From Gemmata palustris (lineage in GTDB: Bacteria; Planctomycetota; Planctomycetia; Gemmatales; Gemmataceae): a stretch of 64,000 bases of DNA. The translations under genes and the position numbers were made by a program. Below the pieces are notes generated by a model, which did not search any database, was not told the origin of the DNA, and saw nothing but the letters and a program-made list of their open reading frames with translations. Location: NCBI RefSeq assembly GCF_017939745.1, contig NZ_JAGKQQ010000001.1:868001-932000 (forward strand), written 5' to 3'. Positions 1 to 64,000 of the stretch are shown here, piece after piece; position 1 is the first letter of the stretch; every line of letters begins with the position of its first letter.

Positions 1-1
1 T

Positions 2-307
2 TACGGGTCCGTCGTTTCGGCCCAGGTGATCATGGACCGCGACACCGGCCGCTCGAAGGGCTTCGGGTTCGTCGAGATGGGGACCGACCAGGAGGCGCAA
101 GCCGCCATCACCGGGATGCACGGGCAGGTCATCGAGGGCCGCCCGCTGACGGTGAATGAAGCCCGTCCGAAGGAAGGTGGCGGTGGCGGCGGTGGTGGCG
201 GCGGCCGTCGGGGTGGCGGCGGTGGTGGTTACGGCGGTGGCGGTGGTGGTTACGGCGGTGGCGGTGGTGGTTACGGCGGTGGCGGCGGCGGTGGCCGTCG
301 CTACTAA
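2..307 (+). CDS. Glycine-rich RRM RNA-binding protein, 5' end outside window
   Basis: The reading frame is already open at base 2, so the N-terminus lies to the left. What is visible is the second half of an RNA recognition motif: an RNP1-type SKGFGFVEM segment after DRDTGR, then the final strand and helix (ADTV-like NEARPKE). A low-complexity tail of about 40 Gly, Arg and Tyr residues follows. It includes three near-identical GGGGGYGG units encoded by direct DNA repeats at about 220-290. Small proteins of this build are bacterial cold-shock or RNA-chaperone-like single-RRM proteins. The frame ends with TAA at 305-307. The family call is firm; the cellular target is unknown. Confidence 0.9.
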   Translation, partial: YGSVVSAQVIMDRDTGRSKGFGFVEMGTDQEAQAAITGMHGQVIEGRPLTVNEARPKEGGGGGGGGGGRRGGGGGGYGGGGGGYGGGGGGYGGGGGGGRRY

Positions 308-335
308 AGTTCCGAATATAAGCTAAACTCTCTGT

Positions 336-358
336 GGGGCGGCGAGTGTCGCCGCCCC
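336..358 (+). terminator. Probable intrinsic terminator of the RRM gene
   Basis: A 10-bp perfect GC-rich stem (GGGGCGGCGA at 336-345, TCGCCGCCCC at 349-358) with a 3-nt loop lies 29 nt after the stop codon of the RNA-binding protein gene. The downstream T tract is weak (CCTCCTTTTC). Confidence 0.6.
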
Positions 359-442
359 TCGCCCTCCTTTTCAGGTGCTGGCGGCCGGGATTCTCGCTCC
401 CGACGGCACGCGCCTGTCACTTTTAAGTCAGGAACCCTCAGC

Positions 443-1468
443 TTGCCTACTCTGTCAAGCACCAGCTTGCCTAGTGCCCCGCCCGCAACCGAACCGAACG
501 AGTCGGTTCCCGAGGCCATCCTCCCGCCGCCGCAGCAGGTGTTTAGCACCGGCCGGAAGGTGTTGTCGTGGGTCACGACGTTCGTCGGCGTCTCGGTCCC
601 CCTGGTGGGGTTGGCCGCGGGCATCGTTCTGGCGGTGGGCTGGGGCTACTTCGGGTGGGTCGATTTCGCGCTGTTGGTCGGCATGTACCTGATGTCCATG
701 CTCGGCGTCACGGTCGGGTTCCACCGGCTCTTCACGCACCGCTCGTTTCAAACCGTGCGCCCGATCCAGGTTCTCTTCGGCGTGCTCGGGTCGATGTCCT
801 TCCAGGGGCCGCTGCTCGACTGGGTCGGGCGGCACCGGCTCCACCACCAGCACAGCGACAAGGACGGCGACCCGCACTCCCCGTACCCGCACACCCGCGG
901 GCTCAAGGGCTGGCTCCAGGGCTTCTGGCACTCGCACATCGGCTGGGCGTTTTCCCCCATGCCCGACGGCCTGGACCGTTACGCCGGGGACTGGCGCCGC
1001 GACCCGGTGATCCGCACGGTCAGCGCGCTGTTCCCGCTGTGGGCGCTCCTCGGCGTCCTGATCCCGGCCGCGATCGGGTACGCCTTCGGCGGGTGGCACG
1101 GTGCCCTCACCGGGTTCGTGTGGGGCGGGCTCGTTCGCATTCTGCTCGGGCACCACGCCACCTGGAGCGTGAACTCGATCTGCCACTTGTGGGGCAGCAA
1201 GCCCTACGCGGCCGGCGACGAGAGCCGCAACAACGTGCTGGTCGGTGTGGTGGCGCTGGGCGAGGGGTGGCACAACAACCACCACGCCTTTCCGTCGTCG
1301 GCCCGGCACGGGCTCCAGTGGTGGCAGTTCGACCTGAGCTGGCTGGTGATCCGGGGGCTGGCCCTCTGCGGGCTCGCGTGGCGGGTCCGGCTGCCCTCGC
1401 GCGGCGAACTCATCGCCCGTGCCGCGGACGGCGAACGCTCGATGCCCGCGACCGGGACCGCGTCGTAG
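443..1468 (+). CDS. Acyl-CoA/acyl-lipid delta-9-type fatty acid desaturase
   Basis: This is a 341-aa integral membrane di-iron desaturase that would introduce a cis double bond into acyl chains. Three histidine boxes are visible: HRLFTH at residues 94-99, HRLHHQ at 131-136 and HNNHH at about 276-280. Hydrophobic stretches lie at about residues 44-90 and 190-225. No ATG occurs upstream of residue 81 in this frame, which would be inside the fold, so the start must be TTG (443) or GTG (539, residue 33). Residues 1-33 are Pro/Ser-rich and may not be translated. The gene ends just before a strong hairpin at 1496-1522. The family call is secure; regiospecificity and start are not. Confidence 0.92.
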   Translation: MPTLSSTSLPSAPPATEPNESVPEAILPPPQQVFSTGRKVLSWVTTFVGVSVPLVGLAAGIVLAVGWGYFGWVDFALLVGMYLMSMLGVTVGFHRLFTHRSFQTVRPIQVLFGVLGSMSFQGPLLDWVGRHRLHHQHSDKDGDPHSPYPHTRGLKGWLQGFWHSHIGWAFSPMPDGLDRYAGDWRRDPVIRTVSALFPLWALLGVLIPAAIGYAFGGWHGALTGFVWGGLVRILLGHHATWSVNSICHLWGSKPYAAGDESRNNVLVGVVALGEGWHNNHHAFPSSARHGLQWWQFDLSWLVIRGLALCGLAWRVRLPSRGELIARAADGERSMPATGTAS

Positions 1469-1495
1469 TATCACGTGGCCGAATCACGATTTCCG

Positions 1496-1522
1496 AAGCC
1501 CCGCGGAGGTACCGCGGGGCTT
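1496..1522 (+). terminator. Intrinsic terminator between convergent genes
   Basis: The stem GCCCCGCGG (1498-1506) pairs with CCGCGGGGC (1512-1520) around a 5-nt loop, extended by AA/TT pairs and followed by TTTT on the plus strand. It lies between the desaturase stop (1468) and the end of the minus-strand HTH gene (1529), so it may serve both. Confidence 0.85.
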
Positions 1523-1528
1523 TTGCGT

Positions 1529-1762
1529 TTAAACGCCCCCGTACTCGTCGGCTTTCTCTTTCCCCGCGGCGGACAGCCCGAAGGGCGACGCGCGCCCCCC
1601 ATTGAGGCGCTCGAACCACTCGCAATTCAGTACCCGTTCGATCGCGTGTCGCGACGAACCCGTTTCGAGCGCGAGTTGCTGAATCGTGAGCGGTCCTCGA
1701 CTCGACAGGATTCTCAGAACCGCCGCGCGGCGTTCCGTGAGAGTGGCAAATGGGTCGGGCAT
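1529..1762 (-). CDS. Small winged-helix/HTH protein, function unknown
   Basis: A 77-aa product starts at ATG 1762. A helix-turn-helix is recognisable in the middle: GPLTIQQLALETGSSRHAIERVL fits helix-turn-helix spacing (described here by positions 24-46), followed by a basic wing (NGGRASPFGLSAAG). This resembles the DNA-binding half of MarR- or ArsR-like repressors without a dimerisation domain. It is convergent with the desaturase. No target site is identifiable. Probably a real gene, because codon usage and fold pattern are coherent, but the regulatory role is inferred. Confidence 0.6.
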   Translation of the reverse strand: MPDPFATLTERRAAVLRILSSRGPLTIQQLALETGSSRHAIERVLNCEWFERLNGGRASPFGLSAAGKEKADEYGGV

Positions 1763-2930
1763 GGTGGGCGCTGGTCGGAACGGAAGGCGCGATCTTGCGG
1801 GAGATTCACCAATCCTAATACGAGAAAATGGAAATGTGAAGGAAACGAATTAGAAGAGTTGATTCGGGCACGGACTGTGAGACTCGTACCGAATCGGTGG
1901 CTACCCGATCTCCGCCGGTGAGCTTCGACCGGTGCCCGGAGCGCGTAGGCGTTTCTTGGTGTGGGGCAAACGGATGTGGAGGGGGATGGTTCGCGAAGGC
2001 GAACTCCCCGGCACGATCGCGCAGGGCGGTGGGGAGATTCCGAAATGAGCGCCGGCTCTGTACGTGGCGGAGCAACTGGGTACTGCGTCACCAAAGCCCG
2101 GGGCAGGATGCGTTCGATACTCAATTCGGACGAACTTACCGGTCGCGGGCCGGGAGTTCGAGGATCGCCGCGGGTGCTCTTCAGTGCTGCCCCACAGACC
2201 TCCAGCACGCGCACCGGTCTTGACCGGGGTAGGTCTCGGATCACGGGTCGAGCAACTTCGCAGCGTCGCCGGCCCACCCGTCAACCGCCCACTTCGCCGG
2301 TCGTATAGCCCGGCGAACGGCTCCTCTTTGCCTCGGTACCGACGCGCGTGCCGGGCCGCGTCCCGGATCTCGGTCGGGGTGCGGAGCGCGGGGCTGTCGT
2401 CGGACCAGATCGCCCCCTTTGCCTTCCGGGTCAGTTCGGCATCCGGGCGGGCGCTGTGTGGGGTAGAACACGGTTCACCGGGGGGCGAAGTCTCGGTGCG
2501 CCCCCGCACTCCCAATCCGGGGGCTTCCGCCCCGGTGAAGTAGTGGGGGGCACACGACCACCGTCCCGGAACTCGTTCTCCAGTGCCGAGCGATACTTGT
2601 CCAGTGCGCTGGTCGGCTTGACCCCGTGGAATTCACGCAGGCCGGGCACGCCACGGTGACGGAAAAGAGCTACATACCGCGCGCAATGAGGTGGACGATT
2701 GACCCTGAGCCGCGCGGACCAGAGTCACTTTCTGTGCGGTGGTTCGCGGGGTTCGTTGCTTGTGCCTTTACTCTGTAAACTTCGTTATCCTTCTGCCGCT
2801 TGGTATCTGCGGTCAATCTGGACGGCAGATCCGCTCTTGTGCTGGCACCTGCTGTCGCGGTCCGAGATAGGCGCGGGCGAAACTGACGACGAGCCAGGTG
2901 ACAAACATGAGGGGTAGGGCGGGACAAAAA
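1763..2930. other. About 1.2 kb without a convincing gene
   Basis: All six frames are interrupted or have Arg/Pro-rich shadow composition. Minus-strand pieces around 1901-2515 and 2431-2649 (for example a segment reading LREFHGVKPTSALDKY) could be remains of a decayed gene, but no family is recognised. The segment lies just outside the tRNA-Val attachment site. Confidence 0.4.
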
Positions 2931-2932
2931 AG

Positions 2933-2975
2933 AACCGGCCGCAAACCCTTGTTTCGCTTGGGTTTGCGGCCGGTT
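2933..2975 (-). terminator. tRNA-Val terminator (minus strand)
   Basis: A perfect 16-bp inverted repeat (2933-2948 with 2960-2975, 11-nt loop) is followed on the minus strand by TTCTTTTTTG. It lies immediately 3' of the tRNA-Val fragment, as expected for the original chromosomal tRNA terminator. Confidence 0.85.
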
Positions 2976-2982
2976 TGTTGAG

Positions 2983-3027
2983 TGCGCGTTACTGGACTTG
3001 AACTAGTGACCCCCACAATGTCAATGT
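2983..3027 (-). repeat. 3' half of tRNA-Val(GAC): island attachment site
   Basis: On the minus strand the sequence reads as a tRNA-Val from the anticodon region to the acceptor end: anticodon loop TTGACAT (GAC), then TTGTGGGGGTC, a T arm with GTTCAAGTCC, and the 3' acceptor strand AACGCGCA. The 5' half (D arm and 5' acceptor) is missing. Its place is taken by unrelated DNA leading into an integrase gene. The 3' end is still followed by a terminator at 2933-2975. This is the structure left when a tyrosine-recombinase element integrates in a tRNA gene and displaces the old 3' end. One T-stem base is mismatched, so this copy is no longer under selection. The intact partner should lie at the other island end, which is not found in the window. 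Confidence 0.82.
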
Positions 3028-3219
3028 AGAAGAGGGTTTCCGAGCCACTTCCAGCCACATCGGGACATTGCCCGCCGTATCGCGTTATTTACTGCGATTT
3101 ATAGCGTTTCGTAATGGTTCCCCTCTCGATTCACTCCGTCGGACCTCGTCACGCCGAGACACGTCGAGCATAATTCGGTGACAAACGGAGTGACAAACAA
3201 AAACGGAGGGCGGCACACC

Positions 3220-4554
3220 ATGGCGACGCTGAAAAAGGTGGTCACTACGCATTGGGAGGACCGAACCGGAACGCGGGTGAAGCCCGGCACGCCCGGGGCC
3301 AAGAAGGTGCGGGTGGAGTCTGCGAAGTGGTACGTCGTCTACAAACACGAGGGGAAGCTGAACCGCGTGCCCGCGTACACCGACAAGGCCGCTTCTCAGA
3401 AGAAGCTGGCCGACATCGTGGCCGCCCTGGAGCGCGGGGACGCCAAGCTGACCGACCCGTTCAAGATCCACCTCGACCGGCCGCTCAGGGAGCACATCGG
3501 CGACTACCTCGAAGACGTCCGCCACGGTGGCACCTCCACCCAGTACCACGGCGCGGTGGCCGCCCGCCTTGCTCGCACCTTCGACGGCATCGGGGCGAAG
3601 ACCCTCCGCGACGTGACGGCGGACAAGCTCAAGGCGTTCTTCCGGACGATGACCGACGCCCGCGTGAAGGAGGGGAGCGACCCGGTCCCCGTCAGCGTGA
3701 CGACCAAGAGCGACCACCGGGCGGCGGTGTACACGTTCTTCCAGTGGCTCCGAAAGGGCCAGCGGCACCCCGAGAACGTCGTCGAGCGCGTCCCCCGTGC
3801 CGAGCCCCCAAAGGGTGAGCCGGTAGCCGCGCGCAAGCGGCGGGCACTCAAGACGGCCGACCTGCGGACCCTGATCCGCACGGCTGGCTCGTACCCGGTC
3901 GAATCGAGGAAGCTGAACCGCGGCGGCCGACCGAAGAGCGACGGCTCCCCACGTGCGGCGAGCACCACCAAGATGAAACCGGAAACAGTCGCCAAACTGG
4001 AGGAGCAGGGACGCGAGCGGCGGATGATGTACCTTCTGGCCACGTTCACCGGGTTGAGGCGGGGCGAGCTGTCGCGGGTGCAGGTGAAAGAGGTGAAGCT
4101 GAAGAAGGGGGTGATCGACCTGCCGGGGCTCAAGACGAAGAACGGCCGTCGGGCCGTCATCCCACTCGTGAAGAGATTGGTCACCGAGTTGAAGGCGTGG
4201 GTTGCCGAAAAGGACAGCGAAGCGCCGCTGATCGCCATTCCGGACCGGCACAACCTCCGACGGCCGCACCTGGCCCACCTCAAGATGGCGAACATCCCGT
4301 ACCAAACGGACAAAGGCCATGCCGACTGGCACAGCCTCCGCAAGACGGTGAACACGTTCCTCCGCCGGCGAGAAGTCCCGCTCCGACAGCGGCAGCGGTT
4401 CCTGCGGCACTCGGCGGCCGATCTCGCCACACAGCGATACGACGACGAACGCACCGGCGACATGGCCGATGTGGTCCGGGAGCTGAGCCGCCTGTGGCGA
4501 TTCGTGGTCGGCGGCGAGGCAGAGAGCAAGGACGCCCCATCCGATGCCGTGTGA
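3220..4554 (+). CDS. int: Tyrosine recombinase (phage-type integrase)
   Basis: This 444-aa site-specific recombinase would catalyse integration and excision of the island at the adjacent tRNA-Val. A core-binding domain occupies about residues 70-190 and the catalytic domain about 205-430. Catalytic residues are visible: Arg in TGLRRGEL (about 280), Lys in KTKNGRR, His and Arg in WHSLRKT (about 370), His in RFLRHSA, and the Tyr nucleophile in QRYDDE (about 406). ATG 3220 is preferred over the upstream GTG 3178 because GGAGGG lies 8-13 nt before it. The gene starts about 190 bp from the att site, the usual position for such integrases. It appears intact. Confidence 0.93.
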   Translation: MATLKKVVTTHWEDRTGTRVKPGTPGAKKVRVESAKWYVVYKHEGKLNRVPAYTDKAASQKKLADIVAALERGDAKLTDPFKIHLDRPLREHIGDYLEDVRHGGTSTQYHGAVAARLARTFDGIGAKTLRDVTADKLKAFFRTMTDARVKEGSDPVPVSVTTKSDHRAAVYTFFQWLRKGQRHPENVVERVPRAEPPKGEPVAARKRRALKTADLRTLIRTAGSYPVESRKLNRGGRPKSDGSPRAASTTKMKPETVAKLEEQGRERRMMYLLATFTGLRRGELSRVQVKEVKLKKGVIDLPGLKTKNGRRAVIPLVKRLVTELKAWVAEKDSEAPLIAIPDRHNLRRPHLAHLKMANIPYQTDKGHADWHSLRKTVNTFLRRREVPLRQRQRFLRHSAADLATQRYDDERTGDMADVVRELSRLWRFVVGGEAESKDAPSDAV

Positions 4555-4560
4555 TGCTGT

Positions 4561-4758
4561 TCACGCCAGCCACAGTTTCGGCTGGCTGAACAATTTCTCC
4601 ACGGCTGCTCGTTGAAAGCATGCCCGCTTCCGGATCTTCACCTCGCCAAGCGGGTTCTGCTTCTTCGCCCGCCAGATCGACCGCCACCGGTCGAGGGTGC
4701 GGGAGGAACAGCGGAGTATCGCGCAGGTCTCGGCTTTGGTCAGGAGCGTTTCAGTCAC
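4561..4758 (-). CDS. Excisionase-like MerR/AlpA-type HTH protein
   Basis: A 65-aa protein with one helix-turn-helix: LTKAETCAILRCSSRTLDRW (residues 6-25) followed by basic residues and a wing (GEVKIRKRACF). It resembles the excisionase/MerR-like DNA-binding domain family (HTH_17) that controls excision direction and early transcription in integrative elements. It is convergent with the integrase (6-bp gap) and is the last gene of the small minus-strand run. Role in excision is inferred from fold and place. Confidence 0.78.
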   Translation of the reverse strand: MTETLLTKAETCAILRCSSRTLDRWRSIWRAKKQNPLGEVKIRKRACFQRAAVEKLFSQPKLWLA

Positions 4759-4788
4759 GGTGTCCCCAGGTGTGAGTTCGGTGAACGG

Positions 4789-4980
4789 TCAATTCGCGCT
4801 CGGCTCGGGCACCCACCCCGCAAGCCCGTCGCGGTAGGCCATGAACGCCGCTTCAAAGTACGCGACGATGCTATCCAGCCGTTCGGCCGGGGTCAGGTCA
4901 ACCAGTTCCGGCCATCCATCGCAGAGGCAAAACGCCGATGCGTACATCACGTCCTCGGCGAGTCTCGAATCGAAGCTCAT
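4789..4980 (-). CDS. Hypothetical small acidic protein
   Basis: A 63-aa product preceded by AAAAGGAGACTCCG, a good ribosome binding site, before ATG 4980. It has no recognised domain. It is acidic and aromatic-rich, with a predicted helix around LTPAERLDSIVAYFEAAF. It sits between the excisionase-like gene and the ATGA-coupled run, in the same direction, so it is probably part of the same early operon. Confidence 0.55.
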   Translation of the reverse strand: MSFDSRLAEDVMYASAFCLCDGWPELVDLTPAERLDSIVAYFEAAFMAYRDGLAGWVPEPSAN

Positions 4981-5059
4981 CGGAGTCTCCTTTTAGGCGC
5001 GTGGTGTCCTGGGCAGACGGCATGATGCCTCTGCTGGCGGGGTTCAGGTTGTCGGGCGG

Positions 5060-5389
5060 TTACGCGGTCTTCAGTTTTCGACTGGCTTCAACGCAAGCTT
5101 CGAGGAGCGCGTGGCAGGGATCGGCATCCCAGGTGTCAACGCCCTCACACAGCACACCGAAGCCGTTCTGATCGGGCGAGTAGTGCATCTCAATTCGGCA
5201 TCCCGTCCGATCGCACCATTCGCGGACGGCACTCATCACAGCGCTCAGGTCGCCAAAGCGCAGGAAGCGAATTCCGCCTGGGGCGTTGAACCACATCAAT
5301 TCCGTGAGGGATGTTCCTGAGAACTCCGCCTTCCGCCACTTGAGGCACTCTCGCGCGAAGTCGATGGCGATTTGCGCGAGCGGGGTCAC
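5060..5389 (-). CDS. Hypothetical phage-type protein
   Basis: The protein is 109 aa from GTG 5389. This start is chosen because it overlaps the stop of the upstream gene as GTGA (5389-5386) and is preceded by GGAAGAA. The longer frame to 5467 would run inside the preceding gene. The sequence (TPLAQIAIDFARECLKW at the N-terminus, GVDTWDADPCHALLEAC near the C-terminus) resembles short hypothetical proteins on temperate phages and integrative elements. No catalytic motif is seen. Confidence 0.6.
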   Translation of the reverse strand: MTPLAQIAIDFARECLKWRKAEFSGTSLTELMWFNAPGGIRFLRFGDLSAVMSAVREWCDRTGCRIEMHYSPDQNGFGVLCEGVDTWDADPCHALLEACVEASRKLKTA

Positions 5390-5538
5390 GACTTCTTCCG
5401 CCTTCTGGTCCCGGGGCCGATCAACGACGGGCCGTGCTGAACGCTCACACCAGCTCCACCGCAACACGGGCAGTGCCAGTATTCCCGCAGCTTGAGGAAC
5501 AGTAGGTAACCGGCTCCCTCGCAGACGCCGCAGATCAT
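5386..5538 (-). CDS. Small Cys-rich zinc-ribbon protein (DnaJ-like CxxCxGxG motif)
   Basis: A 50-aa product from ATG 5538. That start codon overlaps the stop of the upstream gene in an ATGA. Two CxxC pairs are present, CGVCEGAGY near residue 3 and CPCCGGAGV near residue 23, each followed by GxG as in DnaJ zinc fingers. A metal-binding role is inferred. The downstream gene starts inside its stop codon, so these small genes are translationally coupled. Confidence 0.62.
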   Translation of the reverse strand: MICGVCEGAGYLLFLKLREYWHCPCCGGAGVSVQHGPSLIGPGTRRRKKS

Positions 5539-5954
5539 GCTGCCTCGCTTACTTTGTTCCGATATCGCTTCCCCGTTCCGGCTGCGGCCCGCCATTGGAG
5601 GCCGTGCTGAGAAATTTCAATTGCTTTTGCTCGAACGATGCGTGGCGAGTATCCGGCGTCAGAACAGAATTCCCGAAAATCACTCTGCTCGGCGAACAGC
5701 CAGGCCCATGCCCGGTTCCGTTCCGCAATCATCTCCGACTTCGTACCCCGGTAGCCGATATCAAGCAGGGCCTGAAGTATTTTGGCACGGGCAAGGGCAA
5801 TGATGGACGCGCAGAGTGGATGCTCACTGACCAGCCGATTGATCGCCCGCTCTTCATCCCAGTAAAAGACCTCTCGGGCAGTGGAATGAACGCACTGGTT
5901 GGGCGAATACCCCTTTGCGTACCCGGTGGCGAGAACCGTAACCGTCGGTATCAT
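5535..5954 (-). CDS. Hypothetical phage-type protein
   Basis: A 139-aa soluble protein from ATG 5954. The middle contains RAINRLVSEHPLCASIIALARAKI and the end has FREFCSDAGYSPRIVRAKAIEI, a helical pattern like the C-terminal HTH of small element-encoded proteins. No family is assigned. ATGA overlaps on both sides place it in the middle of a coupled four-gene run. Confidence 0.62.
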   Translation of the reverse strand: MIPTVTVLATGYAKGYSPNQCVHSTAREVFYWDEERAINRLVSEHPLCASIIALARAKILQALLDIGYRGTKSEMIAERNRAWAWLFAEQSDFREFCSDAGYSPRIVRAKAIEISQHGLQWRAAAGTGKRYRNKVSEAA

Positions 5955-6136
5955 GCCGCCTCGCCTTCTGGCTTCTCGGGACGCACAACTTCGCCGTCAG
6001 CGTCAAGCGGTGGTGTGGGCCAACCACGAGCCAACACCATGACCATTCGAATCAGACGCACGCACAAATAGTACGTGGAGCACAATGCCAGGAAGGCCAG
6101 AAAACAGTGGCTGTCGAAGAAGGTCCAGATGGTCAC
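5951..6136 (-). CDS. Small membrane protein
   Basis: From GTG 6136 the product is 61 aa, with one long hydrophobic stretch (TFFDSHCFLAFLALCSTYYL) and a Pro/Glu-rich cytosolic tail. The frame is open to 6280 but the upstream part is Arg-rich and unlikely to be coding. A GAGG element lies before the GTG. Its TGA overlaps the ATG of the next gene. The start choice is the weak point. Confidence 0.45.
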   Translation of the reverse strand: MTIWTFFDSHCFLAFLALCSTYYLCVRLIRMVMVLARGWPTPPLDADGEVVRPEKPEGEAA

Positions 6137-6295
6137 ATTTGCCTCACTCTCTACCAGCTTTCCGCAGCAGACGCGACGGGTTGCAAGCGACAACGCCTGC
6201 TGCGGAAAAGTGGCACGAATGGGAAATGAACGTCGCTTGCATTCTCCGACCATGCCACACCTCGAGCGCTCGCGCAACAACTGATTGCAGGGGCG

Positions 6296-7298
6296 TCAGG
6301 CCTCTGACTTCATACCGAGCACCACTCTTAGCGCGTCGAGATCACCTCCCCGGCGTGCCAGATGTTTCACGACTTCCAAGAGTTGGCCGCCGCACTTTTC
6401 GGCCTCCACGCGGTAGGCCGGTAGTTGTTCCACCATGTCTTCCAGCGCGTTAGCCTCGACGTAACCTTTGACGACGCCTTCCACCCACTGATCTGCCGTG
6501 AGCGGCGCGGCCCCGCCGTAAGAAAGGCGGATCATGCCCACGGTTTTTCGCCCCCGGCGGGCGGTAAAGCGATACTCGCCGTGGGTATATGTACACACCC
6601 GGAACGACGGACTGGATCTGTGAACGGCTAGGTTTCTTGCAGCCAGTAAGCTGTGCAAACCGGATGTGCCCGAGGTAGTAACTTTCATTCCGGAAGGCCC
6701 ACGGCCACGTGGCAGCGACAGATTCCCCGCGCCCTCGAGTCCCGCGCCGCCGGGCCAAAACCTCTACGGGCAGTCCGATCTCCGGTCCGATACGCGTCGC
6801 TTCCGCCGCGAACAAGGGGCCGTACCCTCCGTAACCCTTCTCGGTGCTACCCTTCAGTTGAAAGATCGACTGTTTCACGGTTTCTGCGAGCAGTAGGTCA
6901 GCAAGGAATCGTCTTGTGCCTTCGGCAGGCCAAGGATCGCGGACGATCCGAGCATCCGTCCCGAATGCGATTCGTTCGCTCAGCATGATGTCAATCGTCG
7001 CGCCGTAGCTGGTCGTCAGCCAGCACTGACTGAACCGCCGGGGGCACGTCCGCCCGACGCCGATGTGCGGGACGAGTAGCTGGCTGCCAAAGAATCGACT
7101 GTTGTACTCGTGGCAAAGCGAGTACAGCTGAGTCAGCAGTGGCTGGTACTGCTTCGCAGAGTGATTCCGCGCGAAGAACTCGAAGGCTTGGCGTTCCATC
7201 TCGGCCGGATCGGCAGGTGTCAGGTTTAAAGCTGACGGGTTCTGCCCACCAGCGATCAGCAGCGGGGACCTCCCCACGCTGCTGGATACTTCTGACAT
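6296..7298 (-). CDS. SprT-like planctomycete protein, frameshifted near the 3' end
   Basis: ATG 7298 is preceded by AAGGGAG. The first about 235 residues follow the layout of SprT-like proteins (LTQLYSLCHEYNSRFFG, then LLVPHIGVGRT, then DPWPAEGTRRFLADLLL), but no HExxH zinc motif is visible, so protease activity is doubtful. Around 6600 the sensible reading moves to a second frame (YTHGEYRFTARRGRK to LRVVLGMKSEA, stop at 6296). The original frame continues only as Arg/Pro-rich residues to 6450. Either one base has been lost or the last about 100 codons form a separate overlapping gene. A sigma-factor gene lies just upstream in the same direction. Confidence 0.6.
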
Positions 7299-7450
7299 AA
7301 CGTGGCTCCCTTGTCGTCTGCACAACGTGCAGCCGGTTGCTTGGTTAAATTTTGGTGGGTCTTGGAACGTTCTGGGCGAGTTGCGGCGAGTAGCTGCGAG
7401 GCTTCACCGATAGAGTGCCCCGGGCGGCAGAGGAATTGCGTTGCAGTTCG

Positions 7451-7966
7451 TTAGCTCGGCCCCAACCCTCGCGCGGTCATAGTGCTGCGGAGCATCTCGA
7501 GGGCTTGCTGGAGGCGTCGACAGACGGTGCTTGGCCGCACCCCACACGCACAGGCGGCTTCAATTCCAGTCTTCTCTTCGAGGTAGCAGATGACCACTAC
7601 CACACGGAGATCTTCCGGGAGGGCTGCAACGGCTTCCCTTACGGCCCGGGCACAGTCTCGCTGCTCCACCTCTCTGGCCGAGTCGGCTTCGGCTAGCTCG
7701 ACCCCGCAGAGATCGCACGTGTCGCACGCACGCTTCTTTCGAGCGATTTTGAATGCCCTCCGGCGAGCGGCGGTGACCTTCCATGCGAGCGTGTTGTTCG
7801 GTGGCTCTCCCTTGTGCATCAGAAGCGCAACCTCGGCATCTTGAGCGGCGTCTTCCTTGTCCTCGACAGGGAGGGTAATTCGCCTCAGTGAGCGCAAGAG
7901 CCCAGGGAGCGGGTCAGGCTCGTCCACCGGAAAACTCCGTAAGGGTACGCAGGTGCCTAGCGGCAT
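7451..7966 (-). CDS. ECF-like RNA polymerase sigma factor
   Basis: A 171-aa protein. A sigma region 2-like helix lies early (EDKEDAAQDAEVALLMHKG, about residues 35-53), with a basic linker at 67-80. The C-terminal half holds region 4: LPEDLRVVVVICYLEEKTG and the helix-turn-helix AACACGVRPSTVCRRLQQAL (about residues 117-155). A cluster CDTCDLC at about 80-86 may bind metal and is unusual. It would direct transcription of a small regulon. The SprT-like gene downstream is a candidate, but no promoter motif was established. Confidence 0.75.
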   Translation of the reverse strand: MPLGTCVPLRSFPVDEPDPLPGLLRSLRRITLPVEDKEDAAQDAEVALLMHKGEPPNNTLAWKVTAARRRAFKIARKKRACDTCDLCGVELAEADSAREVEQRDCARAVREAVAALPEDLRVVVVICYLEEKTGIEAACACGVRPSTVCRRLQQALEMLRSTMTARGLGPS

Positions 7967-8293
7967 CGCTCACAGAGCGGGCCGACGCCGTGCAAAAACT
8001 GTGGCTAGCTTTGTGACAACAAGGACGCAAACCGATGACTTCCAACCAAGCTTGGCTGTCGTTTGCAGCATGCGTCTGAGGCGGGCAAACTGAGGAAATG
8101 GTAAGCTTGCAGTGCGCCTCCGAAGCTGAATCTCAGGAAATGGCGAATGGGGTGCTGTTATACCGACTCATCCGTCATTTTTTCTGCGTTTTTCACCCTC
8201 GGTGATTTGCTCCAGCTTGGGTAAGGGGTGCATTCTTGATGTGTTGGCGAGATACTCCGCGCCAAATTGTTTCGATAATTATTCTCGGCGTCC
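7967..8293. other. Intergenic DNA left of the IS630 element
   Basis: No coherent reading frame or RNA gene is seen here. It probably holds the promoter of the sigma-factor gene (minus strand) and ends at the left end of the IS630-like element. Confidence 0.4.
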
Positions 8294-9443
8294 CCTGAAG
8301 TGACACAAGTCGTCCTTGCGGGTCAGCGCTCGTCAGCAGAGGATAGGCCTGTCGCCGTAATCCGTATTCGGGAGGCCGATGATGCGCCCCACATATTCGT
8401 TTCCCGAGGCCGTGGTCGAAGCGATCGCGCGTGATCGGTATGGGCACCCGGACCCGCGCGTTCAGGAGCGCATGGAGATCCTTTGGCTCAAGAGCAAGAA
8501 CCAGACCCACGGGTGCATCGCCGAGCTGGCCAATGTGTCGCGGTCCACGGTCCAGCGGGTGCTGCGGATCTTCGCGGTCAAAGGTCTGGACGGCGTCCGG
8601 TCGTTCGGTTGGAAAGGCCAGCCCAGCGCCCTGACGCCGCACCGGGCCACGATCGAAGAGGAGTTCCGCGCGCGTCCGCCGCACACGGCTCACGACGCGG
8701 CGCGGCGGATCGAGGAGCGGACCGGCGTCCGACGGAAGCCATCACGGGTCCGTAAGTTCCTGAAGGACGACCTGGGGATGAAGTGCCTGAAGGTGGCCCC
8801 AATCCCGGTCCCACCGAAGAAGACCGTCGTGGAACACGCCCGAACGCAGGCGGACTTTTTAAAAGGCGGAACTGGAACCGAAGCTGGCGCAGGCTCGGGG
8901 CGGTAACCGGACCGTGTATTTCGTAGACGCGTCGCACTTCGTGTTGGCGTCGTTCCTGGGGTGGGTGTGGTGCTTCGTGCGGCTGTATGTGCGGGCGGCG
9001 AGTGGCCGGCAGCGGTACAACGTGCTGGGCGCGCTCAACGCGGTCACGCACGAACTGGTGACGGAGATCAACACGACCTACATCACGGCGACCTCGGTGT
9101 GTGCGTTGCTCCGCACGATCGCGAACCGAGGGATGCCGATACCGGTCACGTTGGTGATGGACAACGCCCGGTACCAGCGGTGCGCGTTGGTGCAGGGCGC
9201 GGCCAAGGAGTTGGGTATCGAGTTGCTGTTCCTGCCGAGTTACTCGCCCAACCTGAACCTGATCGAGCGACTGTGGAAGTTCGTCAAGATGGAAGTTCTG
9301 AACAGCCGCCACCATCAGGATTTCAAAAAGTTTCAGGACGCCATCGACGGGTGCCTGGCTGATCTGACGACCAAACACCGCCAGAAGCTGGCCACTCTGT
9401 TGACGCACAACTTCCAGACCTGGGGCAATGTGTCACTCCTGAA
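8294..9443 (+). mobile_element. IS630-family insertion sequence
   Basis: About 1.15 kb. Short imperfect inverted repeats sharing GTGACACA are seen at about 8299-8307 and, inverted, at about 9429-9437. The content is one transposase in two frames (8379-8906 and about 8863-9450). IS630 elements target TA, but the exact ends and duplication were not resolved. Boundaries are approximate to about 10 bp. Confidence 0.7.
8379..8906 (+). CDS. IS630 transposase, N-terminal part (HTH domains)
   Basis: A 175-aa reading frame. Two helix-turn-helix units are visible, NQTHGCIAELANVSRSTVQR (about residues 41-60) and the winged repeat ARRIEERTGVRRKPSRVRKF (about 108-127), as in IS630/Tc1-type DNA-binding domains. 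The frame runs past a TTTTTAAAAGG tract at 8856-8866. A +1 shift right after AAA (8862-8864) continues into the DDE domain (KAELEPKLAQA in the other frame). IS630 members often use frameshifting, so this may be programmed rather than damage. Confidence 0.8.
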   Translation: MMRPTYSFPEAVVEAIARDRYGHPDPRVQERMEILWLKSKNQTHGCIAELANVSRSTVQRVLRIFAVKGLDGVRSFGWKGQPSALTPHRATIEEEFRARPPHTAHDAARRIEERTGVRRKPSRVRKFLKDDLGMKCLKVAPIPVPPKKTVVEHARTQADFLKGGTGTEAGAGSGR

Positions 9444-9450
9444 TGCGTAA
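8914..9450 (+). CDS. IS630 transposase, catalytic DDE part
   Basis: The product is 178 aa from the listed start. The coding sense actually begins at about 8863 in this frame. DDE residues fit the Tc1/mariner-IS630 pattern: first Asp in VYFVDASHF, second Asp in LVMDNARYQ, and Glu in SPNLNLIERLWKF. The C-terminus is complete (TAA at 9448-9450). Alone it lacks the DNA-binding part and needs the +1 shift from the upstream frame. Confidence 0.8.
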   Translation: MYFVDASHFVLASFLGWVWCFVRLYVRAASGRQRYNVLGALNAVTHELVTEINTTYITATSVCALLRTIANRGMPIPVTLVMDNARYQRCALVQGAAKELGIELLFLPSYSPNLNLIERLWKFVKMEVLNSRHHQDFKKFQDAIDGCLADLTTKHRQKLATLLTHNFQTWGNVSLLNA

Positions 9451-10186
9451 AGCATAAATTACATAAACATACTGATCAAATGTACAAAATGTAGACATTT
9501 CGTTCCGAATCTACCGAATGAGCGTCTTTTGCAGCGTCTTTAAATCTAGGTGTCCACCGACGCTTTTTACTAGTCTGGCATACGTCACTGGTGACGCACT
9601 TCAGTGCATGTTGAAATGCTTCCCTACAGCTCTGAACTACGCTACAAATAAAATGCCCCCCAAGTCTTGGAAACCTGGAGGGCGGCACACAGTCTTTGGT
9701 GGAAGCCCTGTGTGGTATACCCCTTCCTTGTGCCACATCCGGCACTAAAGATCAACCAGTATATGAATGTTCCGCCCAAGGTAGCCCCTCCCTCTAAAAG
9801 GGGCGACGGCCTGCGGGTGTCTTCGCCATTTGGACTTCCGCACCGCTCACGTTGCCCTGCAGCGCGTGGGCAGAACCCGGCCACACGACGGTGACGACAT
9901 TTTAGCCTGCTGGAGGCGACGTACCAGCACCGGCGCGGAGGCGCACCGCGAGAACAAACAGCGAGCCGGGGGATACGCAGGCGGCAGAGCAGGCATTCAC
10001 ACCGCATCGGTGCCCAGAGGGGTTACCGGATGTCTGCGGAAGGCGGAGTATTGCCTGAGTTTTGAAGTGGTTAGCCGATCCGCACGTTCTTCTTGCCAAC
10101 GCCTTTCAATTCTGGCACTTCTAGTCGGGCCTGCTCTCGTCCTCTCGGTCGTGGGCAGGCGTTTAACCGAGAGAAAGGATTCGCCC
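9451..10186. other. Non-coding or decayed segment
   Basis: About 730 bp in which no frame has convincing composition. It separates the IS630 element from the polyvalent-protein pair and probably carries the promoter for the gene at 10187. AAAGGA precedes that start. Confidence 0.4.
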
Positions 10187-10783
10187 ATGGCACGTCGCAA
10201 GAAAGCAAAGGAACCCACCGCCGCTGAAACGCCCACCGAGCAACCGCAACCCGTCGCCACCGAACCGGCACCCGTCGAGTCGCCTCGGATCAGCATCCAA
10301 CCCGAAAACATCGTTCACGCCCCAGCGACGGAGCCTGCCGCAGCCGAGCAATCCCGTTCAGTTGAAGCCGAGCGGCATGCAGCTCACGAAAACGGCCAAT
10401 CGCCGCACCACGAGCATGCGCACCATTCCCGCCACCCACAGCACCGGGAACCCAGCAAGAGCCACGCGGAAGCAGTGGGCAAGCGCCAGCCGCGCTACAA
10501 CGAGCAGGGCAAAACCGATTACGTGGTCGGTGTCCGAGTGTTCGAGCACCACGACCCCTACCTGTCCATCATCAAATTCGACGAGAAGCCAAGCGACGCC
10601 GTGCGCGGGAAGATGCGCGAGGCGGGGTTCACCTTCCGAAGCGAAAACCGCGAGTGGACGCGCCCGATCAACTTTGAAACCCGCGTTCAGGATCGCGTGC
10701 ATGCCGACCGCGTGTTCGAGGAAGTGTGCCAAATGACCCGCAAAGAACGCGGAATTACGCACGATTTTGGCGGCGCGTCGTAA
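10187..10783 (+). CDS. Polyvalent-type accessory protein, small partner of the methylase-helicase
   Basis: The protein is 198 aa from ATG 10187 (RBS GAGAAAGGA). The frame is open upstream, but that part is out of character. Residues 1-105 are low complexity, rich in Ala, Pro, Glu and His with a basic start (MARRKKAK). Residues about 108-195 form a compact domain with KPSDAVRGKMREAGFTF and ENREWTRP. This resembles the small domains with a 'new residue appears, old residue worn' W-x-R pattern found in polyvalent proteins that phages and conjugative elements inject with DNA. It is followed by a terminator and then the 1732-aa gene. Function is not established. Confidence 0.6.
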   Translation: MARRKKAKEPTAAETPTEQPQPVATEPAPVESPRISIQPENIVHAPATEPAAAEQSRSVEAERHAAHENGQSPHHEHAHHSRHPQHREPSKSHAEAVGKRQPRYNEQGKTDYVVGVRVFEHHDPYLSIIKFDEKPSDAVRGKMREAGFTFRSENREWTRPINFETRVQDRVHADRVFEEVCQMTRKERGITHDFGGAS

Positions 10784-10806
10784 CCCGGGCATTACCGTAC
10801 TGAACA

Positions 10807-10839
10807 GACCGTGATCGCACCCGTGGTCGCGGTCTTTTT
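10807..10839 (+). terminator. Intrinsic terminator
   Basis: The stem 10807-10816 pairs with 10825-10834 (10 bp with two G-U pairs, 8-nt loop), followed by TTTTT. It ends the transcript of the 198-aa gene and overlaps the first possible GTG (10811) of the next frame, which argues for the later ATG 10904. Confidence 0.75.
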
Positions 10840-10903
10840 CTTGCGCCTGCCGCCAATCCGCCTTACAAACTGTGGCCACAGCAACCCCACGTCCCGTCTC
10901 GAG

Positions 10904-13900
10904 ATGCCCCCGAAGCCCAAGAAGAAGTCCGGCCCATCCCTGTTCGACTACCTCGACGACGAACCGCCAGCCACGTTCGCCGAACGTGTCGGGGAGAAAC
11001 CGCCAGCAGCGACGTTCGCCGAGCGTGTGCGGCCACAGCCGCCGGCAGTCCCCGCGCAGAGCATCCCGCCCGTCGATCCCGTTCCTGAAGTAGTGCGAGG
11101 CCCTCCGCTTTCGAGCGGGGAAAAGGGCAAGGCCCGCGACATCATCACGGCGATCAAGACTCTTCACCAGGTCGAGAGGCGCGGCACACCCGCTACACCC
11201 GAAGAACGCGAGGCACTTGCCAGATACCCAGGCGTGGGGCCAGTCGCCCTCTCCATCTTCCCGAATCCCGCGAACGGCCAGTACAAGGACGATTCGTGGC
11301 GCTCTCTCGGCGAGGAATTGAAAGCACTCCTCACGCCGGACGAGTACGCCTCTGCTCGCCGGACCACATTTAACGCGTTTTACACCTCACCCGCCGTCGT
11401 CGACGCGATGCACGCCGCGCTGACGCAGCTCGGAGTGCCGGATGGTGGCCTGGTGTTGGAACCGGGCTGCGGGCCTGGCACGTTCCTGCGGCCCGGCAAG
11501 CGGTACATCGGGGTCGAACTCGACAGCATCTCCGCGCGGATCGCGAAGGCGCTGCACCCCAGCCAGGACATCCGCAACGAGGACTTTCAGCAGACCAAGC
11601 TGCCCGAACTCGACGCCGTCATCGGGAACGTCCCGTTTGCCGACCTGAAGCTCGACCACCACGGACAGAAGTTCGCGCTCCACGATTACTTCTTCGCCAA
11701 GTCAGTTGATGCCCTGAAGCCTGGCGGCGTACTGGCGCTGGTCACGTCGCACTACACCCTGGACAAGCAGAACGCCTCGATCCGAGAGTACCTGGGCGAT
11801 AAGGCCGACTTCCTCGGGGCGATCCGGCTGCCGTCGGATGCGTTCAAGCGCGAGGGCACGGCGGTCGTTACCGACATCGTGTTCCTGCGGAAGCGGGCAC
11901 CGGGCGAATCGGCGCACCACGCCGACCCGCAGTGGCTGAAGACCGAGCCCACCGAGATCGACGGTCGCGCGCTACCGATTAACCACTACTTCAAGACGCA
12001 TCCCGAGATGGTTCTGGGCACGTACTCGGGAAAGGACTCGCTCTACGGCGAGGGGTACAGCGTCCTGTCGCGTGGCGATCTTGCGGAGCAGTTGAAGGCT
12101 GCGGTGGGAAGACTGCCCCGTAAGCTTCAAGTATCAGGCCAAACTCTTCAAGTAAGCGGCGTAACTCATCAAGTAGCCCCTTCTTTTGTCCCTCCCTCGC
12201 CCGAACGCCACATCACCGAGGGCAGCTTTTTCGTCCACGAGGGGCGCATCCATCAGATGGTCGATGGCACCGCCGCGCCCGTCGTGTATGGGGGCGGGGA
12301 GCTGTGGGCCAACGGCGCGCTGGTCGGTCGTCGGATGGGCTCGCTGATCGAACTCCGCGATAACGCTCGCAGGGTGCTTCAGTCACAGAACGAGGGCTGG
12401 CCGGAATCGGCCCGCGACGACGCCCGCCGGAAACTGAACGCCGCCTACGACATCTTCAAGTCCGCCTACGGCCCGATCAACAAGACCACTATCTCGGATA
12501 CCGCGGACGGCACCTCGAACCGCCGGATGCCGAACCTGGTGAAGTTCCGCGAAGACCCGGACGCCATGCTGGTGATGGCCTTGGAGGAATACGACGAACA
12601 GACGGGCGAGGCGAAGAAGTCCCCGATCCTGCTCAAGGACGTGGTGGGCAAGACGCCGCCGGTCACGCACGTCGCGACGGCAGAAGAAGGGTTGCTCGTT
12701 TCGCTCGACCGCACCGGTGGCGTCGACCTGCTCCTGATCGCGAAGCTTTATGGCAAGCCCGAGGAGAAAGTCGTCGCCGAACTCGGCGATCTGATTTACC
12801 TCGACCCCGAATCGAAGCGGTGGGAGACAGCCGACGCGTACCTGTCGGGAAACGTTCGCGCGAAGCTCTCGGCTGCCGAGCGGGCCGGAGCCGCTCGGAA
12901 CGTTGATGCCCTGAAGACTGTCCAGCCCGAGGACGTGCTGCCGGGTGACATCGACGCCAACCTCGGTGCGCCGTGGGTGCCGGTGAGTGACGTCCAGAAG
13001 TTCGCCTCGGAACTCTTCCACGTCGCGCCGTCCTCGATCAGTATCGCCCACATGGCCAAGGACGCGGTGTGGAGCGTGGAGGGAGATTACACGGCCGAGC
13101 GGTCCGTAGCCGTCACTTCCGACTACGGCACGTCACGCGCGAGCGGGTTGTGGCTGTTTGAACTCGCGTTGAACATGAAGACGCCCGTGATTTACGACCC
13201 GGTTCCGGGCGATCCCGACAAACGAATGGTTAACCAGGAAGAGACGCTGCGAGCGAAGGAGAAGCAGAAGCAGATCAAGGAGCAGTTCCGCTCGTGGGTG
13301 TTCGCTGATCCCGACCGTACCGAGCGGCTGGTGCGGACCTACAACGACGCCTTCAACAACCTGCGCCCTCGCCAGTTCGACGGGTCACACCTCGAATTTC
13401 CAGGGATGTCCGATGGGGTCAAGTTGCGACCTCACCAGATCGACGCCATCTGGCGCGGGATGTCCGGCGGCAACACGCTGCTCGCACACACGGTTGGTGC
13501 AGGCAAAACCATGGTCCAGGCCGCGACGGCGATGAAGCTGCGGCAGGCGGGGCTGGCCAAGAAGCCGCTTATCTGTGTGCCCAATCACATGCTTGAGCAG
13601 TTCGGCCGCGAATTCCTCCAACTCTATCCGAACGCGAAGATCCTCATCGCCTCGAAGGAGGACTTTACCAAGGAGCGGCGCAAGGTACTCACCGCGAAGA
13701 TCGCTTCGGGCGAATGGGACGCGATCATTGTGACCCACTCCAGCTTCGAGCGAATGGGCATGTCGCGGGATTACCAGGAGCGGTTCCTGCGAGAGCAGAT
13801 CGCCGAGTACGACGAGCTTCTGGCCGACCGGGCGGCGGAAAAGTTCTCGAAGTCCAACCGCAACATGATCAAGACGATCGAGAAGCAGAAAGCGGCGCGC

Positions 13901-16102
13901 GAGGCCAAACTGAAAGACCTCCTCGCCCGGGACAAGAAGGACGACGGGCTGGTGTTCGACGAACTCGGCGTCGACCACATCATGATCGACGAAGCGCATT
14001 ACTTCAAAAACATGGAGGTGGCGACCAAGATGGACCGCGTCGCGGGCATCCAGACCGGCGGCTCCGAGCGGGCGTTCGACCTCTACATGAAGTGCCGCTA
14101 CCTGCACGACCAGCAACCCGGCCACGGCGTTACTTTTGCGACCGGCACCCCGATCAGCAACTCGCTGGTCGAACTCTACACGATGCAACGGTTCCTCGAC
14201 CCTATCGGACTGAAATCGCGCGGCATCGAGCACTTCGACGCCTGGGCCTCGACTTTCGGCGAGGTCGTTGAGGCGATGGAAATCTCCCCGGACGGCAAGT
14301 CCCTGAAGCCCCGCGCCCGGTTCTCGAGGTTCGTGAACCTGCCCGAACTCCAGCAGATGTTCCGCGCGTTCTCCGACGTGCAGACCGCCGAGATGCTGAA
14401 CCTGCCCCGGCCGAAGCTGGAAGGCGGGAAGCCCCATGTCGTCGCGTGCTCGATGTCCGATGAGCAGGTTGAATTGCAGCAGAAGCTGGTCGAGCGGTAT
14501 GAGCGCATTCGCAACGGCGGGGTCGATCCCCGCGAGGACAACGCGCTCGCCATCACGACCGACGGGCGGAAGCTGGCGCTGGACGCGCGCATGCTTACCG
14601 CCGGTGGCAGGGAGTTCGAGGGCTCGAAGGTCAACCGGATGGTGGAGAACGTTGTCGGCATCTGGCGCAAGACCGCCGTGACCAAGGGCACGCAGATGGT
14701 CTTCTGCGACATGGGCGTGAACCCTACCTCGTGGGGGTACTGCCCCTACGACGAGATCGTGGAGAAGCTCTCCGCCCACGGCATCCCGCGCGACCAAATC
14801 GCCGTGATGGGTGACGCCGATTCCGATGCCAAAAAGCAGGCGCTGTTCGAGAAGGTCCGCAACGGCGCGGTGCGGGTGCTGATCGGCTCGACGTCGAAGA
14901 TGGGCACGGGCACCAACGTGCAGAAACGTCTCGCGGCGATGCACCATCTCGATGCACCGTGGAAACCGGCCGAGGTAGAACAGCGTGACGGTCGCATCCT
15001 CCGCCAGGGGAACCAGAACGAGGAGGTGGCGATCTACCGCTACGTCACCGAGGGCAGCTTCGACGCGTACATGTGGCAGGCTCTGGAGACGAAGGCGAAA
15101 TTTATCGGGCAGATCATGACGGGTGAATCCGGCCTCCGGAAGGCCGAGGACGTGGGTGGGCAGGAACTGAGTTACGCTGAGGTGAAGGCCATCGCATCCG
15201 GGAACCCCGCCGTGCTCACACTCGCGGAAGCGGACGCCGAATTGCAGCGGCTCGGGGTACTGAAGCGAAACCACGCCGACGAGCAGTACCTCGCGCGGAA
15301 GAACCTCCGCGAGCTGCCCCAGACCATCGACCGGACAGAAAAGCGACTTGCGGCACTGGAGACGGACGCGAAAACGCTCGCGGGCGGTGACGCCGGGGTT
15401 CTGATCGTGGGAGGCCGGAGCGTGACGCCCCAAGACCCTGCTCTGGCGATCGCCCTGGACCGCATCCCCGAGACAGTGAGCTACACCCGCCGGTTTCCCA
15501 TCGGAAAGTACCGCGGTCTCACCTTCGGAATCGAGAGCCATCCCGTCGGGGGATCGGACGTGTATCTCGAAGGGCAAGCCTCGCAGACGGGGCTGTTGTC
15601 GTCGCACGGCCCCCGCGCCGTGTTGAACGCGCTCGGGCGGGTGGCGGATTCCTACGGAGAACTGATCGACCGGGCCAAGCAGGACCGCGACCTCGCACAG
15701 CGGCAGGTTGCGGATTACCAGGCACGGATTGGGCGCGTGTTCACGCATGCGGCCTACATGGAGGAACTCACGGGCCTGCGCGACCGGCTGAAGGTGTCAC
15801 TCTCGGGCACCCCGGCGGAGGGGGAATCCACGTCGGCGGAGCTGGCGGAGCGGATCAAATCGCTGAAAGCGGGCCACCTCGTGGAAGCGGTGCCTGCCCG
15901 CGTCCGCGAGAAGCCCAAAGCAGAACGTCGGCGCGTCGAGCGGATCATACCGGCGGCTGAAGAGGCGAAGCCCGTCGAGGAGCCGAAGCCGGAAGAGACG
16001 AAGCCTGCGGACGATAAGCCTGAGGGTGGTCCGGGAACGCATGGAACCGTTCCGGCGTTCGCAGTCCGGGTGAAGAAGCTCCAGCAGCGGTCGCTGTTTT
16101 AG
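10904..16102 (+). CDS. DarB-like N6-adenine methylase/SNF2-type helicase giant protein
   Basis: A 1732-aa intact polypeptide. Domains in order: a Lys/Pro-rich tail with two copies of PATFAERV (residues about 22-45); an adenine methyltransferase with motif I EPGCGPGTF (about 185) and motif IV IGNVPF (about 240), an NPPF-like variant; a linker with a short AT-rich repeat insert (LQVSG twice, about 410); a superfamily-2 helicase with Walker A HTVGAGKT (about 862), DEAH (about 1028), TGTPISNS, and motif VI QRDGRILRQGNQ (about 1360); a long coiled C-terminus; and a charged Pro/Glu/Lys tail. This layout is that of phage P1 DarB and related polyvalent proteins on phages and conjugative elements, which protect incoming DNA from restriction. 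ATG 10904 is chosen because the GTG at 10811 lies in a terminator. Confidence 0.85.
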   Translation: MPPKPKKKSGPSLFDYLDDEPPATFAERVGEKPPAATFAERVRPQPPAVPAQSIPPVDPVPEVVRGPPLSSGEKGKARDIITAIKTLHQVERRGTPATPEEREALARYPGVGPVALSIFPNPANGQYKDDSWRSLGEELKALLTPDEYASARRTTFNAFYTSPAVVDAMHAALTQLGVPDGGLVLEPGCGPGTFLRPGKRYIGVELDSISARIAKALHPSQDIRNEDFQQTKLPELDAVIGNVPFADLKLDHHGQKFALHDYFFAKSVDALKPGGVLALVTSHYTLDKQNASIREYLGDKADFLGAIRLPSDAFKREGTAVVTDIVFLRKRAPGESAHHADPQWLKTEPTEIDGRALPINHYFKTHPEMVLGTYSGKDSLYGEGYSVLSRGDLAEQLKAAVGRLPRKLQVSGQTLQVSGVTHQVAPSFVPPSPERHITEGSFFVHEGRIHQMVDGTAAPVVYGGGELWANGALVGRRMGSLIELRDNARRVLQSQNEGWPESARDDARRKLNAAYDIFKSAYGPINKTTISDTADGTSNRRMPNLVKFREDPDAMLVMALEEYDEQTGEAKKSPILLKDVVGKTPPVTHVATAEEGLLVSLDRTGGVDLLLIAKLYGKPEEKVVAELGDLIYLDPESKRWETADAYLSGNVRAKLSAAERAGAARNVDALKTVQPEDVLPGDIDANLGAPWVPVSDVQKFASELFHVAPSSISIAHMAKDAVWSVEGDYTAERSVAVTSDYGTSRASGLWLFELALNMKTPVIYDPVPGDPDKRMVNQEETLRAKEKQKQIKEQFRSWVFADPDRTERLVRTYNDAFNNLRPRQFDGSHLEFPGMSDGVKLRPHQIDAIWRGMSGGNTLLAHTVGAGKTMVQAATAMKLRQAGLAKKPLICVPNHMLEQFGREFLQLYPNAKILIASKEDFTKERRKVLTAKIASGEWDAIIVTHSSFERMGMSRDYQERFLREQIAEYDELLADRAAEKFSKSNRNMIKTIEKQKAAREAKLKDLLARDKKDDGLVFDELGVDHIMIDEAHYFKNMEVATKMDRVAGIQTGGSERAFDLYMKCRYLHDQQPGHGVTFATGTPISNSLVELYTMQRFLDPIGLKSRGIEHFDAWASTFGEVVEAMEISPDGKSLKPRARFSRFVNLPELQQMFRAFSDVQTAEMLNLPRPKLEGGKPHVVACSMSDEQVELQQKLVERYERIRNGGVDPREDNALAITTDGRKLALDARMLTAGGREFEGSKVNRMVENVVGIWRKTAVTKGTQMVFCDMGVNPTSWGYCPYDEIVEKLSAHGIPRDQIAVMGDADSDAKKQALFEKVRNGAVRVLIGSTSKMGTGTNVQKRLAAMHHLDAPWKPAEVEQRDGRILRQGNQNEEVAIYRYVTEGSFDAYMWQALETKAKFIGQIMTGESGLRKAEDVGGQELSYAEVKAIASGNPAVLTLAEADAELQRLGVLKRNHADEQYLARKNLRELPQTIDRTEKRLAALETDAKTLAGGDAGVLIVGGRSVTPQDPALAIALDRIPETVSYTRRFPIGKYRGLTFGIESHPVGGSDVYLEGQASQTGLLSSHGPRAVLNALGRVADSYGELIDRAKQDRDLAQRQVADYQARIGRVFTHAAYMEELTGLRDRLKVSLSGTPAEGESTSAELAERIKSLKAGHLVEAVPARVREKPKAERRRVERIIPAAEEAKPVEEPKPEETKPADDKPEGGPGTHGTVPAFAVRVKKLQQRSLF

Positions 16103-16343
16103 GGGGGAGCGTCTTGACCGTGCCGGTGAGCGCGAGATAATTTCCGCTTGGTCTTATCGACGCTGAATTCGGAGCACCCGATGGCCGTTTACGTCATCAC
16201 TGATTCGCCGGACGTGGAGTGGACGGAAGGGCTTTGGGAGAGCCTGCCGCACTTTTCGTATCGGTACGAGAGCAGCGATGGGAGCCCGACCGCACAAACC
16301 GAGTTCGACCGCCGCCGCGAAGAGGGCCTGCCCTCGGTGCTGT

Positions 16344-17817
16344 CTGTACTTTCCGCGAAGTTATAGGCGGTTGGCGTAAGTTGTGGGGTCGGGGTAGACG
16401 AGTGCCGGCCCGTCCGGGAGGATGGCGTTACCACACGACCTCCCGACCCGAACGGACGCGGCCATGCCATCTTCGCATACTCCGGCCCTCGGTGCCACTG
16501 GTTTTCAACCCTGGCCAAGGCTCTGGACCCGCGGTCCGGGCGGCGGCTCGCGGTCCTGTTCCTCGGGATCATCCTGACCCGCGGGCGCCGCACCCTCGCG
16601 GGTTGGATCCGGGCCGCCGGGCTGTCGCCCCAGTACCGCCGGTGCTACGCCACGGCCGCGGCCGTGGGGCGCCGCACCGAGCGTATCGCCATGCGGTTGT
16701 TGGTCGAGGTTCTCAAGCCCATGGTGGCCGGTGCGCTCGGGTGGTGCTGGCCCTCGACGACGACACCCCGACGGAGCGGTACGGGCCCAAGGTTCGAGGG
16801 GCCGGGGCACCACAACCCGACACCCGGGCCGGCCGGGGCCCGTTCGTGTACGGGCACGTGTGGGTGGTCCTCGGGTTGTTGGTGGGACACCCCTCGGGGG
16901 ATTGTGGCCCTCCCCTGTTGGCCCGCCTGTACATCCGCCGCAAAGATCTCGGGGCCATCCCGGGCCGGACCGGCCCGAGTTCGCAACCAAGTTGGTGATG
17001 GCCGTGGACCTGGTCCGGTGGGCCCACGGGTGGCTGAAGACGTGGGGCCGGGCCGTGTGGGTGGTGGCCGACGGGGCGTGCGCCAAGGCCCCGGTGCTCA
17101 AGGCCCTACTCGCGCTCCGGGTGACCATGGTGAGCCGGCTCCGCAAGGACGCGGCCCTGTGGACGGTGCCCCCGGCCCGCGATCCGAGCGCCCGCGGGCG
17201 GCCCCGCGTGTACGGGGAGCAGCGGGTGTCGCTCGCCAAGCGGGCCGGGCACAAGGGCGGGTGGACCACGGGCACGTTCACCCTGTATGGGAAGCCCGTG
17301 GAGAAGCGGTACAAGACGTTCGAGGCCACGTGGCGGCCGGCCGGGGCACGATCCGGGTCGTCCTGGTGGACGAACCCAAGGGGTGGGTCGCGTTCTTCTG
17401 CACGGACCCCACGGCCTCCGTGGCCGACATCCTGGGCCTGATCGCGGACCGGTTCTCGTTGGAAACCTGTTTTCGAGATCTCAAACAGGTCGCGGGCGCC
17501 GGTCACCAGCAGGTACGCGGGGTCGCGTCGAACGTGGGATGCTTCCACCTGTGTGCGTGGTCCCTCACGCTCACCGAGGTGTGGGCCTGGAACCAGAAGG
17601 CGGATGAACTGGTGGCCCATCGGGCGGCGGCCCCGTGGGACGATCCGAACCGGCGCCCGAGCCACGCGGACAAGCGCCGGGCCTGGCAACAGGAGCTGCT
17701 GGCCGAGGAAATTCAGGCCGTTGTGGGCGAGCACCACGACCCCGCGAGAATCCGCGCCCTCGCGCACCGGTGCCTGGATCTGGCTGCTTAAACGCTATAA
17801 GTTCGCGGAAAGTACAG
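16344..17817 (+). mobile_element. IS4-like DDE insertion sequence, copy 1
   Basis: A 1474-bp element bounded by inverted repeats (CTGTACTTTCCGCGAA at 16344-16359; its complement ends at 17817), extending to TTATAG with one mismatch. It is flanked by the direct repeat TGCTGT at 16338-16343 and 17818-17823. It carries one transposase with several frame breaks. A second copy is at 19734-21206 and a 5' fragment at about 47463-47620. Assignment within the IS4/IS701 superfamily is uncertain. Confidence 0.85.
16464..17791 (+). pseudogene. IS4-like transposase, frameshifted
   Basis: Reading across frames gives ALDPRSGRRLAVLFLGIILT, then GRRTLAGWIRAAGLSPQYRR, LALDD-type first Asp region (broken), RTGPEFATKLVMAVDLVRW, WVVADGACAKAPVLKALLAL, SRLRKDAALWTVPPARDPSA, RFSLETCFRDLKQVAGAGHQ and a C-terminus LAHRCLDLAA. 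Frame changes occur at about 16510, 16730, 16990 and 17345. It is homologous over its length to the 19734-21206 copy. A DDE transposase in origin, inactive as read. Confidence 0.8.
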
Positions 17818-17975
17818 TGCTGTGGAAGTGGGAAAATTACAAGGGGATAGAGATGGACCGGTGCAACATTGCTGCGCCGACGACATAGCAAATCGCGGCT
17901 TCGCTCGCACTCGATACGAGATAAAAGGACCGGCCCTGCTTCTGCCCATACGGGTTGAGCGGAGCCGGTCAAAGA

Positions 17976-18683
17976 TCAATCAGGCCAGCAAAACTGGCAA
18001 GTAGAACAGGACGTACCCTTCTTCCGACCAGACTCTGTCTCAGTCGGGCAAATCAAGTCGAGCTTGATCCGCTTGTTGTCCTGATACCGCAATGGGTGGT
18101 TCAGGAAGATCAGATCCGCAGCCTCGGGCTCTTCGTCAGAATCCATCAGCCACGCGACCCGCACCCCTTCCGGGACGGTCAGCGGGTATCCGGTCTCCTC
18201 ATCCGCTGAGAACCACACGGAGAGGTTCGGGAGCTTGGCCAGTTCTGCCAACACCTCCAGAATGCCGGGAATTCGCCAGCTCCGGCTGTAAAGCCAGAAC
18301 TTCGTGTGCGGGCAGTTGGAAACGATTTCCAGCCACTTCGCGCGTATCCAGGGCTATACATGTCACCACTTACGTGGGGACGCACAGCCAGACAGCCTTT
18401 GCGATGGATCTCTGCCGTCATGCGACTGGCGAAGTCATCGCGCTTGCTTTGTTCGTAGCACCACTCCAGGCGTTCGATCACCTGGGGAACACGAACCGGC
18501 CCCGGCGACAGTAGCAAAGCGATTCGCACCGCTTGCTCCGTCCGGGGCAGGTGACACCGGCGGCACGTCGAAGTGAAACACCGACATACCGAGTTTTTCG
18601 TTACCAGCGACCAAGAGCCCTCGTTTGGTTTCCACGGGGAAAGTCCACACGGGTAATCCCGTAGGCGTGTGAAAACACTTCAC
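17976..18683 (-). pseudogene. GP88-family phage protein, frameshifted
   Basis: Minus strand. Three frames join to one protein: LLVAGNEKLGMSVFHFDVPP (from about 18620), then RVPQVIERLEWCYEQSKRDD and CLAVRPHVSGDMYSPGYA, then LPNLSVWFSADEETGYPLTV, EGVRVAWLMDSDEE and a Cys-rich end LICPTE with CSTCQFCW. Order and motifs match the 'gene product 88' family of actinophage and other temperate phage proteins, which usually contain several cysteines including this terminal CxxCxxC. At least two single-base changes break it (about 18520 and 18250). Function of the family is not known to me. Confidence 0.7.
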
Positions 18684-18847
18684 AAGCCTTTGGGAGAAAC
18701 CCGGCGAGTTGGCACACAGATTTGAGATTCGCGCAAGCGGTTTATTTGACAGTCGTGCGATTAAATTGATTGAGAATTGGGGCGCGATGCCCTAGGGTGT
18801 AAATCACGCAAGGGCAATGAAGCCCGGCGAGACATAGAGGAACGCGT

Positions 18848-19086
18848 ATGAGGAAAGAGTTTGAAATGACCGAGCAAGAGCTTGGCGAATTGCTTGAAGC
18901 CTGCAAGCCCACACCAGCAATGCTCCTGGTGGTGGCACGCCTATGGGCGGCACGCCGCAAGAAAATGCTAACCGCGCGTGGCATCGCCTTGGTGAAAAGC
19001 TGGGCTTCGACTTCATGACCGTCGAGCCCGTTTCAGGTAAAGGCCAGTGGCATTTCACAGTCATTGTTGTCGAACAGGCAGCATGA
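18848..19086 (+). pseudogene. Small phage-type protein, one frameshift
   Basis: Starts MRKEFEMTEQELGELLEACK at ATG 18848. After KPTPAMLLV the good reading moves by one base to GGTPMGGTPQENANRAWHRL, then GFDFMTVEPVSGKGQWHFTV, ending in TGA 19084-19086. A lost G in a GGTGG(G)TGGC stretch near 18932 explains it. Proteins with a KPTP...GSPQENAN...WERLG...FDGMTV layout are common early genes of lambdoid and related phages. The stop overlaps the next ATG (ATGA), so it headed an operon. Confidence 0.68.
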
Positions 19087-19315
19087 CCCCGTCCGAACTC
19101 CGCTCCCTCGGTGAACCGTTCCCCGGTTGGCAGTCCCGCCCGCGCGCTGCCTCGGCGTGAACTCACGCACCGTGCGGAGCTGGGCTTCGGGGCGGAACCG
19201 CATCACCCCGCAGATGGAGAGGCTGATTCGGCAGGAATTTGAAGCTGGTCTGGTGGAGAAGCAGCAGGAGGCGAAATCACATATCGAACAGGCAGATGAG
19301 AGGGATACAGAATGA
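19083..19315 (+). pseudogene. Small Cro-like HTH protein, one frameshift
   Basis: ATG 19083 overlaps the previous stop. MTPSELRSLGEPFPGWQS is followed, after a one-base shift near 19130, by ARCLGVNSRTVRSWASGRNR and ITPQMERLIRQEFEAGLVEK. The second part is a clear helix-turn-helix (LGVNSRTVRSWASG). It resembles small phage regulators of the form 'ALGVNERTVRRWASG'. The stop at 19313-19315 overlaps the next start. Confidence 0.62.
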
Positions 19316-19635
19316 TTTTCACCAGTAAACACCGACAGAGATTGATTGATTTAGAATGCGAGATGCGCCTTCTGCAAAGCAACGTGGTACGCCTGAACTG
19401 TGAGGCGGGTCGCCACGAATGGATAACTGCGGGCGGCAACACCCCGCGTCCCCACCATTTTGCGTTGCAAGCATTGCTGGACTACTCCGGAGGCAAAAGC
19501 ATGAATACGGCAGTCGTGTGCGCCCTCGATCAGTCTGAAGCGATGCTTTTAACCTTCCTGATTATGCCCTTGGTGGGGTTCTGCATAACCGGCTGCATGG
19601 CATTGGTGATAATGCACTCGGGACTGCAAGCATAA
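19312..19635 (+). CDS. Hypothetical protein of a decayed phage-type operon
   Basis: A 107-aa frame from ATG 19312 (ATGA overlap with the previous gene). The N-terminal half is polar (KHRQRLIDLECEMRLLQSNV, a likely coiled coil). The C-terminal half from an internal ATG at 19501 is hydrophobic (LLTFLIMPLVGFCITGCMAL), suggesting either a membrane anchor or a second small gene fused by decay. No family recognised. Confidence 0.45.
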   Translation: MIFTSKHRQRLIDLECEMRLLQSNVVRLNCEAGRHEWITAGGNTPRPHHFALQALLDYSGGKSMNTAVVCALDQSEAMLLTFLIMPLVGFCITGCMALVIMHSGLQA

Positions 19636-19733
19636 ATGGGGCAAGTGGTGTGAGCCAGAGACGCTTGAAACCATCAATCGCGGCAGCTCAGCCAAGATGC
19701 TCTTAGGTGTTACGCAGTGCGGTGGTTTGGGAA

Positions 19734-21206
19734 CTGCTCTTTGCGCAACTTCATCACCATTAAGCGGCCAAGTCGAGTAGTCGTTCGGCGGCGACTTGTA
19801 ATTCGGCCTCGTTGATCCCGGGCCGCAGAACCGCCTGAATTTCGTTCCGCAGTAGCTCACGGCGCCAGGCGCGGCGCTTATCCGCGTGACTCGGTCGCCG
19901 TTCCCCGTCGTCCCATGGACTTGCGGCCGGTGCCCGGCCAACGCCTGGCATCCCGATTCCAGGCCCAAGCTTCGGTCATCGTGAGCGCCCACAGGCACAC
20001 GTGGAACGCCCCGACGTTGGCCCGCACGAGCGCACCTGCTGCTGACCCGCCCCGACAACTTCTTTCAGATCGCGGAACGCGATCTCCAGGCTGAAGCGAC
20101 TCGCGACACTTCCGAGGATGTCGCCCACCGGCGCGGCGGTGTCGGTGCAGAAGAACGCCACCCACCCGGTGGGCTCGTCCACCAGAACGACGCGAATCGC
20201 CCCACCGGCCGGGCGCCAGGTGGCCACGAACGTCTTGTACTTCTTCTCCGTCGGTTTCCCGTACAAGTCGAACGTCCCGGTGGCCCACCCGCGGGTCTGT
20301 CCGGCTCGCTTGGCCAACTCGATTCGCTGGTCCCCATAGGTCCGGTTCGGTCCGCGCTGGTGGGGCGCCCGCGGGCCGGGCACGGACCACAGGGCCGAGT
20401 CCTTCCTCAGTCGGCTCACCACCGTCACCCCGAGCTCCCGCAGGGGCTTGAGTACCGGGGCCTTGGCGTACGCCCCGTCGGCCACCACCCAGAGGGGCTT
20501 GCCCAGGTGCCCGAGCCACGAGGCGGCCCACCGCACCAACTCGACGGCCAGTTCCAGCTTGGTCCGGAACCCGGGCCGGGTCCTCGCCGGGATCCCCGGA
20601 AGGTCCTTGCGGCGCACGTACAACCGGGCCAGCAGCGGGAGCGCAACGATGCCCCAAGAGGGGTGCCGGGCCAGGAGCCCGAGGACCACCCACACGTGCC
20701 CGTACACGAACGGTCCGCCGGCCGGCCCGGGCGTCGGGTTGTGGTGCACCCCGGCCCCTTGTACCGTTGCCCCGTATCGTTCCGTTGGGGTGTCATCCAG
20801 GGCCAACGTGAGCCGTCTGGCCTCCGCCGCCAGGGGCCTCACGACCTCCCGCAGCAGGTGTGACGCCGCGCGGTCGGTCCGGCCCCAAGCGCGGCCACCG
20901 TGGTGTAGCACGGGCGATACTCATCGCTCAGCCCGGCGGACCGAATCCAGGTCGTAACGGTGCGCCGGCCCCGAGCCAGAACGGCTCCGACCAGCAACCA
21001 TGCCAGCCGCGGAGCCGATCGTGGGTCTAACGCCGCCGCGAGAACCGAAAACCAGTGGCACGACGAGGGTAGCGGATGCGATGATGGCATGGCCGCGTCC
21101 GTCCGGGGCGAGGGTGGTGTGGTAACCCCATCGTCTCGGACGGGCCGGCGCCTGTCTACACGCTAAGCCTCAGCCGCTCGAATACAGGAAGTCGCGCAAA
21201 GTACAG
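19734..21206 (-). mobile_element. IS4-like DDE insertion sequence, copy 2
   Basis: A 1473-bp element, same family as 16344-17817 but in the opposite direction. Ends are CTGCTCTTTGCGCAACTTC and the complement of CTGTACTTTGCGCGACTTC. A perfect 8-bp target duplication TTTGGGAA is present at 19726-19733 and 21207-21214. It is inserted inside the IS701-like transposase. Confidence 0.88.
19760..21090 (-). pseudogene. IS4-like transposase, frameshifted (copy 2)
   Basis: From ATG 21090: MPSSHPLPSSCHWFSVLAAA, ARGRRTVTTWIRSAGLSDEY, LTLALDDTPTERYG (catalytic Asp), FVYGHVWVVLGLLARHPSWG, WVVADGAYAKAPVLKPLREL (second Asp), SRLRKDSALWSVPGPRAP, SRFSLEIAFRDLKEVVGAGQ, LTMTEAWAWNRDA and LDLAA at the end. Three single-base shifts (about 20895, 20045, 19925) break an otherwise complete transposase. 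Confidence 0.8.
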
Positions 21207-22321
21207 TTTGGGAAGCCAATGTGGGGTCGTGTCAGGTAGTCTCGCACGGCCTCACGAATGATCGCGGTTTTGGCTTCGACCCAACTGATGCCCGTCGCAA
21301 AACAATGCGCCTCGAACCGTAGGAACGCGCGCAAGGGCCAACCCGATGTGGTTGCGGCTGGGCGCGGGCCGTTCGGCACTGACACCGCTCGATCCCGGTG
21401 CATTGCTTGATCCCCGGTGGTAGTGCTCGATGGCCCAACTGAACTCGGCGAGTTGCACCCGGGTCAGGTCCGTCATCCCCAGATCGTTGGTGGCCCAATA
21501 CGCGGTGCCCCGTCTGGGGTGGCAATCCCGAATACCTTGACCAACCCGAATCCGGTGAGCCACACGTCCGCCGGTCGCCGCGATGGTCGTGCTCCAGCCG
21601 CCCGTGTGCCCTCTCGATCCTTGTTCACGAGCCGGTTCGACTTGAGCCGGGTGAGCCACACCCACCCGCAGTTGCGGATCAGTTTCAGATTGTCCAGGCT
21701 GCTGTACCACCCGTCGAACACGACGCCCCGGGGCTTGAAGCCCCGGGCATAGCGCCCCGGATCATGTCCCCGAAGTGGTCGTTCTTGGTGCGCGTCGTCG
21801 CGTCGGCTTGTTGTAGATCCGGTAGTCGCACGGGATGTGTCGGTCCCCGTCGGTCCACAGCAGGGACACTAGGTTGATCCCCGAACGACCGCGTGGTGCT
21901 TGCCGGACCAGTGCCGGGTGACCAGTTCGATGGCTCGGGCGTAGGGCTTGTCCAGGGTCGAATCGTCCACGACCAGCACCCCGTCGTCGCCGGACCTGGG
22001 TTCGTGCTTCGGCCCAAAGGGTGTCGGGATCGGGTTCCACGCGCGCGAGCAGACGGGTAAACGCATCGTGGGCCGGCGGGTCGGGTTGGCTCGGTTGTAC
22101 CCGAGCTGCCTCCGTACCCGAGTACCCCTTCGGGGTCGCGATCAAGAAGTCGATGTAGTCCTGCGGGAACACCTTGGGCACGCTCATGACACGATCGTAG
22201 ACCCACACCCACACCCGCGCAAGGCCCAAAATGCCGCACTGCGTAACATCTAGCTCTATCAGATTCGGGTTTGCGAAGGATGCAACCACGCCGAGCACCG
22301 CAAGATCGAAACGATAACAGC

Positions 22322-22889
22322 ATGAGCACCAACCTGCTGTTTATAGAACCATGACCCGCCGTACCCGCATCAACACTGTCGCCGAAGCCGACGCACGCCC
22401 TCTCAACTCGCTCCCTGGCTTTCTGCTGCAGGGCAACCTCGGAAGCAGGTGAACGATTTGCTGGCCATTGCAGCCGTGTACCGGGGAGATCGACCGCCTG
22501 CAGGCGCTGGCGGGAGAACAGAAGAAGCCAGGGTTCGTGGACCTAATCGAGAAGAAACGAAATAACCAAAGCCTCACGAGGCGGAAAAGAGGATGAATGA
22601 AGTCTTTGCTATCACTATCGGCGGCGTTTGCGCTGTCCCGTTTCCTGCACGAACTGCCTAGCGGGCCACCTTCACTTCGAGAGCATAAGCCGCTCCCCGG
22701 TCAAAGAAGAAGACTGGAGCGCGCAAGCAGCAGCGGGCATCGCAGAAACAACGGAACCGGGCAAGAACGAATTAAACCAAGGAAGGACAGTTCATGGTTA
22801 TGCTGATAGAAGTGGGCAAGACCTACCGCAATCGCGAAGGCGAGAAGGTGAGCATTATAGTGGACCCCGAAAACTGGACCGCCGGTTAA
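22322..22889 (+). pseudogene. Remains of further phage-type small genes
   Basis: A chain of tiny frames joined by ATGA overlaps (starts at 22322, 22351, 22593). The best preserved parts are KQVNDLLAIAAVY and EIDRLQALAGEQKKPGFVDL with IEKKRNNQSLTRRKRG (to 22596), and, after GGAAGG, MVMLIEVGKTYRNREGEKVS from ATG 22794. The latter is cut after about 22 codons by the IS3-like element at 22861 and runs into its end as VDPENWTAG, stop at 22889. Several single-base losses occur. Individual functions are unknown. Confidence 0.5.
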
Positions 22890-23061
22890 GCTACACCGGA
22901 GGCCCAGGAAAGGGGAACCAATGGCGGGCAAGCGAAAGAGTCACTCGGCAGCATTCAAGGCCCAGGTCGCACTGGCCGCTCTCAAGGGCACGGCCAGCGC
23001 GTACTAATCGCCTTGTAAAGTCAGGACTTCGTCGAGGAACTGTGTGTTCATGAGGGGCGGA

Positions 23062-24238
23062 TCATCTTACCCGGATACTGTCCTTGATGGGATGGCGCTT
23101 CAGTAGGGTGACGGCGAACCGTCGGAGCCAGCTCAGGTTGTTGGCCAGAACGCGCTGTCGCGTGCGGCTCTCGTCCTCACGGAACGTGACGTCCAGAACC
23201 CAGTGCATGGACTCGATGCCCCAGTGCCCACGAACCGCCTCGCCGAACCGCTTGCCACTCAGGAACCGGCTCAGCATGTAGAACCGCACCTCGTCACTCT
23301 GACTCCCGTTGGCGTGCGTGGTGATCCGCACCGCGGTGCCGATGGCCTTGATCCACGGCCACTCCCCTGGGCCGCAAAATCCGTGGGCACCTGGGCCACG
23401 AAGTAGGAGAGCTCGTCGCGCCGACCGTGCCCGCTCGTCGGTCTCTCGGGTCCGGTGCTTGAGGGCTTTCAACTCGCCTTCCAGGTGCTTCAGGACCAGA
23501 GCCCCGATAGCCTCGGACAGCTTCGGCTGGTTGTCCTTCACGGCGATCACGAAGTCCCCGCCGCCCGTAACGATGTCACGGGCGATGTCCTTCTGGCATC
23601 CCATCGCGTCGATCGTGATCAGCGCCTTGTGAAACTCGATCTGCTTCAGCAGGAGGGGAATAGCCGTGATCTCGTTGGACTTCTCTTCGGCCGCCACTTG
23701 GCCCAAGGCGATCCCGTGTTCGCTCGCCCACGCGCTGACGATGTGCAGCGGCCCGAGCCCGTGGACCGCGTCGTGGGACCGCCGACACGTCTTGCCGTCG
23801 ATGGCGATCAGGCGGGCCGGGCCGATCCCGTCGGGCTCCAGGGCGTCGGCGATCCAATCCCGGAAGCACCGCTGAAAGGCCTCGGGTTGAAGGGCGATGA
23901 GCAACCGGCGGATGCAGTCGCGGGACGGGATGCCGTTGGGGAGCGTAAGGAACCGGGTAAGTGACTGTCCCATATGCCTCGAAATCGCCGTATTTTCGAG
24001 TTGTCACCCACGATTTCTCAGGCTTTTTCGCACATATGGGACAGTCACTAAGCCAATCCCGGCGATTGGTGGCCCATCGGTGAATCGCGGTCGGACCGTC
24101 ACACCCGCACACCAGGCCACACACCGCAATCACGACAATGTCGACGAACAGGTGCTTGCGGTTCTGGGGATGGCGGGGGTCGGGCAGGGACTCGAAATAG
24201 GAACCGATCGATTCAATGGTAACCCGCTTGGTGGCCAT
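23062..24238 (-). pseudogene. ISAs1 transposase, split by a MITE
   Basis: From ATG 24238: MATKRVTIESIGSYFESLPD, VDIVVIAVCGLVCGCDGPTA, WATNRRDWL, then the MITE (23961-24048), then TRFLTLPNGIPSRDCIRRLL and onward through LIAIDGKTCRRS (catalytic Asp), ITIDAMGCQKDIA (second Asp), DFVIAVKDNQPKL and GHWGIESMHWVLDVTFREDE (Glu) to a complete C-terminus at 23062. Removal of the MITE plus one TAA restores one uninterrupted ISAs1 transposase of about 360 aa. Confidence 0.85.
23961..24048. mobile_element. 88-bp MITE, copy 1 (in ISAs1)
   Basis: Palindromic ends GTGACTGTCCCATATG and its complement, 88 bp, flanked by TAA on both sides (23958-23960, 24049-24051). Its ends match those of the IS5-family element at 36597-37479 for the first 13 bases (GTGACTGTCCCAT), so that element's transposase is the likely mobiliser. 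Confidence 0.88.
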
Positions 24239-25464
24239 AGGTCGCACCGGACTTCAGACAACGGGCCCGCGGGCGGGCGTGAGAACCACTGCCCAAGTGA
24301 TAGAACGGCGCGGCACCGCGCAAGTCCACGCAACTTCCCCAGTCGCGCGCGTTGGCCGTGCTCTCAAGGGTGACAAGACAGTCAACGAGGTGGCCGCCCA
24401 GTTCGGGGTCCACCCGACCCTGATCCACGACTGGAAGAAGAAGCTCCTGGCCGGGGCCGAGGCGGTGTTCGCCTCCGGGGCGAAGGCCACCGGACCGCCG
24501 GAGGACAAGACCGCCGAGTTGTACGAGCAGATCGGGCGACTCAAGGTCGAACTCGACTGGGTGAAAAAAAATCTGCCGCCCTCGGCTGACGCCAAGCGGG
24601 CCATGATCGACGACGGGCACGCCGAACTGAGCGTCCGTCGGCGGTGCCAGTTGATCGGGCTGGGTCGGGCGACCTACTACCGGGAGCCGACCGGGGAGTC
24701 GGCCGAGAACCTAGCACTGATGCGGTTGATCGACGAGCAATACACGGCGTGCCCGTTCTACGGGAGCCGGCGGATCACTCGGTGGCTGGCGACCCAGGGC
24801 CACGAGGTGAACCGGAAGCGGGTCCAGCGGCTGCTGCGGGTGATGGGGCTGGAGGCCATCCACCCGAAGCCGAAGCTGTCGGCCGGGCGGGGCCACAAGG
24901 TGTACCCGTACCTGCTCCGGGACGTGCCGATCGACCGGGTCGGGCAGGTGTGGTCGGCCGACATCACATACCTGCCGATGGCCTCCGGGTTCATGTACCT
25001 GGCGGCCACGATCGACTGGTTCAGTCGGTATGTGGTGGCGTGGCGGCTGTCGAACACGCTGGACGGGGCGTTCTGCCGAGACATGCTGGACGAGGCGTTG
25101 GCGACCGGGACGCCGGAGGTGTTCAACACCGACCAGGGGGTGCAGTTCACGGCCGGGGCGTGGGTCGAGCGGGGGAGGCGGCCGGGGTGCGGGTGAGCAT
25201 GGACGGGCGGGGGCGGTGCCTGGACAACGTGTTCGTCGAGCGGCTGTGGCGGACGGTGAAGTACGAGGACGTGTTCCTGCGGGGTACGAGTCGGTGCCCG
25301 AGTTGGAGCGGGGCTGCGGGCGTACTTCGCCTTCTACAACGAGCCCGGCTGCATCAGTCGCTCGGGTACAAAACCCCGGTCGAAGTGTACCGGGCGGGAA
25401 GGTCTAAAGAGCCGGCGAGAAAGTAGCTAAGAATCGCCGGTTTTGGTCTCGACAATGGGGTCCA

Positions 25465-25820
25465 CTACAGCCAACTTGTTTGCCAGCATCGCGTCGGAGA
25501 GCGAAGCTGAGTCGGCCGTCGAACACTCGCCCAGCAGGCGGCCGTACTTCTCACGCTTCCGCACGACACATCTGACCTCTTTGCCCTTGATAAGCATCTG
25601 CATGGCGTCTCTCGCTTCGTAGAACCCGGCCTCGCCTTTTCGGGGTATCGATGCGAGCGAGGCGAACACGCTCGTCGCCGCAGCGGAGAGTATCGCCGTC
25701 GATGGCGGCGCAAAGCGCAAAGACGTAAAAGACATGGGCCACTGAAGTTATACCTTCGACACAAAGGGTTTCTAAAATTCTTCTGCCCGACTTGTCACAG
25801 ACATAGCCCTGCGGTGTCAA
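25465..25820 (-). pseudogene. Thermonuclease-like (SNase) protein, truncated and frameshifted
   Basis: Minus strand from about 25765: FALCAAIDGDTLRCGDERVR and LARIDTP (the SNase signature with IDGDTL and an Arg/Asp pair), then after a one-base shift AGFYEARDAMQMLIKGKEVR, KREKYGRLLGECSTADSASL and DAMLANKLAV, cut by the end of the IS3 element at 25464. The RKREKYGRLLG stretch corresponds to the conserved Arg-x-Tyr-Gly-Arg region of staphylococcal nuclease homologues. The original protein would be a small secreted or periplasmic nuclease. Confidence 0.7.
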
Positions 25821-25859
25821 AGCCCTCGGAGAGTTCCGTACCTACCACAATGTTTTCAT

Positions 25860-26809
25860 TTGGCAAAGCGGGGACGCGTGTTTAATCCTTTCAGCGAGCA
25901 GTCCGCGAGCGGGCCGACCGATATCGAACTGGTTGAGAAAGCCAAAGCGGCGACCGTGCCGCGCTCGAGCAGTTGGTCCTGCGTCACCAGGCGTGGGTGT
26001 ACAACATCGCCGTCCGCATGGTCTTTCAGCCGCAGGACGCGGAAGAAGTCACCCAAGAAGTTCTGATCAAAGCCGTCACACGACTCAGCACATTTCAAGG
26101 CAACAGTCAGTTCCGAACCTGGCTCTACCGCATCGCCGCCAACCACGTCCTGAACATGAAGCGCGCGCGGGCGGAACTTCATCCGCACACGTTCGCGGAG
26201 TACGCCGCCGCGGTGACAGGCGTCACCGACCTGGACCTGCCGACCCGAACACCGTCCCGGTGGACGTGCCGCTCCTGGTCGAGGAGGCCAAACTCACCTG
26301 TACGACCGGGATGCTGCTCTGCCTTGACCGCCGACAGCGGTTGGTGTTCACGCTGGGCGAGATCATGGGCGTCAGCGACACAATCGGTGGCGACGTCCTC
26401 GAAATGTCGGGCGACAACTTCCGGCAGTGCCTCGCGCCCGCCGCGACCTGTACGAGTTTATGCACGACCGATGCGGTCTGGTGAACGCGGACAACCCTGC
26501 CGGTGCCCGAAGAAGACCAAGGGGTTCATCGAAGCCGGCCACGTCGATCCCGACCGCCTGCTGTTCGCCTCGCGTCACGCCCTGCAGGTTCGGAACGCCG
26601 CCGGCGACACGGTCCGTGAGATCGAGGATACGCTCGACCGCCAATACGCGGACATCTTCCGCGACCACCCGTTCCACCAGCCGCCCGACCAGGTCGCTTG
26701 GCTGCGCCAGCTCCTGGACCAACCCGCCGTTCGCACCGCGCGCTGCGCTACCCTAAATAATCTCGTCACTTCTGTCACATTCGGCCTCCCACCGTGTCTA
26801 CGGGGGTAA
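25860..26809 (+). pseudogene. ECF-type RNA polymerase sigma factor, multiply frameshifted
   Basis: The start is a TTG or GTG near 25860 (MAKRGRVFNPFSEQSA). In sequence: GPTDIELVEKAKA, ALEQLVLRHQAWVYNIAVRM (region 2.1), DAEEVTQEVLIKAVTRLSTF and RTWLYRIAANHVLNMKRARA (region 2.3-2.4), then VDVPLLVEEAKLTCTTGMLL, CLDRRQRLVFTLGEIMGVSD (region 4), LARARRDLYEFMHDRCGLVN and a Cys-containing tail PCRCPKKTKGFIEAGHVDPD. At least four single-base losses (about 25950, 26243, 26443, 26503) must be repaired to read one protein. It heads an operon with the SDR gene 12 bp downstream. Confidence 0.72.
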
Positions 26810-26821
26810 GGAGGTCAAATC

Positions 26822-27575
26822 ATGACAAAGCTGAACGGAAAGAACGCCCTGGTCACCGGGGCTTCCAAGGGGATCGGGGCCGGGATCGCCCGGAGCTCGC
26901 CGCGTGCGGCGCGGCGGTCGCGGTGAACTACGCGTCCGACCGGGCCGGAGCGGAGGCGGTGGTCAGCGCGATCACAGCGTCTGGCGGCCGGGCCGTCGCA
27001 CTTCCCGGCAACGTGTCGAAGGCGGACGACGTAGCCCGGCTCCTCGCCGAGACGGCACGCACGCTGGGAGCACTCGACGTGGTGGTCAATAACGCCGGGG
27101 TGTACTCGCCGACACCGCTAGAGTCGGTAACTGAGGACGAGTTCCACCGCCAGATCAACACAAACGTGCTCGGGCCGCTGCTGGTCATGCGGGAATCGCT
27201 GAAGCACTTCGGGCCGGCGGGCGGGAGCATCATCAACGTCGGGTCTGCCGCGTCGCGGATGTTCGCGCCCGGCTTCGCGGTGTACACGGCAAGCAAGGCG
27301 GCTCTCGACGGAATCACCGGAGTGCTGGCTAGGAGCTCGCGGCCCGCCGCATCCGGGTGAATTCCGTGAATCCCGGAGCCACGCTGAGCGAGGGCACGCG
27401 GGCGGCCGGGCTGTACGGCGTGGACAGTGAGTTCGAGAAGCAGTTGGTCGCCATGACGCCGCTCGGCCGCGTCGGCACGCCGGCCGACATCGCCAAGGTC
27501 GTTGCGTTCCTCGCATCCGACGATTCCGGCTGGCTCACCGGCGAGATCCTCCTCGCTTCCGGCGGACTGCGGTAG
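26822..27575 (+). pseudogene. Short-chain dehydrogenase/reductase, two frameshifts
   Basis: ATG 26822 follows [27 protein letters not shown] carries the NAD(P)-binding TGxxxGIG motif. VVNNAGVYSPTPL (NNAG), INVGSAASR (catalytic Ser region) and YTASKAALDG (YxxxK) follow, then [20 protein letters not shown] and a standard C-terminus [15 protein letters not shown]. One base is missing at 26891-26897 and one at 27331-27337, both where GGGAGCTCGC would be expected and GGAGCTCGC is found. Otherwise a normal 250-aa classical SDR oxidoreductase of unknown substrate. Confidence 0.8.
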
Positions 27576-27604
27576 AGCGGCTCAACCCAGCAAAGGAGCT
27601 CGAG

Positions 27605-28071
27605 ATGAAACGGATCATTCTGTTGATGGCGTTGATGATGGGTCTGGGCTTCACGGCCACAGCCGACGAGCCGAAGGGCGACAAGCAACAGACCGCGGCA
27701 AAAGCCCTGGAGTCGTTCTCCGGTTCTTGGGAGATCGTGAAGGTGTCGCCCGACGGCGCGACGAAGGCTGCCGAGCTGCTGTTCAGGAAGGACGGCACCT
27801 ACGCGGCGCTGGACAAGGAAGGGAAAGAGCTGTGGGCCGGGACGTTCGAGATCGACCCGACGGCCAATCGAAGGTGTGGGACCACCGGGCGGACAGCGGG
27901 AAGAAAACGGGTGACGATGTCCTCGGCATCTACGAACTCGACGCCGACACCTTGAAGGTGGCTTGCGTGGTCGGGCAGTGGAAGGGCAAGAAGTGGGTCG
28001 GTAAAGACCGCCCGAAGACCTTCGACCCGAAGCACGCGGACGTGGTGATCGAACTGAAGCGGGCGAAGTGA
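27605..28071 (+). pseudogene. TIGR03067-type secreted planctomycete protein, one frameshift
   Basis: MKRIILLMALMMGLGFTATA is a signal peptide. The mature part has SFSGSWEIVKVSPDGATKAA, LLFRKDGTYAALDKEGKELW and, after a one-base loss near 27870, SKVWDHRADSGKKTGDDVLG, IYELDADTLKVACVVG and KTFDPKHADVVIELKRAK. The 'sG.W.v..v..dG' and 'YeldgDtLkvc' pattern is that of the lipocalin-like TIGR03067 family, abundant in planctomycetes and often next to ECF sigma factors, as here. The molecular role is unknown. Confidence 0.75.
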
Positions 28072-28100
28072 AGGAACCAAACCGAACCAAGGAGACGAGC

Positions 28101-28451
28101 ATGACCGCGCAATTACCCACGGCGGCAGCGGCCTACGTCCGAACGATCAACGAGCGTGACCCGGACGGGTTCATCGCCCTGTTTGCAGAGGACGCGGTGG
28201 TGGACGACGCCGGGCGGGAGATCCGAGGCCGCGAGGCAATCCGGGAGTGGGCCGCCCACGACATCTTCGCAGCGAACGTCACCCTTGAGGTGCGTAACGT
28301 GAGCGGCACCGACGGCGACGCCACGATCACGGGGAAGGTGGATGGCACGTTCGATCGGACTGGGCTACCCGACCCGCTCATCATGACATTCCGCGTGGCG
28401 GTCGACCGCGGCAAGATCAGCGGGCTGACGTGTCGGCTGGCGGCTGGGTGA
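28101..28451 (+). CDS. NTF2-like/SnoaL-fold protein
   Basis: 116 aa from ATG 28101 (RBS AAGGAGAC). AYVRTINERDPDGFIALFAE, DAVVDDAGREIRGREAIREW and a beta-rich second half ITGKVDGTFDRTG and FRVAVDRGKISGLTCR are the hallmarks of the SnoaL-like NTF2 fold (limonene-epoxide hydrolase superfamily). It is intact and is the last gene of the sigma/SDR/TIGR03067 operon. Its 3' end overlaps the convergent HTH gene by 35 bp. It could act on or bind a small hydrophobic molecule handled with the SDR enzyme; this is inference. Confidence 0.8.
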   Translation: MTAQLPTAAAAYVRTINERDPDGFIALFAEDAVVDDAGREIRGREAIREWAAHDIFAANVTLEVRNVSGTDGDATITGKVDGTFDRTGLPDPLIMTFRVAVDRGKISGLTCRLAAG

Positions 28452-28602
28452 TGACGGCCCGGACTGCGATGGCATCGGCCTTCGTGATAGCATGCTGGCC
28501 GGTGATTTTCCTGTCCAGCGTGCGCACGGTCCAGCCAAGAGCATCAGCAAGAGGCTTCTTGCCGAACCCGTCGGCGATGCGGCGGAGTTCGGCGGGTGTC
28601 AT
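28417..28602 (-). CDS. Small HTH protein downstream of the RNA-repair genes
   Basis: 61 aa from ATG 28602, overlapping the restored stop of the RNA ligase gene as ATGA (28602-28599). MTPAELRRIADGFGKKPLAD, ALGWTVRTLDRKITGQHAIT and ADAIAVRAVITQ show a helix-turn-helix like those of small phage repressors. The overlap implies that it belonged to the repair operon. In the present sequence the MITE upstream makes it read as a fusion to the ligase remnant. Confidence 0.6.
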   Translation of the reverse strand: MTPAELRRIADGFGKKPLADALGWTVRTLDRKITGQHAITKADAIAVRAVITQPPADTSAR

Positions 28603-29818
28603 GCCGCCTCGTCCATGACACGGTTCACCGCCGTCGATGGCGCGTAACCGGCTAAGTGACTGTCCCATATGTGCGAAAAAGCCTGAGAAATCGTGGGTGA
28701 CAACTCGAAAATACGGCGATTTCGAGGCATATGGGACAGTCACTAAGCGATTCCCGTCAGGGCGGATGCTACGGAACACAAGATCGCGTGTGCGACCGGT
28801 CAGCAAGTCTCCGCCGGCCTTCCGGTACGGGAAGATGAACCGCCTCACTTCAGCGGGGAACGAGTCGAGTCGCAGCCCCACCTCCTTGTCCGACAATTCG
28901 GCGACGAGGCCCGCCTGTGCCTTCACGGCCGCGACAAGTTCAACGACGTGTCGTTGCAGAATCGCGATAATGTTGTCGAAATCCAGCCAGAACTCTTCCG
29001 GCAGTTGGGCGCGAATGGCTTCGAGGTCGTCGTCAGCCTGCATCGCTTCCCACATGGCCAAAGGCGTGAGTCGTGATACTAAGCGGTGGATTCGGCAATA
29101 CTCGTCACCCTTCACCTTGAGTCGCAAGCCGCTGGAGAATCGCAGCACGAACCCTTCCTCCGAAGGGGCAGCGTCTTCGCCAGCGCCAGCAGTTCCGAGA
29201 CGGACGCGAACGAGTGACGCTTGGCCACCCTCCACCCGAGGCGATCCCCGACCGTCAGCAAATCGTCGAACCCCACCTCCGCGCCCTCGCCGCTGTACGC
29301 GGCCAAGAGCACCAGACCGGTGTAGCTGTAATGAACGACGATACGGTTCTCGGGGTACACGGCCTCGGCGAGGTAGGTCGTCTCCGTGTCAAGGGGCGAC
29401 AGGTCGTGGTCGCGGATCTGCGCCGCCGCCCACTTCGCTTGATCGGGCCGAGACTGCCCTTGGTCGCGGTACGCCACTCGCCGCCGTGGTGAAACAGGAT
29501 GATCAGGCTGCCGTCGAGCTTCTCGAACGTCTCGAACGGCAGATCGGGGATCGAGTCCAACCTCTCGCCGACGTTGAAGAACTTTGGAAACGGGGTAGCG
29601 ACCACCCGCTTGGCCACTGGATCGAGAATGATCCCTCGTGCCAACATGGTGAACTCGTCCCACGCGCGGTCGTACACCGTCGACTCGGCGTAGCAGTACA
29701 GCCGCAGCCCGTCGGCCCCGACGTTCTCTTTCACCCGCTTCTCGGCCACCGCCCGCTGCAAGCCGCACCACAGATCGTTGAATGCCATCATCCGTGCCGG
29801 ATGCACCGACCCGGTCAC
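28599..29818 (-). pseudogene. T4 Rnl1-type RNA ligase, frameshifted and cut by a MITE
   Basis: GTG 29818 overlaps the stop of the kinase gene (GTGA). Nucleotidyltransferase motifs: motif I FEKLDGSLI with the adenylated Lys at residue 100, RGIILD (about 61-66) upstream, motif IV EEGFVLRF, and motif V LRLKVKGDEY. A helical C-terminal domain follows (FPAEVRRFIFPYRKAGGDLL). Breaks: one base at about 29460, one at about 29185, and the 88-bp MITE at 28656-28743. Removing the MITE and one TAA gives the end GNRLAGYAPSTAVNRVMDEA and a TGA at 28601-28599. It would seal 5'-phosphate and 3'-hydroxyl RNA ends after phosphatase-kinase processing. Confidence 0.82.
28656..28743. mobile_element. 88-bp MITE, copy 2 (in RNA ligase gene)
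   Basis: Same sequence as the other copies but inverted relative to copies 1 and 3. TAA duplications are at 28653-28655 and 28744-28746. It disrupts the last about 18 codons of the ligase. Confidence 0.88.
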
Positions 29819-30744
29819 ACGGCCCTCCGCAGGTCGATGACCTGGACGTTGGGCTGTGCGTCACCACGGAGAATGTCCTTGAGCTGACTGCGAAGAGTCT
29901 GCTCATGTTTTGCGAACAGGTCGAATGGCAGCTCAGCTCGCCATCCCGCGTCGCGTCGCTTCACTTCAATCGGGCGGTCGATCAAGACGTAGCACCGGCC
30001 CGCCGTTGGCGAGGCGAACAGACTCCATTCGGTCCTTGCGGCGAAGGTGGGTTGCGTCGATCACTGTCGGCAGTCCGTGCCCGAGACGTGTCTTGGCGAC
30101 CGCGTGAACGGCAGCGAACACTGCATCGTTCTTGGTCTGGTCGCGGAAATCGCCGCACAGTTCGCGTCGGAATTGGTCGCTGCTGATCACATGCGATGGG
30201 TCTATGCCGTAATCGCCTTCGGCCTCCTCGCTTTGCAGCCACGTCGTCTTACCTGCGCCCGACGTGCCGACCATCAGCGTGAGGATGCCGGGCTTCGCCG
30301 GCTTGGCTTCGTCCCAATCGCGACACTGTAAACACGTCAGCCCGCGCTCGCGCCACATGGCGACCACGCTGGGACGGTCGTCCACCACGAAGGCGATCTC
30401 GTTACCTGCGGCGAGGAGATTGTCGAGTATCTCGGACTTGATGATGAAGTCCTGCCGGTAGTCGCCCGCGGGCCGCATGTGTAGCTCGGAGTACGGCACT
30501 CCGTTGCGGCCGAGCCACTCTTTCGTTTCTTGCTGAACCGCGTCGCTGCGGCCGGAGACGAGGATGATCTTGTGGCCCTGTTGGGCGACGAGAACCGCCA
30601 ACTCGCGGATCGGCTCGATAACCGGATCGTTCACGCACTCGGTGAAGAAGGCGTCTAATTGTGGGAGCCGTTTTGGATGTGATGCAGTCGATGTGTCGCG
30701 TCGGCCAAAGTACCGTCAATGTCGAAGATTACCGCTTTAGTCAT
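29815..30744 (-). pseudogene. Polynucleotide 3'-phosphatase/5'-kinase (HAD + P-loop), two frameshifts
   Basis: From ATG 30744: MTKAVIFDIDGTLADATHRL has the HAD DxDGT motif (Asp8, Asp10). After a lost A near 30668 the frame continues LDAFFTECVNDPVIEPIREL, IILVSGRSD (motif II), IKSEILDNL (motif III Lys) and FVVDDRPSVV (motif IV). The C-terminal half is a kinase: LMVGTSGAGKTTW (Walker A), SSDQFRREL and VIDATHLRRKDRMESV. A second break near 30000 precedes VLIDRPIEVKRRDAGWRAEL and the stop at 29815. Phosphatase-then-kinase order is as in eukaryotic PNKP and opposite to T4 Pnk. It heals broken RNA (or DNA) ends for the coupled ligase. Confidence 0.82.
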
Positions 30745-30762
30745 CCCACCTCACTGTCAATT

Positions 30763-30838
30763 TGGTAGCCCCTGCGGAATCGAACCCAGCTCCTCGTCCT
30801 TGAAAGAGACGCATCCTGAACCGTTAGACCAAGGGGCC
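30763..30838 (-). tRNA. tRNA-Glu(TTC) upstream of the RNA-repair genes
   Basis: 76 nt including an encoded CCA. Acceptor GGCCCCT pairs with AGGGGCT, discriminator A. D stem GTCT/GGAT; anticodon stem CGTCT/GGACG with loop CTTTCAA (anticodon TTC, Glu); T loop TTCGATT. The T stem is imperfect: CTGGG faces CCGC, as if one C and one A were lost, so function is doubtful in the present sequence. Its 3' end lies 18 nt before the start codon of the phosphatase-kinase gene, on the same strand, so they are probably co-transcribed. Confidence 0.75.
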
Positions 30839-30964
30839 GTTACGCGACCGACCGTAGACGAGTCGTCTTGCTCGCGCAACCATTTTTTCACCTACCGACA
30901 TCGCGATTCTGCTCGGATCGCGATACGGGGTAAAGTGTGAAGCGGCGCACCAAATCCATCAAAG
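30839..30964. promoter_or_regulatory. Likely promoter region of tRNA-Glu/repair operon
   Basis: 126 bp between the end of the res gene (30965, minus) and the tRNA 5' end. On the minus strand it contains AT-rich stretches (for example TGAAAAAATGG near 30890). No hairpin terminator for res is evident. The assignment is from position only. Confidence 0.35.
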
Positions 30965-33632
30965 TCAACTGCCCGAGTAAGCCTCCGCCAAGCCTCTCAG
31001 GGTCATGTTGTCCGCAACCACGTCGTGAGGTATCAGCAGGTACTTCCACACCTTTCCGCGGTGCTTCTTCGAGTAGTTTGACGCGTTCAAGCACCAGTTC
31101 GCACCGGCATCCCGCTTCGCAACAACATCCGCATCGGCCATCGCAGAAGCGGCCTTCGTCTCGATCATGTAAATGCAATCATCGGCTTCGGCGACGAAGT
31201 CAGGCTGGTATTCCTGCTGATCGTGTGAAATCCGGTAGAAGATTTGAAACTGCCCTTTCGCCGGCCGGAACCACCGCAGGAGTCCCGCTCCAGAATGACC
31301 GCCATCTTGCGCTCGGTATCCGATTGGAACTTCTGAAGCCGGTACAGGCACTTCGTAAAGCCTGCGTAGACCAACTGCCCGATCTTGCCTTTGTCGGCGG
31401 GCGGCTGGCGGTAGTCGAGAACGGTGTCGGTTGCCGAAGCGGTGAAGGCACTGTCCTTTAGCTCTGTAAAGCCCTTGCTGACGACAATCTCGTACCCGGT
31501 CGCCTCTTCCCAATAGTTCTGCTGCATTTGCGAATGGATCAGCTCCGCAATCTGCTTCTGGTAGACGCGCAGGACTTTCCGCACATCCATCTCATCAACG
31601 AGATAGCCGCGCAGGTGGTTAACCGTCAGGGTGGCGAGGTCGTAGAGCATGTCGGCGTGGTCGTCATAGGACACGTCGTCGAAGTCCACAAGCCCGCCGA
31701 CGACGTAATCTTCCAGCCGCTGTTCTTCGATACCGCCCCGGCCGAGGTTGATCACCTCCCGCTGGCCGCTCCGAAGGTTCTGTGCCCACAGTTCATCGGA
31801 TGGCACCGGGTAGCGGATGCTGGTCACGTTGAGCTTGAACTGCTTGTAGCCGCTGCGTACCTCGCCGTTGGGCACGACGATAATACGGGGAATGTCAATC
31901 GTACCAAGAACGATCTGCTCGGTTGTCTTCGCTACAACCTCGGCAATTGCATCCGTGGTGCTAAACATCTCGGCTTGCTTCGGGCCGATTCGACGGCGGA
32001 CTTCCTCAACAACCTTAGCCTGCACGTCCTTGCTCTGAAGGTGCGAGACGGTCGGAACAGTGCCCGGCTTGCCCTCCAGAGTCCGGATTATCTGTAGGCG
32101 ATTTGGGCAACCTTGCGCTCCGATTCCGTAGCAAACAGCGGGGCGGGTGGCTGTTCCGTTGGACCGGCCGCTTCCGCCGCCTTGTCAGGGAAGAGCAGCT
32201 CGGACACGGTGGACTTTGAAATGACGGTGACGAGTTTCTGTATGCCCGTCGATGGGTCGAGAACGATATGCTGTAGCTGGATTGGCGAGTCCGGACGTTT
32301 GGCGTCGTCAACAATCTCCTGGAACTTGTCGTGCGCGACGATGTTCAGCCGGTCCACCGCGTTCACGCCCGTCCGCTTCCCGTAGGGAAGCCGCAGCCCC
32401 GCCCGATGCTCTGCTCGATTAGGATGCGCGCGTTCGCCGCACGCAACGGGACGATGGTGTAGAGGTTGGTTACGTCCCAGCCTTCCTTGAGCATGTTGAC
32501 GTGTATAACGATTTCTGTCGGCTCCTCGGTGCTCTCCACCCCAGGAGTCGCTCGATCATCTCGTCCTCTTCCTTGCCTGTCTTGCTCGAATCGACCTGAA
32601 TCACCCGCTGCTTGTAGCGGCCCTCGAAGAAGCCGTCCCCTTGAATGAGTTCGAGAAGCTGCTTCGAGTGCGTGGTGTCGCGGGCGATTACCAACACGAA
32701 CGGCTTGACCACGGGCTGGCCAGTCTGAACGGCGTAAGTTTCCAGTTCGACCTTCACGCTCTCATGGAGGCGAACCCCGTCCTCTAGCTTGATCTGCTCG
32801 ATGTTCTCCGTCGTCTTCCCGGCGGGGGTGAAGTCCTTGCGGGTGACGACCGCCGGCTCCTTCACGAATCCGTCCTCCATCGCCTTTGCGAGGGAGTAGT
32901 CGAAAATGACATTTTGAACGGCACCGCCGCGCGGGCCTTCGACGAACGGCGTCGCGGTAAGCTCCAGGCCGAGGATCGGCCTCAGATCGTTGATCGCCTT
33001 CACACCGGGCGCGCGGTACCGGTGCGACTCGTCCATTAAAGGACGAGGTCGCTCAGGCCGGCGAGGTAGTCGAAGTAGGGTTCGCCGAGGTACTCCACCA
33101 TCTTCTTGATTCGCGCCTGCTTGCCACCGCGAACCTCACTGTTGATCTTCGAGATATTGAAGATATTGACCTTGCAGTCGTCGGGGTGTCGAAAAGCGAC
33201 GTGGCCTGCGATTGGTAGTTGTCCCCAGTAATGATGGACGGCGGATCGATTGCGAACTCCGCAATGCCCCTGAATACATACTTCTTGGTGTTAGGCGTGA
33301 AGTCCGCGACAAGCTTGTTGTAGATGGTCAAATTTGGTGCGAGGACAAGAAAATTCTTGATCCCATGCGCCAGGTACAGGTAGCCGATGAAGGCTCCCAT
33401 CAGCCGCGTTTTTCCGACCCCCGTTGCGAGCGCGAAGCAGATCGATGGGAACTCCCGCTCGAAATCGGTGACGCTGGAGTATTATTCGACTGAATGGCGG
33501 CGAGGGACGCCGCCCGATCCGCCCCTTCGAGGGGTACGCGATCTCGCAAATGCGGTCCAGTATTTCCAAGGATGTGCGCTGCGGCGGGCGAAGGCTGAGC
33601 CGGCCCGCGAGGCTGTTGACCTGCCGGTTCAT
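30965..33632 (-). pseudogene. Type III restriction enzyme Res subunit (helicase-endonuclease), multiply frameshifted
   Basis: ATG 33632 overlaps the mod stop as ATGA. Joined frames give an SF2 translocase: ATGVGKTRLMGAFIGYLYLA (Walker A), LMDESHRYRA (DEAD box), GLELTATPF, then VLVIARDTTHSKQLLELIQG. A long middle part (DFDDVSYDDHADMLYDLATL, IVVPNGEVRSGYKQF) follows, and then a C-terminal PD-(D/E)xK nuclease YQPDFVAEADDCIYMIETKA. At least five frame changes (about 33480, 33045, 32540, 32400, 32060, 31260) occur. It would translocate on DNA and cut beside unmodified asymmetric sites together with Mod. Confidence 0.8.
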
Positions 33633-35161
33633 GTGCCTTCCCCTTCGACATCGAACAGTGTCACCTGCTTCGGCTTCTTTGCCGCTTTCGGCAGGTTCTC
33701 AACTTTCAGCGAGTAGTCATCGTGACCCCACTCGCACTTGTCTAGCACGGCCTTCGGGATCTTCTTGACCGTCAGCCTCGGCCAGCGATCGTTCTTGCCG
33801 CGGAAAGCGGTGCAGAGGATCAGTAGGGTGCGGTCTTCGCCCACGTCATCCGACAGTTGCTGAAGCTGCTCTGCGCGCCAAGCGACTGGGTGGTGACGTA
33901 GATGAAGTCGCGCCCGTACTTTGCCCTTGCTGCCAGTACACCGAATCACTCGGGGAGTACGTGAACCCTTCAAGCTTGCAGCAGGGCCTCAGACAGCATT
34001 GCCGCGTTATACTCCTTGCTAATGACCCACTGGCTCCACTTGTCCTTCATGAGTAGCGAGGGGCGAGTCGGTAATAGCGGAAACCGCCCCCGCCTTTCCA
34101 ACCAGTGAGATCTGTAACGCCTCCCGAGTCTTGGCCATCGACAACTTTGGTGAGGCGGGGAATGATGTGCGTATGGCAATGCTCCCAGCTCGACCATGAT
34201 CCACCGCCGCCCCATTTTGTGTGCAACCGCCCCCGTCGTGCCCGAGCCCGCGAATGAATCGAGTACTATCTCGCCCGGATTCGAGGCGATGTGAATGATG
34301 CGCTCGATGAGTGCCTCGGGCTTTGGCGTTTGAATGCCGCCTTTTCGCCGAATAGAAGCTCCATTTCCTGCTGGCGTGCTGGTTCAGTGCGACATTGTCC
34401 CAAATCGTCGGCGTCGTCATCCCCTGCTTCGCCTCCGACAGGAACAACTTACGCATCGGCGTCGTTGACTTGCCGTTGACCCCCAGTAAAGCCTCCGATC
34501 ATCCTGAAGGCGCTGCATCTCTTCTTTGTTGTGCCGCCAGCACGTACCTTTCCTTGGGAACACATCCTGCTTGGTGTAGGGGTTGGTAATCGCGAACATC
34601 AGCGATTCGACGTGCCGCCCGCCTTTTCCGTTCGCGGTCGTATCAATCTTCCTAAACGGGCCGCGTTCGTCCGGACCGTCCGGCTCATCGAACACCCGAT
34701 ACTCGGCGTCCGCCTTTTCGGTTCTGGGCATCAGGTTGAAGCTCTCTTCTGCGTCAGTCTTCTTGCTGCTGCCCGACCGGTGCTTCCCAAATACGAGGAT
34801 GTGCTCATGCACAGAGCCTATCTTCCGGTCGTTCGGCGCGCCGTCGCGCTTTTTCCATGTGATGTCGGAAATGAAGCATTCCCTCCCAAAGATTTCATCG
34901 CAAACCACTTTGAGGTAATGGGCTTCATTGTCATCGACCGAAATCCAGATGCTTCCATCTTTGCAGAGCATCTTTTCAGCAGCTCCAGCCGATCTCGCAT
35001 TAGTCCGAGCCACAGCGAATGCTCGATGCCGTCGTCGTACTGCTCAAAAGCAGACCCCGTGTTGTAGGGAGGGTCGATGTATATGCACTTCACCTTTCCC
35101 GTGAACTCCGCTTCCAGCCTTCAGAGCAAGCAGGTTGTCGCCGAAGATAAGGCGATTATCG

Positions 35162-35942
35162 GGTAGTGGCCCACCGGTTGGGATTGCTCTAAAGTGTTGG
35201 GATGCTGGACGCAACACCCCTCGTCCCCGATTCCGCCGTGCCCCCGGTGCGGTGCGACCCATGTGGTGTGCAACGGTCTCACCCACTCGGGCACTCCGGG
35301 GTTCCGGTGCCGGGGTGCGACCGGCGTTCGTTGCGGACCCGAAGACCGGACCGGTCCCGGAGGCCACGAAGGATCTGGTGCGGCGCCTGTTGGCCGAGCA
35401 TGGGAATCCGGGCCATCGCGCGGGCCGTCGGGGTGTCCCGGTCGTGGCTCCAAGGGTTCGTCAACGAGCTGTATCGACAGGAGACCCCACACGAGCCGGG
35501 ACCGCCCCAAAAAGTGCGGCCCGGTCGTGATCGAGGCCCGAACGAATGTGGAGCTTCGTGGGTTCCAAGGGTGATGTCCATTGGGTCTGGGTAGCCCTGG
35601 ACTTGGGCACCCGGCGGGTGCTCGCAATGGTTCTCGGGGACCGGTCCGCAGCCACGGCCCAACGGCTCTGGGACGCGCCCGCGCGGGTACCGGACCGGGG
35701 TCACCGTGTACACCGACTTCCTCGCCTCGTACCGTGGCGTGATCCCACGCGCCCGGCATCGACCCGTGGGCAGGACACGGGCCTCACCGCCCACATCGAA
35801 CGGTTCTGGCTTACCCTGAGACAACGATGCGCCCGACTCGTGCGCAAGACTCTCACGTTCTCCAAGTGCCCCAGGAACCACCTCGGCGCCTTGTGGTATT
35901 TCATACGCCTGTACAACGAATCCCGACATTAGGGCCACTACC
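35162..35942 (+). mobile_element. IS1-family insertion sequence (781 bp)
   Basis: Ends GGTAGTGGCCC and complement, 781 bp, the usual IS1 length. The direct repeat ATTATCG lies on both sides (35155-35161 and 35944-35950; 7 of 8 bp match if extended by one). It sits in mod: deletion rejoins GTGTTCGATAAT with CGCCTTATC in frame. A truncated copy of the same element is at 54701-54967. Confidence 0.88.
35194..35932 (+). pseudogene. IS1 transposase (InsA/InsB), frameshifted
   Basis: An InsA-like zinc finger PPCPRCGATHVVCNGLTHSG with TPGFRCRG, then a helix-turn-helix GIRAIARAVGVSRSWLQGFV, then InsB: MWSFVGSKGDVHWVWVALDL (first catalytic Asp), GVTVYTDFLASYRGVIPRAR (second Asp), and GLTAHIERFWLTLRQRCARL (Glu) ending LYNESRH. 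InsA-to-InsB frameshifting is normal in IS1, but there are extra frame changes at about 35320, 35405 and 35680. Confidence 0.8.
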
Positions 35943-36087
35943 CATTATCGAACACGTCAGTCTCGGCAACCCGTTTCGCGGCGGCGTAGCTACGTGCGGC
36001 GTCTTCGAGCAGGATTCGTGGTTCGAGGCGAGGCCGATGCTCTTTCCCAATCCACATCAGTTCGAGCTTCTGTTTGCGCGCGTTCAA

Positions 36088-36238
36088 GACGGGACTCCTT
36101 CCGTCGTGTTGCCTGCCGGCCTGGGCGGTGGAGCGTTCAACTTGGCGAGCGCCACGTTTCGCAGTCTGCGGCAGTCGCCAGCATTGCAGAAGACGGAGCG
36201 AAAGTGCTTTTGGGACTGCGCGGTATCTCCGCTCCCTG
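36088..36238. promoter_or_regulatory. Spacer between AIPR gene and mod
   Basis: About 150 bp between the restored AIPR stop (36239) and the mod start (36087), with the mod ribosome binding site GGAAGGAG at 36095-36102. It may carry a separate promoter for mod-res. No terminator hairpin is seen. Confidence 0.35.
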
Positions 36239-36323
36239 TTACGTAGCCAGTTTCCCCGCTACCGTCCAAATCGTCTCGGTGATAACAAGAGTTTGCTCAC
36301 TCGCCTTCACCTTCTCAGGCTCA

Positions 36324-36411
36324 GTGACTGTCCCATATGCCTCGAAATCGCCGTATTTTCGAGTTGTCACCCACGATTTCTCAGGCTTTTTCGCACATAT
36401 GGGACAGTCAC
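36324..36411. mobile_element. 88-bp MITE, copy 3 (in AIPR gene remnant)
   Basis: Same 88-bp sequence and direction as copy 1. TCA is duplicated at 36321-36323 and 36412-36414. It lies 183 bp from the full IS5-family element that shares its terminal 13 bp. Confidence 0.88.
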
Positions 36412-36596
36412 TCAGACAGTTCCAATGCGTTCCCCTGTTCAAGACGTTCCCGAAGCAAGAAGGTTCAACACTAGCCAACGGACATTTTCCAAGAACACCT
36501 TTCGCACGCCCGTCGCCGTCCATCTCCTCGCGGAGGCGTTCGATGACGATTTTCCGGGTCTGAACCGCCCGCCAAACGGTTCTGGCCGAGCGCTCA

Positions 36597-37479
36597 GTGA
36601 CTGTCCCATAAGGGGTTGTCACGCGGCTTTGTGATATTGGAATTCGGGGTCGGCATATTTGGGTTCGAGTCGGTTGAGCATGAGGTGGATCATGGCCAGT
36701 TTGATGAACGCCTCCGCTGACATCACGCTTTCCTCCCGGTCCTTGGTGAGCCGCCGGCACGTGCCCAGCCACGCGAACGTGCGCTCCACGGTCCACCGGA
36801 TCGGCAGCTTCACCCACCCCTTCGACCCCTCCGGGGGCGCACGATGACCAGATCCCACCGGGCGTTGTCCTCGACCCACGCGTAGAGGGCGAAGTTGTGG
36901 TACTTGCTGTCCGCGTACATCCGCACCACCTTGCCGACCGGCTGTCCCTCCAAGCGGGGAACAGTTCCTGCGCGGCTTGGGCATCGTCCACGCTCGCGGC
37001 GGTCACCAGCACGGCCAGCAGCAACCCCAAGGAATCCACGACGATGTGGCGCTTCCGCCCGTCGACGTTCTTGGCGTTGTCCCGGCCCCGCTGCTCGCCG
37101 CCGGAGGTCGTGTCCACCGACTGGCTATCGACGCTCGCCGTGGTGCGCGCGCACGGCTTCTCCTGGGTGCGGACCTTCTTGCGGAGCAGGTCGTGTATGG
37201 TGTCGAGGGTACCGTTGTGACGCCACTCGTCGAAGTACCGCCAGACCGTGGACTTGGGCGGGAAGTCCTTGGGCAAGTAGCGCCACTGGCACCCGGTGCG
37301 CAAGATGTAGAACACGGCATCGACGACATCCCGCAGGTCGGTCGCGGGGCCGACCGCCCGGATAGACCGGGATGTGAGGCTCGATTAACCTCCACTGCTC
37401 GTCGCTTACATCGCTCGGGTAGGATTGGGTTCTCATGAACCATTTTACCCACCCCAACTGCCCCTTATGGGACAGTCAC
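36597..37479 (-). mobile_element. IS5-family (IS427-group-like) insertion sequence, 883 bp
   Basis: Ends GTGACTGTCCCATAAGGGG and the complement of CCCCTTATGGGACAGTCAC; duplicated TCA at 36594-36596 and 37480-37482. A TNA target of 3 bp fits the IS427 group. It is the presumed autonomous partner of the three 88-bp MITEs. It interrupts the AIPR gene. Confidence 0.88.
36619..37436 (-). pseudogene. IS5/IS427 transposase, frameshifted
   Basis: From ATG 37436: MRTQSYPSDVSDEQWRLIEP, then after one shift VFYILRTGCQWRYLPKDFPP, STVWRYFDEWRHNGTLDTIH, TTASVDSQSVDTTSGGEQRG (catalytic Asp), KNVDGRKRHIVVDSLGLLLA and VTAASVDDAQAAQELF; after two more shifts GWVKLPIRWTVERTFAWLGT (Glu region), CRRLTKDREESVMSAEAFIK and a complete end. 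Frame changes lie at about 37345, 36960 and 36840. Confidence 0.8.
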
Positions 37480-38851
37480 TCAGGGCGGAACAACCTCTGG
37501 CATAGCGTCTGTTCTGGCTGCTCTTTCGGGTAAACCTGATCGGGAGACCAGACAGCTTTCCGATTACTCAGCAGCATCGCGCATAGTTCGCAATCGCTAT
37601 CACCTTCCAAGCACACCAAGGCCGTTGCGGCGTCTTCGAGGTTAAAGTTGGTTGCGTCGGACTCGGGAATGTCGTCGCCCTCTTTGTAGTGGTAGCTGAT
37701 GCCGTCCATCCCAAGCTGGAGCGCGATGCGCTCGTGCTGTGTGTCGAGGGAAACGAAATCCCGCGCGCCAATCTGGTTCTGGAAGTTCGTCGATTCGGTG
37801 ATCCGCCGCGCGAAAGTTGTCTCGTCCTCGCACCTTTCGAGGGAGATGATCTTCAGGAACACGTAGCCTTCGCTCGTGGCGTCCGCGGCGTGGATCGTAC
37901 CGAGCGTTTGCGCGCCGTTCACGATGGAGAAACCCTTCGCCGTGACACGTTTTTTCTCGTGATTTGCCAGATCAGTGCGCGCAACATCGAGCTTCTGGCA
38001 GTACGCGGTCAAGCCGTTGTTCAGGTAAAAGAAATTCGCGGGTTCGCCTTGAAGCGTCTCCCGAATTCGCTCGTTAACCTCGGTCAGCCCCTTGTACCGC
38101 CGGATATTGGCGGCGACAAGCTTCGCGCCGTGAGTCGCGTACAGAGCGGCAATATCGGCGATGCGAACCTGCCCGTACACCGTCTGGAACGGTTCAGTAA
38201 CCATCCCCGGCTTCAGCACTTCAAGTTCGACTTTATCCACACCCGCAGCTTCGTCTGCGCCAGTGATCCACCCGTGAACGCTTGAAAGGCCGTAGCTCGC
38301 GAAACGGAAATACTCTTCGCCGTGATTCACCCGCGCTTCGAGTGCTTCGAACAGGTGCAGGCGTGCCTCGGATACGGTGTTGATGCCTGAGTAGACAAGG
38401 ATCGCCCGGACACGAAGGCTTGCGTCGTCGAAGTATTGCTTGACCCTCGGCAGGATCGCGACCCACGCCGCGTTCGTCTCGAATGCCGTCCAAATGCCGC
38501 GCAACAGGTTATCGACCCCATCGCGGAACTTGCTGACATCGCCCAGTTCGGGTTCTCCCCGTCCGGATTCGATGAACTTTGACTGCACCACATAGAGCGT
38601 GTTCGAGGTCGATGTGTGATACACCGCGTCAATGCCGGCATCGCCACCGCCATCGACTACCGATGCCGCAGCTTCGTCCAGACCGCAGCCGCTCAGTCGG
38701 TGCACGGCAAACGCGGCAAGCGCTCGGGAGAGGAAGTTGTTCTCTTTTTCGCGATCAGTCTTACCGCTTTTCGCGGGAGGTACGCGCCCCTCGAAATCCC
38801 TGTGTAAGCGAGGGGGAACGTGGTTGATCTCGTAAGGCTTTTCGACGACGC

Positions 38852-41713
38852 TCATATCAGTCTCCACCGCGCCGAGAATATTGTTCGCTGACTGACGGTT
38901 TGCTCCAGCTTGCCTTCCACCTTCCTGATGAGCGCGTCACGTCGAGCTTCAACCTCGTCCTGCGCGGCGAACAGCGACTTGCGCTTTGCATTCCTTAGCG
39001 ATTCGAGCGTTCTGACCTACCTCTGCCCGGCCAGCTTCTCCTCAAGCGTCAGAGCTGCCGAAGCAGCCCTCTTGGCTTCCTTCAGTTGCCTGTCCAGATC
39101 CCTGATTTCCCGTTCCAGTCCTACCTTCAGGTCGTCAGCCCACCCATCAAGCTTCGAGGCTTCTTCCTCGAACAGCTTGCCGTTCCGCTCGGAAATCGTT
39201 CGTCGGATAGCAGCCTGTTGACGCTCGATTTCGGCGACGAGTCGCTCGTCTGGGGGAAATGCCGACAGGTCATTGACCGCTGAAGCCGCCATGAGGAAAA
39301 ACTTGCAAGCAAAATCGGAGGGCAGAATTTTTCCGTTGTCGGTGATCGCGGCGACCATCATGTGGTCTTCACCCTGGTCCATCGATTCGATGCTAAGCCG
39401 CTGAACGAGCAACTCCCCGGACAGGTTTCTGTACGCCTGAAAAGCCGCGACTCGCGGAAATACCCCCGCGTAATCGAATACGATTTCGGCTGGAGGAAGC
39501 ACTTTCTCTCGCGCTTGGTGAAGCAGGCGTTGTGCAAGCGTGTGCCCGATTCGGTACAGATGCGATTCGCCACTTCGCCGAGGGAGTTCGTATCGCCCCA
39601 TCGGCATGTGCAAGTCGGGAAACGGGTTTGCCCGAAGCTCGAAAGCCGTGTCGTCAGTGTTGAACTGCGCATGGCCGTTCAGCTCGTGGCGGGTCATCCG
39701 CATCAGCATCCGCTCGTAGCCGGATTGATAACCGTCGCTCTCGCTCTTGCTGATCCTCAGCTTTTCGTGAACCTCATCGTCGAAATTCTCCAGAAGCTGA
39801 CGGCGGGTTTTTGTCATCGCCTCGTTTATCTGTAAGGTCAACTCCCGCTGGAGGTGGACGAACGACTCGGAAATTTCCTGCGCTGTGCGGCATCCTTGAT
39901 AGATTTCTGCGATCCGTTTCTCGAAATCAACGCCCGACTCGATCGCCCCAAGCACCTCGTCGCTCGCCCCGAAAACGCCCTCAAAGAGCTTGAACTTCTC
40001 GTCCAGCAGCTCGAACACGCGTCGGTCGGCATCATTTTTCAGGTTGATAAAGTTCACGACCACTACGTCGAACTTCTGGCCGTAGCGGTGGCATCGCCCG
40101 ATCCGCTGCTCGATCCGCTGCGGGTTCCACGGCAGGTCGTAGTTCACTACCAGGGAGCAGAATTGGAGGTTGATACCCTCCGCCCCTGCCTCAGTGGCGA
40201 TCATGATTGAGCCAGTGTCGCGGAAGTAGTCCACGAGGGCAGACCGCATGTCGGCCGTGCGTGAGCCGGACACCTTCTCCGTGTTGGCGTGCTTTTTCAC
40301 CCATTCGGCGTAGATCGCCTTCGATCCGATGTCCGTGTTCGAGCCGTTGAAGAGGACAATTCCGTCGCGATAGGGGCTGTTGCCCAGAAGCCGCAGAATG
40401 TAGTCCTGAGTCTTTCGGGACTCCGTGAAGATGATCGCCTTGCGGGCGGCTCCGAGGCGATCCGCCTCTTCGAAGGCCTTGCCGAGCGCGGTCAGCAGCG
40501 CGAAGCCTTTCGCGTTCTGAGTGATGTTCATCGCGAGGTCACGGAATCCTTCGAGGTCGCGAACCTCTTGATCGATCGCAGCCTGGTCACTGTCAGAGAG
40601 CGGGGGCTCGTCGTCTTCCTCCTCCCCCCACTCTTCTGCCGTCTCGTCAAGCCCTTCGTATTCTTCCTCGAACTCCTCTTCGAGGGACGTCACTGGAGCC
40701 TTTGTGACAAGCTTACCTTTGAGTCGGGCAATCAGCGTCTCCAGCGCGCCAGCGATGGCAAACGTGGATGACGCGAGCAGCTTGCGGAGCACCATTGTCA
40801 TCAGGGATCGCTGGCTGGTCGGGAGCGCCTGCAGGTTGTCACGGCGCAGGTACGCGGAAACCTCGTTGTAAAGTAGATCCTCACTGTCCGCAGGCGTGAA
40901 CTCCTCGACCATCGCGTGACGTTTCGTGAACGGAACGTATTCGACCACCTGCCTCCGTAGGCTACGGTGGCAGATCGGCCGGAGCCGAGCCTTGAGCGCC
41001 TCGAATACTTCCTCCTCGCTCAGGTTGGCGAACTGTTCCCGGAAGCTCTTCAGATCTCCGAAAGCGTGCTCGTCGATAAAGCTCACCAGCCCGAACAGCT
41101 CGAGCAGCGAGTTCTGAAGCGGCGTAGCAGTCAGCAGGAGCTTTGGAGCGGCGGCGAGTGCGTTCTTCAGGACGTTGGCGATCACATTCGACGGCTTGTA
41201 GACGTTTCTGAGCCGGTGGGCTTCGTCGATGACCACGAGGTCCCACAGCACGGCGGTAAGGTCGGCGGCCTTTGTCTTCGCGAACTGGTAAGAGCAGATA
41301 ACCACTGCGTCGGCAGGCTCAAACGGAGAGGGCGTGCCGCTCCTGACTGCCGCCTTATACGACCTGGCTTCCAGGATGCGACAGGGCAGGGAGAACTTCT
41401 CCTGCATTTCCTGGTGCCACTGCTTGCGGAGGTTCGACGGGGTGATGACCAGGAGCTTTCGCTTACGCTCTGCCCACTTCTGGGAGATCACCAGCCCGGC
41501 CTCGATCGTCTTCCCGAGCCCGACTTCGTCTGCGAGCATCGCCCCTCGGGAGAGCGGGGAGCGGAACGCGAATAGCGCGGCCTCGACTTGGTGGGGATGG
41601 AGCTTGACCTGAGCATCAACGAGGGCACCGGCGAACTTCTCGATGCTGTCGGAGGGGCATCGTTTAGTCAGTTCGTGGGCGAAGAACGCGCTGTGGAAGT
41701 CAGTCAGCGTCAT
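38852..41713 (-). pseudogene. SNF2/RapA-like helicase with an in-frame TAG
   Basis: ATG 41713 (MTLTDFHSAFFAHELTKRCP) is preferred to GTG 41785 because family members start near LTDxHAxxxAxELT. Motifs: Walker A ADEVGLGKT (61-69), DEAH (163-166), TATPLQNS, and in the second lobe IATEAGAEGINLQFCS and QRIEQRIGRCHRYGQ (about 530-545). An acidic insert EEEFEEEYEGLDETAEEWGE lies between the lobes. After 898 codons TAG (39017-39019) stops the frame, but the same frame continues VRTLESLRNAKRKSLFAAQD and EVEARRDALIRKVEGKLEQT to a TGA (38854-38852) that overlaps the AIPR start. The full product would be 953 aa. A CAG-to-TAG mutation is the simplest explanation. Confidence 0.85.
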
Positions 41714-42285
41714 GGACCTGCCGTCAAAGACACACTGCTCGAAACAGAGCGCTCCGCCCGACGAGGACCAAACCGTCGAAGTCACCCATGATGAGCTGTT
41801 CCTCGGGGGCAGAGTTTGAGGGTGAGTTTACCGCGCGGGGGAGGGGGTAGCAACCTGCGTGGCCATCGCCGGTTCCGCTGACTCGGATTGCCGAGCGCAC
41901 GACCCTCTCAAGCAGCTTACCCGGAGGTAACGGACGGACACGGCGTTCCGAGTCAAACCCCGGACTGCGGTGCCGCTGCGTTTTCTTCGCCCGTGCGTCC
42001 TGATGCCGGGATGTGCCGAATAAGCTGGAAACAGTGGAAACGGTAGCCAAAAAGCGCGCGTTCAGCACATCCACATGATCGACCCAAGTCCTTGCTTCGT
42101 CAGCACCTTAGATATGATCAAGTCGGCAATAAATCATGCGGGTCGATGTAGTTCATGGTGGTTTTATCTCCTTATTTGCCAGCATTTTGCGTCTTGATTA
42201 TCATGAATTCGGTCACGGCTTGCTGTTCTGTGTGTGACAACGTTCAGTATGTGCTCTCCCTCCCGCCAACATCCCGGACCTTTCA
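41714..42285. other. Intergenic region upstream of the defence locus
   Basis: About 570 bp. It should contain the promoter of the minus-strand helicase-AIPR-Mod-Res genes. Local AT-rich stretches occur at about 42095-42190. No gene is supported. Confidence 0.4.
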
Positions 42286-42289
42286 GGAT

Positions 42290-42890
42290 ATCACCATGAA
42301 GCCCGGCCCGAAACCGTCGGTGCGGTACTGAAGTCGAAGAAAGCCTACGGTTGCTCGATCGCAGGTGACCAGCACTTCCTCGCCCGCGGGCCGGCTCGAC
42401 TTACCGTGAAGCACTCGACAGGTTCCGCAGGCTCGTCGCCCAGGACGACGGGAAGGGCACAGATGATTATCTCGTTTCCGCCCTGATGAACCAGTACCGC
42501 GCGCACCTGAAGGCGGCCCGCAAGAGCGGCGCACCGGGAGTGTTCGAGGTCATGGCCCGCGGGTTCACGGCGAAGTTCGGGAAACTCCGGGTGCGAGACC
42601 TGAGCCGCTCGCGGTGGAAGAGTAGCTCGGCAAGCAGGACAACTGGAACAACACCAGCAAGGCCCACGCCGGGACACTGATCCTCGCCGCCGTACCGTGG
42701 GCGCGGAAGAAGGGGCTGATCGAAACTGATCCCATCGGAGGGCGGATCGATCTGTCGCAGCCCGTCCTCGGACGCGATGCCCGCATGTCCGAGGACATGA
42801 TTCGGCTCATGCTCTGGCGCCTCCGCCCGACCAACGACGATGCCCCGTTTCGTTACCGCAAGGCCTCATGGCCCTATGGGACGGTCAATT
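42290..42890 (+). pseudogene. Tyrosine-recombinase remnant
   Basis: Fragments in three frames: ALDRFRRLVAQDDGKGTDDY-type sequence near 42405-42465, then LMNQYRAHLKAARKSGAPGV, FEVMARGFTAKFGKLRVRDL, and after a shift AHAGTLILAAVPWARKKGLI with ETDPIGGRIDL. This matches the SAM-like N-terminal domain of phage integrases (linker 'W..K.GLI..NP'). The catalytic domain is missing. It lies at the right-hand edge of the accessory DNA. Confidence 0.62.
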
Positions 42891-42939
42891 AGCCTATATT
42901 AGCTTGAACGGCACCTTCATACTTCTTCCGGGACAACTC

Positions 42940-44208
42940 ATGCGATCCCCGAGATACCTCCTGGCCGTTCTTACAGTTCTCCTTCCGATCTCCGCGATCC
43001 GAGCGGACGAGTTCGCCCTGCGCGACGGCGACACGGTCGTGTTCCTGGGCGACAGTATCACCGCGGCCCAAACGTATGGAAAGATCGTCGAGAACTACAC
43101 GCTGCTGCGCTACCCCGACCGAAAGGTGCGGTTCGTCAACGCCGGGGTCGGGGGCGACACCGCTGCCGGCGGGCTGAAGCGCCTCGAGCGCGACGTCCTC
43201 GCACACAAACCGACGGTCGTTACCGTTGCATACGGCATCAACGACATCGGCTGGGGCACCAAGGCCGACGCCGAACACAAGAAGGCGTATCTGGACGGCA
43301 TCCGCGGCATCGTGGAGGCGTGCAAGAAGCGCGAGGTTCGCGTTTACATCTGTTCGGCGGCAGCCACGGCCGAAGACCCGGCGAAGTCCGAGGCCGGGTA
43401 CCTCCAGAAGATGTGCGACGACGGGATGGAGCTGTCGCGGTCGCTCGGCGGACACGCGATCGACATTCAGCGCGCCATGCGCGGCGTCCAGAAGTCGATC
43501 TGGGCTGCGAACGCCAAGGTCGCGGACAAGGCCAAGCACGACACGCTGCACGCGCCCGACGGGGTCCACCTGAACGACCTCGGCCAGCTCGCGATGGCGT
43601 ATGCGATTCTCAAGGGGCTGGGCGCGCCCGCCGACGTCTCGGCCGTCACGGTCGACGCCGACGGAGCGAAGCTCGTCGCCGCGAAGGGCTGCGCCGTCAA
43701 GGATCTCACGTCGCGGGACGGCGCCCTGGAGTTCACCCGGCTCGACGAGGGGCTGCCGTTCAACTACGGCATCTTTTACGCGCTCAACTACCGCTACGTT
43801 CCCGTGCCCTCCGAACTGAACCGCTACCTCCTCACGGTGAAGAGCCTGCCGAAGGGCCGATACGAGGTGACCGCGGACGGGCGCGGGCTCGGGGTGTTCA
43901 CCGCAGAGCAGTTGGCGGGCGGGGTGGACCTCGCGTCCGCGACGGCCGACCCGTGGCAACCCGGCGGGCCGTGGAACGCGCAGGCCAACGCGCTGAAGGC
44001 GCTCACCGACGCCCGGTACGAGGTGCTTTCCGCAGGGGCGCAGCTCCGCGCGGCCATCCCGGGCTCCCCGGCGGCCGGGCAACTCGGAAAACAGTCCGGC
44101 GAGTTCGACACGAAGATCGTCGAGATGCAGCGCAACGTGGCAAAGCCGCAGCCGTACCAGTTCGTGGTTAAAAAATACGAACCGCCCGCGAAGAAGGACG
44201 GCAAGTAA
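42940..44208 (+). CDS. Secreted SGNH/GDSL-family hydrolase
   Basis: 422 aa. ATG 42940 gives a signal peptide (LLAVLTVLLPISAIRA, cleavage near residue 22). SGNH blocks: block I VVFLGDSITA with Ser39, block II NAGVGGDTA, block III AYGINDIGWG, block V PDGVHLNDLG (Asp and His). The C-terminal about 170 residues are a separate beta-rich part, as in related planctomycete proteins. It acts outside the cytoplasm on an ester, possibly removing acyl or acetyl groups from a glycan. The next gene (an acyl-AMP ligase) starts 12 bp downstream, so they probably form an operon. Confidence 0.88.
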   Translation: MRSPRYLLAVLTVLLPISAIRADEFALRDGDTVVFLGDSITAAQTYGKIVENYTLLRYPDRKVRFVNAGVGGDTAAGGLKRLERDVLAHKPTVVTVAYGINDIGWGTKADAEHKKAYLDGIRGIVEACKKREVRVYICSAAATAEDPAKSEAGYLQKMCDDGMELSRSLGGHAIDIQRAMRGVQKSIWAANAKVADKAKHDTLHAPDGVHLNDLGQLAMAYAILKGLGAPADVSAVTVDADGAKLVAAKGCAVKDLTSRDGALEFTRLDEGLPFNYGIFYALNYRYVPVPSELNRYLLTVKSLPKGRYEVTADGRGLGVFTAEQLAGGVDLASATADPWQPGGPWNAQANALKALTDARYEVLSAGAQLRAAIPGSPAAGQLGKQSGEFDTKIVEMQRNVAKPQPYQFVVKKYEPPAKKDGK

Positions 44209-44220
44209 CCGGAGGCTGCC

Positions 44221-45957
44221 TTGTTCGCGAACGACTCCGCGCACGCCGCGGGCACGATGGCCGAGGTGCTGCTGATCCGGGCGGCGCGAACGCCCGGCGC
44301 CCGCGCGTACTGCTTCCTGACCGACGGCGAGCACGAGGGGCCGTGGCTCGACTACGCGACCCTCGACCGCGAAGCCCGCACAGTCGCCGCGGCCCTCCGG
44401 GACGTGTGCGAACCCGGCGACCGGGCGCTGCTCGTGTTCGCGCCGGGGCTGGCGTTCGTGTCCGCGTTCTTCGGCTGTCAGTACGCGGGCGTCGTCCCGG
44501 TGCCCGCGTACCCCCCGCGGCCGGGACAGATCGCCGAGGGCTGGCGCGCCCTCAGTCACGTCGCGGCCGACTGCGCGCCCCGGGTGATCTTGGCGGACCG
44601 GGTCGTCGCGCCGTACATCCCCACCGGGGGCGCAGCTCCCGCGCTCGCACAACTGCCCTGTATCGTTACCGACGACCTCGACCCCGCCGGCGCGAACCGG
44701 TGGCGCGAGCCGCGGTTCGATCCCGACGCGCTGGCGCTGCTCCAGTACACGTCCGGCTCGACGTCCGAGCCGAAGGGCGTGATGATCGCGCACCGGAACC
44801 TGATGCACAACCAGCGCGTGATCGCGACGGCCCTGGAGCACTTTCGGCACGTCGGGGTGGGCGTGAACTGGCTGCCACCGTACCACGACCTCGGGCTGGT
44901 CGGCGGCGTGCTGCAAACCGTCTACCTCGGCGCGGCGCTGGTGCTCATGTCGCCGCTCGCGTTCCTCCAGAACCCGCTCAACTGGCTGCGTGCGATCAGC
45001 CGCTACCGGGCCGACACCAGTGGCGGCCCGAACTTCGGCTACGACGCGTGCGTGCAGCGCAGCAGCCCTGAAGAGCGGGCCGCGCTCGACCTCAGCGCCT
45101 GGAGCGTCGCGGCGATCGGGTCGGAACCCATCAATCCGGAAACGATGGAGCGGTTCGCGGCGGCGTTCGCGCCGGCCGGCTTCGCGCCCGCGGCATTCTA
45201 CCCGTGCTACGGGCTGGCCGAATCGACCGTGTTCGTAACCGGCGGTGGGCGGACGGCCCCGCCCGTCGTGCGCCGTCTCGATCCGCGTGCGCTCGAACAG
45301 GGGCGCGCCCTCGACGCCGCGAGCGAGGGCGCGGTGCCGGTCGTTGGGTGCGGGGGTCCGTGGCTCGATCAGGAAGTCTGCGTCGTGGGGCCGGAGTCGC
45401 GGGCACAGGTGCCGGCCGGCGCGATCGGCGAGATCTGGGTTCGCGGACCGTCGGTCGCGCGCGGCTACTGGAACCGCCCCGACCTGACAGAGGAAACGTT
45501 CCGCGCGCGGCTCGCGGACGGCAGCGGCCCGTACCTGCGCACCGGCGACCTCGGCTTCCTGCGGGACGGCGAACTGTTCGTCACCGGGCGGACGAAGGAC
45601 GTAATCGTGATCCGCGGGCGGAACCATTACCCGCACGACATCGAGGCGACGGTACAGGCCTCGAACGCGGCGTTCCGACCCGGGTGCGGCGCCGCATTCG
45701 AGGTGGCCCGCGACGGGCAACCGCGGCTGGTCGTCGTTCAAGAGGTCGAGCGCCGGTTCCGGTCCGCGGACGGGGCGCAACTGGCCGGTGACGTGCGCCA
45801 GGCCGTGGCCGAACGGCACGAGTTGCAGGTGTACGATGTCGTACTGGTTGAGGCCGGCAGCGTACCGAAGACATCGAGCGGAAAGGTCCGCAGGGCGAGT
45901 TGCCGGGCCGCGTATGAGTGCGGCGAGTTGAGGACGTGGAGGGTCAAGCCGACATGA
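44221..45957 (+). CDS. Fatty-acyl-AMP ligase (FAAL)
   Basis: 578 aa. It starts at TTG 44221 with CCGGAGG in front; no other start fits as well. Adenylate-forming motifs: LLQYTSGSTSEPKGVMIAH (about 171-189), NWLPPYHDLGLVGGVLQTVY (typical of FAALs), PCYGLAESTVFVTGG, YLRTGDLGFLRDGELFVTGR and PKTSSGKVRR with the C-terminal Lys. It would activate a fatty acid to acyl-AMP and load it on the acyl carrier protein encoded next; the two genes overlap (ATGA). It lies with sulfotransferase and MBOAT genes, suggesting synthesis of a modified lipid or polyketide-like acyl chain. Confidence 0.92.
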   Translation: MFANDSAHAAGTMAEVLLIRAARTPGARAYCFLTDGEHEGPWLDYATLDREARTVAAALRDVCEPGDRALLVFAPGLAFVSAFFGCQYAGVVPVPAYPPRPGQIAEGWRALSHVAADCAPRVILADRVVAPYIPTGGAAPALAQLPCIVTDDLDPAGANRWREPRFDPDALALLQYTSGSTSEPKGVMIAHRNLMHNQRVIATALEHFRHVGVGVNWLPPYHDLGLVGGVLQTVYLGAALVLMSPLAFLQNPLNWLRAISRYRADTSGGPNFGYDACVQRSSPEERAALDLSAWSVAAIGSEPINPETMERFAAAFAPAGFAPAAFYPCYGLAESTVFVTGGGRTAPPVVRRLDPRALEQGRALDAASEGAVPVVGCGGPWLDQEVCVVGPESRAQVPAGAIGEIWVRGPSVARGYWNRPDLTEETFRARLADGSGPYLRTGDLGFLRDGELFVTGRTKDVIVIRGRNHYPHDIEATVQASNAAFRPGCGAAFEVARDGQPRLVVVQEVERRFRSADGAQLAGDVRQAVAERHELQVYDVVLVEAGSVPKTSSGKVRRASCRAAYECGELRTWRVKPT

Positions 45958-46214
45958 CGCCGACTGCGGAAGAAATCCGAACCTGGATCGTCACGCGGGT
46001 GAGTCACTTGACGAACATTCCGACCGACGAGGTGGACGCGGGCGCGCCGCTGACGCGCCACGGGCTGGACTCGGTCGCGCTGATCGCACTCGCCGCGGAC
46101 CTGGAGAAGTGGCTCGGCTACCGGTTCCGCACGAACCCGCTGGTCGCTCATCCCACCATCGACTCGCTCGCCCGCTACCTCGCGGAAGAGGTCGCGCGGC
46201 AAAAGAAGCCGTGA
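45954..46214 (+). CDS. Acyl carrier protein
   Basis: 86 aa from ATG 45954, overlapping the FAAL stop by 4 bp. The phosphopantetheine site is HGLDSVAL with Ser40, followed by the usual helix III (LEKWLGYRF) and PTIDSLARYL. As an ACP after a FAAL it is the likely acceptor of the acyl chain. Confidence 0.93.
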   Translation: MTPTAEEIRTWIVTRVSHLTNIPTDEVDAGAPLTRHGLDSVALIALAADLEKWLGYRFRTNPLVAHPTIDSLARYLAEEVARQKKP

Positions 46215-46221
46215 CCGACGT

Positions 46222-47358
46222 TCAACTCGCCCGAAGCGGATAGCCGTACCGCCGGCAATAATCGCCCCAGCGGTCGTTGATCGCGCGGCGCTCGTCCGCG
46301 GTCACGACATGAGCGGCGCTCTCGTGGCCGGCCACCCGCGACAAATAGTCCGAGACCGGCCCCCGCGCCGGCTCGAAGTCGCCCAGGCCCAACGCGCGGT
46401 ACATTTCCTCTAATCGTGCCACAGGTTCTCGAACCAGATCCTCGTACCGAAGTTCGTGAAGGTGCCCGTGCGGGATCAGCTCGCGGGCGCTATCGAACGC
46501 GCGGTACATCCGCTCGAACGTGCTCAGGACGTATTCGGGTAGTCCTTCCCACAGCGGGGTTTGGAGGCCGTGCGCAGCGCCAAGCACGCGCCAGAGGTTG
46601 AGGGTCGAGGCGTACACCGCGTATGGGTCACGGACCAGATGGACGAGCCGCGATTGCGGGAACAGCTTCAGCAGCGTCGGCACCCGCGCGGTGTGGGGCG
46701 GCGACTTGAGGACGAGCTGCCGGCCACGGTTCGCGAGCGTCAGCGCCTGCACGAAGCGCCGGAAGGTGCGCTCCCATTCGGCCCGCGATCTCGTCGGCAA
46801 ATTGTGCAGGTCCAGCGCCGCAGTACCGGCTTCGGGTTCGTTGGGGAACGCGATCCGCTCGTATGGTGACGGCTGCCCCAACAGCACCAGCGCGAACTCG
46901 TCCTCTTGCGGGCGCTCCCACCCCGCGAGCACGGCGTCCATCGGCCGGCGCGTCGGTGAGAACCGTCGGAGTAGGGGTGGCAGCCACGACCGCGTGAGCA
47001 GGAAGTGGTGCGGGTTGAAGCAGTCGTAGGTCGTCGGCGCCGCGAACCGCGGGTCGCACGCGAGCAGTTCGTGGAGCAGCGTGGTGCCGGTGCGCCAGTG
47101 GCCGAGCACGAACACCGGGGCCCGCGCCTCCGTTTCGGCAATTTCGCGACCGTGCAGTACGCCCTGCGCGAACCCGAGCGCGGTCTGCGCGAGACTCGAC
47201 GCCGAAATGAATGCCGCGCGCCGCACCCGCGATCGATCGACCGCGAACCGCCCGCGCCGCAGCAGCCGCCACCACGCTACGGCCCCACACCCGGCCCAGA
47301 ACGGCGGCACGCGATCGGCGCTTCGCGAGCAATCGGCTCTTCCGCCGGTAGCAGTCAC
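46222..47358 (-). CDS. Sulfotransferase family protein
   Basis: 378 aa, start GTG 47358. The PAPS 5'-phosphosulfate loop is VLGHWRTGTTLLHELL (about 84-99) and the 3'-phosphate site is LVRDPYAVYASTLNLW (about 236-251). ELRYEDLVREP is the conserved C-terminal-third motif. It would transfer sulfate from PAPS to a hydroxyl, perhaps on a lipid or glycan. It is convergent with the FAAL-ACP pair (8 bp gap), so it has its own promoter but probably shares the pathway. Confidence 0.88.
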   Translation of the reverse strand: MTATGGRADCSRSADRVPPFWAGCGAVAWWRLLRRGRFAVDRSRVRRAAFISASSLAQTALGFAQGVLHGREIAETEARAPVFVLGHWRTGTTLLHELLACDPRFAAPTTYDCFNPHHFLLTRSWLPPLLRRFSPTRRPMDAVLAGWERPQEDEFALVLLGQPSPYERIAFPNEPEAGTAALDLHNLPTRSRAEWERTFRRFVQALTLANRGRQLVLKSPPHTARVPTLLKLFPQSRLVHLVRDPYAVYASTLNLWRVLGAAHGLQTPLWEGLPEYVLSTFERMYRAFDSARELIPHGHLHELRYEDLVREPVARLEEMYRALGLGDFEPARGPVSDYLSRVAGHESAAHVVTADERRAINDRWGDYCRRYGYPLRAS

Positions 47359-47462
47359 GTCAGGGCCTCGCGTGTCCGGTTCACGCTACGAGTCAGGTGC
47401 GCGGGTTCGTCCAATTGTTCTATGTGGAACGTCTTACCGTAGGGCTGCCGCACTACGAAGGC

Positions 47463-47620
47463 CTCGCACCAGAACGGCCCCGACGAGTAGCCACGCCAGA
47501 CGCGGAACCGAGCGCGGATCGAGGGCCGACGCCGGGCGGGAAAACCAGTGGCACGGCGAGGGGAGCAGGTGCGATGATAGCATGACCGACTCCGTTCAGG
47601 ACGGAGTCGGTCATGCTATC
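47463..47620 (-). mobile_element. 5' fragment of an IS4-like element (third copy)
   Basis: The plus-strand sequence CCAGAACGGCCCCGACGAGT through AAAACCAGTGGCACGGCG to GCGATGATAGCATGACC parallels 20985-21090 of the IS4-like copy 2 (start of its transposase, minus strand). No transposase beyond this part and no matching left end are seen. Its edge is a 20-bp perfect inverted repeat. Confidence 0.6.
47576..47620. repeat. 20-bp perfect inverted repeat at the IS fragment edge
   Basis: Arms 47576-47595 and 47601-47620 (GATAGCATGACCGACTCCGT and complement) with a 5-nt loop TCAGG. It may be a fold-back formed when the IS end was lost, or a hairpin ahead of the next gene. Confidence 0.7.
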
Positions 47621-47672
47621 CGCCTTCAACCCGGGCACAGAGGCGGGGCGATCCGGGCGAGTAGGGAAGCCA

Positions 47673-48413
47673 ATGGAATTGGTTGGCGACAACAGCGGCA
47701 GACGTGTGGTGACACGGGACGAGATCCTGTCCCTCCGGCCACCGTCGGATGAGCAACTTGCCCAGTTCGTGGCCCACGTTAGCTGGGCACACAGTTGGTA
47801 CAAGCACCTGCCCCTGCTGAGCGGCGGGGAGTTCGTCTTCTTCTTGGCGGCGGACGCCGGCGCCGGGTACACGCCCGAGCACCCCCGCCTGCACTACGGC
47901 TGGAAGACGACGGAAGAGTACCGGCAGCAGTACGGCTTCCTCGACTACATGTACCGGGGTCAACCCGGTGAGCCGCTCGGCCGCGACGCGGGACCGCGGC
48001 TTGATCTCCCGGCGGACCTCGTCGCCGCAACGCGGGTGACCCTGTACCCCTTCCTGTCCAGCGATTTCAACGCCCCTGGTGCGTGCCTGTGGAACCTGCA
48101 CGCCGACGCCATCGCATTGCTCAGAGGGGGACGAGGGCACCCCTCCAGGGAGGGCGTTCTTGACTGGGTCGCGACACAAGAGCGACTGGATACAGCCGAC
48201 GTCGAGCTCTCCGGCCTCGATCGCGAACTGGTGCTGAGGGAATGGGATTCCACGCCCGGGAGCGGCTCCCAGCCCTCAAATGTTGCGAACTACCTCGGAC
48301 TGAAGCGCGCCGCGGAAGCAGCGTATTTCCGATTACAACACGGAGAGGAGGCGCGGGTTCGCGAATCGCTGGTGCGGCTCACTGCCCTTATCGAGGGCTG
48401 GCGAGCGAGGTGA
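47673..48413 (+). CDS. Conserved-looking hypothetical protein
   Basis: 246 aa from ATG 47673. The frame is also open to an ATG at 47613, but that lies in a palindrome and IS debris. Segments WAHSWYKHLPLLSGGEFVFF, HPRLHYGWKTTEEYRQQYGF and LPADLVAATRVTLYPFLSSD suggest a folded soluble protein. The Trp/His/Tyr-rich 'HSWYKHLP' start resembles uncharacterised planctomycete proteins that I cannot name. It lies between two IS fragments, which raises the chance that it arrived as cargo. Confidence 0.6.
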   Translation: MELVGDNSGRRVVTRDEILSLRPPSDEQLAQFVAHVSWAHSWYKHLPLLSGGEFVFFLAADAGAGYTPEHPRLHYGWKTTEEYRQQYGFLDYMYRGQPGEPLGRDAGPRLDLPADLVAATRVTLYPFLSSDFNAPGACLWNLHADAIALLRGGRGHPSREGVLDWVATQERLDTADVELSGLDRELVLREWDSTPGSGSQPSNVANYLGLKRAAEAAYFRLQHGEEARVRESLVRLTALIEGWRAR

Positions 48414-48477
48414 CAATTCTGGACTGGCATAGTTGGCTACGAAAGACGACGCCATCAGTTGTCGCAGACACATAAAG

Positions 48478-48493
48478 ATGCGGAAAGTACAGA
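48478..48493. repeat. Possible IS4-like right terminal repeat remnant
   Basis: GATGCGGAAAGTACAG matches the right end TTCGCGGAAAGTACAG of the IS4-like element (17802-17817) at 13 of 16 bases. No element sequence adjoins it. Confidence 0.4.
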
Positions 48494-48628
48494 TTAAATA
48501 TAAACCGAACGCACGCCTCTGTTCTGAAGCTGGCCACGGCCATGCCGGTGCGTTTGAGAGCGGGTGGCGGCGCGCCGCGACGCTCGATACACTCGCGGGA
48601 CACGTTCGGGGTTCGTGCGGGGGGCGAG

Positions 48629-51118
48629 ATGGGAGAGCCAGACGCAACCGCTGCGGCGGGCGATTCGACCCGCGCCGCGGCGGTCGGGGGCTTGGCCCTC
48701 GTCGCGGCGCAGCTCGTGCTCGTCCTGCTCGTCGTCCGTGACTACGAGGTCGGGTACCGGCTCCACCTCTTCCCGGTCCTGTGCGTCGCGGCCGGCGGGT
48801 GGCTCGTTCACGCGGCCCTGCCGCCCCGGTTCCGCCTCGCGTTCTTCTGCCTCCTGTCGCTGGTGACGATCTGTTTCGTACTCGGGTGGGCCGACGGCGC
48901 GATCGTCATCGGTATCGGCAGCGGACTGATCGCGCTCTGCCACCTGCCGGCCCCGTTCGCGCTGCGGGCGTCCGCGGTCGCGTTCGTCGGGGGCGCGCTC
49001 GCGCTGTTCCGGCTCGACGTGAGCCAGACGTTCTGGCCGGTTCTCGGGTCGATGTTCATGTTCCGGCTGATCGTCTACCTCCACGAACTGAGGCGCGAGG
49101 CCCGACGGCCGCCGCTCGCGATCACCGCGGCGTACTTCTTCCCGTTCCAGAACGTGTGCTTCCTGTTCTTTCCGATCGTCGATTTCCGCACCCTCCGCGA
49201 CACTTATCGCCCGGACGCGGACTGGCGGTTCGCCCAAGGCGGGCTCGTGTACGTCGTCCGCGGGTTGTCACACCTACTCGCGTACCGCGTCGTCAAATAC
49301 TACGTACTGCCTTCGCCGCACCAACTCGGCGACGCGCCGACCGCGGCGCTGTTCCTCGCTGCCAACTACGCGCTATACCTGCACGTTTCCGGGTACTTCC
49401 ACATCATTACGGGGCTGTTCCGCCTGTTCGGGTTCGGGTTGCCGCGGACCCACCACAATTACTTCCTGGCGTCGAGCTTTACCGACATCTGGCGGCGGAT
49501 CAACATCCCCTGGAAGGAGTTCGTCGCGAAGCTGTTCTTCTTCCCCGCGTTCTTCGCGGCCCGGCGCCTGGGCACGCGGACCGCGGTCGTCGTGGCGGCA
49601 CTGTGGGCGTTCGCGGTGACGTGGGCGCTGCACGCCTATCAGGTGTTCTGGCTCACTGGTCGGCTCCCGGTGCGCGGGGCCGACGCGGTTTTGTGGCTGG
49701 TCGTCGGGGCGCTGGTCGCGTGGAACATCCGGCGCGATCTAGCCCGCGCCCGCGAGCCCCGGCCCGCACCGGACACGTCGGCCCGCGCCGCAGCGCTCCA
49801 CGCGGCCCGCGTCGTCGGGATGTTCGCTTTGGTGAGCTTCTTCTGGGCGTGTTGGAGCACCCCCAGTTTCCTCTTCCTATTGCGAACGCAGGTCACGAAC
49901 GCCGAGTGGCTCGCGACGGCGTGGCCCGTCGCGGTCGTGGCGGCCGGGCTGATCGCCGTCGGCGCGGTCGCCAAGTGGATCGCCGCCCGCCCGCGCCTCG
50001 CGAACTTCGAGGCCCCTCCGGTGCGGGTGGCGGTCGCGCAGTTCGTGATCCTCGCAGCGGTCGTCGCGGTAGGTAGGCCCGAAGTCGCGGAAGAACTAGG
50101 CGCGACGACCGCGCGCAAGATCGGCGAACTCCAGCGCGAATCGGTGACGCCGGTCGAAGCGGCCCGCGCGGTTCAGGGTTATTACGAGGAAATTGCCGAC
50201 ACGCCGGTGCGGGCCGGGGCGTGGCTGGAGGAGATCGAGGGTCGGGCGCCGCCCCGACAGACCCAGTACACCGACATGACCCGACCCGCCGACGACCTGC
50301 TCGAACAGGAACTCATCCCCGGCTGGCGCGGCGAACTGGCCGGTCGCCCGATCTCCGTCAATCAATTCGGGATGCGGGACCGGCCCGACCGCGTTCGAGA
50401 AAAGGCGCCGGGCGTGCGCCGGATCGTGGTCGTCGGGTCGAGCGTGGTGATGGGCTACGGGGTGGCCGACGACGAGACGTTTCCGCACCTGTCAGAGGCC
50501 GGCCTGAACGCGCGGCGGGCGCCCGGCGCTCCGCGGTACGAGGTGCTCAACTTCGGGACGGGAAAGAGCTTCGCCATCCACCGCCGCGTGCTCCTGGACC
50601 GCAAGGTGATCGGGTTCGACCCGGACGTCGTTTACATCGTCGCCCACCAGGACGAGTTCCTCGGCCCGGTCCCCCACCTGACGAAACTCGTTGCCAACGG
50701 CACCGAGCTGCCGTACCCGGGTTTGCGGGAGGTGGTGCGGAAAGCTGGTGTCACAGCAGAGACCCCGCCGGGCGAGGCCCAAGCCAAATTTCAGCCACTC
50801 GCACCGGAGATCGTGCTCGCCGTCTATCGGGATCTGGCCGACGAGTGCCGGCGGCGGGGGATCTTCGCGGCGTGGGTCTACGTCCCGATGCCGGGCGTCG
50901 CGGAACCGGCCGGCTTGAAAGCGGAACTGGTGCGGACGGCCGAGCGCGCCGGGCTGGTCGTCGTCGATCTGTCGGACTGGGCGGACGGCCGAAAGCCGGC
51001 CGAAGTGAAATTGAGCGAAGCGGATCGCCATCCCAACGCGCTGGGGCAACGGCTCATCGCCGACCGGTTGCTCGACGCCGTCCGTCGCCGACCGGAACTT
51101 CTGGGAGGCGCTCCGTAG
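48629..51118 (+). CDS. Membrane-bound O-acyltransferase (MBOAT) fused to an SGNH domain
   Basis: 829 aa from ATG 48629 (RBS GGGGCGAG). The first about 480 residues hold many membrane segments. Within them the MBOAT signature region is visible: YALYLHVSGYFHIITGLFRL with a likely catalytic His, then NYFLASSFTDIWRRINIPWK. The C-terminal about 330 residues are extracytoplasmic and SGNH-like: RRIVVVGSSVVMGYGVADDE (Ser about 604), NFGTGKSFA and EADRHPNALGQRL (Asp/His near 799). This joins DltB-like acyl export and SGNH transfer functions in one chain. It is probably used to O-acylate a surface polymer, in line with the nearby FAAL, ACP and sulfotransferase. Confidence 0.82.
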   Translation: MGEPDATAAAGDSTRAAAVGGLALVAAQLVLVLLVVRDYEVGYRLHLFPVLCVAAGGWLVHAALPPRFRLAFFCLLSLVTICFVLGWADGAIVIGIGSGLIALCHLPAPFALRASAVAFVGGALALFRLDVSQTFWPVLGSMFMFRLIVYLHELRREARRPPLAITAAYFFPFQNVCFLFFPIVDFRTLRDTYRPDADWRFAQGGLVYVVRGLSHLLAYRVVKYYVLPSPHQLGDAPTAALFLAANYALYLHVSGYFHIITGLFRLFGFGLPRTHHNYFLASSFTDIWRRINIPWKEFVAKLFFFPAFFAARRLGTRTAVVVAALWAFAVTWALHAYQVFWLTGRLPVRGADAVLWLVVGALVAWNIRRDLARAREPRPAPDTSARAAALHAARVVGMFALVSFFWACWSTPSFLFLLRTQVTNAEWLATAWPVAVVAAGLIAVGAVAKWIAARPRLANFEAPPVRVAVAQFVILAAVVAVGRPEVAEELGATTARKIGELQRESVTPVEAARAVQGYYEEIADTPVRAGAWLEEIEGRAPPRQTQYTDMTRPADDLLEQELIPGWRGELAGRPISVNQFGMRDRPDRVREKAPGVRRIVVVGSSVVMGYGVADDETFPHLSEAGLNARRAPGAPRYEVLNFGTGKSFAIHRRVLLDRKVIGFDPDVVYIVAHQDEFLGPVPHLTKLVANGTELPYPGLREVVRKAGVTAETPPGEAQAKFQPLAPEIVLAVYRDLADECRRRGIFAAWVYVPMPGVAEPAGLKAELVRTAERAGLVVVDLSDWADGRKPAEVKLSEADRHPNALGQRLIADRLLDAVRRRPELLGGAP

Positions 51119-51206
51119 TGTGGGGTGATGATCGTGTGCGCTACGCACCTCAACTATCGAATACCACGATCCGGCGCGAGATCCTCGAACCGCTTCTCCG
51201 AAAACG

Positions 51207-51244
51207 AACCGCCCCCGCGCGATCGTGGTCGTGCGGGGGCGGTT
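51207..51244 (-). terminator. Intrinsic terminator (minus strand)
   Basis: A perfect 12-bp stem AACCGCCCCCGC (51207-51218) with complement at 51233-51244 and a 14-nt loop, followed on the minus strand by CGTTTTC. It lies 23 bp beyond the end of the lipoprotein gene and between convergent genes, so it may act in both directions. Confidence 0.75.
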
Positions 51245-51266
51245 GAGGTTGGGGGCGGTGAGCCGC

Positions 51267-51791
51267 TCACAACTTGACGTTCGTCACCTTCACCCTGGAC
51301 TTGGGGTCCGCCTCGCGGGTCTTCTTAAACCGCTGAGCGGCTGCCGGAGTGACCTTCGTTCCCGTCAAGTTCAACTCCGCCAGGAAAATGCTTCCCTCCA
51401 GATGGCCCAGCCCGGTGTCGGTCACCGCGGTCTGGCTCAGATCGAGCTTGACCAGGAGCGTGTGAAGCCCCAGCTCGTGCATCAACTTGAGTTGGTCGTC
51501 GGTCACCGTCGATCGACCCATGTCGAGTTCGGCGACGTTACCCAACTTTTTGACCTCTTGGATGAGGCCGTCGGTGATCGTCAACCCGCGCAAATCGACC
51601 ACCCACGCCTTGCCGAGCGTGTACTGTTTCTCGTGGGTCTTCGCCCCGGACCCGGCGAGCGAGGTCGCCGCGCCTTGCTTCTGCTCCATCATGCGGTCGT
51701 AATCGTTCCCGCCGTCGTTCTTCGAGCAGCCGGCCAGCGCGACCGCAATTGCGCCCGCGAGGGCGAAAAGCTTCGTTCGTCCAACGTGCAT
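51267..51791 (-). CDS. Lipoprotein with leucine-rich repeats
   Basis: 174 aa. A signal sequence ends in a lipobox LAGC (Cys21), so it is lipid-anchored. Three short leucine-rich units follow: GLTITDGLIQEVKKLGNVAE, LDMGRSTVTDDQLKLMHELG and LDLSQTAVTDTGLGHLEGSI with ELNLTGTKVT. Similar LRR lipoproteins are frequent in Gemmata-like genomes and probably mediate envelope protein contacts. It starts 28 bp after the DUF1559 gene and ends before a terminator, so the two are an operon. Confidence 0.82.
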   Translation of the reverse strand: MHVGRTKLFALAGAIAVALAGCSKNDGGNDYDRMMEQKQGAATSLAGSGAKTHEKQYTLGKAWVVDLRGLTITDGLIQEVKKLGNVAELDMGRSTVTDDQLKLMHELGLHTLLVKLDLSQTAVTDTGLGHLEGSIFLAELNLTGTKVTPAAAQRFKKTREADPKSRVKVTNVKL

Positions 51792-51818
51792 GAGTGCGTC
51801 CTCCGGGTTGGTTCGGTG

Positions 51819-52739
51819 TCAAAAATCGGACACCGGCAGCCCGTCGGCCCGGTCGCCGAGCCGGTTGAACGTCCCGAACGCCGAGGACGTCTTGGGGGTG
51901 TTGGGGTCGGTCCAGGCGATGCCGGTACTGATGAACCGAACTGAACCGTCGCACAGGGCGAAGTTGGTCCCGCCCGTGTGCTGGCTGCTGTAAGCCAGGT
52001 CCGGGTACGTGACGCCGGTGTTGGTCACCCCGTCCGGCATCCGGTAGTAGGTGTACGCGCGGACGCACCCCTGCGCGCCGCCCGACCCGCCGACGGTCTC
52101 GCCGGACGCCTCGCTGAACCCGGCCCACAGAGCCGCGAACCCGTTGTCCTTGCTCTTCCGCTCGCCGACCGCCAGCGTGTTGCTCGTCCCGTCGCTGACG
52201 TCGCCGATCCGGATCTGCTTGTCGCCCTGAAACAGCCCGGTGTCCCCGTCGTTGCCGCCGCTACCGGGGTAGTTGGAGATGGCGACGGGCGTCTTCGTAC
52301 CGGTCATCACCAAAAACTGGCGGTTGGTGTTCAGAGGGGCCACGGTGTCCGACGGGCACATGTACACGGAGAGCGGGGTCTGAAAGAGTGTGAGGTTGCT
52401 CTGGAACGCCGCTTGAAACGTGCGGGTGGTCGGGCTCAGTTGGTTGTAAAGGTTCTGTTGTTCCAGGTACGGGAGCACCCAAACGCTCCAGCCCCAGTAC
52501 CCCGTTGAGGAGTTGCCCGTCGTCTTCCAACCGGCCGGGAAGCCGTTCGCCGCGTCGTGGTGGGCGTGGAGCGCCAGCCCGAGCTGTTTGAGGTTGTTAG
52601 AACATTTCATGCGCGCGGCCGCTTCGCGGACCTTCTGGACCGCGGGTAGTAGCAGGCCGATCAGGATCGCGATGATCGCAATGACGACTAACAGTTCGAT
52701 CAGCGTAAACGCCGAACGACGATGTTTGGGAAAGGACAT
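51819..52739 (-). CDS. DUF1559 protein with type IV pilin-like N-terminus
   Basis: 306 aa from ATG 52739 (RBS CCGGAG). [20 protein letters not shown] is a prepilin cleavage/methylation segment with Glu at +5. [20 protein letters not shown] is the DUF1559 hallmark, and the C-terminus carries the H-x-G signature [21 protein letters not shown]1559 proteins are massively duplicated in planctomycetes and are likely pseudopilins of a secretion or envelope system. This is one of the strongest taxonomic clues in the window. Confidence 0.93.
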
Positions 52740-52909
52740 CGGCTCACACTCCGGGTTGTGTCCCCGCGTAGGGAGAGGAACGACCTGCCTCCAAATGATG
52801 GCCGTAAATTGGGCGTATGAACGCAACTTCCGGACCTGATCGCGGAGAACCGTTGATGCTACCAGCGCCGGAAACAGCCGTAAAGCTCTTGTGAGAAATG
52901 TCACGACAG

Positions 52910-54645
52910 AGAGGTCAGTTCACGGTTTGTTGGGGGCTAGCAGTGTTTCGAGGGCGGGATAGGAAATCCCCAACCCGTCGTCGACGCAACCTCAAGGCAG
53001 GACGAGCCATGCCGACGCCCCGCTTCACGCCCGAGGAACTCCGCCAACTCCACGACCTCGCCCGGCAGTGGGCCAAGATCGTCTCCAAGCGGGCCTTCGG
53101 CGACGACGGCCCCGGACTCGACGTGGACTTCCGAGCCATGGAGCAGATCGCCACCGCCGCGGCCCGGGGACTCACCGAGGGCACACTCGAACTGCTGCTC
53201 CAACAGCAGGCCGACAAGCTCTCCACCGAACAGCCGTGTCCGGCGTGCGGCACGCTCTGTCCCACGACGCCGCACACCCGACCGCTCACCGCGGACGGAG
53301 CCGAGGTCGAGCAGACGGAACGCAAGGCCCACTGTCCCGACTGCCGCCGGGACTTTTTCCCCCCTGCGGACGGCTCTGGGCCTGGATGAGCACGGGTACA
53401 GTTCCTCCGTCCTCGAGCGTATCGTCACCGCCGCCGCCCGGTTCGCGTCGTTCCGCGATGCCACCTTCGCCGTGCAGATGTCGCGGGTCGGCATCAGCGA
53501 GAGCCAGGTCCGCCGGCTGGCCCACAAGGTCGGGGCGGAACTGGTCGCCGAACGGGACCGGAAGGCGGTCGAGCACCGCCGCCGGCAACTGGCCTCGCGG
53601 ACGGGGGTGGTTCCCGAGGTCGTCGTGGTGGAGGTCGATGGGGGGCGCATCCGTACCCGCGCGGCGGGGGCGGCCCCTGGTGTCCACGAAGCCCAGAACA
53701 AGGAGGACAAGATCGCCGGTCTGGCCACGTTGAAGGGTCCGACGTTCGCCGCCGACCCGTGCCCCGAACCGCCGGAGTCGTTCCTCTGCCCCCGCCGGGT
53801 GCAACGTCTGGTGAGCCAGATGAAGGGGCACTCGGGTCGGGACGATACCCAAGAAACCCCGGACGAATCGACCACGGCCGGAGTCGAGCCGATCGCGACC
53901 GGGTCGGCCGGGCGGTGGTCACCGGAGAAGTTGGTGCGGACGTGTGTGGCGAGCCTGGGATCGAGTTGTTCGTTCGGCCCGTTGGTGGCGGCGGAGGCCC
54001 AAGAGCGGCACTTCTACGAGGCGAGGCGCCGGGCGTTCGTGGCCGACGGGGCGGCGTACAACTGGTCGATCCACGAGGGGTACTTCCGGGACTTCGAGCC
54101 GGTCGTGGACCTGTTGCACGTGCTGTGCTACGTGTACTCGTCGGCGCGTGCGGTGGGCGGGGACGAGTCGGGCGGGTGGCGACAGTACGAGGCGTGGATG
54201 CGTTCGTGTTGGAAGGGCCGGGTCGCCGAGGTGCTGGTGGAGTTGGACGGGTGGCACGAACGCCTGGGAGAGTCGCCGGCGGGTGAGGCAAGGACGGCGG
54301 AGGACCGCCGTGACCCACGTCGGTTGGTGGCCGAGGCGAGGTGCTACCTGAGGAACAACGAGAAGCGGATGGACTACCCGAGATACCGGCGTGAGGGGTT
54401 GCCGACGACGAGCAGCCTGGTGGAGTCGCTGGTGGGTGAGTTCAGCGCTCGTGTGAAAGGGAAGCAGAAGCACTGGAACCGCCCGGACGGGGCCGAATCC
54501 ATCCTGCAACTCCGGGCGGCCGTTCTGAGCGAGGACGATCGCTTGAGTCGGTACTTCACTGACCGATCCGGAAGCCCGTTCCGGAAACGGCAGCCAGTGG
54601 AGAAAGACGACACCCCAAACACGCAAACCGCGGCGTGACCTCCAC
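52910..54645 (+). mobile_element. ISKra4-family insertion sequence
   Basis: A transposase with flanking imperfect inverted repeats around GAGGTCAGTTCACGGTTTG (about 52910-52931) and the complement of CAAACCGCGGCGTGACCTC (about 54619-54637). The target duplication was not resolved. It lies between the DUF1559 gene and IS1/ISAs1 fragments. Ends are approximate. Confidence 0.65.
53009..54638 (+). CDS. ISKra4 transposase with a -1 frameshift site
   Basis: ATG 53009: MPTPRFTPEELRQLHDLARQ, then a Cys pair region PCPACGTLC and HCPDCRRDFFPP typical of ISKra4. At TTTTTCCCCCCT (53353-53364) the frame must slip -1 to enter LRTALGLDEHGYSSSVLERI and the catalytic part: EVVVVEVDGGRIRTR (Asp), RAFVADGAAYNWSIHEGYFR and PVVDLLHVLCYVYSSARAVG (second Asp), and NNEKRMDYPRYRREGLPTTS with LVESLVGEF (Glu region). 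The slippery run could be a programmed shift. The rest is uninterrupted to 54638. Confidence 0.78.
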
Positions 54646-54700
54646 GACAGAAATCATCACTTTTCATTTGTCGGAGCCCTGCGGTGCGGGCGCGATTTTC

Positions 54701-54967
54701 GGTAGTGGCCCACCGGTTGGGATTGCTCTAAAGCGTTGGGATGCCGGACGCAACACCCCCTCAACCCCCGATTCCGCCGTGCCCCCGCTGCGGTGCGACC
54801 CACGTGGTCCGCAACGGGCTCACCCACTCGGGCACGCCCGGGTTCCGGTGCCGGGGTGCGACCGGCAATTCGTCGCCGCCCGAAGGCCGGACCGGTCCCG
54901 GAGGCCACCAAAGATCTGGTCCGTCGGCTGCTGGCCGAGCGCCTCGGGGTTCGGGCCATCGCTCGCG
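54701..54967 (+). mobile_element. IS1 fragment (left end)
   Basis: Begins exactly at the IS1 end GGTAGTGGCCC and keeps the zinc-finger part of InsA (PPCPRCGATHVVRNGLTHSG). It is truncated at an ISAs1 end at 54968. It is closely related to the full copy at 35162-35942. Confidence 0.82.
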
Positions 54968-55264
54968 CACGGCCAACGCGCGCGGCCGGGGACGTTGCGT
55001 GGACTTGCGCGCGGTGCCGCGCCGTTCTACCACTTGGGCAGTGGTTCTCACGCCGCCCGCACGCGTGGGTCCGTTCTCCGTCGGAAGCCTGGTGCGCCCT
55101 ATTGCAACCAAGCGGATCACCGTTGAATCGATCGGTTCCTATTTCGAGTCCCTGACCGACCCTCGGCATGCTCAGCACCGCAATCACTTGTTCATCGACA
55201 TCATGGTGATCGCGGTGTGTGGCCTGGTGTGCGGTTATGACGGACCGACGACCATTCGCCGGTG
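54968..55264 (+). mobile_element. ISAs1 fragment (5' end)
   Basis: Starts with the ISAs1 end CACGGCCAACGCG and encodes ATKRITVESIGSYFESLTDP, then IDIMVIAVCGLVCGYDGPTT, the N-terminus of the transposase also found at 23062-24238. It stops at about 55264. It was inserted into the IS1 copy and then both lost their right parts. Confidence 0.8.
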
Positions 55265-55343
55265 GACCTCGCGCGTGCTGATCTCGTGAGTCAGCACACG
55301 CCGGCGAATCTCAGCCCAGAGTTCCATGTTGACGAGCACCTCG

Positions 55344-55395
55344 GAGCGTCGGGGCCAGGATGACTGGACCTTCCATCATCCTGGCCCCGACGCTC
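55344..55395. repeat. 20-bp perfect inverted repeat, 3' of the PP2C gene
   Basis: Arms 55344-55363 (GAGCGTCGGGGCCAGGATGA) and 55376-55395 with a 12-nt loop. No T tract follows on either strand. It could be an unusual terminator of the minus-strand phosphatase gene (85 bp away) or a fold-back left by transposition. Confidence 0.7.
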
Positions 55396-55479
55396 CCGTT
55401 GCGCGCCACACTTTTACTCCGCCGTCGACACCCGTACAAACACGACCACAGTTCCGTTCGTTTCACGTCACCGGCGTAT

Positions 55480-56685
55480 TCAAAAGTGGATCTCGACCAT
55501 CGAAAAGTCGTCGCCCAGCGTTTCGGAACCGTGCAGTGCCCGAACGTGTGCCAAGAGTTGATCGATGATCGACCCGCCCGCCGGCGAGAGCCCCGATACG
55601 TGCTCGACGAACTCTTCAAACGTCCACATGCCGCCTTGCGGTAGTTCGATCTCGAACACGCCGTCACTGTAGATCAGCAACCGGGCGTAGGCATCCAGTT
55701 TGACGACCTCGGACTCGTACTCGAATTCCGGCACCATGCCGATGGCGAACCCGTGGGATGCGAGTTCCTGGCGCCGCGCTTGGTCCTCCGATGGCCCCGT
55801 AAACAGCAGCGTCGCCGGGTGCCCCGCGTTGCCGAAAACCAGTTCGCGCGAAGCCCGACGATACACGCCGTACCAGAGGGTGAAATACTTCTCGTTGTGC
55901 TTCTCCATCTGGAAGATCTGATTCAGCCCCTTCAGCACGGCGACGGGGTCACGGAAGTCCGTGTTCGGCAGGGACTGCCCCGCCAGGACGTTCATCGCGG
56001 ACACCGCCATCAAGGACGAACCGACGCCGTGACCGCTGACGTCCAACAAATAGATGGCCAGGTGGTCGGGATCGAGCCAGTGGTGACCGAACATGTCGCC
56101 GCCGAGGTGCATCGACGGCACGAAGCGCCAATCGGTCCGGACGGGCGCCTTGAGTTTCGCCGGCAGGAGCGATTGCACGTACTCCGCGGCCCGCCGGATC
56201 TCTTGCGCCAACAAGCGCTGGCTCTCCTGCAAGAGGCGGGCCGCCTCGTTGCGTTCCAGCAGCGTCAGGTAGGCGCGCGAGTGGTAACGGATGCGGGCGA
56301 TCAGCTCAACTTTGTCCGGTAATTTGACAAGATAATCATTGGCGCCCAGTGCGAAGGCCTGCGCCTTGACGGCGGCTTCTTCTTTGCTCGAAAGCACGAT
56401 CATCGGCGTTTCGCGCGTCAACGGGTTGACCCGAAAGAACTTGACCAACATGAGTCCGTCAACATCCGGCATCACCAGATCTTGGAGGATCACGGTCGGC
56501 CGCACCGCGCGCGCCATCTCCAGCGCCTTGAGGGGGTCCTGACAAAAGTGCAGCTCGATGTCGGTTTCCGTGGCCAGCATTCGTCGAACGGATTCGCCGA
56601 TAATAGTCTGATCGTCAACCAGTAGTACCCTTATGGCGCGATCGATTGTTGCTTCTTTTATTTGCGATTTCATCGTCAATTCCAT
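55480..56685 (-). CDS. Response regulator with SpoIIE/RsbU-type PP2C phosphatase domain
   Basis: 401 aa. Receiver domain residues about 17-135: acidic pair DD24-25, phospho-acceptor Asp69 in ILQDLVMPDVDG, IVLSSKEE with conserved Ser/Lys. A coiled linker (about 140-180) follows. The PP2C-like domain has PSMHLGGDMFGHHWLD, LLDVSGHGVGSSLMAVSAMN and LLIYSDGVFEIEL with metal-binding Asp residues. Such proteins dephosphorylate anti-anti-sigma (STAS) proteins in partner-switching pathways. It is divergent from the chemosensory operon whose CheA-like kinase could phosphorylate its receiver. Confidence 0.9.
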   Translation of the reverse strand: MELTMKSQIKEATIDRAIRVLLVDDQTIIGESVRRMLATETDIELHFCQDPLKALEMARAVRPTVILQDLVMPDVDGLMLVKFFRVNPLTRETPMIVLSSKEEAAVKAQAFALGANDYLVKLPDKVELIARIRYHSRAYLTLLERNEAARLLQESQRLLAQEIRRAAEYVQSLLPAKLKAPVRTDWRFVPSMHLGGDMFGHHWLDPDHLAIYLLDVSGHGVGSSLMAVSAMNVLAGQSLPNTDFRDPVAVLKGLNQIFQMEKHNEKYFTLWYGVYRRASRELVFGNAGHPATLLFTGPSEDQARRQELASHGFAIGMVPEFEYESEVVKLDAYARLLIYSDGVFEIELPQGGMWTFEEFVEHVSGLSPAGGSIIDQLLAHVRALHGSETLGDDFSMVEIHF

Positions 56686-56979
56686 TTAGCCACCGCCTAC
56701 CACTTATTAGAAGTAGTCCGAAGATTGAACTGTGGAGGCATATGCCGCACGCGACGAATTTCGCGATCGCCCGGCGGCGCGAATTCGAGCTGAGACTGCC
56801 ACAACTACGCTTCGGCTGCATTGTTGTTGGATTGTAGCGGTTCTAGTGCCTCAAGAGTGACGACCTGGTAAAATGGATAATCTGGGAGGCTTTCTCTTGC
56901 GCATTCCATGTTACCTTTGGGACAATGTAACACTTCAAGGAATATCCACGGGCGCTGATTCTCTCGGGAGACGATCGCA
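56686..56979. promoter_or_regulatory. Divergent promoter region
   Basis: About 290 bp between the divergent PP2C gene and the chemosensory operon. It is noticeably AT-richer than its flanks. Promoters for both directions are expected here, but I did not identify specific elements. Confidence 0.45.
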
Positions 56980-57690
56980 ATGGGCGGCGAGGACACGGGC
57001 GATCTCGCGATGCTCGAGTTGTTCCGGGCAGAGTTGGACAGCCATTTGCCCGTTCTCAGCGAGGGGTTGCTGGCCCTTGAAAAGAACAGTGACCAGCCCA
57101 AGTGGTTCGAGGCGCTGATGCGCGCGGCCCATTCCATCAAGGGCGCCGCCCGTATCGTCGGCGTCGAAGGGGCGGTGCGGGTCGCACACGTTCTGGAAGA
57201 TTGCTTCGTCGCCGCTCAGCAACGGGACATTCGCCTCGGCCCCGGCGCGGTCGACGTGTTGCTCCGCGGGGTCGATGTGCTCGGGAGCTTTTCACGGACC
57301 AGTGCGCCGCCGCTTACGGACGCGGGGCTCGGCGAAGTCGTCGCTGCGATTGCGGCCCTGCGCCAGCAAAAGGAGCCTGAACTTGCGCCGTCAACGGGTT
57401 CCGCTTTGTTGCGGTTGCCGGACCTGGTCGCGACCGGCTGCGAGCACCTGCGCCAGCAGCTCGTTGAGCACCGACAGCGCGGGGCCACGTCTTACTGCCT
57501 CGACTTCGACCACGTTCGCGAGATCGAACCGGCCGCTCTGACGGTGCTCGCGCTCTTTGCTTGCGTGCCGTGCCGCGACGGGTCTGCGCCGCGCATTGAG
57601 GTGACACGTGTGCGACCCGAGGTGAGCCGCGTGCTGCACCTCACCGGTCTCGACACATCTTGGACGGTGCTCCCGGGGCAGGAGCGATGA
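56980..57690 (+). CDS. Hpt-domain protein with a STAS-like C-terminus
   Basis: 236 aa. Residues 1-110 are a histidine phosphotransfer domain with AHSIKGAARIVG (His51). Residues about 140-230 have the alternating pattern of a STAS/anti-sigma-antagonist fold (SYCLDFDHVREIEPAALTVL). Its stop overlaps the ATG of the CheA-like gene. A phosphotransfer and partner-switching combination would link the kinase to the PP2C phosphatase next door; this is inferred from domains and position. Confidence 0.8.
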   Translation: MGGEDTGDLAMLELFRAELDSHLPVLSEGLLALEKNSDQPKWFEALMRAAHSIKGAARIVGVEGAVRVAHVLEDCFVAAQQRDIRLGPGAVDVLLRGVDVLGSFSRTSAPPLTDAGLGEVVAAIAALRQQKEPELAPSTGSALLRLPDLVATGCEHLRQQLVEHRQRGATSYCLDFDHVREIEPAALTVLALFACVPCRDGSAPRIEVTRVRPEVSRVLHLTGLDTSWTVLPGQER

Positions 57691-60587
57691 GCATGATTTC
57701 GACAAATCAGGAACTTCTGAACGAATTCGTCGGCGAGTCACGTGAGCACCTCACCACCGTTGCTGAGGAACTGCTAGCGCTCGAAAAGGCGAGCGGGGCG
57801 GACCGGCAGCAGCGGCTCGACCGGTTGTTTCGCGCCGTGCATTCCGTCAAAGGATCTGCCAGTTTGGTCGGCTGCCACCAGATTGCGGACCTGGCTCACT
57901 CGCTGGAAACGATTTTCGACCGCGTCCGCCAGGGCACACTCGCGCAGACCGCGCATCTGACGGACGGTTTGCTGACCGGCGCGGATCTGATCCGCGCGCT
58001 ACTCGACGACGCGGCCAACAGCAACGACGTAGACATTGGCGATGCGATTGCGCGGCTGGAGGGCTTGCTCGCCGAATCACCCGCACCGCACTCGGAAGTT
58101 GCGCCCACGCACGCGCTTCGGATCGATCTGGACGCTTACGTCCGCCGAACGGGTCGCTCGCTCACTCGTTTTTTTGCCGATCTGGAAGCAAACGGTCAGG
58201 TGCGAGAGCCGTGCCTGCTTCTTCCCGAACACGACATCGGCAAGGGATTGCCGGGCGGCCCCGTTCGCTACGAGTGCCAGTACACCTCGACGGTTCCGCT
58301 CGAACTTCTAGCCGAGCAACTCCGGTTGCAATTGACAGAGTTCAATGCCGCAGCACCAGAACCCACGGAGCCAAAACCAGCAGAGCCCGAACCCGCGGAA
58401 CCCGAACCGCCTGCCGCAGAAGACGCAGAGCCACAGGTTATTGCCCGCACGGAGCCGGCCAGTAGGCCCGAAACCGAGCGGCCGAGCAGCGTGCGCATCA
58501 GCGTGCAAATCCTGGATCGCCTGATGAATCTGGCCGGCGAGCTGGTCCTGGTTCGCAACCAGGCCATGCAAGCGGCCGACCCGACCGACTCGCAAATGCG
58601 GCAAATCGTCCAGCGCCTCAACGGCGTGACGACCGACGTCCAACAGGTCGTCATGCTCACGCGGATGCAACCGGTCGGCAACCTCTTCTCCAAGTTCTCC
58701 CGGCTCGTTCGGGACGTGTCCCGCAAACTGGGCAAGCAGATCGAGTTGACCACGCGCGGCACGGAAGTTGAACTGGACAAAGCTATTCTGGAAGAACTCG
58801 CCGACCCGCTGACGCACCTGGTCCGCAACTGCTGTGACCACGGCATCGAGAAACCGGCCGAGCGCATCGCCGCCGGGAAGGTCCCCCAAGGGCACGTCCT
58901 GCTCCACGCCCACCACGAGGGCGGGCAGATCCGCATCGAGGTCCGCGACGACGGCCGCGGCATCGATCCGCAGCGCGTGCGCCACAAGGCCCTCGAGCGC
59001 GGGCTGAAATCCGCGGCCGAGTTGGGCGCCCTTAGCGACACGGAGTTACAAGCACTCGTCCTCTTGCCCGGCTTCTCCACCGCGGACAACGTCACCGAAT
59101 TGTCCGGGCGCGGCGTCGGCATGGACGTCGTGCGCACCAACATCGAACACCTCGGCGGCAACCTGCAGATCGAATCGGCGCCCGGCACGGGCACTTGCAT
59201 GCACTTGCGCCTGCCGTTGACCCTGGCCATCATCCCGTGCCTGACCGTGGTGGTCGGCGACCAGCGCTACGCCATCGCGCAGAAGGATCTGGAAGAACTC
59301 GTTTGTCTGAGCGGCCGGGTCGGAACCGGAAAGGTCGAACGCACGCACGACCAGGAGGTTTATCGCCTCCGCGGTCGGCTCTTGCCGCTCGTTCGTCTCG
59401 GCGAGGTGCTGGCGCGGCCCGAGCCGTTCACGGCCGCGACCCGGGCGGAGATCATGAACCGGCACCGGGACCAGACACCGGGGCTGACGTACATCGCCGT
59501 CGTCAAGGTGGGGAGCGCGCGCTTCGGGCTGGTGGTCGACCGCTTGCTCAACACCGAAGAGATCGTCGTCAAGTCGATCCACCCGCTCCTCAAACCGCTG
59601 CGCTGTTATTCGGGTTCGACGATTATGGGCGACGGGCGCGTGGTGCTGATTCTCGATATCGAGGGCGTCGCCCGACACGCCGGGGTGTCCTTCGAGGACG
59701 CGCGCCAGGCGCCGCCGGTGCGGGGCGCCGGCGGGACGGAGTCGCAGACGGTTCTGCTCTTCCAGTACGGTCCGCGCGAACAGTTCGCTATCCCCGTCGT
59801 CATGATCCGGCGCATCGAAGAGATTCGAGTTTCGCGGATCGAGCGCGTCGGCGACCGCGAATTTTGGAACCTCCACGGGCAGGCGGTCCGCGTGCTCCGG
59901 CTCGATAATTATCTGAAGGTCTCGCCGCCGGTCGAGTCGGACACGATGTACCTGCTCCTGCCGAAGAACTTGCGCCAGCCGATGGGAATCCTGTTGAGCC
60001 GGATCCTCGACACCCAGTCGCTGGCGATCCAGATCGACACCGAGAGCCACCACCAGGACGGGCTCATGGGCACGGCGATCATCCACGACCGTATGACCCT
60101 CTTCCCGCACCTGTACCGACTGGGCGAGCGCATGGAAGCGGAGGATCGCGCCGCCAGCGAGACGCAGAACCGGAAGGCGCCCGCGCGGCGCAAGCGCATA
60201 CTCCTCGTCGAGGACACGCAGTTCTTTCGCCAGGTCGTCAAGAGCACTCTGGAGGACGAGGGGTACGAAGTGCTCACCGCGGTCAACGGCGCGCTGGGCC
60301 TCCGCGAGATCAGTCGGAACCAGTACGACCTCGTGGTTTCGGACATCAACATGCCCGAGATGGACGGCTGGGACATGGCGCGGGCGGTTCGCGAGCAGCT
60401 CGGCAACCACGAGCTTCCCATGCTGGCGCTGACCACACTCAGCAGCGACCGCGACCGGAACCGCGCCCTGGAAAGTGGCTTCAACGCCCACGAGGTGAAA
60501 CTGGCGCGTGAGAGCTTTTTAGCGACCGTGGCCCGTTTGCTCGCGCCGGGTGGGGCCACAGCGGGCGAGGAAGGTAAGCATGGATAA
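57687..60587 (+). CDS. cheA: CheA-type histidine kinase with C-terminal receiver (hybrid)
   Basis: 966 aa from ATG 57687 (ATGA overlap with the Hpt gene). P1 Hpt with VHSVKGSASLVG (His52); a Pro/Glu-rich linker about 235-260; dimerisation helices around ISVQILDRLMNLAGELVLVR; HATPase with N box HLVRNCCDHGIE (about 377), DDGRGID (about 421) and GRGVGMD (about 473); CheW-like P5 domains, of which two seem present (about 505-640 and 680-820); REC domain with ILLVEDTQ and phospho-acceptor Asp about 885 in LVVSDINMPEMDGWD. It autophosphorylates in response to the MCP encoded downstream. Confidence 0.93.
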   Translation: MSMISTNQELLNEFVGESREHLTTVAEELLALEKASGADRQQRLDRLFRAVHSVKGSASLVGCHQIADLAHSLETIFDRVRQGTLAQTAHLTDGLLTGADLIRALLDDAANSNDVDIGDAIARLEGLLAESPAPHSEVAPTHALRIDLDAYVRRTGRSLTRFFADLEANGQVREPCLLLPEHDIGKGLPGGPVRYECQYTSTVPLELLAEQLRLQLTEFNAAAPEPTEPKPAEPEPAEPEPPAAEDAEPQVIARTEPASRPETERPSSVRISVQILDRLMNLAGELVLVRNQAMQAADPTDSQMRQIVQRLNGVTTDVQQVVMLTRMQPVGNLFSKFSRLVRDVSRKLGKQIELTTRGTEVELDKAILEELADPLTHLVRNCCDHGIEKPAERIAAGKVPQGHVLLHAHHEGGQIRIEVRDDGRGIDPQRVRHKALERGLKSAAELGALSDTELQALVLLPGFSTADNVTELSGRGVGMDVVRTNIEHLGGNLQIESAPGTGTCMHLRLPLTLAIIPCLTVVVGDQRYAIAQKDLEELVCLSGRVGTGKVERTHDQEVYRLRGRLLPLVRLGEVLARPEPFTAATRAEIMNRHRDQTPGLTYIAVVKVGSARFGLVVDRLLNTEEIVVKSIHPLLKPLRCYSGSTIMGDGRVVLILDIEGVARHAGVSFEDARQAPPVRGAGGTESQTVLLFQYGPREQFAIPVVMIRRIEEIRVSRIERVGDREFWNLHGQAVRVLRLDNYLKVSPPVESDTMYLLLPKNLRQPMGILLSRILDTQSLAIQIDTESHHQDGLMGTAIIHDRMTLFPHLYRLGERMEAEDRAASETQNRKAPARRKRILLVEDTQFFRQVVKSTLEDEGYEVLTAVNGALGLREISRNQYDLVVSDINMPEMDGWDMARAVREQLGNHELPMLALTTLSSDRDRNRALESGFNAHEVKLARESFLATVARLLAPGGATAGEEGKHG

Positions 60588-61056
60588 GACCACGGAGAAG
60601 GCCGGTACCGGCCATTACTGCACGTTTCGTCTGGCCCGGCGGTTGTTCGGATTCAACATTCTCGCGGTCAAGGAAGTCAACACGCAGGCGACGTTCACCC
60701 CGATCCCACACGCGCCGCCCGAGGTCTGCGGCTACGTGAACCTGCGCGGCAACATCGTGCTGGCACTCGACCTGCGGCTCTTACTCGGCATGGAGCCGGC
60801 CGCGCGGACCCCCGAGAGCCGATTGATCATTTTCAAAGCCGCAGTGGGCGAATCGTTCGGCGTGCTCGTCGACGCCATTGGCGAGATCGTCACGCTGGAC
60901 GCCGGCCAGACGGAGGACTGCCGCCCGGAACTGGAAGGGGCCACGGGCGCGCCGCGGGTCAGCGAATTGATCGGGGGCGTTGGCAAACTACAAGGCGAGT
61001 TGGTGATCCTCGTACAGGCCGAAAAGTTGCTGCGTGCGGTGGCAAAAAGTATGTGA
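60580..61056 (+). CDS. cheW: CheW-like coupling protein
   Basis: 158 aa from ATG 60580, overlapping the kinase gene by 8 bp. CheW fold: FRLARRLFGFNILAVKEVNT, PEVCGYVNLRGNIVLALDLR (the conserved 'G..NLRG.I.PV.DL' segment) and FGVLVDAIGEIVTLD. It couples the kinase to the methyl-accepting protein. Confidence 0.92.
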   Translation: MDKTTEKAGTGHYCTFRLARRLFGFNILAVKEVNTQATFTPIPHAPPEVCGYVNLRGNIVLALDLRLLLGMEPAARTPESRLIIFKAAVGESFGVLVDAIGEIVTLDAGQTEDCRPELEGATGAPRVSELIGGVGKLQGELVILVQAEKLLRAVAKSM

Positions 61057-61147
61057 CGGGGAACGGGGACGGGGGCTCCGCATCCGGAGGTACCGACGTT
61101 CTCCCGACCGGTGAGACACACCCAATTTGGCTCCGGGATTTGCACCC

Positions 61148-63406
61148 ATGAACAACCTGAAGTTCAGCTACAAGATGTCGATCATGATCGGGGTGTTGGC
61201 TCTGACGGCCATCGCCATTACTGTGGTCGCGGTCACGCAACTCGGCTCGCTCAACAACGAGGTGCGGCGCCTCGTCGACGTCTCGGCCAAGAGCGTGCAG
61301 ACCGCGCACGAAATCCGGATCGATATGCTCGAGTCGATCCGCTACGAGCGGAACGCGGTCATCTCCTCCGAGGACGAGGAGTCCAAGAAATATGTCGACG
61401 CGGCGCGACAGGCGAATGACCGCGCCGATCGTAAACGCGACGCGCTCCTCAAGCTCCTCGGTAATCGGAGCGAAGAGCGCGCGGTGGTGAACGAATTCGG
61501 CCGCAGTTGGGAGGAGTTCAAAAAAATTCAGAAAGAGCCACTGCAACTGTCGATCCAACACACGAACATTAAGGCCGCGAACTTGGTGTCCGGCCGCCTC
61601 CAGGACCGGACCGCCGAGGCCGTCGCGAACCTTCAAACATTGCTCGACCCGATTGACCGCGAGTTGGCCGCCGCGGACGTGCCCAAGGACGCCAAGCGGT
61701 CCGGCACGCTGTGGAAGAAGGCCCGCGTGCTCCGCGACCTGCTCGATGAACTGCGCGAACTGAACGTCCAATCGAACTTGCACGTCGTGGCACCAAACGA
61801 CAAGGAAAAAACGCGCATCGACGGGCTCCTCAAGGACATCAATGCGAAGATCCGGGCCGACTTGAGCGAATTGCGCGCCGGCGCCGACGACCGCGAGCGG
61901 CTCGAGTTGGCCCGCGTCGTCCGGACGGTAGCCGAGATCGAGGCCATCGGCCGAGACGCGCAGGCCCTGTCGCACGAAAACAGTTCGGGCCGGGCGAGCG
62001 AGATTCTGCTGGGGCCGTCGCGTCAGGCGAACCTTGCCGCCATTGCCGACCTCGACAAGTTGGTCGAAAACCTGACGCAGGCAATGGACGAGGACAAACA
62101 GGACGCGGAGCGCGCCTACCAATCGAACAAGTGGTGGATGGTTTGCGGCGCCACCGCCGGCATCTCGTTCAGCCTGGCGCTGGCCGTTTGGATCAGCCGG
62201 TCGATGACCCGGTCGCTCGGTCAGTGCGCCGATCTCTTCAACGGGGTTGCCAAAGGGGATCTTACCTGCCGAATGAATCTCGACCAAAAAGACGAGATCG
62301 GCCAACTCGCCCGAGCGATGGATAAGGTGAGCGAGACGCTTCACGGGGTCGTCGGTCAGATCCGCGGCGTGTCGCAGGCGATATCGGCGTCCTCCGATGA
62401 CCTGTCGCGTGTTTCACACGGGCTGTTGACGCAGAGCGAGGAAATGAGCGTGCAAGCGGTCTCGGTGGCCAGCGGCACCGAGCAGATGGCGACCAACATC
62501 ACCACGATGGCCGCCACCGCCGAAGAAATGAGCGTTAACATGTCGTCGATCTCGTCGGCGAGCGAAGAAATCAGCGTCAACGTCGGCACCATCGCCCAGG
62601 CCGCCGACGACACCGCCAAGAACGTCGAAGCCGTGAACTCGGCCATTGACGGTATCACCCGGGCGTTCCAAACCATCGCGGGCGACGCCCGAGAGGGTGC
62701 CCATGTTACAGACCGGGCGCGTCAAATGGCCGCCCGCGCGACGGAGACGATGAACGCCCTCGATGCGTCGGCCAGCGAGATCAACAAAGTAACCGAGGTG
62801 ATCAAAATGATCGCCTTGCAAACGAACCTGTTGGCCCTGAACGCCACGATCGAGGCGACTTCGGCCGGGGAAGCGGGTAAGGGCTTCGCTGTGGTGGCCG
62901 GCGAAATCAAGGAACTGGCGGGTCAAAGTGCCCGCGCGGCGGAAGAGATCGCCCGGAAAATCGAAGGCATTCAGGGGAGCACGCGCGACGCGGTCAAGGT
63001 GATCGACGGGGTGGCCCAGACCATCGACACCATCAACTCTTCGGCCGGGCGCATTTCCGAGGCCGTGGCCAATCAGACTCAGGTCGCACAGAATATCTTC
63101 AATAACGTCGGGGAAGCCAGCCGCCGCGTGGCGAACATCGCGAAGTCGATCGCCGAAGTCTCGAAGGGAGCGACCGACATGTCGCGCAACACCGGCGAGG
63201 CCTCGAAGGGGGCGACCGACGTGTCGCGCAACAGTACCGAGGCGGCTCGGGCGGCCGAGCAGGTCGCGGCCAACATCCACGACGTCAGCCAGGCGACCAA
63301 GGAGAGCACGGCCAGTGCCTCCAAGGTCAACCAGTCCGCCAAGGATCTGCACAACATTGCCGCCGAGCTCATCAAGGCCGTCGGCCAGTTCCGGCTGGAG
63401 AAGTGA
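61148..63406 (+). CDS. Methyl-accepting chemotaxis protein
   Basis: 752 aa from ATG 61148. The first membrane segment is at about 10-32 (SIMIGVLALTAIAITVVAVT), a large helical sensor at about 33-325, the second membrane segment at about 328-350 (VCGATAGISFSLALAVWISR), HAMP at about 350-405, then a long cytoplasmic coiled coil with the signalling tip ATIEATSAGEAGKGFAVVAG (about 566-585). Tandem near-repeats KGATDMSRNTGEAS and KGATDVSRNSTEA occur near the C-terminus (about 675-705). No pentapeptide tether for CheR/CheB is visible at the end (FRLEK). Confidence 0.93.
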   Translation: MNNLKFSYKMSIMIGVLALTAIAITVVAVTQLGSLNNEVRRLVDVSAKSVQTAHEIRIDMLESIRYERNAVISSEDEESKKYVDAARQANDRADRKRDALLKLLGNRSEERAVVNEFGRSWEEFKKIQKEPLQLSIQHTNIKAANLVSGRLQDRTAEAVANLQTLLDPIDRELAAADVPKDAKRSGTLWKKARVLRDLLDELRELNVQSNLHVVAPNDKEKTRIDGLLKDINAKIRADLSELRAGADDRERLELARVVRTVAEIEAIGRDAQALSHENSSGRASEILLGPSRQANLAAIADLDKLVENLTQAMDEDKQDAERAYQSNKWWMVCGATAGISFSLALAVWISRSMTRSLGQCADLFNGVAKGDLTCRMNLDQKDEIGQLARAMDKVSETLHGVVGQIRGVSQAISASSDDLSRVSHGLLTQSEEMSVQAVSVASGTEQMATNITTMAATAEEMSVNMSSISSASEEISVNVGTIAQAADDTAKNVEAVNSAIDGITRAFQTIAGDAREGAHVTDRARQMAARATETMNALDASASEINKVTEVIKMIALQTNLLALNATIEATSAGEAGKGFAVVAGEIKELAGQSARAAEEIARKIEGIQGSTRDAVKVIDGVAQTIDTINSSAGRISEAVANQTQVAQNIFNNVGEASRRVANIAKSIAEVSKGATDMSRNTGEASKGATDVSRNSTEAARAAEQVAANIHDVSQATKESTASASKVNQSAKDLHNIAAELIKAVGQFRLEK

Positions 63407-63407
63407 G

Positions 63408-64000
63408 ATGAGCCTCCCGGTCCGGGTGCTGATTGTCGATGACTCGCGCATCTACCGCGCGGCCATCGAAGAAGCGCTGACCGGCCAGGACGGTATCGTC
63501 GTCTGCGGATCGGTCTGGAGCGGTCCCAAGGCGCTGGAGCACGTTCGCGCCCAACCGCCGGACCTGGTCACCCTCGACGTCGAGATGCCGGGCATGAACG
63601 GTCTGGACGCGCTGCAAGCGATCCAGGCGTTCAACGCCACCCGGCCGGGCCAACCGGAAGTCGGCGTCATCATGGTCAGCGCCTACACCAGTCGGGGCGC
63701 CGAGGCGACCCTTCAAGCGCTGCAAGCCGGGGCCTTCGATTTCATCGAAAAGCCCAAGGAAGCGAGCCACGCACAGAACGTGCAATCGCTCCGGCAGCAG
63801 TTGACGGGCAAGATTCGCGCTTTTCAGCAACGTCACCGCCGGAACGGGTCGCAACCGGTCGCAGTGCCCCCTCGACCCGCAGCGCCTCCGCGGCGCGCGG
63901 TGCGGGCCGTAGTTGTTGCGGTCTCGACGGGAGGGCCGCGAGCCTTATCACAGTTGGTCACCGAGTTGGACCCACAGCTCGACCAGCCGGTGTTCATCGT
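63408..64000 (+). CDS. cheB: CheB-type protein-glutamate methylesterase, 3' end outside window
   Basis: It starts at ATG 63408, 1 bp after the MCP stop. Receiver domain: VLIVDDSRIYRAAI with DD11-12 and phospho-acceptor Asp57 in LVTLDVEMPGMNG, then VSAYTSRG and FIEKPKE. A linker follows and then the start of the methylesterase domain with AVSTGGPRALSQL (catalytic Ser about 174). It would demethylate or deamidate the MCP for adaptation. No cheR is seen in the window; it may lie beyond the right edge. Confidence 0.92.
   Translation, partial: MSLPVRVLIVDDSRIYRAAIEEALTGQDGIVVCGSVWSGPKALEHVRAQPPDLVTLDVEMPGMNGLDALQAIQAFNATRPGQPEVGVIMVSAYTSRGAEATLQALQAGAFDFIEKPKEASHAQNVQSLRQQLTGKIRAFQQRHRRNGSQPVAVPPRPAAPPRRAVRAVVVAVSTGGPRALSQLVTELDPQLDQPVFI

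Follow-up and report, generated by a model that had tools for sequence, protein, structure and literature searches.

A DarB-type methylase-helicase and its small partner in Gemmata palustris as probable anti-restriction cargo of a decayed siphophage

Introduction

What does a very long methylase-helicase gene represent when it stands unbroken, with a small gene just upstream, in surroundings that have largely decayed? The question is raised by the window, i.e. the stretch of 64,000 nucleotides of the Gemmata palustris genome that was analysed. P1 DarB travels with phage DNA, and enzymes of its type are believed to protect viral DNA from host restriction as it enters the cell; we know of no planctomycete DarB with demonstrated activity. 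Iyer et al. (2017; PMC5512222) describe P1 DarB as a 'DNA methylase-helicase dyad'. According to PMC11109961, Chi and EcoKI sites in the plasmid DNA confounded the tests of darB, and the way in which the P1 protein acts is itself undefined.

A sequence-only reading of the locus had proposed a DarB-like protein that arrived with a phage or conjugative element and could still function, perhaps in anti-restriction or in a BREX/DISARM-like defence. As a whole it is partly supported: the likeness to DarB and the delivery by a mobile element stand, and the BREX/DISARM part is not supported. The best explanation, with a probability of about 0.6, sees DarB and its partner as anti-restriction cargo that has outlasted the decay of the temperate siphophage which carried it.

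The methylase-helicase gene

Translation gives 1732 residues and a stop, with no internal stop (chance of so many open codons about 1e-21 at the base composition of the window), and the motif positions (EPGCGPGTF, residues 186-194; IGNVPF, 240-245; GAGKT, 865-869; DEAH, 1029-1032; EQRDGRILRQG, 1359-1369) bear out the earlier claim of an unbroken gene with methylase motifs and a full helicase (table 1). The protein has a gamma-class adenine methylase with a SWI2/SNF2 helicase fused C-terminally, which is the architecture given for DarB-type proteins in PMC5512222. Its assignment as DarB-like is supported by PHROG 10089 ('DarB-like antirestriction'), which matches residues 70-1646 with 1468 bits, and by the comparison of domain order with P1 DarB that had been proposed as a check: in both proteins the methylase, with GNVPF, precedes the helicase, a putative LPD36-like position lies ahead, and the gene is phage-encoded. 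The methylases are 29% identical over 217 aa and the helicase blocks are homologous, with their order kept. The two proteins differ in length (1732 versus 2255 aa), BLASTP aligned nothing convincing from the window protein with the C-terminal part of P1 DarB, and the separate small partner upstream, as well as the MobF relaxase and coupling protein encoded by the carriers, set the window DarB apart from P1.

Motif IV reads NVPF instead of the published NPP(Y/F), as it does in P1 DarB, the archetype; GNVPF is found in 38 of 42 sequences, including these two. At the LPD36 motif, assigned by position, the window has GVGP, the relatives printed have GFGP or GFGA and P1 has GEGG. The motif of this N-terminal domain is given as GXG(G/A/S) in section 14 of PMC5512222, from which GVGP deviates. 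Domain searches of the window DarB found no nuclease or specificity domain of type I/III restriction-modification. The earlier interpretation would have been contradicted by a grouping with chromosomal housekeeping helicases, but no such grouping emerged: other SNF2-type loci in this genome align with the window DarB over only 84-98 residues, at 30-31% identity.

Table 1. Features of the window in order of position
Feature	Coordinates	Strand	Remarks
Sigma-70 region 4 protein, upstream of the pair	7451..7966	-	Same place in G011
Small partner, 198 aa	10187..10783	+	Pro/His-rich N-terminus, C-terminal domain of about 80 residues
DarB-type methylase-helicase, 1732 aa, intact	10904..16102	+	Translation, domain and PHROG matches, P1 comparison, motifs
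YPGVGPVAL at the LPD36 GXGU motif position	11225..11251	+	Alignment with relatives
Gamma-class N6-adenine methylase domain, residues 152-332	11357..11899	+	GNVPF at 11624-11638
SNF2/SF2 helicase core, residues about 839-1420	13418..15163	+	GAGKT 13496-13510, DEAH 13988-13999, motif VI 14978-15010
GP88-family gene remnant of the prophage lineage	17979..18665	-	39% protein identity
177-bp stretch	22583..22759		72% identical to own-genome prophage
SNase-type nuclease gene remnant, split over two frames	25469..25745	-	71-79%
AIPR/AbiU-like ORF, 463 aa, open	37476-38867	-	
DrmD-like SNF2 ORF, 922 aa, open	39017-41785	-	23 kb from DarB
Integrase gene remnant	42302..42814	+	Residues 2-179 of 397, four pieces, shifting frames, 53-80%

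The decayed prophage and its more complete relatives

The description of the surroundings as an otherwise decayed island is largely right: integrase, nuclease and GP88 remnants are broken or frame-split and insertion sequences are present, but two other ORFs, the AIPR/AbiU-like and the DrmD-like one, are still open. The integrase remnant, which matches the Pfam integrase family with 24.4 bits (below the cut-off of 27.1), probably marks the right edge of the island. The type III restriction fragments at 31-35 kb lie in frames separate from DarB.

The window DarB lies in a decayed prophage. A second, complete-looking siphophage prophage is found at about 2.21-2.31 Mb of C1 in the same chromosome, and parts of its integrase, SNase and GP88 genes, as well as of its partner gene, have counterparts in the window. 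The complete-looking prophage carries terminase, portal, head protease, capsid, endolysin and tail genes and, then, a second DarB, 67% identical to the window copy. In the tree, the window gene has the DarB of genome G011 as its sister (support 100); this copy is 90% identical to it over residues 206-1509 and is interrupted by two transposase ORFs. It belongs to the same kind of prophage, being surrounded by homologues of the capsid, protease, tail, coupling-protein and relaxase genes, and the sigma-70 region 4 locus is 90.6% identical to G011 at the DNA level over 7357-7965. The proposed delivery with a phage or conjugative element is, thus, supported and can be made more precise: the carrier was a prophage, now decayed, from a lineage of siphophages whose members themselves encode a MobF relaxase and a VirD4-type coupling protein.

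In three more complete relatives DarB follows the tail and lysis genes: the own-genome prophage, IMG/VR contig G095 (56.7 kb; beyond tail, endolysin and holin) and IMG/VR contig G096 (85.6 kb; beyond tail and a weak endolysin match, E 1.6e-4). This order suggests that DarB is a late protein in these phages, possibly virion-borne as in P1.

Linkage to relaxase and coupling protein

Phage genes and genes for MobF relaxase, VirD4-type coupling protein and ParB occur on one element in three near-complete-looking genomes. TrwC lies 12-33 kb from the portal gene in all eight close portal places (five in G094, two in the own genome, including the query's own, and one in G018; a ninth match, a 60-residue fragment at the end of contig G018:C185, was excluded). 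Among the matches listed, 30 of 40 DarB homologues have a TrwC gene no farther than 50 kb away; the window copy is an orphan in this respect. Of the ten places without TrwC in that distance, six have none on the contig, two have it farther off (58 and 65 kb), and the last two, G051 and the window, have none within 50 kb despite large contigs. The 40 places are long matches, with pieces merged for G011, G018:C273, G094:C1 and G091:C693; helicase-only matches and short fragments (G008:C222, G018:C42, G036, G037:C150, G054, G087, G092, G093 and G094:C3) were excluded, and the TrwC set omits a few short secondary pieces on G006:C19, G011, G020, G033, G046:C394 and G091:C941.

Plasmids carry related proteins as well, annotated as 'N-6 DNA methylase / DEAD-box helicase' (e.g. 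NZ_AP018720), which are full-length homologues of the window DarB but at most 41% identical to it among 40 matches listed. At least 80% of the query is covered at one place in 1063 of 72,556 plasmid records. Carriage by phages or conjugative elements, which PMC5512222 gives as a further feature of DarB-type proteins, is found among the relatives.

A bolder and still tentative proposal makes DarB the establishment enzyme of an element of this kind, a temperate siphophage equipped with MobF relaxase, VirD4-type coupling protein and ParB, although its hosts lack a recognisable VirB4 channel. Such an element would travel in virions and also as a single strand led by the relaxase, and the one methylase-helicase would guard its entry by either route. 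No description was found of a temperate siphophage also encoding the DNA-processing half of conjugation. The streptococcal 'conjugative prophage' phi1207.3 has head and tail genes and, according to its authors, moves by a process fitting conjugation, the mechanism of which they call unresolved; it differs in that the word relaxase does not occur in the text of that report (PMC4260502).

Alternative origins and functions

A plasmid or an integrated mobilizable element that has a relaxase but lacks phage genes could have brought in the window copy, DarB protecting conjugated DNA. The frequent proximity of TrwC argues for this, as do the 2124 plasmid records with DarB homologues (725 predicted conjugative) and several relatives flanked by TrwC, ParA and an RPA replication initiator with no match there to the tested phage genes. 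In the tree, phage and non-phage contexts are interleaved, the phage label needing five changes, no fewer than shuffled labels; thus, the immediate donor could be such an element, with the proviso that 'relaxase only' means none of the tested phage genes in the fetched DNA, so that unrelated phage genes would escape. This origin is, however, rather unlikely, since the window fragments match prophage genes including the integrase, the sister copy of G011 lies inside that kind of prophage and VirB4 is nearly absent, being found in one of 95 genomes with PF03135, with weak matches to PF19044 below the cut-off in ten (the near-absence refers to these two Pfam models). Somewhat less probable again is a domesticated host gene, i.e. 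DarB and partner kept after decay of the prophage because they now serve the host, by methylating its genome or by protecting it from other elements. It would account for an intact DarB beside broken prophage genes and for the dN/dS of the window branch (0.16, 0.17 and 0.22 with three different outgroups), lower than that of the broken G011 sister (0.38, 0.29 and 0.63 with the same outgroups). Two intact copies in the own genome and at least five in some others resemble an element load rather than a conserved host gene; presence is patchy, at least six of 19 same-genus genomes having a match at E = 0 (such counts are lower bounds, at most five candidates per genome being scored); and the split orthologue indicates that DarB is dispensable in G011.

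A helicase and methylase acting against phages in a BREX- or DISARM-like defence is very improbable. BrxH and DrmD share SNF2-type helicase motifs with the window DarB, its sequence resembles the BrxHI, DrmD and mad2 models weakly and locally, and a separate DrmD-like ORF is present, but no full-length match was obtained. The PADLOC BREX/DISARM models give partial stretches of about 70-285 residues at up to 54 bits, far below the score of the DarB family; the best BrxHI match (53.7 bits) has its best stretch at residues 1299-1417 only, neither BrxHI nor BrxHII matching over the full length, and the NCBIfam models for DrmD reach only 52 and 43 bits, with cut-offs at 610 and 950. On these scores, membership of the protein in either system was rejected. 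Ten ORFs of the window were compared with PADLOC and include no PglX, PglZ, BrxC or DrmA/DrmB-type partner, and the relatives occur in phages and relaxase elements.

Proposed function of DarB

With the anti-restriction cargo of a decayed siphophage as the preferred reading, the window DarB is most likely a factor protecting incoming phage DNA, and the intact motifs together with the low dN/dS make it plausible that it still functions, although the dN/dS of the branch may mostly reflect the time before integration. DarB would be made late and carried along with the phage DNA, as P1 DarB is. In the new cell, the SNF2 motor would move along the entering double-stranded DNA, and either the gamma-class methylase would modify adenines or the tracking of DarB would block restriction complexes, so that type I-like enzymes would fail to cut the invading DNA. 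In elements that have a relaxase and in which phage genes were not detected, DarB would do the same for DNA arriving by relaxase-driven transfer. The presumed target is common among hosts, HSDR_N (type I restriction) being found in 52 of 95 genomes of the family (51 over the cut-off); the own genome gave no HSDR_N match and, thus, would offer the window copy no such type I target at home.

A P1-type anti-restriction enzyme is now tied to a planctomycete phage lineage with conjugation-type genes, and a chromosome that holds a decayed prophage together with a seemingly complete relative of it provides a testable setting for two questions, namely how DarB acts on entering DNA and whether a phage moves by relaxase.

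The small partner protein

The partner gene lies 120 bp upstream of DarB, and its product is His/Pro-rich as first described (15 His and 17 Pro in 198 residues). It may bind DNA or DarB and so aid loading, which is a guess. A relation to HARP or DUF3560/DUF5710 was considered; Pfam assigned the partner no family. Viral matches include an uncharacterised phage protein, the only one under 0.001, and a DUF3560 protein at E 0.16, and no viral match was obtained when two relatives of the partner served as queries. Plasmid records gave no match at E up to 1, and the best profile match to solved structures (E 0.18) is not meaningful. A likeness of the C-terminal domain to the P1 DarB C-terminus, considered for a shared G-A/F-x-W look, was dropped, hhalign giving a probability of 0.11% versus 0.05-0.92% for 30 control windows of P1 DarB.

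The N-terminus is without predicted structure, and the C-terminal domain has the pattern KFDEKP..V..K..AGF.F....W..P. A low-confidence single-sequence model (mean pLDDT 62) predicts a beta-beta-alpha-beta-beta-alpha core at residues 113-188, for which a Foldseek search of the PDB gave nothing below E 0.2. VIA-align returned tied middling rows including the T4 MotA DNA-binding domain (Z 5.7, 75-77 residues, rmsd 2.8-2.9), a likeness that may reflect a common arrangement only.

Domain architecture of the DarB protein

On re-reading, the coordinates at which the sequence-only reading had placed the methylase-helicase gene (DarB) and its small partner proved correct (see the table). From the N to the C terminus, the 1732 residues of DarB comprise an LPD36-like N-terminus, a gamma-class adenine methylase (approximately residues 152-332), a long region matched by no Pfam family and an SNF2 helicase (approximately residues 839-1420). 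Solved chains of M.TaqI match the methylase region (E 4e-4); SNF2, ResIII and Helicase_C exceed the Pfam cut-offs, DEAD and Eco57I fall below theirs, and 'DarB-like antirestriction' ranks first (1468 bits) of the 20 PHROG families matching the protein. Helicase and methylase motifs are unbroken and similar to those of the relatives (eight commonest variants per motif compared); GNVPF is present in 38 of 42 sequences, including DarB of phage P1, and absent from four remote ones. The gene belongs to a known kind, and the novelty is its carrier.

Locations of the features discussed (C1, chromosome contig of the same genome, G000; L, loci fetched from relatives)
Feature	Location	Strand	Description
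Tyrosine recombinase ORF	window 3178-4554	+	458 aa
Small partner	window 10187-10783	+	198 aa, Pro/His-rich
DarB	window 10904-16102	+	methylase-helicase
Type III restriction-modification pieces	window 31165-35013	-	Res-like and Mod-like stretches, separate short frames
AIPR/AbiU-like ORF	window 37476-38867	-	463 aa
DrmD-like SNF2 ORF	window 39017-41785	-	922 aa; scores 668 bits against one DrmD model
Integrase remnant	window 42302-42814		residues 2-179 of prophage integrase, in four pieces
Second VirD4-type protein, relative	C1:813802-815052
Second intact DarB	C1:2232931-2238096		67% to window copy
Second portal and TrwC	C1:5844002-5860324		portal 56%; TrwC 350-aa frame, 14 kb off
Second VirD4-type protein, phage G095	L065:15293-16543	-	417 aa; 186 bits to PF02534
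DarB homologue with intein-like insert, G018:C273	L137:7873-14247		insert at DEAH box; splicing model under its cut-off
Intein-like insert, G094:C1	L140:17444-18508		at Walker A motif; LAGLIDADG_3, 42 bits

A prophage kind carrying a relaxase

The second DarB copy of this genome sits inside a complete-looking prophage, in the order integrase, coupling protein, ParB-like, partner relative, C5 methylase, TrwC (MobF) relaxase, SSB, primase-polymerase, terminase, portal, protease, capsid, tail genes (named from their homologues in the phage locus L065), endolysin, small protein and DarB. Family models support terminase, portal, S78 protease, capsid, SSB, lysozyme, C5 methylase, Prim-Pol, TrwC (197 bits) and the coupling protein (PF02534, 240 bits); the integrase scores under its family cut-off.

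The same order recurs in G095, an IMG/VR phage contig of 56.7 kb (terminase 73%, portal 70%, capsid 49%, DarB 69%, TrwC 47%, ParB 59%, coupling protein 51% identity; ParB_N 57 bits). A second such contig, G096 (85.6 kb; like G095 without an IMG/VR completeness value), has portal 59%, capsid 54%, DarB 70%, TrwC 58%, ParB 53% and coupling protein 72%, its portal and capsid families being supported by models; no terminase match was seen in the contig, searched save 5.4 kb. A decayed version in the family genome G011 still has genes for the capsid, protease, tail and coupling protein, its TrwC gene being broken in two. Since this gene order occurs in three records, there is a strong case against a plasmid and a prophage having become neighbours by chance. 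Near its DarB, G095 also carries a second, different VirD4-type protein, with relatives (41-49% identity) in many family genomes, including this one.

Across 95 same-family genomes the prophage portal finds eight strong places (at least 54%, own included) in three genomes, all eight with TrwC (PF08751) on the same contig, 11.9-32.7 kb away. Another element of this kind, with no DarB nearby among the matches listed, lies elsewhere in the own genome, outside the window. In the parts of the literature searched, among them passages of PMC11389934, PMC4260502 and PMC5154133, no lineage of such relaxase-bearing phages was found; 'conjugative prophages', their mechanism left open, have already been published.

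The window as a prophage ruin

As judged from its sequence, the window is the ruin of a prophage of that kind. Apart from DarB and its partner, the sequences matched by prophage proteins or DNA comprise remnants of the GP88 and integrase genes, an SNase gene that is split and a stretch of 177 bp, with insertion sequences interspersed; the portal, capsid, tail, relaxase and coupling proteins tested have no match left in the window and 20 kb upstream. The tyrosine recombinase ORF on the left side is unmatched by the prophage integrase, which matches only the right-hand remnant. The adjoining DrmD-like and AIPR/AbiU-like ORFs are possibly a separate defence pair, and fragments of a type III restriction-modification system are also present.

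With G011 as sister and three outgroup sets, dN/dS is 0.16, 0.17 and 0.22 on the window DarB branch and 0.38, 0.29 and 0.63 on that of G011. These values fit a DarB kept working until recently on the window branch, and do not date the integration.

Proposed role and route of transfer

The best reading of DarB is that of an anti-restriction enzyme for entering DNA. In the methylase-helicase dyad model of Iyer et al., the motor travels on double-stranded DNA while the methylase marks it (PMC5512222); here, the SNF2 motor would translocate on entering duplex DNA, which the methylase would modify. P1 DarB is a virion head component acting in cis (PMC5512222), and the position of DarB 3' of tail and lysis genes in three phages fits such a role. 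Several loci of relaxase elements in which no phage genes were detected, a label relying on homology to one phage lineage, also have DarB close to the relaxase; this would be compatible with the leading-region anti-defence genes treated in passages of PMC11541004.

TrwC/MobF relaxases are frequent (28 of 95 genomes, some of them fragmented) and are linked to DarB: 30 of 40 homologues have TrwC within 50 kb, and large contigs alone give seven of ten versus 0.31 expected. The window DarB is an exception, its closest relaxase being 1.4 Mb distant. Of the mating-channel (VirB4) models, PF03135 matches one of the 95 genomes (G028) and PF19044 none over cut-off, so that no canonical mating channel is seen in 27 of the 28 TrwC genomes; this near-absence counts against a conjugative reading. 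For these query proteins alone, the prophage TrwC finds one of 50,697 phage records, covering 23% of its length, and at least 5000 plasmid records, and the coupling protein 22 of the phage records. Dual transfer, as a phage and via the relaxase, may be put forward as an idea.

The small partner and the relatives of DarB

Partner relatives occur at 17 places in 12 of the 95 genomes, eight of them adjoining a DarB gene (window, G011, G014, G022, G090, G091 and two in G035) with 97-811 bp between the matched stretches; a profile search adds one in locus L071. The others lie elsewhere, as in the own-genome prophage, beside ParB-like and coupling-protein genes. Eight columns are invariant across 16 sequences, no family in Pfam, PHROG, NCBIfam or PADLOC matches at E <= 0.1, and any modelled fold is at best tentative.

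Long DarB homologues number at least 40 in the 95 genomes, up to five per genome, a lower bound as five candidates per genome were scored. The closest, in G011 (90% over residues 206-1509, 78-86% in two end pieces), forms one clade with the window gene (support 100) and is interrupted by two ORFs, each with a DDE transposase domain. Full-length relatives at greater distance are frequent in plasmids (1063 of 72,556 records cover at least 80% of the DarB query at one place) and in phages (47 of 50,697 records). Two homologues carry in-frame intein-like inserts (see the table).
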